Source: an uncultured Sandaracinus sp.
GTDB taxonomy: Bacteria; Myxococcota_A; Polyangia; Polyangiales; JADJQN01
Assembly (NCBI GenBank): GCA_903896985.1
Contig: CAIUAC010000251.1
Location: 1-38,153 of the forward strand
Direction: 5' to 3'
DNA: 38,153 nt
Shown: positions 1 through 38,153 of the stretch, in pieces
Numbering within the stretch: the stretch's first letter is position 1
Layout of the letters: each line of letters starts with the position of its first letter
The notes under the pieces: model-generated
Told to the model about the DNA's origin: nothing
The model's database searches: none
Seen by the model: only the letters and a program-made list of their open reading frames with translations
Translations under genes and position numbers: made by a program

Positions 1-2114
1 CCATGCCGCTTGCCCCCCGCCATGTACGAGACCTGCCGCGAGAGATCCGGGCGATTGTCGAGAAACCACTGCATTCTCTTGCGAAAACCGGGCAACGACG
101 CGAGCAGTTCGTCGTCGAGCACGGCGACGCCGAACAGCGGAATGATCCCCACCATCGACCGAATTCGCATCGGCTCGATGTGCTGCTCGCCCGCCTGCTC
201 CCCGATCAGCAATTGATCGTAGTAGAACCCGTCGCGCTCGTCCCAGAGTCCGCTGCCACCGTGCGTGTTCATCGCGTCCGCGATGTGCACGAAGTGCTCG
301 AAGAACTTCGACGCGACGTCCTCGTAAGTCGGGTCCTCCCGCGCCAGCTCCAGCGCGATCGACAGCATCGTCGTGCAATAGAACGCCATCCACGCCGTGC
401 CGTCCGCCTGCTCGAGCCGTCCGCCCGTCGGCAGAGGCTTGCTTCGATCGAAGATCCCGATGTTGTCGAGCCCGAGGAACCCTCCGCCGAAGAGGTTGTT
501 CCCCTCAGCATCCTTCCGATTCACCCACCAGGTGAAGTTGAGCAAGAGCTTGTGAAACACCCGCGCGAGGAACTGCCGATCCCGCGCCCCCTTGGGCCCA
601 GTCAGCTTGTAGACGCGCCACGCGGCCCACGCGTGCACGGGCGGGTTCACGTCCCCGAGGTTCCACTCGTAGGCTGGGAGCTGCCCATTCGGGTGCATGT
701 ACCACTCGCGCAAGAACAGGATCAGCTGGTCCTTCGCAAAGCCAGGATCGATGTTGGCGAAGGGGATCATGTGGAACGCCAAATCCCACGCTGCGAACCA
801 GGGATACTCCCACTTGTCCGGCATGGAGATCACATCGCGAGTCGCGACGTGCTTCCACTCTCGATTGCGCCCCTTCAGCCGCGCAGGCGGCGGCGCCGGA
901 TGCGCGGGGTCGCCAGCGAGCCACTCCCCGACGTTGTAGTGAAAGAACTGCTTCGTGAAGAGCAGCCCCGCATACGCCTGCCGCGCGACGTTGCGCTCGT
1001 CCTCGGTCAACTTCGGCGGCAGTCGCGCCGCATAGAACGCGTCCGCGTCCGCGCGGCGCTCCGCGAAGATCGCGGCGAAACCCGCGCCGAACGGCGCGAA
1101 GTCGGCGCCCTCGCAGAGGCTCGCCTCGGTCAGCCGCAAGTCCACCACCGCACGCCCGCGCGCAGGCACCTCGAGCACATGGTGCGCCGCGCACTTCGTG
1201 CCCTCGGCTTCGGCGGCGAGCACGCCCGGCGTGCGCGAGACGATGTGCGCGTGAAACGCGTCCTTCACGGGCCCCTTGTTGGGCACTCCGTAGAGCACTT
1301 GAGTGTTCGACTCGTTCTCCGTGAAGAGCAGCGGCACCTCGGCGCCGTCAGCCTGCGGCGAGACGAAGAATCGATACGTCCCGAGGCTCTCGTGCTCCGC
1401 GGACACGACTCCCAGCGACGTCCGCCGCAGCGAAGGTCGCTTGGTATAACCCTCGCTCGAGCGCCCCCAGCTCCAGGTGTTGCGAAACCAGAGCGTCGGC
1501 AGCAGATGCAGCTTCGCTGCGTCGGGCCCGCGGTTCTCTACCGTGAGCCGAATCAAGAGGTCGTTCGGCGCGCCCTTCGCATACTCCGCCGTGACGTCGA
1601 AATACCGCCCATCGTCGAAGATGCCAGTGTCCTCGAGGTCGTACTCGAGGTCTCCGCGCCCACGCTCGCGGTTGACCCGCAGCAGCTCCTCGTAGGGGAA
1701 CGCCCGCTGCGGATACTTGTAGAGCGCGCGCTGATACGAGTGCGTCGGCGTCGAGTCGAGATAGAAGTACGCCTCCTTCACGTCCTCGCCGTGATTGCCC
1801 TCCGGCCCCGAGAGCCCAAACAGGCGCTCCTTCAAGAACGGGTCGCGCTCGTTCCACAGCGCGAGGCCAAAGCACAGCCGTCCCTGCCGGTCGCAGAGGC
1901 CGAGCAGCCCGTCCTCGCCCCAGCGATAGGTGCGACTCCGCGCGTGCTCGTGCGGGAAGTACCGCCAAGCGTCCCCGTCCGCAGAGTAGTCCTCGCGCAC
2001 GGTGCCCCACTGCCTCTCCGAGAGGTAAGGGCCCCAGCGCTTCCAGTTGCTCTCTCGACGACCGTCTTCCGCGAGCCGTCGAGACTCACGATCCAGCTGG
2101 CTCCCCGGCGACAT
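1..2114 (-). CDS. Glucosidase-like glycoside hydrolase (GH63 / MGH1-like), C-terminus cut by window edge
   Basis: Reverse-strand reading from the ATG at 2114 gives 704 residues without a stop before the window ends. After a short charged N-terminus comes the hallmark start of the bacterial 'glucosidase' family, [18 protein letters not shown] (about residues 24-41), followed by [11 protein letters not shown]-type and [12 protein letters not shown] motifs and the [12 protein letters not shown] motif. Near the cut end it reads FLDNRPDL-like sequence, also typical. Family members are roughly 880-900 residues long, so about 180 residues are probably missing. They have an (alpha/alpha)6-barrel fold related to GH63 glucosidases and mannosylglycerate hydrolases; the natural substrate is usually unknown. 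An in-frame GTG lies 6 codons upstream, but the ATG fits the family better. It lies 102 bases downstream of the ferritin-like gene, with a hairpin between them, so it is probably a separate unit. Family assignment is firm; substrate is not. Confidence 0.85.
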
Positions 2115-2136
2115 GGGCAGCGACGGTAACACGCCG

Positions 2137-2160
2137 AGGCCGCGCGCTTCCGCACGGCCT
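2137..2160 (-). terminator. Candidate terminator hairpin after the nuo/kor operon
   Basis: A 10-bp stem (AGGCCGTGCG pairing with CGCGCGGCCT, one G-U pair) closes a 4-base loop, 57 bases beyond the stop of the ferritin-like gene at 2217. There is no U-tract after it, so intrinsic termination is uncertain. It could also be an mRNA-stabilising 3' structure. It lies within the leader of the glucosidase gene. Confidence 0.35.
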
Positions 2161-2216
2161 TTCGGGAGTCACCTCGCCCCACGCCCCCTCAGGAGCCGCT
2201 GCGTCGTCCCCGCCGC

Positions 2217-2747
2217 CTACTGACTGACAGGCTCGTCGCCGTAGTCCTCGGGCTTCGCCACGGGGTCCGGCGGCAGCTTGTCGAGCTGGGCTTGCACGAG
2301 ATTCTGGTGCTCGATCTCGTCGAGGCGCAGGGAGTCGAAGAGCGCGCGAACCGCGGGGTCCGACGCGCTCGGCATCGCCCCGACGAAGAACGCGTGCGCC
2401 TTCTGCTCGGCGCGCAACGCGACCTCGAGCGCCTGCCGCAGCGACATGAACGCGCGCGCCTCGTCGTACTCGGGCGCCTCGATGTCGAAGATCATGTCGC
2501 GCGTGACGGTCGAAGGCTCGCGCCCGTAGAGCACGCGGCGACGCTCGGCGAGGTCCGCCCGGTGCTTCGCCTCGTTCTCGACCATGAAGCGGAAGAACTT
2601 GGCCGCCTCCGGGGTGCGGTGTTGCTCGAGCTGCTCGGCGAGCTCCTCGTAGCGCTCCTTCGCCTCCTCCTCGACGAGGATGGCGAGGTCGAGCGCGTCA
2701 CGCAGCGAGAGCTTGCTGAAGTCGATGCCCTGCACGTTGGTGGTCAT
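2217..2747 (-). CDS. Rubrerythrin-like ferritin-fold diiron protein, last gene of the nuo-kor operon
   Basis: A 176-residue, nearly all-helical protein with the ligand pattern of rubrerythrin/ferritin-like diiron domains: Glu26-28 with Tyr33 in helix 1, E59-x-x-H62 (ENEAKH), E114, and E144-x-x-H147 (LDEIEH). It has no cysteine, so the rubredoxin domain of true rubrerythrin is absent. The ATG at 2747 has a good ribosome site (GAGGAG, 7 bases upstream). The gene starts only 15 bases after korB. Proteins of this kind handle iron or reduce peroxide; here a likely role (inference) is to protect the oxygen-sensitive iron-sulfur and thiamine enzyme KorAB, or to manage iron for cluster assembly. Diiron fold is well supported, exact reaction is not. 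Confidence 0.75.
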   Translation of the reverse strand: MTTNVQGIDFSKLSLRDALDLAILVEEEAKERYEELAEQLEQHRTPEAAKFFRFMVENEAKHRADLAERRRVLYGREPSTVTRDMIFDIEAPEYDEARAFMSLRQALEVALRAEQKAHAFFVGAMPSASDPAVRALFDSLRLDEIEHQNLVQAQLDKLPPDPVAKPEDYGDEPVSQ

Positions 2748-2762
2748 GGCGTGTCTCCTCGC

Positions 2763-3635
2763 TCAGCGCTGGACGAACATGTCGAGGATGCGGTCGCGCG
2801 GGACCTTCGTCGCCAGCTCCGCCTGACGCCCGCGGAACAGCGCGTCGTACGTCGGGGGCGGCGTCGGGTTCCGGTAGAACACGCCCGTGTAGAGCTCCTC
2901 GCCGTAGTGCGACGCGAGCTCGAACGCGCCCATGCGGTTCGCCGGGTCGTGCCCGACGCTCGCGAGCGACTTCATCTGCGAGCGATGCGCCTTCACCTGC
3001 TGCGTCTCCTGCCCGTAGGTGACGCACGGCGACTGAATGTTGACGAAGGAGAAGCCCGGATAACGAATGGCCTCCTCGATCACCGACGCCATCCCCGCCA
3101 TGTCGGCGGGCGTCGCCTGCGCGACGAAGCCTGCCCCGTACGAGAGCAAGTAGAGCAGCGGATTGACCGGCTGCTCGAAGCTGCCGTACGTCGAGGTCAC
3201 GGTCTTGAGGCCACACGGCGAGGTCGGCGAGAGCTGCCCCTTGGTGAGCCCGTAGATCTGATTGTCCATCACGATGTAGGTGATGTCGGGATTGCGCCGG
3301 ACCGCGTGCGCGACGTGTCCCCCGCCGATCGAGAAGCCGTCCCCGTCGCCGCCCGCGCAGAGCACGAGCAGGTCGGGATTGGCCATCTTGATGCCCTGCG
3401 CGATGGGCAGTGAGCGCCCGTGCACGCTGTTGAAGCCGTACGCCGTCGTGTATCCGGGGATGCGACTCGAGCAGCCGATTCCCGAGACGAACGCGATCTC
3501 GTGGGGCGGACGCCCGACGCCCGCGAGCGCCCGGTAGATGGCCTGCACGACGCCGAAGTCACCGCAGCCGGGACACCAAATGGGCTTGAGGTCGGACTTG
3601 AAATCCTTGGCCACCAGAAGCGGATTCGTGGTCAT
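2763..3635 (-). CDS. korB: 2-oxoacid:ferredoxin oxidoreductase beta subunit (2-oxoglutarate type)
   Basis: A 290-residue thiamine-pyrophosphate and iron-sulfur subunit. It shows the cluster cysteines CPGCGD (C21, C24), GIGCSSR (C55) and a fourth Cys in QSPCVTYG (about 205), and the thiamine/Mg motif GDGDGFSIGG (from D97). With KorA it carries out oxidative decarboxylation of a 2-oxoacid with CoA, giving acyl-CoA, CO2 and reduced ferredoxin. The start ATG (3635) overlaps the korA stop as ATGA, so the two are translationally coupled. No separate ferredoxin-domain subunit is encoded, as in the two-subunit KorAB enzymes of aerobes such as mycobacteria. 2-Oxoglutarate is the usual substrate of this KorAB class, but pyruvate or other oxoacids cannot be excluded from sequence. 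Confidence 0.9.
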   Translation of the reverse strand: MTTNPLLVAKDFKSDLKPIWCPGCGDFGVVQAIYRALAGVGRPPHEIAFVSGIGCSSRIPGYTTAYGFNSVHGRSLPIAQGIKMANPDLLVLCAGGDGDGFSIGGGHVAHAVRRNPDITYIVMDNQIYGLTKGQLSPTSPCGLKTVTSTYGSFEQPVNPLLYLLSYGAGFVAQATPADMAGMASVIEEAIRYPGFSFVNIQSPCVTYGQETQQVKAHRSQMKSLASVGHDPANRMGAFELASHYGEELYTGVFYRNPTPPPTYDALFRGRQAELATKVPRDRILDMFVQR

Positions 3636-5458
3636 TGCGTCACTCCTGCGCTGGCTGCTGCACCGCGAACTTGGGCCGGAGCGCTCGCGAGCTTCATCAG
3701 CTCGTCCGCCACCTCACGAGGCTGGAACGGGTTGGCGCCGTTGCGCGTCATCTGCCGCACGCCGCGCGGCACATCGACGAAGCTGCGCAGGATCCGATAG
3801 AGCTGCCCTTGATGCGAGAGCTCGACGACGAGCCCCACGCGCACACCCGCGAAGAAGTCGTCGTAGACCTCCTCGGCGATCGGGTAGATCAGATACGGCA
3901 CGAGCAGCTTGGCCCGCACACCCGCGGCGCGCGCGATGGCGAGCGCCTCGTGACACACGCCGGCGACCGAGCCCCAGGCGATCATCGCGACGTCCGCGTC
4001 CACATCGCCCTCGACGGCGAAGAGATCGCGCCGCTGCTTGAGCGGGTCGAGCTTGCGGAAGCGCTTCTCGTTCATGAGCTTGTGGAGCGCGCCGCTGCCC
4101 GTCGGGTCACCGTGCTCGTTGTGCTCGATGCCGGAGGCGAGGTAATTGCCGCCAGCCATGCCGGGGTGGCTGATCGGGCTGATGCCCGACTCCGTGAGGC
4201 GGAAGCGGTTGTAGCTCTCGAGCTCGACGGCGGTCGGCTTCAGCCGGTCGATGATCTTGAACTGGCTGGTGTCGATCGGGTCCGCGGTCTCCTTGCGCTG
4301 GCCGATCTCCTGGTCCGACAGGATGATCACCGGCGTCTGGTATTCCTCGGCGATGTTGAACGCCTCGACCGTGATCCGGAAGGTGTCCGCGACGGTCGTC
4401 GGCGCGAGGATCGGCCGAAGCACATCGCCGTGCCCCGAGTACGCCGCCTGAAAGAGGTCGCTCTGCTCGGGCTTGGTCGGCAGCCCCGTCGAGGGGCCAC
4501 CGCGCTGCACGTTGACGAGCACCAGCGGGAGTTCCGCGATGGTCGCGAGGCCGAGCATCTCGGTCTTGAGCGCCATGCCCGGCCCGGAGGTCGCCGTCAT
4601 CGACTTCTTGCCCGCGTACGAGGAGCCAATCGCGACACCGATGCTCGCGATCTCGTCCTCGGCCTGCATCACGGTGCCGCCGTACTTCCAGATCTCGCGC
4701 GTGAGGAACTGCATGATCTCGGTCGACGGCGTGATCGGATAGCCGCCAAACGCCTCGCAACCCGCGAAGATCGCGGCCGCCGCGCACATATCGTTGCCAT
4801 CGAGCAGCATCTTGCCGCCGGTGTTCTCGAGCGGGCGCTTGAGCACGCGCGGCACGCGCAGCGGGTGCGACTTCGCGTACTCGGTGCCGACGCGGAACGC
4901 CTCTTCGTTGGCCGCGACGAGCTCCGCGCTCTTCTTGGCGAAGCGCTTGCGGATGCCCCGCACGATGCCTTCCGGCGCGATGTCGAACCAGCCCGCGAGG
5001 AGCCCGAGGACGATGGTGTTCTTGGCCATGTCCGTGCCGGCAGCCTTCCGGGCGAGCTCGGCGATCGGCACCGCGAAGACGTCGGTCGGCACGACGCCTA
5101 CGATCGGGAGCTTGTCCGGCGCAACGCCGGTCTTCTCCTCGTAGATCACCACGGTCGACGGGCCGACGGGCAGCTCCGCACCGAAGCGCAGGAAGTCCTC
5201 CCAGTTGAGCGCGACCGCGACGTCGAGTACGCCGCCTGGATTGTAGATACGGTCGACCGCGATGCGCACGCGACAGGAGGACTCGCCGCCGCGGATCTGA
5301 GAGCCGAAGCTCTTGGTCATGATCGCGTGATAGCCCTGGCTCGCCGCCGCCGCGATGAGGGACTCACCCGCGCTGACGATGCCATCGCCGCCCGACCCGG
5401 CCATGCCGATGGTCAGGTCGCTCGAGTGACCGCTGCCTGAGACCGAAGGAATGCTCAT
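3632..5458 (-). CDS. korA: 2-oxoacid:ferredoxin oxidoreductase alpha subunit with fused N-terminal gamma domain
   Basis: 608 residues. Residues about 15-190 form the gamma domain (GMAGSGGDGIVSAGE and an RGGESS segment). Residues about 210-600 are the pyrimidine-binding alpha part with the YPITPSTEIMQFL motif, a conserved AEDEIASIGVAIGSSYAG segment and TSGPG. This gamma-alpha fusion is the KorA layout of two-subunit enzymes. The reading frame stays open far upstream into nuoN, but the true start is the ATG at 5458: it gives the family N-terminus and overlaps the nuoN stop as ATGA. The enzyme works in the cytoplasm with KorB, making reduced ferredoxin in the TCA cycle. Coupling to nuoN suggests its ferredoxin is oxidised by the complex I encoded just upstream. 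Confidence 0.92.
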   Translation of the reverse strand: MSIPSVSGSGHSSDLTIGMAGSGGDGIVSAGESLIAAAASQGYHAIMTKSFGSQIRGGESSCRVRIAVDRIYNPGGVLDVAVALNWEDFLRFGAELPVGPSTVVIYEEKTGVAPDKLPIVGVVPTDVFAVPIAELARKAAGTDMAKNTIVLGLLAGWFDIAPEGIVRGIRKRFAKKSAELVAANEEAFRVGTEYAKSHPLRVPRVLKRPLENTGGKMLLDGNDMCAAAAIFAGCEAFGGYPITPSTEIMQFLTREIWKYGGTVMQAEDEIASIGVAIGSSYAGKKSMTATSGPGMALKTEMLGLATIAELPLVLVNVQRGGPSTGLPTKPEQSDLFQAAYSGHGDVLRPILAPTTVADTFRITVEAFNIAEEYQTPVIILSDQEIGQRKETADPIDTSQFKIIDRLKPTAVELESYNRFRLTESGISPISHPGMAGGNYLASGIEHNEHGDPTGSGALHKLMNEKRFRKLDPLKQRRDLFAVEGDVDADVAMIAWGSVAGVCHEALAIARAAGVRAKLLVPYLIYPIAEEVYDDFFAGVRVGLVVELSHQGQLYRILRSFVDVPRGVRQMTRNGANPFQPREVADELMKLASAPAQVRGAAASAGVTQ

Positions 5459-7011
5459 TGAGAATCGTCTCCTGGTGAAACCGGCGCTGGAGTGCCCGTC
5501 GAGAGCGAGTTCGAAAGTGAGGCGCCTGCTTCGCTGGCGCTCTCGTGGAGCGGCGCCGGCCAGAGACCGAGCCCCGCCGCGGCAAGCAGACAGAGCAAGA
5601 TGGCCGCCCGCAGCGCTCCGCCGACGCGCGGCGCAGCAGCCTGAGTCGGCTCGACCATGTATGCCGCCCGCGCGACTTGCAGATAGTAGAACAAGCCGAC
5701 GACCGCGAGCACGGAGCCGAGCACGACGAGCCCGACGAGGCCCGCGCGATAGGCCGCGAGGAAGATGAAGAGCTTCGCCCAGAAGCCGATCATGAACGGG
5801 ATGCCGGCGAGCGAGAGCAAGAACGCCAGCAGCGAGAGCCCGAGGAACGGCGAGCGCCGCGAGAGCCCCGCGAGCCCCGCGAGGTCGTGCGTGCCGCCAT
5901 CCGCCGCGACCGCGTGCAGCACGAGGAACGCGCCCATGTTCGAGAAGACGTACGCGGCCAGGTAGAACGCGGCCGTCGACAGCCCCTCCGCGTTTCCGGT
6001 CGCGATCGCGAGCAGCACATAGCCCATCTGCGCGACGCCCGAGAAGCCGAGCAGACGACGCACATCCGTCTGCGGCAGCGCGAGCAGGTTGCCGATGGTC
6101 ATCGACGCCGCGGCGAGCACGGCGATGGCGAGCGTCCAGTGCCCTGGATGTCCGCCCGTGCCGAGCAGGAACACGACGACGAGCGCCGCGATGCCGCCGG
6201 CCTTCGGCGCCACGGAGAGGAACGCGACGAACGGAGTCGGCGCGCCCTCGTACGTGTCCGGGACCCACATATGGAAGGGGACGACGCCGATCTTGAACGA
6301 GAGCCCCGCGAGCACGAGCATCATCCCGACGACCGTGATCGGCGCGGGCGTCTCGGCGCCGAAGAGCCCGGCGAGGCGCGTGGTCCCAGCCATGCCGACG
6401 ACGAGCGACAGACCGAACAGCGTGATCGCCGTGCTGGTCGCGCCGACGAGATAGAGCTTGATCGCGGCCTCTGCCGCGGGCGCGTGGGGTGCCTTCGCAG
6501 CCTCCGCCGCGTCGAACGCGCGCGCAGGGTCGGACACCTTGCGCGTCTTCGCCGCGTCGGTCTTCGCGTACGCCGCGAGGATGTAGAGCGGGATGCCCAT
6601 CAGCTCGAAGGCGACGACGAGCAGCAGCAAGTCGCGCGCGCCCGGCACGATCATCATGCCGACGATGCTGAAGAGCAGCAGCGTGTAGTACTCGCCCTGC
6701 CGTCTAGGCGCGTGCGCCTCGAGGTGTTCCATCGCGCCGAGGACGCCCAGCGCTCCGGCGACGAGGAACAAGCGCGCGAAGAAGGTCGTCCACGCGTTGC
6801 CGACGTAGGCGCCGTGCGCCGCAAGGCCGGAGGTGTCGACGACGAACGAGGCGACGAGCACGCCGCTGAGGAGCGCCACGGTCAGGCCGCCGAGGACCTT
6901 GCCGCGCCGCGCGCTGTTGGGCGGCAGCGCGAGGTCCGCTAGGAGCACGACGAGCGCCGCCGCGGTGACGGCGAGCGGAAGCACCAGAGGACGCAGCGTA
7001 TCGAAGGTCAC
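5455..7011 (-). CDS. nuoN: NADH-quinone oxidoreductase subunit N (antiporter-like membrane subunit)
   Basis: 518 residues with about 14 membrane segments, one of the three Mrp-antiporter-like proton-pumping subunits of complex I. The conserved glutamate in TM5 is seen in LLLVVAFELMGIPLYIL, and the MWVPDTYEGAPTP segment and the PLYSKL-region equivalent with LAGIPFMIGFWAKLFIF are present. A variable polar loop rich in Ala and Lys (about residues 145-175, TDAAKTRKVSDPARAF) separates two membrane segments. The ATG at 7011 overlaps the nuoM stop (ATGA), and the stop overlaps korA. The short hydrophilic C-terminus after the last helix (about 25 residues) is Ser/Pro-rich. Confidence 0.95.
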   Translation of the reverse strand: MTFDTLRPLVLPLAVTAAALVVLLADLALPPNSARRGKVLGGLTVALLSGVLVASFVVDTSGLAAHGAYVGNAWTTFFARLFLVAGALGVLGAMEHLEAHAPRRQGEYYTLLLFSIVGMMIVPGARDLLLLVVAFELMGIPLYILAAYAKTDAAKTRKVSDPARAFDAAEAAKAPHAPAAEAAIKLYLVGATSTAITLFGLSLVVGMAGTTRLAGLFGAETPAPITVVGMMLVLAGLSFKIGVVPFHMWVPDTYEGAPTPFVAFLSVAPKAGGIAALVVVFLLGTGGHPGHWTLAIAVLAAASMTIGNLLALPQTDVRRLLGFSGVAQMGYVLLAIATGNAEGLSTAAFYLAAYVFSNMGAFLVLHAVAADGGTHDLAGLAGLSRRSPFLGLSLLAFLLSLAGIPFMIGFWAKLFIFLAAYRAGLVGLVVLGSVLAVVGLFYYLQVARAAYMVEPTQAAAPRVGGALRAAILLCLLAAAGLGLWPAPLHESASEAGASLSNSLSTGTPAPVSPGDDSQ

Positions 7012-8552
7012 GGCTGCCTCACGATCGCGCTCGCGAAGTCGCGCAGGTACTCGATGGTCGCTGGGTCGATCAGATCGAGCAGCAATCTAGGCCAGACGCC
7101 GAACACCACGATGGCGACCGCCAACACGATGGGCGCGGCCCACTCGACGCCGCGCGCATCGTAGAGGTCGTGGAAGTGCTCGCTCGGGCCGGGGCCCCAG
7201 AAGATCGCGCGGCTCGCGCGCAGCACGTAGATCGCGGTGACGAAGGCGCCGAGGATCGCGGGGATGGTCCACCAGGCGTGCGAGCCGTGCCACGCGCCGA
7301 GGAAGACCATCAGCTCAGCGGCGAAGCCCGCCGTGCCCGGCAGGCCGAGCGACGACAGCATCGCGAGCGTGAAGAACGTCGCGACGCCCGGCATGATCGT
7401 GCCGAAGCCGCCCATCTTCGCGATGATGCGGGTGTGCGCGCGCTCGTAGACGAGCCCGACGAGCGAGAACAAGAGCGCCGTCATCACGCCGTGCGCGAAC
7501 ATCTGGAAGATCGCGCCGTTCCAGCCGGTCGCGTTGAGCGTCGCGGCGCCGAGCATGACGACGCCCATATGACTGACCGACGAGTACGCGACGATGTACT
7601 TGAGGTCCTTCTGGCTCATCGCGCACATCGCGCCGTAGAGGATGTTGACGACCGCGACCGCGCCGACGGTCGGCGCCCAGTACGCGGCGCCCACGGGCAG
7701 CAGCATCATGCCGATGCGGATCACGCCGAACGCGCCCAGCTTCATCAGCACGCCGGCGTGCAGCATCGACACCGCCGTCGGCGCAGCGGCGTGCCCGTCG
7801 GGCGACCAAGTGTGGAAGGGGAACACGCCGCCGAGCGAGCCAAAGCCCATCCACAGCAGCGGGAAGACGATGATCTGCGTCGTGCGCGCGTAGGGCACCG
7901 CGCCGAGCACGCCGAGGTTGAACGTCGTCGCGCCGGCCCCCTGATAGAGCACGAAGATGCTGACGAGGATCGCGGCTGAGCCGAGCAGCAGCATCACCGT
8001 CAGCTTCATCGCGGCGTACTCGCGCCCACCGACGTCGAAGATCTTCCACACGAAGCGGAAAGGCCCCGCCTCCGGGACGACGTTGCTCGAGCCCCAGATG
8101 CCGATGAGCAGGTACATCGGCAGAACGGCGATCTCGTAGAACAAGAAGAAGATCAGCAGATCCTGGCAGACGAAGACGCCGAAGACGCCCGACACCAGGA
8201 CCAGCAGGTAGATGAAGAACTCTTTGTCGCGACGCTGAACGGTGAAGCTCGCGAGCACCGCGGCGAAGATGATCACGCCGGTCAGCAGCACGAGCGAGAC
8301 ACCCCAGCCATCGATCGCCAGGCTCAGATGGACTCCGAGCGAGGGGATCAGCGGCAAGTCGAAGGGCATCTGCAGCCCGCCCACGTGCCGATCGTAATGC
8401 ACGGCGGCGAGCACCGAACCTGCGAAGGACACCGTCGCGCCCGCCATGGAGACGACGCGCGTCGCGATCGCATACCGCGAAGGGATCGCGAGGAGGATGA
8501 GCGCCGCCACTGCGGGCGCGGCGACGATGACCGGGAGAAGCGCAGCGATCAC
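7008..8552 (-). CDS. nuoM: NADH-quinone oxidoreductase subunit M (antiporter-like membrane subunit)
   Basis: 514 residues, about 14 membrane segments. The TM5 glutamate is in FFLFYEIAVLPMYLLIGIWG, and the FHTWSPDGHAAAPTAVSMLHAG segment is the usual signature of NuoM. The reading frame continues upstream into nuoL in another frame's shadow, so the start must be chosen: the GTG at 8552 overlaps the nuoL stop as GTGA and begins directly before the first hydrophobic segment (IAALLPVIVAAPAVAALILL). The gene ends by overlapping nuoN. It forms part of the proton-pumping membrane arm. Confidence 0.94.
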   Translation of the reverse strand: MIAALLPVIVAAPAVAALILLAIPSRYAIATRVVSMAGATVSFAGSVLAAVHYDRHVGGLQMPFDLPLIPSLGVHLSLAIDGWGVSLVLLTGVIIFAAVLASFTVQRRDKEFFIYLLVLVSGVFGVFVCQDLLIFFLFYEIAVLPMYLLIGIWGSSNVVPEAGPFRFVWKIFDVGGREYAAMKLTVMLLLGSAAILVSIFVLYQGAGATTFNLGVLGAVPYARTTQIIVFPLLWMGFGSLGGVFPFHTWSPDGHAAAPTAVSMLHAGVLMKLGAFGVIRIGMMLLPVGAAYWAPTVGAVAVVNILYGAMCAMSQKDLKYIVAYSSVSHMGVVMLGAATLNATGWNGAIFQMFAHGVMTALLFSLVGLVYERAHTRIIAKMGGFGTIMPGVATFFTLAMLSSLGLPGTAGFAAELMVFLGAWHGSHAWWTIPAILGAFVTAIYVLRASRAIFWGPGPSEHFHDLYDARGVEWAAPIVLAVAIVVFGVWPRLLLDLIDPATIEYLRDFASAIVRQP

Positions 8553-10384
8553 GGTAGCAACCCCCAAGCCGCCAGGGCGATTGCGCCCAGCACGACGGCG
8601 AAGACGTAGTCCTGGGCGTTGCCGGTCTGCACCCTGCGGAGCGCGCGCCCACCCGCGACGGCGGACCAGCCGAGGAAGTTCATGAGCCCATCGATCAGGT
8701 AGCGGTCGATCCAGCCGAGCACATCGGCGACGACCAGGAGCACGCGGCGATAGCCGACCTCGTACACGCGATTGACTGCGCGCGTCGCGACGAGGCGCTC
8801 GAGCGGCGCGAGCGCGCTGACGACCAGCGTCCCGCGGCCGTACACCACCCACGCGAGCGCGAAGCCCCCCAACCCGAGCGACGCGGCGAGGATCGGCACG
8901 ACGCCGACGAGATGCAGCTCATAGGTCGCGCCCGAGAGGTGCGCGAGCGGCGCGGCGACCCAACCGAGCGCGACCGACGGCACGGTGAGCACGAGCAGCG
9001 GCACGAGCAGCGAGCCGCCCGACTCGTGCGCATGCCCCGCGTGACCGCGCGCCTCCCCGAAGAACGCGAGGAACACCACGCGGCCCATGTAGAAGGCGGT
9101 GAGGAACGCCGTCGCCATCAGCGCGCCGAATGGCACCCAGCCGTACCGGCCTTCGACCGATGCGAGCACCAGGTCCTTGCTGAAGAAGCCCGCGAGGCCA
9201 GGGATACCTGCGAGCGACATCGCGCCGATGATGAAGGTGGTCGCGGTCACCGGCATGCGTCGGCGCAAGCCGCCCATGTCGGCGAGCTCGTTCGAGTGCA
9301 CCGCGTGGATGACGCTGCCAGCCGCGAGGAAGAGCAGCGCCTTGAAGAACGCGTGCGTCGCGAGGTGGAAGAACCCGCCGAACACCGAGCCCGCGCCGAG
9401 CGCCGCGACCATGTAGCCGAGCTGCGAGCAGGTCGAGTACGCGAGCACCTTCTTGATGTCGGTCTGCACGAGCGCGAGGCACGCAGCGAAGAGCGCCGTC
9501 CCGGAGCCCACCAGCAGCATCACGTCGCGCGTCGCGGGGGCGTGCGCGAACAGCGGGTTGGCGCGAACGATGAGGAACACGCCCGCCGCCACCATCGTCG
9601 CGGCATGGAGCAGCGCCGAGACGGGCGTCGGCCCCTCCATCGCGTCCGGCAGCCAGATGTGGAGCGGGAACTGCGCGGACTTTCCGACGACGGCGAAGAA
9701 GAGGAGCCCGCTGACCGTCGTCGCGGTCGCCGCAGTCACGGCGGCGTCCCAGCGGAACGTGCCGGTCGTCTTGTAGAGGACCATCAGCGCCATGAGGAAG
9801 CCCATGTCCGCGAGCTTCGTGATCCAGAACGCCTTCAGCGCGGCCTGCCCGGCGCTGGGCTTCTGATAGTAGAAGCCGATCAGCAGATAGCTCGTCGCGC
9901 CGACCAGCTCCCAGCCCGCGAACAGCTGGAGCAAGTCCGGAGCGAGCACGAGCAAGTTCATGCTGAACAGGAAGAGCGCGTGATACGCAAAGTAGCGCCC
10001 GAACGCGGGCGGCTTCTCGTCGTGCATGTAGCCGAGGGAGAAGACCTGCACGCAGGTCGCGACCACGCAGACGACCAACAGCATGGTCGCCGAGACGCCG
10101 TCGAGACGCACCCCGAAGTCGCCGACGCCGGCGCCGTTGATCTGCAGCCACGAGGCCATCCAAACATGGCTGCCGCCCTCACGGAGTTGGGTGACGAGGA
10201 GGGTGACCGCCGCGGCCGTCGCGAGGAGTGACGCCGTGAGCGTCACCCACGACGCGGGCGCGCCACGCCTGCGGAGCGCCGGCGCTGCGGCGAGCACGAG
10301 CGCAGCGACGGCGGGAGCGAAGAGCGCGACGAACGCCGGAATGGGCGCGGCTTCGAGCGGAAGCGCACCGACGGGGAGACTCAT
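8549..10384 (-). CDS. nuoL: NADH-quinone oxidoreductase subunit L (distal antiporter-like subunit)
   Basis: 611 residues. The TM5 glutamate is in LFAGWELVGATSYLLIGFYY; HIWLPDAMEGPTPVSALLHA and the LAYSTCSQLGYM region are characteristic of NuoL. The C-terminal part contains the long lateral (piston) helix region and ends with a final membrane segment (DYVFAVVLGAIALAAWGLLP). ATG at 10384 overlaps the nuoK stop (ATGA), and the stop overlaps the nuoM GTG start. Distal proton-pumping subunit of complex I. Length is normal for the family. Confidence 0.95.
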   Translation of the reverse strand: MSLPVGALPLEAAPIPAFVALFAPAVAALVLAAAPALRRRGAPASWVTLTASLLATAAAVTLLVTQLREGGSHVWMASWLQINGAGVGDFGVRLDGVSATMLLVVCVVATCVQVFSLGYMHDEKPPAFGRYFAYHALFLFSMNLLVLAPDLLQLFAGWELVGATSYLLIGFYYQKPSAGQAALKAFWITKLADMGFLMALMVLYKTTGTFRWDAAVTAATATTVSGLLFFAVVGKSAQFPLHIWLPDAMEGPTPVSALLHAATMVAAGVFLIVRANPLFAHAPATRDVMLLVGSGTALFAACLALVQTDIKKVLAYSTCSQLGYMVAALGAGSVFGGFFHLATHAFFKALLFLAAGSVIHAVHSNELADMGGLRRRMPVTATTFIIGAMSLAGIPGLAGFFSKDLVLASVEGRYGWVPFGALMATAFLTAFYMGRVVFLAFFGEARGHAGHAHESGGSLLVPLLVLTVPSVALGWVAAPLAHLSGATYELHLVGVVPILAASLGLGGFALAWVVYGRGTLVVSALAPLERLVATRAVNRVYEVGYRRVLLVVADVLGWIDRYLIDGLMNFLGWSAVAGGRALRRVQTGNAQDYVFAVVLGAIALAAWGLLP

Positions 10385-10680
10385 CCTCGAAGCTCCTTCG
10401 CAGCATCCGTACGAGTGTCGCCGTAGGTTCGATAGAGAAGCAGCACCAGCGCCAAGCCGACGGCGACCTCAGCCACCGTGATCGCGAGGGCGAAGAGCGC
10501 GAACAGTTGCCCGGTCGCGCCTCCGCGGAAGTGCGAGAAGGCGACGAAGCTGAGGTTGGCGGCGTTGGCCATCAGCTCCACGGACAGCAGGATCGCGACC
10601 GCATGGCGGCGCGTCAGCAGGCCATAGACGCCCACGGAGAACATCGCCGCAGCGAGCAGGATGGAGGTCGACAGCGTCAC
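10381..10680 (-). CDS. nuoK: NADH-quinone oxidoreductase subunit K
   Basis: 99 residues with three membrane helices. The two buried glutamates important for proton transfer are present at E35 (SVELMANAANL) and E71 (ITVAEVAVGLALVL), matching E36 and E72 of the E. coli protein. Start and stop overlap nuoJ and nuoL as ATGA. The last dozen residues are polar and probably cytoplasmic. Confidence 0.95.
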   Translation of the reverse strand: MTLSTSILLAAAMFSVGVYGLLTRRHAVAILLSVELMANAANLSFVAFSHFRGGATGQLFALFALAITVAEVAVGLALVLLLYRTYGDTRTDAAKELRG

Positions 10681-11249
10681 GAGGACGCCTCCGTTCTGGC
10701 GTTCTGGTCGAGCGCGCCATGGTCGCGGCGCCGCGCGATGACGACGGCGCCGATGATCGCTGCGAGCAGCAGCAGGGAGAGCACTTCAAACGCGAGCACG
10801 TGGGTGGAGAGAAGCTCGAAGCCGATCGCCTGCGTGGTCGCTTGGCTGCTGGCGGCGAGCGCCTCGACCGCGGGAGGACCTGCCGTCGGAGCCACCGGCG
10901 CGTGCTCCAGGTCGCTGCGCATGACGGCTGCCGCGATGACGCCGAACAGCACGGCTGCGGTCAGCGCGCCGCGCCACGGGGACCCGCTGGCTGCCGGCAC
11001 CGAGAGGCCGTCGTGCCGCCGCGTCAACATCACGCCGAAGACCATCAGCGTGACGACGCCGCCGACGTACAACAGCACCTGCACGCCGGCGAGAAACGAC
11101 GCGCCGAGCATGCCGTAGAGCACCGCAGTGTCGATGAGCGTGACGCCGAGCCAGAGGACGGCGTGCACGAGGTTCGGAGAGCGGACGACCAGGATCGCGG
11201 AGAGCAGCGCAATGGCGGCTACCACGCCGAACCCGATGGCGACGGTCAC
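10677..11249 (-). CDS. nuoJ: NADH-quinone oxidoreductase subunit J
   Basis: 190 residues with five predicted membrane segments. NPNLVHAVLW-like (here SPNLVHAVLWLGVTL) and VLLYVGGVVTLMVFGVMLT segments are the family signatures; the latter holds the pi-bulge helix. A periplasmic-side Pro/Ala-rich loop of about 30 residues precedes the last helix. The frame is open well upstream, but the GTG at 11249 (overlapping the nuoI stop as GTGA) gives the normal N-terminus TVAIGFGVVAAIALLSAI. The gene overlaps nuoK at its end. Confidence 0.93.
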   Translation of the reverse strand: MTVAIGFGVVAAIALLSAILVVRSPNLVHAVLWLGVTLIDTAVLYGMLGASFLAGVQVLLYVGGVVTLMVFGVMLTRRHDGLSVPAASGSPWRGALTAAVLFGVIAAAVMRSDLEHAPVAPTAGPPAVEALAASSQATTQAIGFELLSTHVLAFEVLSLLLLAAIIGAVVIARRRDHGALDQNARTEASS

Positions 11250-11980
11250 TTGGACTCCTCTTTCGTGGCCGGCGCCGGAGCCGCGGGCGCGACGGCGGAG
11301 GTCTCTGCGACGGGCGGCGCAGCCAGCGCAGCCGCGACGACGGGCGCGCTCGCGGGCTCGGCCGCAGCCACCGGAGCCACGACGACGGGCGCGCTCGTGG
11401 GCTCGGCTGCGGCTAGCGCGGCAGCAGGCGCAGCCTCGGCCGCTGCGGGCGCCGCGGCCGCGACAGGCTTCGCGGGCTTCGGCTTCTTCTCTTCCTTGGG
11501 AGCCTCTTGCATCCCCATGAGGCGCGTGCCGGTACCCCACGAGGCGGGCTTGTCCTTCTCGTGCGCGTAGAGCTTGTCCATCGTGAGGACGAGCTCTTCG
11601 CGCGAGTACGCGGGGATATCCGCCACCTGCGTCATGATCAGCGCGTCCGTGGGACACACCTGCACGCAAAGCTCGCAGGAGATGCACGCGGTCGTGTCGA
11701 GCACGAAGTCCGAGGCCCAGCCGCGCTTCTTGCCGGTGACCTTCGACTCCGCCTTCGGCCCCTGAGTGACGGTGATGACGGTCGAAGGGCAGATGCGCTC
11801 GCACTGCAGACAACCGATGCAGAGCTCCTCGCCGTGCTCGTCGTGGAGCAGCGCGAAGCTCGTGCGGTAGCGCTCCGGGCGCTTACGGATCTCGGTCGGG
11901 AACTGCACCGTCACGGGCGTGCGCAGCACTTGCCGCATCGTGGTGAAGAGCGCGCGTGACGCGTCGATCAGGTGCCGCAT
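11246..11980 (-). CDS. nuoI: NADH-quinone oxidoreductase subunit I with a long Ala/Pro-rich C-terminal tail
   Basis: 244 residues. Two [4Fe-4S] ferredoxin motifs are intact: C54-x2-C57-x2-C60-x3-C64 and C99-x2-C102-x2-C105-x3-C109 (clusters N6a and N6b). The ATG at 11980 shares one base with the nuoH stop (TGATG). Typical NuoI proteins end near residue 150-180; this one continues with a lysine-rich stretch (EEKKPKPAKP) and about 80 residues of Ala, Pro, Val and Glu. That tail contains a 15-residue unit present twice (AAAEPTSAPVVVAPV, then AAAEPASAPVVAAAL), encoded by a 45-bp imperfect direct repeat. The tail resembles flexible linkers of lipoyl-type enzymes. In this operon without NuoEFG it may sit where the NADH module would dock; this is inference. 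Confidence 0.93.
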   Translation of the reverse strand: MRHLIDASRALFTTMRQVLRTPVTVQFPTEIRKRPERYRTSFALLHDEHGEELCIGCLQCERICPSTVITVTQGPKAESKVTGKKRGWASDFVLDTTACISCELCVQVCPTDALIMTQVADIPAYSREELVLTMDKLYAHEKDKPASWGTGTRLMGMQEAPKEEKKPKPAKPVAAAAPAAAEAAPAAALAAAEPTSAPVVVAPVAAAEPASAPVVAAALAAPPVAETSAVAPAAPAPATKEESK

Positions 11981-12957
11981 CAGAGGAACTCCGGGAAGAG
12001 CTGAACCCAAAGCGCCGCGGCGAGCACCAGCAGCACGGACGCCGGGACGAGGTAGCGCCAGCACATCGTCAAGAGTTGGTCAGAGCGGAACCGCACGAGC
12101 GACCAGCGGATCCAATACACCGACACGAAGAGCACCAGCGTCTTCGCGACCATCCAGTGCAAGCCGGGGGCGAACGGGCCGTCCCAGCCGCCGAGGAACA
12201 GGGCCGCCGCGACCGCTGAGCCGACCAGCGTGTGCACGTACTCCGCCATGTAGAACAGCGTGAACTTGATGCCGGTGTATTCGGTCGTGATCCCGCCGAC
12301 GAGCTCGCTCTCGGCCTCGGGGATGTCGAACGGAATGCGGTTCGACTCGGCCAGCATCGCCATGAAGAAGATGCCGAACGCGGGGAGCCCCGGCACGATC
12401 GGCCAGAGGGCGAACATATGATGCCCGACCTGCCACCGCACGATGTCGCTCACGCTGAGCGAGCCAGCGAGGATCACCGGGACCATCGCGGCGAGCACGA
12501 GCGGGATCTCGTAGGAGATCGCCTGCGCGACGGAGCGCATCCCGCCGAGCAGCGCGAACTTGTTGTTGCTCGCCCAACCGCCGAGGAAGATCGCGATCGT
12601 GGTGAGCGCGCCGAGGCCGAGGATGTAGAGCACGCCGACGTCGAGGTCCGACGCGATCACGTCCGGGCTGAACGGGATGACCGCGGCGACTCCGAGCGCG
12701 CAGAACGCGGCCAGCACCGGCGCGAGGTTGAACAGCGCCCGGTCCGCCTGCGCCGGGATGATGTCTTCCTTCTGCAGGAGCTTGAGCACATCCGCGACCG
12801 CTTGCAGCAGCCCGAAAGGCCCAACGATCGTCGGCCCAAGGCGAGTCTGCAGACGCGCGGCGAACTTGCGTTCACCCCAGATCCACAGCCCCGAGGTGGT
12901 GAGCACGACGGCGAGGATGAGCACGCCGTAGACCGCTCCGTGTACGAGCCCGCTCAT
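11980..12957 (-). CDS. nuoH: NADH-quinone oxidoreductase subunit H
   Basis: 325 residues, eight or nine membrane segments; the subunit that forms the quinone-entry site between the two arms of complex I. Recognisable parts are ERKFAARLQTRLGPTIVGPFGLLQAVADVLKLL-type sequence at residues 29-62 and PFDIPEAESELVGGITTEY (about 205-225), which carries the conserved acidic residues of the E-channel. ATG at 12957 overlaps the nuoD stop; the stop shares one base with nuoI. Length and motifs are normal. Confidence 0.96.
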   Translation of the reverse strand: MSGLVHGAVYGVLILAVVLTTSGLWIWGERKFAARLQTRLGPTIVGPFGLLQAVADVLKLLQKEDIIPAQADRALFNLAPVLAAFCALGVAAVIPFSPDVIASDLDVGVLYILGLGALTTIAIFLGGWASNNKFALLGGMRSVAQAISYEIPLVLAAMVPVILAGSLSVSDIVRWQVGHHMFALWPIVPGLPAFGIFFMAMLAESNRIPFDIPEAESELVGGITTEYTGIKFTLFYMAEYVHTLVGSAVAAALFLGGWDGPFAPGLHWMVAKTLVLFVSVYWIRWSLVRFRSDQLLTMCWRYLVPASVLLVLAAALWVQLFPEFL

Positions 12958-14156
12958 CGGTCGACCTCCCCCATGATCGGGTCCAGCGAGCCGAGGATCG
13001 TCACCGCATCGCTCAGCGTCGCGCCTGGGAGCAGATACGGCAGCGCCGACAGCGAGTGCAGGCTCGGAGGCCGGAACTTCAGGCGGTAGGGGCTCGCATT
13101 TCCCTCGCCCCCGCCCGCGATGACGAACGTCCCGAGCTCACCGCGCGGCGTCTCGATCGCCGCGTACGCCTGGCCCGAGGCGATCTTCACCTGCCCGACG
13201 AGCTTGATGGGCCGGTAGCTGCAAATGGGGCCTTCAGGCAGCCCCTCGAGCAGCACCTCCACGAGGCGGATGCTCTCGCGCACCTCTCGCACGCGGACGA
13301 GCACCCGCGCGAGGCTGTCGCCACCCTGCTCGACGATGACGTTCACCGGCACTTCGTCGTACGCGTGGAACGGCGCGTCGCGGCGCAGATCGTGGTCGAC
13401 ACCGCAAGCGCGCAGGTTCGGACCCGTGACCCCGAGCTCGAGCGCGAGCCGACCATCGAGCACCCCGACGCCGCGCGTGCGCTCGATGAAGATGCTGTTG
13501 TCGATGCTCATCGAGTCATACTCGGGGAGCCGCGCGAGGATCGTCTTCATCGCGGACCGCACATGCGCCGCCCACTCAGGCGTCACGTCGTGGCGATTGC
13601 CGCCGATCGTGTGCGTGTTGTAGTGGAAGCGCGCGCCGGTGACCTCTTCGAAGAGGTCCATGATGAGCTCGCGCTCGCGGAAGCAGTGGATGAAGAGCGT
13701 CGAGCCGCCGCCGAGGGCACCGCCGAGATCGATCGAGAGCGTGCCGAGCGCGAGCAGGTGCGACGCGATGCGCTGCAACTCCGCGAAGAGCGAACGCAGC
13801 CAGCGCGCCCGCCGCGGGACCTCGACCCCGAGGAGCTTCTCGAAGGCGACGTTGAGCGCCTGCTCGCTCGTCATCGGAGCGACGTAGTCGTGCTTGTCGA
13901 CGATGGGCGTCTGCTGCACGTACGTGAGCCGCTCCATCAGCTTCTCGACGCCGCGGTGCAGATAGCCCGCGAAGGGCACCGCCTTCACGATGACCTCACC
14001 GTCGAGGTAGAGGTCGATGCGGAAGACGCCGTGGGTCGAGGGATGCTGCGGCCCGAGATGCAGCAGCATCAGCTCGCCCTCCGCCTCGAACGCGGCCATG
14101 TCGAGGTGCGGGTTGGGCCACTTGAGCGTGTGAGTGGGAGTCTGCATCGAGGTCAT
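12954..14156 (-). CDS. nuoD: NADH-quinone oxidoreductase subunit D (49-kDa subunit)
   Basis: 400 residues, the quinone-site subunit of the peripheral arm, related to the large subunit of [NiFe] hydrogenases. It contains [15 protein letters not shown] (about residues 26-40, with the quinone-site His), KHDYVAPM, and ends in the canonical IMGEVDR. The usual RIGG loop reads [10 protein letters not shown], a variant. The start at 14156 gives an N-terminus of normal length and overlaps the nuoC-domain stop as ATGA; the frame upstream is open but is a shadow of nuoBC. The gene is separate from nuoC, unlike the CD fusion of enterobacteria. Confidence 0.95.
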
Positions 14157-15394
14157 CGCCAAGGGGCCCGGTGGGTATCCGCGGCGTAATCTTTGCGCAA
14201 CGGATGACCTTCCCAGTCGTCGGGCATCATGATCCTGCGCAAGTCGGGGTGACCCGAGAACTTCACGCCCAGGAGATCCCACTGCTCGCGCTCCTGCCAG
14301 TCGGCTCCCGCGAACACCTCGGTCAGCGTCGGCAGGCTCTGACCGGGCTCGAGCCGCACACTCCACGACGCGAGCTGCGAGGCTCGCCCCACGGTGCGCA
14401 GCGCGAACGCCACCTCGAAGTGCTCCGTCTCGCTCGCATCGGCACCCGCACGACCGCGCCCGGCGAGCCAGTGGCTCGCGGCGATGTAGACGAGCTGCTT
14501 GTAGCCGCGCTCTTGAAGCGCGCGGGCGAGCGCCACGTGCCGGTCTGCGGAGATCAGCGGAGGCGCGTCCTTCGGAAAGGCCAGCGCGCCGTGCGCGGCA
14601 AAGAGGGACTCGAGCCAGCTCGCGGGCGGCGTCGTGCCCTCCAATGCCGGAGCCGGGCTGAGCGCCTCGCTCGCGGCTGAGCTCCCCGTCGCCTCCGGAC
14701 GCTCCACCGCGCTGTCCGCGGTCTTCATCGCGTCAGCCGTCTGCTGCTCGTTCGTCTCCGCTTCACGCTCTGGGTCGTTCAAGCGCGGAATCGACGGCTT
14801 GGTGCTCGCGAGCAGCGCCGGTCGCGGCTCGGGAGTCGCGAACTGACCGAGGCGCTGGAGGCGCACCTTCTCCTGCAGGCGGAGCAGGCCGTGCATCAAC
14901 GCTTCGGGGTTCGGCGGGCAGCCCGGGATGTAGACATCGACCGGCAGGAACGTGTCGATACCCGGCACCACTGGGTACAGGTCCCGATAGAAGTCGCCCG
15001 AGATCGCGCAAGAGCCCATCGCGATCGCCCACTTCGGCTCGGGCATCTGATCCCAGAGCTTCTTCACGCGGGGCGCCATCTTCACGGTGATCGTGCCCGC
15101 GACGACCATGACGTCAGCCTGACGCGGCGTCGCCCGGACGATCGTGCCCATGCGATCGAGGTCCACACGGCTCGCCGCCGCGGCCATCAGCTCGATGCCG
15201 CAGCAGCTCGTCGCCATCGGGAAGACCCACAGCGAATTCCGCAGCCCCCAGGTGAGCAGCGCGTCGAGCGAGGTGACCCCGAGCGAGAGCCCGGGCACGC
15301 TGAGCAGCTGCTTGTAGAGGGGGTGCTCGTACGTGCGCTCGCGCTCGTCGCCCGGGCCGACGACCGGCAGGGAGATCTTGCCGTCTATTGCCAC
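14153..15394 (-). CDS. nuoBC: Fused NADH-quinone oxidoreductase subunits B and C
   Basis: 413 residues in one uninterrupted frame. Residues 1-185 are NuoB with all four ligands of cluster N2: C64-C65 (SCCGIEL), C129 (GSCAISG) and C159 (PGCPPNPEA). A polar linker rich in Glu, Thr, Ser and Ala covers about 190-255. Residues 255-413 are NuoC (30-kDa subunit) with its signature in [19 protein letters not shown] and the end segment GHPLRKDY. Subunits B and C are normally separate genes, so this is a real fusion unless the linker hides a frameshift; I see no internal stop. I chose the GTG at 15394 as start: it lies behind GAAAGGG, overlaps the nuoA end by 10 bases, and gives a normal NuoB N-terminus. 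Confidence 0.92.
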
Positions 15395-15744
15395 TTCAGC
15401 GCGCCCTTTCGCATCCCGTAGAGCCAGCCGATCATGAGCACCAGCACGAAGGCGACGACCTCGATGAGCGTCGAGGTGCCGAGCGAGCGGATGACCGTGC
15501 TCCACGGAAACAGGAAGACTGCCTCCACGTCGAACAGCACGAAGAAGAGCGCCACGAGGTAGTAGCGCGCGTGGAACTGCATCCACGCCATGCCCTCCGG
15601 CTCCTCACCGCACTCGTAGGGGCGATGCTTGAGCGGCGACTCGACTCGTGCGCGCACCCGCAGGATGCGCCCGGCGATGAGGAGGCTCATCACGATCCCG
15701 AACGTGACGCCGAGGAAGCTGAGCGCCGCGATGCCCTGATTCAT
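15385..15744 (-). CDS. nuoA: NADH-quinone oxidoreductase subunit A, first gene of the nuo-kor operon
   Basis: 119 residues, three membrane helices. The conserved loop YECGEEPEG (Cys45) near the quinone site and the helix with [11 protein letters not shown] are intact. The ATG at 15744 is chosen because it sits directly before the first hydrophobic segment; upstream codons in frame are not NuoA-like. The ribosome site is weak (GCAGG next to the start). It begins an operon of 13 genes on the minus strand running to 2217; the promoter should lie in the 393-base region to its right. Confidence 0.94.
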
Positions 15745-15946
15745 CCTGCACACCCGCTCTGCGCCACGCGGCTGGCTACGCACGACGGAACCACCGGGTT
15801 GCCGTCGAGGAGCTTGGAGCGCGCGGTCATTCGAGGTCCCGCCAACTAGCACGTTTTGTTCCCGGAGGCGACAACGAAAGCACATTCCCGGGCGCGCGAA
15901 AATACCTTCTCATTTCAAGCATTTGCCGAGTCGCCCCGTTCGAGAA

Positions 15947-15970
15947 AGCCGACCGATGAGGGGGTCGGCT
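15947..15970. repeat. Perfect 8-bp inverted repeat (hairpin or operator)
   Basis: AGCCGACC and GGTCGGCT form a perfect 8-bp stem around an 8-base loop. On the minus strand the stem is followed by TTCTC, so it could be a weak terminator for the radical SAM gene; equally it could be an operator upstream of nuoA. It lies about 200 bases before the nuoA start. Confidence 0.4.
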
Positions 15971-16112
15971 GCGCGGGGCGCGCACGGCTTGCGCATGAGC
16001 ACACCGCACGCGCAGAACCTGCGCGGACGGACCGCGGTCGCGACTCCACGCAGCGCTCCGCTCGGCTCGCCCACGCCGCGACGAGGCCTACGCGAAGTAC
16101 GCTGACAACGCG

Positions 16113-16135
16113 GTGCGGGTTCAGCCGACCCGCGC
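16113..16135 (-). terminator. Candidate terminator hairpin after the radical SAM gene
   Basis: GCGGGT and ACCCGC pair around a 7-base loop, extended by one G-U and one G-C pair, starting three bases after the stop of the radical SAM gene on the minus strand. No U-tract follows, so termination strength is unclear. Confidence 0.3.
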
Positions 16136-16137
16136 GT

Positions 16138-17322
16138 TCATTCCGCGGCTGCGGGACTCGGCTGATAGATGCAGAGCGGATCGCTCGCCATCGCGTTGCC
16201 CGTCGCGGCATAGGCGCGCGCGCGTGAGCCACCGCAGATCCAGCGGAACTCACACTCGCCGCACCGACCGTGCAGCTCGTCCATGTTGCGAAGCGCGACC
16301 GCGCCCTCGGAGTGCCGGTAGATCTCCGGCAGGGGCTTCTCGCGCACGTTGCCGAGCAACGGATACGGCAGAAAGCCAGCCGGGTAGACCTCGCCGCGAT
16401 GGCTGACGAAGACGATCCCGGAGCCGTCGCGGATGCCGAAGCCCATCATCCGACCACGCTGCTCGATCTCCTCGAGCTTGACGCCCTCCGACAGCTTCTT
16501 CTGCATCCAGAAGCGCCGGTAGTGGGGCGCCTCGACGGTGCTCATGTGGAAGGGCACCTTCTGCGAGTTCTCGTAGACCCAGCCGAAGAGGCCCTCGATC
16601 TCTTGCGCAGTCGGGCTCCCGAGCATCAGCCCACGGCCGACGGGGATGAGCACGAAGAGGCTCCAGCGACGAACAGGCGGCGCCTGCGTCAGCAGTAGCT
16701 CGAGCATCTGCGGGAGCTGCTTGATCGTGTCGCTCGTGACCGTGCTGTTGATCTGCACGGGCATACCCGCATCGCGCGCCCAGCCGAGCGCTCGGAGCGA
16801 CATCTCGAACGTCCCCGGCACTTGCCGGAAGCCGTCGTGCCGCTCGGCAGTCGCCCCGTCGAGGCTCATGCCCATCGTCGCGACGCCCGCCTCCTTGAGC
16901 TTCTTGACGATCTCCTCCGTGAGGAGCGGCGTCACCGCCGGCGTGATCGCGATCGGGAGGTGAATCGAGCGCCCGTAGGCGATCAGCTCGAAGAGATCGG
17001 GGCGCTTCAAGGGATCGCCGCCCGTGAGGATGAGGTGGCTCCCCATCGCCTTCACGTCGCGCATCAGCGCCATGCCCTCTTCCGTCGAGAGTTCGAGCTT
17101 GTCGCGGTCACCGATGGCGTCTGCGCGGCAGTGTCGGCACGAGAGGTCGCACGCGACCGTCATCTCCCAGTAGACATTGACCGGCGCATTGCCGTAAGTG
17201 AACGCGGGGAAGTATGCGGGATGGGTCACGACCGGGGATAGCGCGCGCACGAACGATGAGCCCGCAAAAAATGCAGCCAAGAACACGCAGCCAGAGAGTC
17301 GCGGGCCACGAAGTCGGCACAT
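16138..17322 (-). CDS. Radical SAM/SPASM protein related to the heme-synthesis enzymes AhbD and NirJ
   Basis: The radical SAM cluster motif CDLSCRHC (C58, C62, C65 from this start) follows VNVYWEMT, and the C-terminus carries an auxiliary-cluster domain, CGECEFRWICGGSRARAY plus a final DPLCIY. That C-terminal pattern is typical of AhbD (iron-coproporphyrin to heme b) and NirJ (heme d1) and of close uncharacterised relatives. The start is uncertain. The ATG at 17322 has an excellent ribosome site (AAGGGGGGG, 9 bases upstream) and gives 394 residues, but adds a hydrophobic stretch (GCVFLAAFFAGSSFVRA). GTG codons at 17250 or 17229 would give the usual N-terminal length. It is divergent from the multiheme cytochrome genes, which suggests, but does not prove, a role in heme supply or modification. 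Confidence 0.82.
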   Translation of the reverse strand: MCRLRGPRLSGCVFLAAFFAGSSFVRALSPVVTHPAYFPAFTYGNAPVNVYWEMTVACDLSCRHCRADAIGDRDKLELSTEEGMALMRDVKAMGSHLILTGGDPLKRPDLFELIAYGRSIHLPIAITPAVTPLLTEEIVKKLKEAGVATMGMSLDGATAERHDGFRQVPGTFEMSLRALGWARDAGMPVQINSTVTSDTIKQLPQMLELLLTQAPPVRRWSLFVLIPVGRGLMLGSPTAQEIEGLFGWVYENSQKVPFHMSTVEAPHYRRFWMQKKLSEGVKLEEIEQRGRMMGFGIRDGSGIVFVSHRGEVYPAGFLPYPLLGNVREKPLPEIYRHSEGAVALRNMDELHGRCGECEFRWICGGSRARAYAATGNAMASDPLCIYQPSPAAAE

Positions 17323-17528
17323 TGTTCGGGTCCCCCCTTGCGGGCAGCCGCGCGGTGCACAGTTGGCACCCCATGGTGGTGCGGCTCGTCGACCCGACCC
17401 GTTCCCGCGACGATGAAAGCACCCTTCGCAGCCCGCATGACGCGCGACCGCACTCGCGGAGCGTATCCCCTCGCGCAGCGACCGCTTCACGCCTGCGGTG
17501 CTGTCTCGCGATTCGCGGAGGGAGCGGC

Positions 17529-19103
17529 GTGAGCGGCGTTCGTGTCGCGGCGCTCGTTCTCGTAGGCCTGCTCGGCGGTTGCACAGTGCGGGACCTCCCC
17601 GCGCCAGTCGCGACGTACGACGAGGTGGAGCCTGTGCTCAGGGCCGCGTGCCTCGACTGCCACGGGGAGGCACGCGCCGAGGGGGGCTATCGAATTGACA
17701 GCTACCTCGCGACAGTCGCCTGCCCGACGGGGAGCACTTCGGCAGTGCTGCCAGCCGACACGACGGCGCCCATCCTCACCGTGCTCGACCACCCCGACCA
17801 CTCGGCGCTGCTGACTGCACAGGAGAAGGCGCTCATCACGGAGTGGGTCACCACCGGTGCGCAGGCCCGGCTCGGCGAGATGCACCCGCCAGGCTGGGTG
17901 AATCCGCGCAGCCCCGACTTCCACGGCACGGCGCTCGCGGCCGATGGCTTCCGCCAGATGCTCGATCCGGACGCGACCGGCGCGTGCGCGCGCTGTCATC
18001 GCGGCACCACAGGCACCGTCGATCCGGAGGCGCCCTCTGCGCCGGGGGCGAGCGACTGCACGAGTTGCCATCGCGAAGAAGGCGGCCCCACCGCCTGCTC
18101 GACGTGCCACGGCTCGGCCGGTCACGCCTACCCGCCGCGCGACCTCTGCGTCCACCCGGATGAGGCGAACAAGGCGGGCGCGCACGAGAAGCACACCGCG
18201 GCGGGCATCACCTGCGAGGTCTGCCACGGAGAGCGGCGCACGGTCGCCATGCTCGGAACGTCGGAGCACGGCAATGGGACCGTCGACGTGCACCTCGACC
18301 CGGCCCGGGCGGGCGAAGGCGCCACCTACACGCCGGGAGTGGGCGGCGAAGCGGGCACGTGCACCGCGAGCAAATGCCACACGGTGCCGGACGCGGGCGG
18401 AACGCTGCTGGCGGACCCACCTCACTGGCTGCCCGACGTCGTGCTCACCTGCGGCTCGTGCCACGGGAGCCCGCCCCCGAACCACTACTCGGGCACCTGC
18501 AACACCTGTCACCGCGAGGCGGCGGCCGATGGAATGTCCCGCATCCCCGGACCGCTGCACATGAACGGTCGCTTCGATGTGGGGGACGGCGTCCTGCTGC
18601 CGGACGGCAGTGTTCCTTGCGGCGAATGCCACGGCGCTGGTGAGGACCCGATGCCCTCGACGGGCTCCCATGTGTCGCACGTGCGGTCGAGCCTGTCGGC
18701 GCCGGTGGCGTGCACGAACTGTCACGTCATGCCCCCGATGCCGCGGGATATGACCCACCCCAGCCGCACCAGGGCCCAGGCAGAGGTCGTCCTGGGAGGC
18801 CTTGCCTCCGCGCGCGGCGCGACCCCCGTGCGCAACCCGGATGGTAGTTGCGCGGGCGTCGCGTGCCACGGAGCCGGGCTCGGCGGCGGCGTCGCCCAGA
18901 CGCCGATGTGGGGCGACCCGAGCGGGACGTTCGCACGCTGTGGTGCGTGCCACTCGGTCCCCCCCCCGCCGCCCCACACGACGGCGACCAACTGCAGCGC
19001 GATCAGCTGCCACGGTGGGTATGTCGGACCCGGCCCGAGCTTGACGACGGTGGGCGTCGCGGCTCACATCAATGGCACCGTCAACCTATGGACGGCCCCG
19101 TGA
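17529..19103 (+). CDS. Tridecaheme c-type cytochrome lipoprotein (CxxCH / CxxxxCH family), likely outer-surface cytochrome
   Basis: 524 residues. GTG start at 17529 behind a strong ribosome site (GGAGGGAG). The N-terminus is a lipoprotein signal with lipobox LGGC (C18); Thr follows the cysteine, so sorting to the outer membrane is expected. There are 13 heme-binding motifs: ten CxxCH, the first at C41, and three CxxxxCH (CTASKCH, CAGVACH, CSAISCH). The mixed motif type is that of the Geobacter OmcB-like family. The first heme lies in a segment (VEPVLRAACLDCHG) like the small cytochrome domain common in planctomycetes. The stop overlaps the next gene, a beta-barrel protein, as GTGA. Together they resemble a porin-cytochrome conduit that moves electrons across the outer membrane; the direction of flow is unknown. 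Confidence 0.9.
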   Translation: MSGVRVAALVLVGLLGGCTVRDLPAPVATYDEVEPVLRAACLDCHGEARAEGGYRIDSYLATVACPTGSTSAVLPADTTAPILTVLDHPDHSALLTAQEKALITEWVTTGAQARLGEMHPPGWVNPRSPDFHGTALAADGFRQMLDPDATGACARCHRGTTGTVDPEAPSAPGASDCTSCHREEGGPTACSTCHGSAGHAYPPRDLCVHPDEANKAGAHEKHTAAGITCEVCHGERRTVAMLGTSEHGNGTVDVHLDPARAGEGATYTPGVGGEAGTCTASKCHTVPDAGGTLLADPPHWLPDVVLTCGSCHGSPPPNHYSGTCNTCHREAAADGMSRIPGPLHMNGRFDVGDGVLLPDGSVPCGECHGAGEDPMPSTGSHVSHVRSSLSAPVACTNCHVMPPMPRDMTHPSRTRAQAEVVLGGLASARGATPVRNPDGSCAGVACHGAGLGGGVAQTPMWGDPSGTFARCGACHSVPPPPPHTTATNCSAISCHGGYVGPGPSLTTVGVAAHINGTVNLWTAP

Positions 19104-20581
19104 AGCGGCACGCGCTCACGCTCACCCTGGCGTCGATGCTACTAGCCGCGAACGCGGCGGCGGCCACTGCTCAGGATGCGACGGCCCGTGCGGTCGACGA
19201 CGGGTCCACGCCAACGGCGACCGACGCCGCTCCGACCGGAGCGGGCACGGCGACTGGCCGCGCCGACCCGGACGCCGAGAGAGACGCCCGCGCCACCGCA
19301 GCCCGCGCGGCGGCCGTTCAGGCGGCGGCTCGAGCACCGAGCAAGTGGCGCGTGCGCACCCGGCACGACACGATCATCAGCTGGGCGCCGCGCTACCGCC
19401 TCGACACCTCCACGAACCCGGTCGGACTCGAGCAGCAGCTCTGGCAGTCCGTGGACCCGCTTCCGCTCTACCACCGGGTCTCTCTGGACGCCTCGCTCGC
19501 GGTCGACGAGAAGACCGCGCTCGGGCTGCATCTGTCCGGATGGGGCAGCGTCGACCTCATCCAAGTCGCCGACGGCGGCCGCGGCGCAGGCGACATAGCG
19601 ATCGGCTACGTGGAGTTCTCCCACTCGCCCCTCGCTACCTGGGTGGGACGACGTTTCCTCGGCTATGGTCCACCGGGTGGCCTGCACGTCGACGGCGTCG
19701 GCGCGGGCGTGCGCAGTGGATTCGGGCTGTTCTTCGAGGCCTTCGTCGGACGCCCTGTGACGCCGATTCGCACCGGCTTGATGGGCCCACAGCCGAGCTT
19801 CACGGATTCGACCGTCGCGTATGGCGCCCGCGTCGGCTACGAGGACGCGGGTTCGCTCGCGGTAGGCGCGAGCTTCGCGGAGCTCTGGGGCCACGGGATC
19901 GTCGGCAAACGCACCGTGGACTTCTCGGCGAGCTGGAACCCCGGCATCCTTCAGCTCGAGGGGAGCGTGAAGGTGGACGCGCTCGACCCGGGCATCATGC
20001 AGGCCCGCGCGGTCGCGATGCTCTCCATCACGCACGACCTTCAGGTCGACGTGAATTACCTGCACATCGAGCCCGCTCGATGGATCGCCGCATGGAGCAT
20101 CTTGAGCGCCTTCGAGACCAGCACTTTCGACGAGGCGATGGCCGGCGTGACCGTGCGGCCGACCCGCACACTGGCTGTGCGGGGCGAGGGCGCTGCGCGC
20201 TTCTATACGCTGCAGTCGACCGGTGACCAGACGCTCGGGTACCGCGCGGACCTGAGCGCGCGATTGACTCCGGGCGCCGACAACGGCCCGACCTTCCGGG
20301 TCCAGGCCAGCCGCCGGGACGACGGCGTACTCGGCTATACGGTCCTCACCGCGGGTGCAGCGCTCGATGTCTGGCGGGGTACGATCGTCTCACTCGACGG
20401 CGCGTTCGCCGCGGATGATGACGGCGGGCGACTCTCAGCGATTGGGCGCGGAAGCTGCGACCTCGAGGTCGCCAAGGACTTCCGCGTCGGTGCGACGCTG
20501 TCGCTCGGCACCTCGCCGTTCGCCGAGTCGGAGCTCCGGGCGATGCTGCGGGCGCGCTGGGTGGCGGAGGTGTCCGAATGA
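19100..20581 (+). CDS. Outer-membrane beta-barrel protein, predicted porin of a porin-cytochrome conduit
   Basis: 493 residues from a GTG start that overlaps the upstream cytochrome stop. This start gives a clean signal peptide (KRHALTLTLASMLLA, cleavage likely in AAAATAQD near residue 25); an ATG 12 bases earlier is possible. Residues 25-80 are low-complexity Ala/Thr/Asp. From about 85 to the end the sequence alternates polar and hydrophobic residues with frequent Gly, Tyr and Trp, as in transmembrane beta-strands (for example TALGLHLSGWGSVDLIQV, SVKVDALDPG). I recognise no named family with certainty. Its position between two 13-heme lipoproteins, coupled on both sides by stop/start overlaps, is the basis for calling it the sheath porin. 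The C-terminus lacks the usual final aromatic residue. Confidence 0.75.
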   Translation: MKRHALTLTLASMLLAANAAAATAQDATARAVDDGSTPTATDAAPTGAGTATGRADPDAERDARATAARAAAVQAAARAPSKWRVRTRHDTIISWAPRYRLDTSTNPVGLEQQLWQSVDPLPLYHRVSLDASLAVDEKTALGLHLSGWGSVDLIQVADGGRGAGDIAIGYVEFSHSPLATWVGRRFLGYGPPGGLHVDGVGAGVRSGFGLFFEAFVGRPVTPIRTGLMGPQPSFTDSTVAYGARVGYEDAGSLAVGASFAELWGHGIVGKRTVDFSASWNPGILQLEGSVKVDALDPGIMQARAVAMLSITHDLQVDVNYLHIEPARWIAAWSILSAFETSTFDEAMAGVTVRPTRTLAVRGEGAARFYTLQSTGDQTLGYRADLSARLTPGADNGPTFRVQASRRDDGVLGYTVLTAGAALDVWRGTIVSLDGAFAADDDGGRLSAIGRGSCDLEVAKDFRVGATLSLGTSPFAESELRAMLRARWVAEVSE

Positions 20582-21639
20582 CCTGCCTACGCCTGCTGCC
20601 GCTCGTGCTCTTGACCGTTCTCCTCGGATGCGGTGGCCGTAGCGGCTCGCACGACGAGATCCGCTTCTCCCACGGGCCGCACCTCGCGAACGGCATGAAC
20701 TGCCCTCGCTGCCACGGCGCGACGGCGCGGAGCGATGGCGGCCCCGCCGCCCATCCCGGCTCGCCGACACGGCCGCTCCTACCCGCAGAAGCCGACTGCC
20801 GCGGCTGCCACAACGACCCGGTCCGCGACCGCTGCCAGCGCTGCCACACGGACCCCGACCATGCGGGACCGTACAGGCCCCGCGACCACACGGTGCGGTT
20901 CAACCATGGCGGGCATGAGAGCTTGACCAAGGGGCGCTGCGTGAGCTGCCACGGCTCCAACGCGGAGAGCATCGCCGGCTTCAAGCCCGGCCTGCCGAGC
21001 ATGGCTACGTGCACGGGCAGTTGCCACAACGACGCCATGCACGCGCTGAACTGCGCGAAGTGCCACACCGACCTGCACGACTACCGCATCGAGGAGGTCA
21101 CCGTGCTCAACCACGGGCCGGGCTTCCTTCGGCGGCACGGCACGGCGGCCTCAGCGGACCAGACGCTCTGCTCGCAGTGCCACGACCCGACGTTCTGCGA
21201 GGATTGCCATCTGTCCGCGCAGGGGATGCCGCTCGAAGTGCTGAATCCTACCCAGCCCTACCGGGACTTCGTGCACCGTGGCGACTTCTTCTCGCGCCAC
21301 GGCACCGAGGTCAATCTCGAGCGCGGCACCTGTCTTCGCTGTCACGGAACCCCCTTCTGCGACGGCTGCCACCAAACGAGCGGGGTCGGCGGCGGCGTCG
21401 GACCGCAGAGTCCTCATCCCGTGGGGTGGCTCGATCCGCTCTCGCCCATGGGGCACGCCCGCGAGGCGAGGCGCAATCTGGTCTCGTGCGTCGCCTGCCA
21501 CGAGTCGGACGCGGAGACGAAGTGTGTGCCGTGCCACCGGGTGGGCGGAGTGGCGGGCGACCCGCATCCTCCGGGTTCTGGCCTCACGATGGACGACGCA
21601 CTGCGGCACGGCGTCTGTCGCGCATGTCACGTGAACTGA
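20578..21639 (+). CDS. Tridecaheme c-type cytochrome lipoprotein, likely periplasmic partner of the conduit
   Basis: 353 residues. The start ATG overlaps the porin stop (ATGA). Lipobox LLGC ends at C18. It carries 13 heme motifs: twelve CxxCH and one rare CxxxCH (CTGSCH, around residue 145). The first heme is preceded by FSHGPHLANGMNCPRCH, the distal-His spacing of c7-type and related periplasmic cytochromes. The heme density, one per 26 residues, is high and typical of wire-like proteins. As third gene of the porin-cytochrome operon it is the natural candidate for the periplasm-facing cytochrome that feeds the barrel. Which of the two 13-heme proteins faces outward cannot be settled from sequence. 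Confidence 0.88.
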   Translation: MTCLRLLPLVLLTVLLGCGGRSGSHDEIRFSHGPHLANGMNCPRCHGATARSDGGPAAHPGSPTRPLLPAEADCRGCHNDPVRDRCQRCHTDPDHAGPYRPRDHTVRFNHGGHESLTKGRCVSCHGSNAESIAGFKPGLPSMATCTGSCHNDAMHALNCAKCHTDLHDYRIEEVTVLNHGPGFLRRHGTAASADQTLCSQCHDPTFCEDCHLSAQGMPLEVLNPTQPYRDFVHRGDFFSRHGTEVNLERGTCLRCHGTPFCDGCHQTSGVGGGVGPQSPHPVGWLDPLSPMGHAREARRNLVSCVACHESDAETKCVPCHRVGGVAGDPHPPGSGLTMDDALRHGVCRACHVN

Positions 21640-21765
21640 GACTGTCCGGGTGCTCCGAGTCGACGCCCATGGAGCGGTCCCATCGACCCGCGCACGCTGC
21701 CGAAGGCCTTGCACCATGATGTCGGATGTGTATGTGGTTCCAGAATTGCCCCGGAGGAGCGCCTT

Positions 21766-21822
21766 ATGACAACGCAAGGGTGGTGTATGCAGGCGCTCGC
21801 GGCGGAAGATGGGCTCTGCTGA
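21766..21822 (+). CDS. 18-residue leader ORF coupled to the octaheme cytochrome
   Basis: ATG at 21766 lies 6 bases behind a near-perfect ribosome site (GGAGGAG). The ORF encodes MTTQGWCMQALAAEDGLC and its stop shares one base with the cytochrome start (TGATG at 21820-21824). The cytochrome itself has no good ribosome site, so it probably depends on translation of this ORF. The peptide has two cysteines and one tryptophan but no run of one amino acid as in classic attenuators. Too short to assign a function; the ribosome site and overlap are what support it. Confidence 0.55.
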   Translation: MTTQGWCMQALAAEDGLC

Positions 21823-23900
21823 TGAAACACTCGCGCGTGCGATGGACGGTGCTCTCGGTCGCTGTTCTCATGACGCTCATCGGCTGCGAAGGGCCGGTCG
21901 GCCCCGAGGGCAAGCCCGGCCCCGCAGGGGAGACTCCCGATCTCGGGATGCTGCCCGATGAGGGGCCACCGCCGCCCGACGCCGGGCCGCCGGACTTGGG
22001 CCCGCCGCCCGATGGCGGCCTTCCGCCGGGCACGATCCCGCTGGAGCCTGCGGGCCTCGTCGGGCGCGTCATCGATACGGCAGGCGTCGTGCTCGCTGGC
22101 GGGCGCGTCGTGCTGGTTCCGGCGAGCGAGGTCGCGGCGCTGAGCGCCACGGTGCTCGACCAAACGCTCACGCCTGCGCTGGCGGCTGCTGCGACGAACG
22201 ACGAGCCTCTCGAGGACATCATCGACGCGGCGGGGGCCACGCTGGCCTCCGCGACCATCGACGAGGAGGGTGTCTACCGCTTCGTCACCCTGCCCGACGC
22301 GAGCGTCTTCGTGGTCGTCATGCCCGCTGCGGGGGACTTGGGCCATCTTCCAGGCGGCGAACAGTCGCGGTTCGCGCAGGCGCCGGCGTCCCTCCTCGGG
22401 CAGCGCATCGACTACACCGTCAGCACCGCGCCCGGCGCGGACGCGACCTACGTCGGTTCAGGGGCGTGCACGAACTGCCACGGTCGGCACCGCGCCTTCG
22501 GGACCGCGCACTTCGTGGGGCTCAACGTCCCGGGCCGCCGAGGCTACCTCGAGGACACCTCCCGTTGGCCCGACTTCGACGCCGCGCTGGCCCGTTTCGA
22601 GGCCGGGGTCACCCTCCACTTCTACGACTGCAACGCCGCCGCCGAGGTCCCGTGCAGCGTCTCGGAGACCGCGCCGGCACCCGCTTCGCGGATCAGCTTC
22701 GATGCGGAACTCTCGCGCAACGCGCTCGTGCCGGTCGGTGAACGGGGCGCGTATGTCGTCACCCTGCGCAACGTCCGAGGCGCTGGCGTCGCGACGTACC
22801 CGATCGATCTGACCTACGGCGGCGTGCTCGCCCGCCAGGACTTCATCGTGTCGGTCGCTCGCCCGGGCGGGATGGAACACCACGTGCTGCCGTTCCAGTT
22901 CCAGCACAACGGAGTCGCGACTGCCAGCGACACGCGCGGCTTGCCGTGGGCGGACGTCGGCTCGGCCGGCTGGTACGACTTCACCGCAGGCGCCCTGCGC
23001 GTCCCGGGGTCGTTGGCATCCTTCGACCGCGCGTGTGCGGGCTGCCACTTCACGGGCTTCCGGCTTGCGGGGGATGCGACGAACGGCTTCCGCGCTTCGG
23101 CTCTGCCGACGCTCAACGGCGCAGCCGACTACGACTCCGACGGCCGCCTGGAAGACATCAACGTGGGCTGCGAAGGCTGTCATGGCCCGGGCTCGAACCA
23201 CGTCGACGCGCGAGGCCGCGGGATCGCCATCATCTCTCCGCAGCTCCTGACGGCCGAGCGCCAGGACGTCATCTGTGGAACCTGCCACACGCGCGCGGCG
23301 GCGGGTCCGGCGCTCGACGCTGCAGGGCAGCGACCGCGCCCCGGTCTTCGGCGCGCCGAGCTTCTCGCCAACTTCACCACGAGCCCGCTGCTCACGGCCT
23401 CCGACACCTATCCTTCGGGCGACCCACGGCACGCGCAGCTCGAGTACCCGATGCACGCGAGCAGCGCGATGGCGCGCAATGGCCGCCTCCTGACGGCGTG
23501 CACCAACTGCCACGATGTCCACGGTGCGCCCACGGTGCCGCATGACCTGCGCGCGCCGACGGACACGCCGAACGTGCTCTGCACGGGCTGCCACGGCGGT
23601 GACGAATTCCGCACCGTTCGCACGCACGTCGTGTCGCTGACGCCGGCGACCCCGACTGCGCACAACGCGGTCGAGGACGCCGAGCTCGTGTGCACGACCT
23701 GCCATATGCCGCCGACCGCGTTCGGCGGAGCGGCGCAAGCAGGGCTGTTCGACAGCAGCCCTGTGCCCACGCAGTACTGGATGGGCGACCTCGCCACGCA
23801 TCGCTACAAGCCGTCTCGCCGCGCGGCGGCTGCCACGCAGCCCGCGACGGTCACCCAGACCTGCGCGTTCTGCCACGGGCGCTTCCTCCCCGCCCCGTAA
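21822..23900 (+). CDS. Octaheme c-type cytochrome lipoprotein with collagen-like linker and carboxypeptidase-regulatory-like domain
   Basis: 692 residues. The ATG at 21822 gives a lipoprotein signal ending in LIGC (C22); an ATG further upstream would spoil it. Directly after the lipidated Cys come five collagen-like triplets (GPVGPEGKPGPAGET), then a Pro/Asp/Gly linker to about residue 82. Residues about 85-185 look like a carboxypeptidase-regulatory-like beta-sandwich (GLVGRVIDTAGVVLAGGRV). Then come eight CxxCH motifs: CTNCH, CAGCH, CEGCHGPGSNH, CGTCH, CTNCHDVHG, CTGCH, CTTCH and CAFCH. The CEGCHGPGSxH form is seen in c554-type cytochromes. It follows the porin-cytochrome operon after 182 bases and is likely a surface partner. 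Redox partner and substrate are unknown. Confidence 0.85.
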   Translation: MKHSRVRWTVLSVAVLMTLIGCEGPVGPEGKPGPAGETPDLGMLPDEGPPPPDAGPPDLGPPPDGGLPPGTIPLEPAGLVGRVIDTAGVVLAGGRVVLVPASEVAALSATVLDQTLTPALAAAATNDEPLEDIIDAAGATLASATIDEEGVYRFVTLPDASVFVVVMPAAGDLGHLPGGEQSRFAQAPASLLGQRIDYTVSTAPGADATYVGSGACTNCHGRHRAFGTAHFVGLNVPGRRGYLEDTSRWPDFDAALARFEAGVTLHFYDCNAAAEVPCSVSETAPAPASRISFDAELSRNALVPVGERGAYVVTLRNVRGAGVATYPIDLTYGGVLARQDFIVSVARPGGMEHHVLPFQFQHNGVATASDTRGLPWADVGSAGWYDFTAGALRVPGSLASFDRACAGCHFTGFRLAGDATNGFRASALPTLNGAADYDSDGRLEDINVGCEGCHGPGSNHVDARGRGIAIISPQLLTAERQDVICGTCHTRAAAGPALDAAGQRPRPGLRRAELLANFTTSPLLTASDTYPSGDPRHAQLEYPMHASSAMARNGRLLTACTNCHDVHGAPTVPHDLRAPTDTPNVLCTGCHGGDEFRTVRTHVVSLTPATPTAHNAVEDAELVCTTCHMPPTAFGGAAQAGLFDSSPVPTQYWMGDLATHRYKPSRRAAAATQPATVTQTCAFCHGRFLPAP

Positions 23901-23923
23901 ATCCCTGCATCGGGCTCCGCGCT

Positions 23924-23942
23924 GGCGCTCGTCGAGAGCGCC
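23924..23942. terminator. Candidate bidirectional terminator between convergent genes
   Basis: A perfect 7-bp inverted repeat, GGCGCTC and GAGCGCC around the loop GTCGA, lies in the 61-base gap between the stops of the octaheme cytochrome (plus) and the TPR gene (minus). No T-tract on either side. Position is the main argument. Confidence 0.4.
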
Positions 23943-23961
23943 CGCCGGGGCGACGCGGGGT

Positions 23962-26928
<2,967 letters not shown>

Positions 26929-27019
26929 GCGGGCATCCGGCGGGCGAAGGGGAGACAGATGGGCGTCCAACGCCGGACGAACCAGCATAGGTTGACGACA
27001 CCATCTGGGTCAACAGCGC

Positions 27020-28366
27020 TCACCCCATCCGCTCGAGGAACCGCGTCGACAGCTTGCCCGACACGAAGTCCGGATGCGCGAGGATCCGCTGGTGGAGCGT
27101 GATGTTGGTCCGGATGCCGGTGACGATCATCTCGGAGAGGGCCCGGCGCATGCGAGCAATCGCCTCCGCACGCGTGCGCCCCTGCGTGATGACCTTGGCG
27201 ATCAGCGAGTCGTAGTGGCTCGGCACGCGGAAGCCGCCGTAGACGCCGCTGTCGACCCGCACGCCCGCGCCGCCGGGCGGGTGATACTCGGTGATCAGCC
27301 CAGGCCATGGCGCGAAGGTGACCGGGTCTTCGGCGTTGATACGGCACTCGATCGAGTGCCCGCGGGGCATGATGGTGCTGTCCGACGCGAGCATGTCTCC
27401 GAAGCTCGGCGCCTCGCCGGCGGCGATCCGGATCTGCTCGGTGACGAGGTCGATACCCGTCACCATCTCGGTCACCGGGTGCTCGACCTGCACGCGCGTG
27501 TTCATCTCCATGAAGGAGAGCGAGCCGTCCTCAGCCATGAGGAACTCGAGCGTACCGAGCGAGCGATAGCCGCTCTTCTTCATCGCGTTGCTGATGACCT
27601 GCGCCATGTGCACGCGCAGCTCCGGGGAGACGGCGACGCTCGGCGCCTCCTCGAGGAGCTTCTGGTGGCGACGCTGGATCGAGCACTCGCGCTCACCGAG
27701 CACGTACGCCTCGCCCTTGCCGTCGCAGAGCACCTGGAACTCGATGTGCCGCGGCTCTTCGACGAAGCGCTCGCAGTAGAGGTTCCCGTTCTTGAAGCCG
27801 ACGATCGCCTCTTGCTGCGCCTGCGGGAACAGGCGGCGCATCTCGTCGGCAGTACGGATGATCTTCATCCCGCGCCCGCCGCCGCCGCCCGCGGCCTTGA
27901 GCATCACGGGGAAGCCGATGCGCGCCGCCTCAGACGCCGCGTGGTCGGCGTCGCGGAGGACGTCGGTGCCGGGCAAGAGCGGCAGGCCGTACTCCCTCGC
28001 CGCTTCGCGCGCGGAGACCTTGTCGCCCCAGCGCCGCATATCGGCGGGGGTCGGCCCGATGAAGTCGAGGCCGCACATCCCGCAAATTGAGGCGAACTCG
28101 GCATTCTCGGAGAGAAAGCCATAGCCGGGATGCACGGCGTCTGCGCCGGTGATCTCGGCCGCGGCGATGATGGCGGGGACGTGCAGGTAGCTCTGCCGCG
28201 CGGGCGCCGGGCCGATGCACACGGCCTCGTCGGCGAAGCGGACGTGGAGCGCCTGCGCGTCGACGTCGCTGTGCACGGCGACGGTGGCGACGCCGAGCTC
28301 GCGACAGGCGCGGATGATGCGCAGCGCGATCTCGCCGCGGTTCGCGATCAGGATCTTCTTGAACAC
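27020..28366 (-). CDS. accC: Acetyl-CoA carboxylase, biotin carboxylase subunit
   Basis: 448 residues, the normal length. It carbonates biotin on AccB with ATP and bicarbonate, the first half of malonyl-CoA formation. Seen in order: N-terminal [19 protein letters not shown], the ATP-grasp glycine loop ([12 protein letters not shown]), the [14 protein letters not shown] active-site segment, and [15 protein letters not shown] at 28366 is 13 bases after accB, so the two form an operon. Confidence 0.97.
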
Positions 28367-28379
28367 GTGGGCGTCCGGC

Positions 28380-28844
<465 letters not shown>

Positions 28845-28870
28845 CGAAGAAGCGGGCTCCTTGCTTGGGG

Positions 28871-28908
28871 GCTGACGGCCAGTCGAGCTGACGGGCAGCG
28901 GGGCTGAC
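28871..28908 (-). repeat. Three GTCAGC repeats spaced exactly 16 bp in the accB leader
   Basis: GTCAGC (GCTGAC on the plus strand) starts at 28871, 28887 and 28903. Neighbouring bases are also partly conserved (GTCAGCCCC twice). They lie between the predicted accB promoter and the start codon. They may be an operator or an RNA element; no known regulator is recognised. Confidence 0.5.
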
Positions 28909-28947
28909 AGCCTACGGTCCGGGGTGGCCTAGGCGGCCCGGGGGCGC

Positions 28948-28976
28948 TTTATAGCGGCTCTCTGCGAAGATGTCTC
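28948..28976 (-). promoter_or_regulatory. Predicted sigma-70 promoter of accBC
   Basis: -10 TATAAA (plus-strand 28948-28953) and -35 GAGACA (28971-28976) with a 17-bp spacer, about 100 bases before accB. The -10 box stands out in this GC-rich DNA. The -35 matches consensus in four of six places. Confidence 0.45.
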
Positions 28977-28998
28977 GCCGCAACGCGTTACGAGCGAC

Positions 28999-29508
28999 TC
29001 AGGACGGACGACGCGGGCGACGCGCGCGGGGGCTCCCCGTCGCCTTCGTGCGCGGCGGCGCAGATTTCGGCCCTGCGCCGCGCAGGTGCGCGACGAGCGC
29101 CCGGAGCCCGAGGGCGTAGCTCTCGGCCCCGAAGCCGGCGATGACGCCGAGGCAAACGCCCGCCGTCAGCGAGCGCTGCCGGAAGTCCTCGCGCGCGTGC
29201 AGGTTCGAGAGGTGCACCTCCACCGTCGGCAACGCGACGGCAGAGAGCGCGTCACGGATCGCGACGGAGGTGTGCGTGTACGCCGCGGGGTTGAGCACGA
29301 GGCCGTCGGCGTGCCCGCGCGCCTGCTGGATCAGCGTGACGAGCTCGCCCTCGAGGTTCGACTGCCGCGCCTCGAGCGTGACGCCGAGCTCGCGCGCGAG
29401 GGCCGCGAGCATGCGGTCGATCGCGCCGAGCGTGGCCGTGCCGTAGACGCCCGGCTCGCGGGTGCCGAGCAGGTTGAGGTTGGGCCCGTGCAGGACGAGG
29501 ACGCGCAT
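28999..29508 (-). CDS. aroQ: Type II 3-dehydroquinate dehydratase
   Basis: 169 residues. It converts 3-dehydroquinate to 3-dehydroshikimate in the shikimate pathway. Family marks: [21 protein letters not shown] with the catalytic Tyr, the QSNLEGELV lid, [16 protein letters not shown], and the catalytic His in [12 protein letters not shown]. The last 25 residues (Arg/Pro/Lys-rich) are a non-conserved basic tail. Start ATG 29508 is fixed by the conserved N-terminus. It follows the roadblock gene by 23 bases. The order aroQ then accB, accC is also seen (with extra genes between) in other bacteria such as Bacillus. Confidence 0.95.
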
Positions 29509-29531
29509 GGGTGACTGCGCGGGGCCGCGCG

Positions 29532-29891
29532 TCAGCTCAGCGCTTCGATGAGCGCGCCGGCGCCCGTGCGCAGCAGAAAGCGCGCCTTGCCGGAGTTGCC
29601 TGACGGCTTGAGCGCGACGGCGACGAAGTACTCGTCGTTGAGCAGCCGGATCACGGTGGTCATCAGCTCGGCTTGGATCGTGACCTCGCGCGCGGTGCCC
29701 GCCTCGAGCATCTCCGCCGCCTTGCGGATCTGCGAGAGCACGACGCTGAACTCCATGCCGACCGTCTCGACGTTCAGCTCCGCGTCGGCCGCGATGTACT
29801 GCTCGAGCGGGATCCCGTCGTAGCCCATGAGCACGGCGGCGATGCCGCCCTCGGTGCCGTCCACGACCTGCCGTAGCGCTTCTCGGAACAT
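29532..29891 (-). CDS. Roadblock/LC7-domain protein (MglB-like)
   Basis: 119 residues forming a single roadblock/LC7 domain: N-terminal helix FREALRQVV, strand [17 protein letters not shown], and the C-terminal [15 protein letters not shown] strand-turn-helix. Such small dimeric proteins bind Ras-like GTPases; MglB of Myxococcus is the GTPase-activating partner of MglA. No GTPase gene is next to it here. A strong ribosome site (GGGAGG) precedes the ATG at 29891. Lone roadblock genes next to aroQ/acc genes occur in Myxococcota, but their role is not clear to me. Domain call is firm; partner unknown. Confidence 0.85.
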
Positions 29892-29928
29892 GCATGCCTC
29901 CCGGGCCGAAATGGCGCGAAGCCCGACG

Positions 29929-29957
29929 ATTCCCGCACGTCGCGCCGCCGCGGTCAA
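29929..29957 (-). promoter_or_regulatory. Possible promoter of the roadblock-aroQ operon
   Basis: TTGACC (plus-strand 29952-29957) and GGGAAT (29929-29934) with a 17-bp spacer, about 40 bases before the roadblock start. Good -35, weak -10. Confidence 0.35.
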
Positions 29958-30012
29958 GAACTGCGTTCGCCGGCGAGGCGAGCAGCGGCGCGCCGGAGCC
30001 CGCCGCGAGGCG

Positions 30013-30042
30013 AAAAAAAAGCGCGCACCGTGAGGTACGCGC
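30013..30042 (-). terminator. Intrinsic terminator of the tRNA-Leu gene
   Basis: A 9-bp stem (GCGCGTACC with GGTGCGCGC, one G-U pair) closes a TCAC loop and is followed by eight T residues on the minus strand. It begins 19 bases after the tRNA 3' end. Textbook rho-independent structure and the only one with a real T-tract in the window. Confidence 0.88.
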
Positions 30043-30061
30043 GATTTCCGAGCAACAAGAG

Positions 30062-30145
30062 TGCGGACGAAAGGACTTGAACCTTCACGGGAGTTACCCC
30101 ACCAGATCCTTAGTCTGGCGCGTATGCCAATTCCGCCACGTCCGC
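30062..30145 (-). tRNA. tRNA-Leu, anticodon AAG
   Basis: The 84-base sequence folds with a perfect 7-bp acceptor stem (GCGGACG/CGTCCGC), discriminator A73, D-arm GCG/CGC, anticodon stem CCAGA/TCTGG, a class II long variable arm and T-loop TTCAAGT. The anticodon loop is CTAAGGA, so bases 34-36 read AAG (codons CUU, and CUC/CUA if A34 is made inosine). CCA is not encoded. Bacteria normally use GAG for these codons. It has its own promoter and terminator and is a single-gene unit. Confidence 0.95.
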
Positions 30146-30163
30146 AGAGCCAACAGGCGGCCG

Positions 30164-30191
30164 TTTGTAGCAAACGCGCCCGCCACGTCAA
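30164..30191 (-). promoter_or_regulatory. Promoter of the tRNA-Leu gene
   Basis: -35 TTGACG (plus-strand 30186-30191) and -10 TACAAA (30164-30169) with a 16-bp spacer. The -10 box ends 18 bases before the first tRNA base, which fits a short leader processed by RNase P. Confidence 0.72.
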
Positions 30192-30203
30192 GGATGTTCG
30201 CGC

Positions 30204-30632
30204 TCAGTTCACGCTCATCACGCGCGTGAGCCGAAACATCAGCGGCGCGTGGAACAGCGCGCCATAGACCTGGATGCGCCCGGAGCGCATGCCCTCCCAG
30301 ACCTTCTTCATCACCTCGCCGCGCGGGTCGGGGAGCGCGCGCTTCGGCGTGAGCTCGACGAGCGACATCGCCATCACGTCGTCGCTCGGCGCGCGCACCG
30401 TGACGTCGGGGATGCCGACGATGCCGGCGTGCAGCACGAGCTTGCCGCGCTGAAACTCGAGCGTGAGCGCGACGCCGGCGTCCTCGGCGACGATCGCGAC
30501 GCGCCCGTCGAGCTTCTCGAAGTCGGCGCGCTTGTGCGGGTGATCGTCGAGGTTCTGCCGGAGCAGGTCCGCGAGCATCGTGACGAGCCCGTTCTCGCTG
30601 GCGCCGGGCGCGAGCTCGATGACGACGGGCAT
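30204..30632 (-). CDS. SCP2 sterol-carrier-like small protein (second of a pair)
   Basis: 142 residues. The pattern (hydrophobic N-terminal strand, LADLLRQNLDDHPHK helix, VAIVAEDAGVALTLEFQRGKL strands, a GIPDVTVRAPSDDVMAM segment and a C-terminal helix with YGALFHAPLMFRLTRVMSVN) is that of SCP2-type lipid-binding domains in bacteria. Start ATG 30632 shares a base with the stop of the neighbouring SCP2-like gene (TGATG), so the two are coupled. No signal peptide; cytoplasmic lipid binding is expected, ligand unknown. Confidence 0.65.
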   Translation of the reverse strand: MPVVIELAPGASENGLVTMLADLLRQNLDDHPHKRADFEKLDGRVAIVAEDAGVALTLEFQRGKLVLHAGIVGIPDVTVRAPSDDVMAMSLVELTPKRALPDPRGEVMKKVWEGMRSGRIQVYGALFHAPLMFRLTRVMSVN

Positions 30633-31057
30633 CAGGCGAGCCAGTGGCTGTCGACGTCCGCCGCGCTCTTCACGAGCTGCCGGGACGACTCGACGTAGCG
30701 GATGATCGTCGGGAGATGACCCTTCACGAGGCGCAGCTTGTTCTGCATCATCGACTTGATCGGGTCTTCCTTGCCGGTGATGACGTCCTTCCATCGCGCG
30801 TACTTGCCGACGATGACGAAGGGCGCGTCGGCCTCGGCGACGGCGCGCTCGACCCAGTGCGTCGCGCGGCACTCGCCGCCGTGCACGTCGAGGATCAGCG
30901 CGGAGTCCTTCTCGAGCCCGAGCGAGGGGTCGGCCTCGACGACGAAGGCGACCGCGCCGTGGAGCCAGGTCTTGCCTGCCTCGCGGTAGGCGGCGTTGCC
31001 GTTGACGGCGTCCTTGTACGCCGCAGTCCAGTCCGCAGAGGGGAAGTTGTGTGCCAT
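30632..31057 (-). CDS. SCP2 sterol-carrier-like small protein (first of a pair)
   Basis: 141 residues. NFPSADWTAAYKDAVNGN at the start and AFVVEADPS, GKYARWKDVITGKEDPIKS and a basic RYVESSRQLVKSA helix at the end fit putative sterol-carrier proteins of the SCP2 superfamily. The frame is open far upstream but that is a shadow of the phosphate transporter; the ATG at 31057 gives the family N-terminus. It has no strong ribosome site. The paired, coupled arrangement with the next gene suggests the products work together. Lipid type is unknown. Confidence 0.68.
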   Translation of the reverse strand: MAHNFPSADWTAAYKDAVNGNAAYREAGKTWLHGAVAFVVEADPSLGLEKDSALILDVHGGECRATHWVERAVAEADAPFVIVGKYARWKDVITGKEDPIKSMMQNKLRLVKGHLPTIIRYVESSRQLVKSAADVDSHWLA

Positions 31058-31091
31058 CGAGGGCGCCTTGTACGACGCGCGCGGGCCGCGG

Positions 31092-31112
31092 GCAACGCGG
31101 GCGCGGCGTTGC
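31092..31112 (-). terminator. Candidate terminator hairpin after the phosphate transporter
   Basis: GCAACGC and GCGTTGC form a perfect 7-bp stem with a 7-base loop, 17 bases after the transporter stop. No T-tract. Confidence 0.3.
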
Positions 31113-31128
31113 GGCGAGCCACGGGCAC

Positions 31129-32598
31129 CTAGACGAACAGACGGAAAAGCAGGAATAGGCCGCCCGACAGGAGCATCGACGCCGGGAGGGTCAAGACCCA
31201 GGCGAGCAGGATGTTGCGGATCGTGGACTTCTGCAGGCCCGAACGCTGCGCGACCATCGTGCCGGCGATGCCCGAGGAGAGGACGTGCGTGGTGCTCACC
31301 GGGAGGCCGAGCTGTCCCGAGACGATGATCGTGCTCGCGGCGACGAGCTCGGCGGCGGCGCCCTGCGCGTAGGTCATGTGCGACTTGCCGATCTTCTCGC
31401 CGATCGTGAGCACGATGCGCTTCCAGCCGACCATCGTGCCGACACCGAGGGAGAGCGCGACCGCGAAGAGGACCCACGTCGGGGCGTAGTCGGTCAGGCC
31501 CTTGATCTCGTCGCGGTGCGCGTCGAGGGCCTTCTTCTGGGACTTCGTCAGGTTCGAGAGCGCGTCGGCTTTGCCGAGCTCCTTGATGGCGTCGTCGAGG
31601 AGCAGGATCGACTGCCGCACGTGGAAGCGGTCGGCGCGGCGGATCTCGCGCACCCGGTCGCGCCCCTCGAGCAGGCGCTCGATGCGGTGCAGCGCGACGA
31701 GCGCGGCGGTGCGGGGCTCCTCGGCACGCTGCGAGGTTGGATCGACCGCTGCCTCGAGGCGCGCGGCGTCGGCGCCCGCAGGCAGCACCTCGGCGTGCAC
31801 GAGCAGCTCCTCGATCTCCACGGCCGCGATGCGCGCCGAGTGCAGCCTCGAGGCGTCGGCTTGGAGATCGAGCGCGAAGCCGCCGGGCGCGAGGCCGATC
31901 AAGATCAGCATGATCAGGCCGACGCCCTTCTGGCCGTCGTTCTGACCGTGCGCGAAGGAGACGCCGCTGCACGTCGCGATCAGCAGCGAGCGAATCCAGA
32001 GCGGCGGCGCGGTCAGGCCGGGCGGCGGAGCGAAGAGGCGCTGATCGCGCACGAATTGTTTGAGCAGCAAGAAGAGCAGCGCCGCGACCGTGAACCCGAA
32101 GAGGGGCGAGAGGAGGAGCGCCGTGCCGATGTCGGCCGCCTTCGACCAATTGACGCCCTCGCCGAAGGCGTGACCGGCGGTGAGCGAGTTGGCGAGGCCG
32201 ACGCCGATGATCGCGCCGATCAGCGTGTGCGAGGACGACGCCGGCAAGCCGAGGTACCAGGTGCCGAGGTTCCAGAGGATCGCGCCTGCGAGGAGCGCGA
32301 GCACCATCGCGAGAGCGCCGCCGGAGCCCTGCGAGACCATCAGCTCCGTCGGCAGGAGCTTGATGATGCCCATCGCCACGCTGATGCCGCCGGCGAGCAC
32401 GCCGATGAAGTTGAAGACGCCGGAGAGCACCACCGCGCGCCAGGGCTTGAGGGCGTTCGTGTAGATGACCGTCGCCACGGCGTTCGCGGTGTCGTGGAAG
32501 CCGTTGACGAACTCGAAGCCGCACGCGATGAGCAGCGCGACCGCGAGCAAGGCGGTGGTCAGCGGCGTGAGCGAGTCGACGAAGAGGGCTTCGAACAT
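31129..32598 (-). CDS. PiT-family inorganic phosphate transporter
   Basis: 489 residues. Both signature motifs of the family are present: GFHDTANAVA near residue 30 and GQNDGQKGVG near 220. About ten membrane helices lie in two halves (about 10-235 and 385-489). Between them is a mainly helical, charged insertion of about 130 residues (about 250-380), larger than the usual loop and probably cytoplasmic. PiT proteins import phosphate, often as a metal complex, using the proton or sodium gradient. I took the ATG at 32598 because it directly precedes the first hydrophobic part; an ATG 23 codons upstream is less likely. No phoU-like gene is adjacent. Repeated GTGTC sites lie upstream. Confidence 0.92.
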   Translation of the reverse strand: MFEALFVDSLTPLTTALLAVALLIACGFEFVNGFHDTANAVATVIYTNALKPWRAVVLSGVFNFIGVLAGGISVAMGIIKLLPTELMVSQGSGGALAMVLALLAGAILWNLGTWYLGLPASSSHTLIGAIIGVGLANSLTAGHAFGEGVNWSKAADIGTALLLSPLFGFTVAALLFLLLKQFVRDQRLFAPPPGLTAPPLWIRSLLIATCSGVSFAHGQNDGQKGVGLIMLILIGLAPGGFALDLQADASRLHSARIAAVEIEELLVHAEVLPAGADAARLEAAVDPTSQRAEEPRTAALVALHRIERLLEGRDRVREIRRADRFHVRQSILLLDDAIKELGKADALSNLTKSQKKALDAHRDEIKGLTDYAPTWVLFAVALSLGVGTMVGWKRIVLTIGEKIGKSHMTYAQGAAAELVAASTIIVSGQLGLPVSTTHVLSSGIAGTMVAQRSGLQKSTIRNILLAWVLTLPASMLLSGGLFLLFRLFV

Positions 32599-32624
32599 CG
32601 TGTGCGCTTGTGCCGCCCGGTGAA

Positions 32625-32667
32625 CGACACGTGTCGGCGGAGTGACACGCGGCGCGAGGATAGACAC
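32625..32667 (-). promoter_or_regulatory. GTGTC repeats and 12-bp palindrome upstream of the phosphate transporter
   Basis: CGACACGTGTCG (32625-32636) is a perfect palindrome 27 bases before the transporter ATG. Read on the minus strand, GTGTC recurs three times at 18-19 bp steps (plus-strand GACAC at 32626, 32644 and 32663). The spacing does not match the 11-bp step of PhoB boxes. It may be an operator for the transporter, for the divergent pgeF gene, or both. Confidence 0.4.
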
Positions 32668-32739
32668 GCAGCGCGGCCACCGCTAGGGCGAAGTGGGAAG
32701 GGGTTTCGCGGCGGGGGCGCGGCGTGGCAGGCTCGGCGC

Positions 32740-33507
32740 GTGGACCTCTCGCTTCGGTCAGGGCTGCTGGAAAACGCTGGTTTCGTTCACGGATTCTCGC
32801 TGCGCACGGGGGGGCGGAGCGCTGCGCCGTTCGACTCGCTGAACCTCGCGCGCGGCGTCGGTGACGATTGGGTGAACGTTGCAGAGAATCACGCGCGGCT
32901 CGCGCGGGACGTCGGCTACGCGGAGGGCGCGCTGTTCGAGGTGTCGCAGGTGCATGGCGCGCGCGTGCGGGTCGTCGCGGCGAGCGACGAACCCGAGCGA
33001 GTGCGCGTGGAAGAAGCGGACGCGCTCGTCGCGAGCGTGCGAGGCGCCGTCATCGGCGTGCGCGTCGCGGACTGCTTGCCGCTGCTGCTCGCGGACGTGC
33101 GCGCGGGCACCGTCGCGGCCGTGCACTGCGGCTGGCGCAGCGTCGCGGCGGAGATCGTGGACCGGGCGCTCGACGCGATGTTCGCTGCGGGAACGCGCGC
33201 AGCGGACGTGCGCGCGGCGATCGGGCCACACATTCGCGCGTGCTGCTTCGAGGTCGGCGACGAGGTCGCGACGGCGCTCCGTGCGGTCGGGCGTGGGACC
33301 GAGCCTACCGTGCCCGGCGGCGGCGCGATGAAGCCGCACGTCGACCTCGCGGCGATCGTGAGCGCGCAGCTCGAGGCGCGCGGGGTCAAGGCTGCGCAGC
33401 GCGACGACGTCGGCGGCTGCACGCGCTGCGACGGCGAGCGCTTCTACTCGTATCGCCGCGATGGCGCGCGCTCGGGAAGGCACCTCGCGGTCATCGCCGC
33501 GCGCTGA
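32740..33507 (+). CDS. pgeF: Laccase-domain protein (PgeF / YfiH family)
   Basis: 255 residues from a GTG at 32740. The family metal/active-site residues are present: HG in SQVHGARV, ADCLPLLLAD (Cys) and AVHCGWRS (His), plus GPHIRACCFEVGDEV and the final FYSYRRDGARSGR. Members act on purine nucleosides or as peptidoglycan editing factors and were earlier called multicopper polyphenol oxidases. The frame is open upstream across the transporter, but those codons are a shadow. It ends 9 bases from the convergent lipoprotein gene. Confidence 0.9.
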   Translation: MDLSLRSGLLENAGFVHGFSLRTGGRSAAPFDSLNLARGVGDDWVNVAENHARLARDVGYAEGALFEVSQVHGARVRVVAASDEPERVRVEEADALVASVRGAVIGVRVADCLPLLLADVRAGTVAAVHCGWRSVAAEIVDRALDAMFAAGTRAADVRAAIGPHIRACCFEVGDEVATALRAVGRGTEPTVPGGGAMKPHVDLAAIVSAQLEARGVKAAQRDDVGGCTRCDGERFYSYRRDGARSGRHLAVIAAR

Positions 33508-33516
33508 GTCGACGGG

Positions 33517-33780
33517 CTATTTGTCGCTGCCGTCGTCGTGCTCGTCGTGCTCGTCGTAGCCGGCGCCCTCGCCGATCGGGCGCTGAGCGCTGCCGCGCGG
33601 CGCGGTCGGGCCGTCGGTCTCGTCGGCAGAGCTGCGCTCCGGCGGGTGCGAACGGTCCGAGGGCGAGAGGTTACGGTCGGGGTCGCTGGTGACGTTCGCG
33701 GCGCCGCACGCCGACAGGGACGGCGCCGCGACGACGGCGAGCGCGAGCACCAACGCGGAGAAGAAGGGGGCGCGCTTCAT
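33517..33780 (-). CDS. Small lipoprotein with acidic, His-containing C-terminus
   Basis: 87 residues. MKRAPFFSALVLALAVV is a signal sequence and LSAC a lipobox (C25). After it the chain is disordered and rich in Ser, Pro, Asp and Arg, ending in GYDEHDEHDDGSDK. No family recognised. The start ATG at 33780 is set by the signal sequence. It follows the cysteine-rich lipoprotein gene by 35 bases on the same strand and may share its mRNA. Confidence 0.65.
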   Translation of the reverse strand: MKRAPFFSALVLALAVVAAPSLSACGAANVTSDPDRNLSPSDRSHPPERSSADETDGPTAPRGSAQRPIGEGAGYDEHDEHDDGSDK

Positions 33781-33815
33781 GTCGTGGAGGTACGCGCGTT
33801 TCTCGGCGGCGCACG

Positions 33816-35111
33816 TCAACGGCAGCTCGAGAGCGAGAAGCCTTCGACCGTCAGCCCCTCGGGCGTGCACACCGTGCCGGGCGGGCAGAAGCCGTTCTGG
33901 CAGGAGTCGATGCACACGCCGGTGCGCGTCGAGCAAGCGCCCGAGCGACACTGTCGGCCGAGCGTGCAGGCGGTGCCGCTGCGGCCGAGGCCCGCGGGCA
34001 CGCAGATGTTCCCGGCCATGCCCGTGCCCGTGAGGATCGCGGCGTTGCAGCCGAAGCCCGCGGGGCAGCCCGAGGTCGGCGTGCAGCGCTCGAGGCAGAC
34101 CGCGGGGAAGCCCGCCTCGGGCACCGCGCAGATTCCAGAGCGGCAGTTGCTGTCGCCGGTGCACGGTGTGCCGAGCGGATACTCGCCGTTCGTCGTCGAG
34201 GGCACGCAGTACGTGAAGCCGAGCCCATCGGGGTCCGCGCACGTCTGGGCCGCGCCGAGCACGCGCGGGCAGTCGGCCGCCGAGGCGCACTGCCCGGTGC
34301 ACCACGTCCCCGCGCCGCCACAGACGCCGAGCGAGGTCGGGCACTCCGTCGCGGCGGTGGGGCAGTTGCGGTTGGTCCAGGCGCAGACCTTCGGGGAGGT
34401 CACGTCGCCTGCGGCCGAGTACACGCAACCGTAGCCGCCCGCGCAGTCGGTGGCGGTGCGACACAGGTGCGTGCAGTGCCCGGGGCTCGTCGCGTCGGGG
34501 CTCAGGCACGCGAACGCGCAGTTGCCGGAGGTCGCGTTGGTGCAGGTGCGGCCGGTGTCGTCCCACGAGCAGAAGCCCGCCGCGCCCGGCGTCGACTGCA
34601 CGCAGAAGTGCCAGTCCGCGCACTGCGTGTCGTCGGTGCACGCCTTGCTGCAGACGCGCGCGCCGGCGCTGACATCCGCGACGCAGCGGGCCGACTCGCA
34701 CTGCGCGTCGGCGGTGCAGTCAGCGAGGTAAGCGCGGAGCGGGCCGCCGAGGTCCGTGGGCGTCGGGCCGAGGTCGACGGGCAGCGGGCCGAGGTCGTTC
34801 GGGCCGAGGTCCGCGGGCGTCGGGCCGAGGTCCGTCGAGCCGAGGTCGACACGACCGAGGTCGGTGCGCGGGCCGAGATCGTCCATCGGCACGGCGCCGT
34901 CGATCGGCTCTTCGCAGCGGCCGATCGCCGAGCAGACGCGGCCGCCCGTGCAGTCGAGGTCCTCGGCGCAGTCCTGCCTGCAGGACGACGCAAAGCAGTA
35001 GTGCCGCCGCCCGCACTGCGAATTGAAGTTGCACTCGGTCTTCGCGCAGCCGCCGGTCAGCAGGGCGAGGGCAAAGTACGCGAGAGCGCCGAGCGCGACA
35101 CGAGAAGACAT
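33816..35111 (-). CDS. Cysteine-rich surface lipoprotein with DLG-repeat linker
   Basis: 431 residues. Signal sequence with lipobox TGGC (about C22). A first cysteine-rich module (CNFNSQCGRRHYCFASSC and on to about 65) is followed by a linker with eight Asp-Leu-Gly units (about 78-125, for example DLGPTPADLGPNDLGP). From 130 to the end come many C-x(4-8)-C modules of the type CTDDTQCADWHFC and CRTATDCAGGYGC, dozens of Cys in total, which suggests a disulfide-rich extracellular array. Proteins of this style are abundant in Myxococcota and their functions are mostly unknown. No MYXO-CTERM anchor is seen. Divergent from accD by 80 bases. Confidence 0.75.
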   Translation of the reverse strand: MSSRVALGALAYFALALLTGGCAKTECNFNSQCGRRHYCFASSCRQDCAEDLDCTGGRVCSAIGRCEEPIDGAVPMDDLGPRTDLGRVDLGSTDLGPTPADLGPNDLGPLPVDLGPTPTDLGGPLRAYLADCTADAQCESARCVADVSAGARVCSKACTDDTQCADWHFCVQSTPGAAGFCSWDDTGRTCTNATSGNCAFACLSPDATSPGHCTHLCRTATDCAGGYGCVYSAAGDVTSPKVCAWTNRNCPTAATECPTSLGVCGGAGTWCTGQCASAADCPRVLGAAQTCADPDGLGFTYCVPSTTNGEYPLGTPCTGDSNCRSGICAVPEAGFPAVCLERCTPTSGCPAGFGCNAAILTGTGMAGNICVPAGLGRSGTACTLGRQCRSGACSTRTGVCIDSCQNGFCPPGTVCTPEGLTVEGFSLSSCR

Positions 35112-35191
35112 CCCCGCGACAGTAGCAGCCTGGGCGCGCGACCGGGAGAGACCCTTCCTGCCGGCCTCAGGACGTGCTACCCGGATGCGCC

Positions 35192-36031
35192 ATGGGCTGG
35201 TTCGAAAAGACGCGGGCGGCGATCGACGCCTCGCAGAAGCGCACGATCGGCGCGGGCGTGTTCCGGCGCTGCGATGCGTGCGGGGTGACGCTCCTCGCCG
35301 AGGAGTTCACGAGCAACCTCGAGGTCTGTCCGAAGTGCGGGCACCACTACCACCTGAGCGGTGAGGGGTGGATCGACCTGCTGACCGACCCGGGCAGCTT
35401 CACCGAGTTCGACGCGCACCTCACCTCAGCCGACCCGCTCGACTTCAAGGATGGCAAGCGCTACCGGGACCGCATCAAGGCCTCGCAGAAGAAGGCGGGC
35501 GTCACCGACGCCTTCCTGACGGGCTCCGCGACGATGCAGGGCAAGCCGCTGCAGATCGGCACGTTCCTCTTCCGCTTCATGGGCGGCAGCATGGGCTCGG
35601 TCGTCGGCGAGAAGATCACGCGCATGCTCGAGCGCGGCGCGGCGCAGCGGCAGCCCGTCGTGCTGCTCTCGTCGTCGGGCGGCGCGCGCATGCAAGAGGG
35701 CGTGCTCTCGCTGATGCAGATGGCGAAGACGGTCGCCGCGCTCGGGCGACTGCGCGACGCGGGCGCGCCGTTCATCAGCGTGCTGCTCGATCCGACGACC
35801 GGCGGCGTCGCGGCGAGCTTCGCGCTGCTCGGCGACGTGAACATCGCAGAGCCTCGCGCGCTGATCGGCTTTGCGGGCGCGCGCGTCATCGAGCAGACGA
35901 TCCGCGAGAAGCTGCCGGAGGGCTTTCAGCGCGCAGAATTCCTGCTCGAGCACGGGATGATCGACATCATCGCCGACCGACAGAGCATGCGCGCCACGAT
36001 CGCGCGCGTGCTCGCGCACCTGACGGACTGA
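35192..36031 (+). CDS. accD: Acetyl-CoA carboxylase carboxyltransferase beta subunit
   Basis: 279 residues. The N-terminal zinc finger CDAC-CPKC (residues about 28-50) and the carboxyltransferase core with SSSGGARMQEGVLSLMQMAK, DPTTGGVAASFALLGD and PRALIGFAGARVIEQT are all present. With AccA it transfers the carboxyl group from biotin to acetyl-CoA. The ATG at 35192 (MGWFEKT) is the family start. No accA is adjacent. It ends 6 bases from the convergent zinc-ribbon gene. Confidence 0.95.
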   Translation: MGWFEKTRAAIDASQKRTIGAGVFRRCDACGVTLLAEEFTSNLEVCPKCGHHYHLSGEGWIDLLTDPGSFTEFDAHLTSADPLDFKDGKRYRDRIKASQKKAGVTDAFLTGSATMQGKPLQIGTFLFRFMGGSMGSVVGEKITRMLERGAAQRQPVVLLSSSGGARMQEGVLSLMQMAKTVAALGRLRDAGAPFISVLLDPTTGGVAASFALLGDVNIAEPRALIGFAGARVIEQTIREKLPEGFQRAEFLLEHGMIDIIADRQSMRATIARVLAHLTD

Positions 36032-36037
36032 GCGCCG

Positions 36038-37195
36038 CTAGTTGATCCGCCAGAGCGTCGCGCCGGTGCCCGCGTCGAGCGCGTAGACGGTCGCTGACGC
36101 GCGCACGAGGAGCGCGCGCCCGTTCCAGCGGAACATGTCGACGTCCCACTCCGTGCCGCTCGCGATGGGCGCACGCCACAGCTCCCCGAGCCCCTCTCGG
36201 CCGAGCGCGAGGACCAGGCTCGCCTTCTCGGAGCCGACGGGGCAGCCCTGTACGAAGATGGTGGTCGGGCTGACGGCGAGGGCGGCGCTGAAGGTGCACT
36301 TCTGCAGCGAGGTCGGGTGCTCCTGAGCGTGCGCGCCGACGCGGAGGCTGAGCATCTCGGTGCCCTGCTGCCGCGCGCGAAGCTCGAGCACCTGGTCGCC
36401 ATCCGGTAGCGCCACTTCGTCGCTCGTGAGGCCCATGATGCCGGTGGCCTCGCCGTCCGCGCTGACGGTGTTGGCGTCCGGCTGGCACTGCGTCGCGTTG
36501 GAGCCGTCGACCGCGACGGCGAGGTGCGAGTGATCTGCGGCTTCTAGGTCGAGGCAGCCGGTGCCCTGCCGCACCGCCTGTGTGACATCTCCGCCGCGCA
36601 CGACGAGCGGCGTGACCGGCGAGCGCGCGTCGTGAATGTGCGTGGTGAAGTCGGGGAGGCCGAGCACGAGGTGATGGCCCACGCAGTAGAACTTGGTGCC
36701 GCTCGGCACGGCCTCTCCGCGCCAGCGAGACACGCCGGTGCTGCCGTCGAAGAGCTCCGGGAAGTAGGTGTCGCCGCTCGAGCGCAGCGTGGCGACGTCG
36801 AGGGCCGCGTCGCCGTTCGCGTCGACGAGGCACGCGCTCATCACGGGCGCGGGTGCCATCGCCGCGAGCGCGCTGAAGACGCCGCCCGGGCTGTGTTGCA
36901 GGACGCTGATCGCCGCGGCGGCGACGCCTCCGAAGCCGATCACGGCGGCGACCATCGGCCCGACGCGCGGGGCTCGTCGCGGCACGGGTCGGCGCTGCAC
37001 GGCGGATGGCCAGGGCGCAGGCGCGGGCGGCGGCACCCACTGCGGCACGGCCGTTGGAGGCGCGACGGGCACGGCGAGGTGGAGCGTCCGGTCACGGACG
37101 CGCGTGGTCGCCTGACAATATCTGCACTGCACGAGCGATTCGTGGTCCGCGACCTCGAGCGGGGCTCCACAGTTCGCGCAGCGCAGGGCGATCAC
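36038..37195 (-). CDS. Zinc-ribbon, single-membrane-segment protein with propeller-like C-terminal domain
   Basis: 385 residues. An N-terminal zinc ribbon, CANC at 6-9 and CRYC at 24-27, is followed by a Pro/Ala linker, one membrane helix (about 79-97, VGPMVAAVIGFGGVAAAAI) and a C-terminal beta-rich domain. The latter ends in GRALLVRASATVYALDAGTGATLW, the repeat type of PQQ-like beta-propellers, and has several scattered cysteines. Type II topology (ribbon in the cytoplasm, propeller outside) is likely. Function unknown; this layout is frequent in large Myxococcota genomes. Confidence 0.72.
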   Translation of the reverse strand: MIALRCANCGAPLEVADHESLVQCRYCQATTRVRDRTLHLAVPVAPPTAVPQWVPPPAPAPWPSAVQRRPVPRRAPRVGPMVAAVIGFGGVAAAAISVLQHSPGGVFSALAAMAPAPVMSACLVDANGDAALDVATLRSSGDTYFPELFDGSTGVSRWRGEAVPSGTKFYCVGHHLVLGLPDFTTHIHDARSPVTPLVVRGGDVTQAVRQGTGCLDLEAADHSHLAVAVDGSNATQCQPDANTVSADGEATGIMGLTSDEVALPDGDQVLELRARQQGTEMLSLRVGAHAQEHPTSLQKCTFSAALAVSPTTIFVQGCPVGSEKASLVLALGREGLGELWRAPIASGTEWDVDMFRWNGRALLVRASATVYALDAGTGATLWRIN

Positions 37196-37205
37196 GAGAC
37201 GCAGA

Positions 37206-37859
37206 TTAGCATGAAGGATCGGGAGAAACGGAGCGCCCCGCGGCCCTCGCGCGGTAGAGCGCCGGGTCGACGCAGGCGCGCATCGCGCTGAGGTCGAGGT
37301 CCCGACGAAGGAAGGATGCGACGCGCTCGAGCTCCGCCGCCGGCGAGTCGATCAGCGCCGCGTAGCTCACCTCGTGCACCTCGAACGCGTCCGCGCTGTG
37401 CAGCCAGCGCTGCGTCGCGGCGAGGTGCGCGGCGAAGTCGGCGCGGAGCGTGACGTCCTCGGCAGGGTCGCGCGGTACGCCGCGGCGCTCGAGCATCTGC
37501 GCTTGTGAGGCGAGCACCTCGTCGAGGTCCCTGCGAAGTAGGAGCACGCGGTAGCGGTGGTCGGCAGGGAGGTGCCGTAAGAGCGCGGAGATCACCTTGA
37601 TCGCCTTGCCCTGCGCGGCGCCGAGCCAAGCGCTGTCGTGGGCGAGAGACCGCACCCGCTCGAGCTCGAAGTAGCCGCCGGGGTTGTCGACGTCGGGCGC
37701 GCGGACGCCGTCGGTGACGAGGTCGACTCCGCCCGCCTGCAGCAGCCGCATCATCAGCGAGGTGCCCGAGCGCGGCAGCCCCGAGACGACGATGATCTCC
37801 GCGGGCTCTCCGGGCGACTCTCGCAGCACCCGCCGACGCTGCGGCAAGCGCTGAGGCAA
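37206..37859 (-). CDS. Sulfotransferase-family protein
   Basis: 217 residues. The nucleotide (PAPS) 5'-phosphosulfate loop is at IIVVSGLPRSGTSLMMRLL (residues 22-40). RYRVLLLRRDLDEVLASQ (about 104-121) fits the 3'-phosphate-binding region, and a YAALIDSPAAELERVASFL segment follows, as in bacterial sulfotransferase-like proteins. It is shorter than most. The start is weak: a TTG at 37859, 13 bases after the upstream hydrolase stop; a GTG at 37829 is an alternative. Acceptor substrate unknown. Confidence 0.75.
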   Translation of the reverse strand: MPQRLPQRRRVLRESPGEPAEIIVVSGLPRSGTSLMMRLLQAGGVDLVTDGVRAPDVDNPGGYFELERVRSLAHDSAWLGAAQGKAIKVISALLRHLPADHRYRVLLLRRDLDEVLASQAQMLERRGVPRDPAEDVTLRADFAAHLAATQRWLHSADAFEVHEVSYAALIDSPAAELERVASFLRRDLDLSAMRACVDPALYRARAAGRSVSPDPSC

Positions 37860-37872
37860 GTCAAAGGAGGGC

Positions 37873-38153
37873 TCAGCTCGCGATCGAGGCGAGCCACGGC
37901 AGGATGGCGCACGCGACGAGATCAGGGCGCTCGAGCTGCAGAAAATGCCCGACGCCGGGGAGGACCTCGCTGCGAAACGGCCCGTCGAAGTGCGCCTCTT
38001 GCCCGCGCCCGACGTCGGGCCCGATGCAGCCGTCGTCCGCGCCAGCGAGATAGAGCAGCGGGACCTTCACGCGCCGCTCGGGAGCCGCGCCGAGACGGAT
38101 GCGCGCGAGCGCCGCGCGGGGCGGCCACGCCATGGCGCGGTAGTACTCGAGCG
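37873..38153 (-). CDS. Alpha/beta hydrolase, C-terminal part only
   Basis: The last 92 residues of a gene that begins beyond the right window edge. VKVPLLYLAGADDGCIGPD is the strand with the acid residue of the catalytic triad, and LPGVGHFLQLERPDLVACAI contains the catalytic His (GVGHF). The epoxide-hydrolase or haloalkane-dehalogenase type of alpha/beta hydrolase fits best. An internal ATG at 38133 is not the start, because EYYRAM-like sequence typical of the family precedes it. Probably in an operon with the sulfotransferase-like gene. Confidence 0.8.
   Translation of the reverse strand, partial: LEYYRAMAWPPRAALARIRLGAAPERRVKVPLLYLAGADDGCIGPDVGRGQEAHFDGPFRSEVLPGVGHFLQLERPDLVACAILPWLASIAS

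Follow-up and report, generated by a model that had tools for sequence, protein, structure and literature searches.

A KorAB-type 2-oxoacid:ferredoxin oxidoreductase encoded in one operon with a complex I lacking the NADH module in Myxococcota

For many bacteria it is not settled which donor feeds a complex I that lacks the NADH module. The 2-oxoglutarate oxidoreductase (Oor) of Campylobacter and Helicobacter is a multi-gene enzyme encoded away from the complex I genes. Via flavodoxin, it feeds a complex I from which the NADH-binding subunits are missing (PMC4257069) and in which nuoG is kept (PMC11238625). In Desulfitobacterium hafniense and in an MBNT15 bacterium, an 11-subunit complex with ferredoxin as the proposed donor has been described (PMC11238625, PMC9386147), and the MBNT15 bacterium is also known to possess 14- and 11-subunit nuo clusters together (PMC9386147). 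Two-subunit KorABs consist of a gamma-alpha fusion and a beta subunit, with one 4Fe-4S cluster and no ferredoxin domain (PMC5020499, PMC2773412).

We analyzed a window of 38,153 nucleotides from a Myxococcota MAG (86% complete, 1332 contigs, 2.7% contamination). The minus strand codes, from 15744 to 2217, for nuoA, a nuoB-nuoC fusion, nuoD, nuoH to nuoN, korA, korB, and a rubrerythrin-type diiron protein that we call FerL (Table 1). Ten junctions overlap by 1 to 4 bases, as read from the sequence: ATGA at nuoBC/D, nuoD/H, nuoK/L, nuoN/korA, and korA/korB, GTGA at nuoI/J, nuoJ/K, nuoL/M (the GTG start of nuoM at 8552 overlaps the nuoL stop), and nuoM/N, and TGATG at nuoH/I, while korB and the diiron gene are 15 bases apart. 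As the genes lie on a single strand, overlap translationally, and keep their order in relatives, where nuoA orthologs (60 to 70% identity) also come first in the nuo cluster of near relatives, the cluster is not a chance assembly. The scan for terminators and promoters over 1900 to 6000 gave no signal above chance. A radical-SAM gene at 16138 to 17490 was considered as an operon member and discarded, as it lies ca. 390 bases upstream and is absent beside the nuo genes of relatives. A first-pass annotation of this DNA had listed the same gene content and order, which the family models confirm, as well as the ATGA coupling of nuoN-korA and korA-korB, which direct reading of the sequence bears out; its "ferritin-like" gene is indeed present, but the family is rubrerythrin (PF02915).

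Table 1. Genes of the nuo-kor operon, with their positions in the window and the evidence for each call.
Gene	Coordinates	Strand	Evidence
nuoA	15385..15744	-	NCBIfam NuoA models, E 1.6e-27; ATG start 15744
nuoBC (NuoB-NuoC fusion, single ORF)	14153..15394	-	NuoB 205.9 bits, above cutoff; NuoC domain at residues 314-403; start codon uncertain, nearest GTG at 15394
nuoD (quinone-site subunit)	12954..14156	-	PRK06075 393.7 bits, cutoff 360
nuoH	11980..12957	-	PRK06076.1-2 329 bits, cutoff 305
nuoI	11246..11980	-	NuoI models, structure alignment, tail comparison
nuoJ	10677..11249	-	NuoJ models, E 1.5e-30; start read from sequence
nuoK	10381..10680	-	PRK05715.1-2 103 bits, cutoff 57
nuoL	8549..10384	-	PRK06590.1 569 bits, cutoff 556; aligned with solved NuoL chains
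nuoM	7008..8552	-	TIGR01972 433 bits, cutoff 264
nuoN	5455..7011	-	TIGR01770 315 bits, E 8.7e-94; below curated cutoff 332.6, match split into two stretches
korA (2-oxoacid:ferredoxin oxidoreductase gamma-alpha fusion)	3632..5458	-	TIGR03710 561.9 bits, cutoff 482.75
korB (beta subunit; TPP, one 4Fe-4S)	2763..3635	-	TIGR02177 267.7, cutoff 261.9
FerL (name given here; rubrerythrin-type diiron protein)	2217..2747	-	PF02915 E 1.3e-14

All 11 subunits NuoA, B, C, D, H, I, J, K, L, M, and N are found in the operon. The nuoE, nuoF, and nuoG genes are absent from 15744 to 2217, as had been claimed before, and they cannot be hidden there because assigned genes fill every stretch. Searching 35 nuo loci from other genomes by tblastn likewise recovered no NuoE, F, or G. 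The cluster motifs and iron-sulfur ligands of NuoB and NuoI align with the solved complex I chains, and the closest solved relative of NuoD is Thermus 2fug chain 4. NuoD itself is of the quinone type and not the [NiFe] type, as its sequence lacks the paired cysteines that bind [NiFe]. We can predict from these sequences that the complex oxidizes ferredoxin rather than NADH and pumps protons. NuoI contains two 4Fe-4S motifs, a W(G/A)x(G/A)xxLxxMQ motif, and an Ala/Pro-rich tail; the tail was considered as a docking element for KorAB and rejected, as the motif and an A/P/K-rich tail are clade-wide and occur also in KorAB-free loci. The D. hafniense and MBNT15 complexes have the same 11 subunits and equally miss the NADH module, but their donor enzyme was inferred from expression or left open, whereas here KorAB is encoded within the overlapping operon. 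The parallel to Campylobacter and Helicobacter proposed in the first-pass annotation holds for the functional likeness and fails for the structure, as nuoG is kept there (PMC11238625) and absent here. Moreover, their complex uses flavodoxin, while neither a flavodoxin, a ferredoxin, nor a KorD ferredoxin-type subunit is encoded in the operon (15744 to 2217), and in place of the multi-gene Oor there is a two-gene KorAB beside nuo.

KorAB is a gamma-alpha fusion plus a beta subunit, both above the curated cutoffs, with the YPITP motif and the KorB cluster cysteines present. The closest solved structures are 6n2n_A for KorA and 6n2n_B for KorB, from Magnetococcus, a reductive-TCA bacterium. MmOGOR (6n2n), M. 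tuberculosis Rv2455c-Rv2454c, and StOFOR share the same two-subunit build, but the KorAB described here belongs to a separate subfamily, often with a rubrerythrin-type gene alongside, while the M. tuberculosis korAB operon has different neighbors (PMC2773412). The specificity positions of KorA and KorB are of the 2-oxoglutarate enzyme type in 93 of 93 and 86 of 86 sequences, respectively (reference, PMC5020499). In all members of the subfamily, Ile replaces Asp468 of StOFOR1 (alpha) and Arg replaces Lys49 (beta); at the same positions MmOGOR has Leu and Arg, and H. pylori Oor has Arg. These residues suggest 2-oxoglutarate as the substrate.

The link between kor and nuo, which the first-pass annotation had read from the gene order of this single locus, recurs in relatives and is supported by both the overlaps and the recurrence. 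The KorA subfamily (64 to 77% identity) adjoins the Nuo clade in 21 genomes and in five arrangements: nuoN followed by korAB-FerL, korAB-FerL followed by nuoA (spacing of 11 to 131 bases in 11 of 12 loci), FerL-korAB followed by nuoA, divergent, and convergent. Another locus (L063) was not accepted as a linked case, as its nuoN is only 40% identical, lies 740 bases off, and may belong to another complex. Within an even phylum sample of 379 genomes, all six that contain both the KorA subfamily and the Nuo clade have them linked, and 46 of the 52 with the Nuo clade are without this KorA subfamily, so KorAB is a recurrent and not an obligate donor and the clade must have other donors. The relatives with Nuo only and those linked to Kor form a natural built-in control. 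In the NuoD tree, the Kor association appears at four separate places, one of them involving a different, non-orthologous KorAB lineage 52 to 67 bases from nuoA, and no other flanking family was found in at least 3 of 20 Nuo loci. This repeated, separate joining suggests that one feeds the other. With KorAB joined to this Nuo clade in no fewer than four separate lineages, the genomic evidence names it as a donor. Outside Myxococcota, for instance in Geothrix, loci of the KorA subfamily mostly have no nuo alongside, and the flanks in Geothrix, Verrucomicrobia, and Binatia (transporters, a glycosidase, and a trypsin-like protease) are not telling. We found no kor-nuo operon described in the open-access literature, which by itself does not prove novelty.

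We consider it fairly probable that the operon codes for a two-part respiratory electron input, from KorAB through ferredoxin and the 11-subunit Nuo to quinone. KorAB would convert 2-oxoglutarate and CoA into succinyl-CoA and CO2 and hand low-potential electrons to a soluble ferredoxin. Judging from the conserved subunits, the electrons could enter Nuo at NuoI and travel by way of NuoB, reaching quinone where NuoD and NuoB form its site. NuoL, M, N, and H are the probable proton pumps, and FerL may shield the KorAB clusters from peroxide or oxygen. The same MAG codes for sucA (2-oxoglutarate dehydrogenase E1), so the cycle closes without KorAB, which would be a parallel or alternative branch and not the sole route; the earlier description of the complex as driven directly by the TCA cycle was therefore overstated, also in view of the many genomes with the Nuo clade but without this KorAB. 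The genes for both complexes and for 2-oxoglutarate dehydrogenase point to a choice of route, in which the same TCA step could be run within one cell through 2-oxoglutarate dehydrogenase, NADH, and the 14-type complex or through KorAB, ferredoxin, and the 11-type complex. Both routes in one genome suggest that respiring Myxococcota can switch this step between couplings of differing energy yield.

The second nuo set lies on contigs C856 (which carries NuoG) and C1239 and includes NuoE, F, and G. The 11-subunit Nuo might borrow these and work as an ordinary NADH dehydrogenase, but this is very improbable, because NuoEFG come with their own NuoA, B, C, D, H, J, K, L, M, and N (nuoI of this set was not found in the fragmented MAG), and the two NuoDs are only 37% identical. 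The first-pass annotation had regarded a nuoEFG without a second complex I to use it as contrary to its reading; since that second complex is present, this objection does not arise. It also seems improbable that the adjacency of kor and nuo reflects only shared regulation, for example by low oxygen or iron, with something else as the Nuo donor. The many Nuo of the clade without KorAB would agree with this, as would the diiron gene, which hints at a regulon related to oxygen. Against it, the associations arose at least four separate times, in one case with a KorAB that is not orthologous, and some of the arrangements are convergent and so have no common promoter.

Other readings keep KorAB as the partner of Nuo and change how the two work together. 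KorAB might dock on the peripheral arm, where its own 4Fe-4S cluster would reduce NuoI with no ferredoxin in between, as a 2-oxoglutarate:quinone oxidoreductase pump; the operon lacks ferredoxin and KorD, nuoN, korA, and korB overlap translationally, and the co-location is repeated. We give little credence to this, and to the KorAB-Nuo supercomplex suggested in the first-pass annotation, as soluble ferredoxin serves two-subunit KorABs elsewhere (PMC5020499), the NuoI tail is found with and without KorAB, and the majority of the Nuo clade has no KorAB of this subfamily. Just as unlikely is a complex in which KorAB physically takes the place of NuoEFG as input module, giving a 2-oxoglutarate:quinone oxidoreductase with a TCA enzyme built into the proton pump and no soluble ferredoxin. 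A reverse run, in which the proton motive force would lift quinol electrons to ferredoxin and KorAB would carboxylate succinyl-CoA to 2-oxoglutarate, has a similarly low probability. It would suit the presumed reductive TCA cycle of the source of 6n2n, the closest solved KorAB. A ferredoxin-reducing reverse complex I has also been proposed in Nitrospina (PMC3578206), but sucA and the 14-type complex I fit a respiring heterotroph. Slightly more likely, but still improbable, is the idea that the main substrate of KorAB is a different 2-oxoacid (pyruvate or amino-acid-derived), which would couple Nuo to general catabolism and not to the TCA cycle. The genome already has a 2-oxoglutarate dehydrogenase, and the family models above cutoff define the subfamily and not the substrate; the Ile and Arg found throughout the subfamily, compared with MmOGOR and H. 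pylori Oor, argue against it, as do two Geothrix genomes with this KorAB subfamily in which sucA was not seen.

As for FerL in the favored KorAB-ferredoxin-Nuo route, the protein fits the rubrerythrin superfamily, with conserved Glu/ExxH ligands and E26, E59, H62, E114, E144, and H147 invariant in 31 sequences, and the family-model search gave no rubredoxin domain. Its predicted fold is helical (pLDDT 88), and the closest solved structure is 2oh3, itself of unknown function. Ferriperoxin, a diiron protein without a rubredoxin domain, is a peroxidase (PMC3317640), and FerL resembles such rubrerythrin-like peroxidases in type. Most likely, FerL clears peroxide or oxygen from the surroundings of the KorAB iron-sulfur clusters, which are oxygen-labile. 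The diiron hemerythrins of C. jejuni, which protect Oor (PMC4257069), provide a precedent for this role.

The first-pass annotation had described an operon of nuo genes without nuoE, nuoF and nuoG that continues into korA, korB and a ferritin-like gene, and this description is borne out. The minus strand carries, in this order, nuoA, a fused nuoBC, nuoD, H, I, J, K, L, M, N, korA, korB and FerL (the rubrerythrin-type gene), with no room for NuoE, F or G anywhere between 15744 and 2217. Neighboring genes are nested, with overlaps of 1 to 4 bases read from the sequence: ATGA at nuoBC/D, nuoD/H, nuoK/L and, as claimed, at nuoN/korA and korA/korB; GTGA at nuoI/J, nuoJ/K, nuoL/M and nuoM/N; and TGATG at nuoH/I. 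KorA is a gamma-alpha fusion above the curated cutoff of TIGR03710 and KorB exceeds that of TIGR02177, while a KorD-like ferredoxin subunit, a ferredoxin gene and a flavodoxin gene are all absent from the operon.

Features and kor-nuo arrangements in the window and in loci of relatives
Feature	Sequence or loci	Position	Strand
Operon nuoA to FerL	window	15744-2217	-
FerL	window	2217-2747	-
nuoI tail	window	11246-11560	-
Radical SAM/SPASM gene (TIGR04053, kin to haem b synthase AhbD), upstream of nuoA	window	16138-17490	-
Multihaem c-type cytochrome gene run (Cytochrome_C7, GSu_C4xC__C2xCH, decahaem-like), divergent from nuo operon	window	17214-23900	+
Large TPR protein, N-terminal part matching myxobacterial type IV pilus protein SgmX	window	23962-26988	-
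Other-lineage KorAB	L161 (G215)	1288-4568	
Other-lineage KorAB	L163 (G190)	3407-6695	
Complex-I-like cluster (NuoL-, NuoCD-like), Ehr-type-like, without [NiFe] cysteine ligands; 3.4 kb from korAB-FerL	L064 (G033)	8845-12192	
nuo cluster with two consecutive nuoM-like genes (2M-type complex I); KorA subfamily elsewhere in genome	L154 (G151, Verrucomicrobia)	9458-12476	
nuoN>korAB-FerL	own locus, L062, L066		
korAB-FerL>nuoA	L082, L085, L088, L090, L091, L099, L104, L106, L115, L125, L133, L134		
FerL-korAB>nuoA	L164		
Divergent kor/nuo	L074		
Convergent kor/nuo	L069, L070, L078, L055		

The comparison across Myxococcota that had been proposed shows that the linkage recurs, in 21 genomes and five arrangements. 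Within the window's order, KorA matches from 145 genomes fall into two groups separated by a gap (66-77% identity in 13 relatives, about 30-40% elsewhere), as do those of NuoD (64-77% versus below 45%), and the fetched neighborhoods show the two high-identity groups to be physically linked. After a scan of GTDB contigs, 80 loci of the KorA subfamily (close relatives of the window KorA) were retained, belonging to Myxococcota, Acidobacteriota, Planctomycetota, Binatota and Verrucomicrobiota. In most of these, korA, korB and FerL are neighbors; the loci in Verrucomicrobia have no FerL. Linkage to nuo was found in Myxococcota-labelled loci, two MAG contigs named as delta-proteobacterial but carrying no phylum label, and one Planctomycetota- and one Pseudomonadota-labelled locus. 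Where the cassette precedes nuoA, the spacing is 11-131 bases in all 12 loci but L099 (387), and in L164 korB ends about 11 bases ahead of nuoA. The count leaves out G064, where both clusters reach contig ends in a pattern compatible with the convergent form, and G033, where they lie 18 kb apart.

In an even sample of 379 genomes of the phylum, with the KorA subfamily set at 60% identity or more, close relatives of this Nuo (the Nuo clade) occur in 52 and the subfamily in 8; both occur in 6, and they are linked in all 6. The linked loci require at least four arrangement changes on the KorA tree and occupy three separate places on the NuoD tree, branch support for both being SH-aLRT from quick searches only. 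A fourth place on the NuoD tree is held by G190 and G215, in which nuoA of the same clade is immediately preceded by a different KorAB lineage, with 52-67 bases between; its KorA shares about 31% identity with that of the window and 59-60% with a KorA from a different genome in the window's order. Across 20 further Nuo loci, every other flanking gene family was confined to at most two loci. Had Nuo and KorAB no functional tie, it would be hard to see why two KorAB lineages were separately recruited to one Nuo partner. As the subfamily is absent from 46 of the 52 sampled Nuo-clade genomes, KorAB would be one donor among others.

Genes for NuoE, F and G, confirmed by family models, are present elsewhere in the genome (a MAG of 6.2 Mb in 1,332 contigs, 86% complete, with 2.7% contamination), but alongside a second complex I set, so they do not refute the proposal of a complex I driven by the TCA cycle through KorAB. 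This set is split between one contig with nuoA, B, C, D, G and H (C856) and another with nuoE, F, J, K, L, M and N (C1239); its NuoI was not found in the fragmented MAG, a gap that we put down to contig ends. Its NuoD shares 37% identity with the NuoD of the window operon. Two further NuoF-like genes are a NuoE-NuoF-like fusion (C260) and a HoxF/HoxU-like pair (C884). However, sucA, for the 2-oxoglutarate dehydrogenase E1, lies on C333, so KorAB is not the sole route from 2-oxoglutarate to succinyl-CoA. Contig C698 carries a complex-I-like cluster with NuoL-, NuoCD- and NuoH-like genes, without [NiFe] cysteine ligands, resembling Ehr-type complexes.

The nearest solved structure to both KorA and KorB is 6n2n, which we take to be the Magnetococcus 2-oxoglutarate enzyme. 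StOFOR1 mutants at Asp468 (alpha) and Lys49 (beta) lose 2-oxoglutarate activity (PMC5020499). The corresponding residues are Ile in 93/93 sequences of the KorA subfamily and Arg in 86/86 accompanying KorB sequences; MmOGOR carries Leu (alpha) and Arg (beta) there, and H. pylori Oor likewise carries Arg at the beta position. These positions favor 2-oxoglutarate as the probable substrate, short of proof. In Geothrix (L089, L095 and other loci) the korAB-FerL cassette has no nuo genes within about 10 kb of it; as neither of the two Geothrix genomes tested gave a sucA match, KorAB may serve there as the main 2-oxoglutarate-oxidizing step.

Alignments to solved complex I structures cover the cluster-binding motifs of NuoB and NuoI and the antiporter domain of NuoL; NuoD, which has no [NiFe] cysteine pairs, aligns with Thermus NuoD. 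In the Nuo clade, with or without KorAB, NuoI has a variable Ala/Pro/Lys-rich tail, preceded by the conserved motif W(G/A)x(G/A)xxLxxMQ. We infer the electron carrier, the direction and the proton pumping. By textbook potentials, the drop to menaquinone is larger from ferredoxin reduced by 2-oxoglutarate than from NADH, and this would suit a full proton-pumping stroke. A direct KorAB-Nuo complex, also suggested earlier, is improbable. Earlier papers have already proposed a complex I that lacks NuoEFG, its presence beside the 14-subunit form, and ferredoxin as its donor (PMC11238625, PMC9386147); we found no description of a kor-nuo operon in the open-access literature. The Oor-flavodoxin-complex I system is established in Campylobacter (PMC4257069); however, that complex retains nuoG (PMC11238625), whereas the window operon has neither nuoG nor a flavodoxin gene.

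FerL belongs to PF02915, has six ligand-type residues invariant across 31 sequences, and is predicted to be helical (pLDDT 88); its nearest solved structure, 2oh3, is of unknown function. Among rubrerythrin-like proteins, those that lack a rubredoxin domain can act as peroxidases (PMC3317640), and in C. jejuni diiron hemerythrins protect Oor (PMC4257069). Because FerL accompanies KorAB even where nuo does not, we read it as a putative KorAB protector.

Follow-up and report, generated by a model that had tools for sequence, protein, structure and literature searches.

A putative three-gene porin-cytochrome conduit with two lipoprotein multiheme cytochromes in the Myxococcota

Results

Gene layout

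The window, the whole stretch of 38,153 nucleotides analyzed here, is contig C251 of a 6.2-Mb MAG that is 86% complete. Three genes on its + strand, cyt1, barrel and cyt2, follow one another in the order cytochrome-barrel-cytochrome with a 4-base overlap at both junctions. A sequence-only reading of this DNA had proposed that GTGA and ATGA overlaps couple the three genes, and both can be read directly in the sequence. The trio and its nearest neighbors are as follows.

16138..17490, - strand: divergent radical SAM/SPASM neighbor (TIGR04053, 422.5 bits against a cut-off of 395)
17529..19103, + strand: cyt1, 524-aa lipoprotein c-type cytochrome (motif count and domain models)
19100..19103, + strand: GTGA stop/start overlap of cyt1 and barrel (sequence)
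19100..20581, + strand: barrel, predicted 493-aa outer-membrane beta-barrel with a signal peptide (AlphaFold2)
20578..20581, + strand: ATGA stop/start overlap of barrel and cyt2 (sequence)
20578..21639, + strand: cyt2, 353-aa lipoprotein c-type cytochrome (motif count, lipobox and conservation)
21822..23900, + strand: cyt3, 692-aa octaheme lipoprotein (8 CXXCH; Paired_CXXCH_1 and Cytochrome_C7 above cut-off)

The start codon of cyt1 is GTG, with GGAGGG immediately 5' of it. The barrel start was taken as the GTG at 19100, an alternative in-frame ATG at 19088 being possible. A promoter and terminator scan gave no signal above chance.

The radical SAM/SPASM protein resembles AhbD (heme b synthase) and is transcribed away from the trio. 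It is possibly a heme-supply or heme-modifying partner and is not itself part of the conduit; in L070/L012 and L117/L054, a homologue is again a neighbor of the trio. Homologues of cyt3, the N-terminal stretch of which is collagen-like and Pro-Asp-rich, are found beside the trio in L009, L012, L014, L048 and L066.

Elsewhere in the window, a complex I cluster (2763-15885, - strand) encodes NuoA, a fused NuoB/C ORF and NuoD, H, I, J, K, L, M and N. It lacks NuoEFG, NuoF-type genes being on other contigs, and ends in a 2-oxoacid:ferredoxin oxidoreductase alpha/beta pair, which suggests that this complex I is ferredoxin-linked. Adjoining the ferredoxin oxidoreductase is a gene for a short protein (2217-2747, - strand) matching the ferritin-like N-terminal half of the iron exporter MbfA (64 bits, cut-off 450). 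Downstream of cyt3, a 1008-aa TPR protein (23962-26988, - strand) resembles the type IV pilus formation protein SgmX (451 bits, cut-off 1800).

Two multiheme lipoproteins and a predicted barrel

The sequence-only reading had assigned each cytochrome 13 heme motifs and a lipobox, and counting confirms it with one qualification. Cyt1 has 10 CXXCH and three CX4CH motifs and cyt2 has 12 CXXCH and one CX3CH; as the CXXCH counts are only 10 and 12, reaching 13 in each requires four atypical motifs. Shuffled sequences of the same composition hold on average 0.09 (cyt1) and 0.18 (cyt2) CXXCH. In an alignment with 27 relatives, the cyt2 CX3CH falls on a heme site at which both Cys and the His never vary. 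The lipoboxes are LLGG-C in cyt1 and VLLG-C in cyt2. Cyt1 contains Cytochrome_C7, Cytochrom_c3_2 and GSu_C4xC__C2xCH domains above cut-off, the last as PF09698 (25.8 bits, cut-off 21.7), and reaches 71.7 bits against a cut-off of 27 for the curated Geobacter-type CX4CH/CXXCH domain TIGR01904.

That the middle protein is a beta-barrel, on which the earlier reading hinged, is what AlphaFold2 predicts. Run with an alignment of 47 sequences, it gave a model (mean pLDDT 84.3, pTM 0.75) with a signal helix, a disordered linker (residues 31-78) and, by our count, 22 long beta strands over residues 83-492. By standard barrel geometry, 22 strands correspond to about 39-41 Å between opposite C-alpha atoms, and 26 strands, the number in MtrB, to 46-48 Å. 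The modeled barrel would in principle be wide enough for a multiheme rod.

Searches with the barrel, alone or as a family, found no Pfam, NCBIfam or PDB sequence match, and none in NCBIfam even at E 10. The comparison with MtrB that the earlier reading had called for was run by profile: PF11854 (MtrB_PioB) matched neither the window barrel nor 46 relatives, nor anything else in the same genome. Foldseek retrieved generic outer-membrane barrels (ushers, Occ porins) with a query TM of at most about 0.47, MtrB being absent among the 50 matches listed. Since only generic barrels were retrieved, the argument for the barrel rests on its strand count and context.

A model of cyt2 alone was weak (pLDDT 73, pTM 0.46), perhaps because multiheme proteins fold poorly in prediction when heme-less, and a Foldseek search with this weak model matched no solved conduit cytochrome by fold. 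Cyt2 also matched neither TIGR03508 (DmsE/MtrA-family decaheme) nor solved MtrA. With the barrel negative in Pfam, NCBIfam and PDB, homology to MtrAB was ruled out by sequence.

Conservation across the phylum

Of 379 genomes sampled from the phylum, 71 contained a homologue of the barrel by profile. In all 20 loci opened, cyt2 lay beside the barrel, and in 19 of them cyt1 did too. Species representatives, one genome per species, were then scanned with a narrower cyt2 alignment, which returned 80 loci; the two sets share genomes, so their counts are not additive. By title nearly all 80 are Myxococcota or old 'Deltaproteobacteria' MAGs, the exceptions being one from Oligoflexales and two from Anaeromyxobacter. 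Searching plasmids with cyt2 gave no match.

At 75 of the 80 loci, the gene immediately before cyt2 is the barrel, and 56 also have a cyt1-type cytochrome. Among the 75, the order is cyt1-barrel-cyt2 in 29 and barrel-cyt2-cyt1 in 27; 13 more are at contig ends and 6 are without a nearby cyt1. The junction between barrel and cyt2 is likewise kept, with an overlap of -4 in 43 of the 53 relatives measured and of -1 in 8, and cyt2 identities across the tree go down to about 31%. In the cyt2 tree, the window falls in a well-supported clade of six, apart from Anaeromyxobacter.

The two cytochromes differ in how they have been conserved. Every cyt2 homologue has 12-14 motifs (80/80) and at least 72 of the 80 have a lipobox; motif residues are invariant or nearly so, save for one site lost in 12-heme members. 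Eleven conserved non-motif His residues appear suited to serve as distal ligands in bis-His ligation. The cyt1 homologues beside the barrel range from 3 to 36 heme motifs, some of the low counts perhaps reflecting contig-end fragments, and 52 of 65 have a lipobox by a strict pattern. As cyt2 keeps to 12-14 hemes and nearly always has a lipobox while cyt1 varies, cyt2 is likely the conserved inner cytochrome, or through-barrel plug, and cyt1 likely the outer, acceptor-facing and heme-variable one. We rejected the 13 + 13 symmetry as meaningful given this range in cyt1 and its confinement to the near clade.

The record titled Oligoflexales, a Bdellovibrionota MAG (L095), has a complete cyt1-barrel-cyt2 module. 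In the cyt2 tree it groups closely with a Myxococcota MAG (L094); either horizontal transfer or a mislabelled bin may account for it.

Linked genes of a putative quinol module and periplasmic chain

Around the trio, close relatives encode a ferredoxin-type FeS protein, an NrfD protein, a 9-heme cytochrome and a cytochrome of 28-33 hemes whose N-terminus includes a hydrophobic stretch; some also have a b-type cytochrome nearby. The FeS and/or NrfD, 9-heme and 33-heme genes adjoin the trio in L068, L070, L071 and L073. The genome of the window encodes such a set on another contig, C1038 (L047).

2049-2648: 4-heme lipoprotein
2645-3619: Tat-type FeS protein (best model DsrO, 166 bits, cut-off 200)
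4648-5925: 9-heme cytochrome
5591-8110 as listed, ending at 8110: 33-heme cytochrome
8154-9446: NrfD/DsrP protein (best model DsrP, 332.6 bits, cut-off 350)

Both scores are below the equivalog cut-offs, and DsrOP-like therefore denotes resemblance, not membership. The large cytochrome, with 27-34 hemes and an N-terminal hydrophobic anchor, also occurs at 3387-5666 in L010 and 6360-8582 in L011. Before it lies a 9-heme cytochrome anchored at its C-terminus. The large protein has no NCBIfam equivalog and is a candidate for a single-molecule periplasmic wire. These operons also encode a small conserved lipoprotein, its family unassigned, ending ...SELDVDDSVWGA... (about 3630-4275 in L047; 4686-5339 in L013).

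The same genome codes for an 896-aa lipoprotein with 18 CXXCH or 23 relaxed motifs (C827, L155; 6140-8830, - strand), four GSu_C4xC__C2xCH repeats and a Gly/Asp-rich tandem-repeat N-terminus. No barrel lies near its gene on C827, and a partial copy is found on contig C1210 (L156). Heme-copper oxidases are encoded as well; the organism is therefore probably not restricted to anaerobic respiration.

Discussion

A probable conduit across the outer membrane

We consider it likely, with a probability of roughly 0.8, that the trio codes for a porin-cytochrome conduit carrying electrons across the outer membrane. What is observed is the gene order, the heme motifs, the lipoboxes and the co-conservation; the barrel fold is predicted. 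Under this scenario, the 22-strand barrel would be an insulated sheath, and cyt2, the 12-13-heme lipoprotein, would sit in or under it and pass electrons through. Cyt1 would extend the wire on the cell surface and meet the external partner. On the periplasmic side, the DsrO/DsrP-like module may oxidize quinol, the electrons of menaquinol crossing the periplasm through the 4-, 9- and 33-heme cytochromes. Flow would be outward, with metal oxides, humics or other cells as possible acceptors. Some observations count against parts of this scenario. A periplasmic plug that is freely soluble would not be expected to have a lipobox, yet both cytochromes do, and the heme-copper oxidases leave room for a main mode of respiration other than the extracellular one.

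The same conduit might instead run inward, with electrons from Fe(II), minerals, humics or a partner cell entering through cyt1 and cyt2 and passing via the periplasm to oxidases or quinones. Pio and Mto conduits can work in that direction. The genome does encode heme-copper oxidases, DsrOP/NrfD modules may be reversible, and OetABI, of like architecture, accepts electrons in sulfate reducers (PMC10553843). Nevertheless, inward flow appears unlikely: the Anaeromyxobacter relatives come from a metal-reducing genus, with Adeh_3392 rising under Mn(IV) reduction (PMC4245776), and no carbon-fixation pathway has been established in the genome.

It is considerably less probable that the barrel serves as an ordinary porin or as a secretion channel while the cytochromes, merely co-transcribed with it, are separate surface or periplasmic reductases. 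A pairing of barrel and cyt2 kept at 75 of 80 loci, across cyt2 identities down to about 31%, and a translational overlap kept at -4 in 43 of 53 relatives are hard to reconcile with that explanation, even if the Foldseek matches are only to generic barrels and ushers. About as improbable is a conduit dedicated not to mineral respiration but to detoxification, for example by reducing selenite or tellurite at the cell surface. The linked b-type cytochrome of one relative does have its best match in ExtP, from the Geobacter selenite/tellurite operon, at 116.5 bits against a cut-off of 290. However, the window contains no ext-operon marker at or above cut-off, ExtN gives a weak partial match on another contig of the genome, and the DsrOP-like module linked to the trio suggests respiration coupled to quinol.

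Beyond the conduit itself, a broader proposal can be made tentatively, at somewhat under even odds. The Myxococcota, including lineages best known as aerobic predators or social bacteria, may have their own conduit lineage, with a lipid-anchored 12-13-heme plug and a freely exchanged outer cytochrome of 3-36 motifs. A single membrane-anchored 27-34-heme cytochrome, fed by a DsrOP-like quinol module, might bridge the periplasm in place of small shuttles. Together these parts would form an entire respiratory wire that has not been described as one. The analysis provides testable genes for extracellular electron transfer in a large phylum, and what was noted in 2014 as a two-gene conduit becomes a three-gene family found throughout that phylum. 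It also tells an invariant subunit, the likely plug, apart from a swapped one, the likely outer cytochrome, and the linked 33-heme cytochrome is a candidate for a periplasmic wire made of one molecule.

Comparison with known conduits

Anaeromyxobacter is an established metal-reducing genus and, to our knowledge, the only one within the Myxococcota that is well known to breathe metals. Shi et al. 2014 (PMC4245776) described its two-gene pcc, in which a porin-like protein is paired with a cytochrome of 338-344 aa and 12-14 hemes; the cytochrome Adeh_3392 is more abundant under Mn(IV) reduction (PMC4245776). In Anaeromyxobacter soli SG29 (L138), our profiles found the barrel (130.8 bits) and cyt2 (244 bits), the latter a 348-aa, 12-heme protein with a lipobox. 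An Anaeromyxobacter MAG (L112) has a similar barrel and 12-heme pair, homologous by profile. No cyt1 homologue lies within the stretch examined around either pair. These pairs fit the reported Pcc with Adeh_3392, as judged from protein size, number of hemes and the pairing of the genes rather than from sequence. The conduit core was therefore already known. At the phylum level, it is incorrect that extracellular electron transfer is not known in the group to which this locus belongs, as the sequence-only reading had suggested. Both systems have a barrel followed by a 12-14-heme cytochrome of about 340-350 aa. The Anaeromyxobacter pair is without an outer cytochrome gene, whereas the window has cyt1, a CX4CH-containing lipoprotein whose gene overlaps that of the barrel; its cyt2 has one heme more and belongs to a separate clade.

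In Geobacter, OmbB-OmaB-OmcB likewise places a porin, an inner cytochrome and an outer lipoprotein cytochrome in one cluster. It has 8 + 12 hemes and another gene order, in contrast to 13 + 13 and two lipoboxes in the window, the likeness being one of description, not sequence. ExtABCD and ExtEFG, also compared by description and not sequence, have a 12-heme inner cytochrome, a barrel of about 18-21 strands and one or more lipoprotein cytochromes, and ExtABC shares the cytochrome-barrel-cytochrome order. ExtA and ExtG are reported to be periplasmic, whereas both window cytochromes have a lipobox. Geobacter conduits have stable inner and variable outer parts (PMC6148476), a contrast that cyt2 and cyt1 repeat. 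Shewanella MtrCAB, PioAB and MtoAB follow the same principle of a barrel sheath around a multiheme wire; the window differs in having 22 rather than 26 strands and no PF11854, MtrA/DmsE-family or PDB sequence match.

With a predicted barrel encoded beside a multiheme cytochrome and a second, lipoprotein multiheme cytochrome, the locus has the gene content of the porin-cytochrome kind. The Pcc-like logic of the sequence-only reading is supported by the barrel model, by a barrel-cyt2 linkage present at 75 of the 80 loci and by the conserved hemes and lipoboxes; its suggestion of a distinct conduit type holds only in part, the core pair being present in Anaeromyxobacter. In the open-licence literature, we found no description of the three-gene form, the lipid-anchored plug or the phylum-wide spread. 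The trio, whose function, direction and partner contacts we infer, would accordingly represent a three-gene, two-lipoprotein variant, spread across the phylum, of a conduit type already known.
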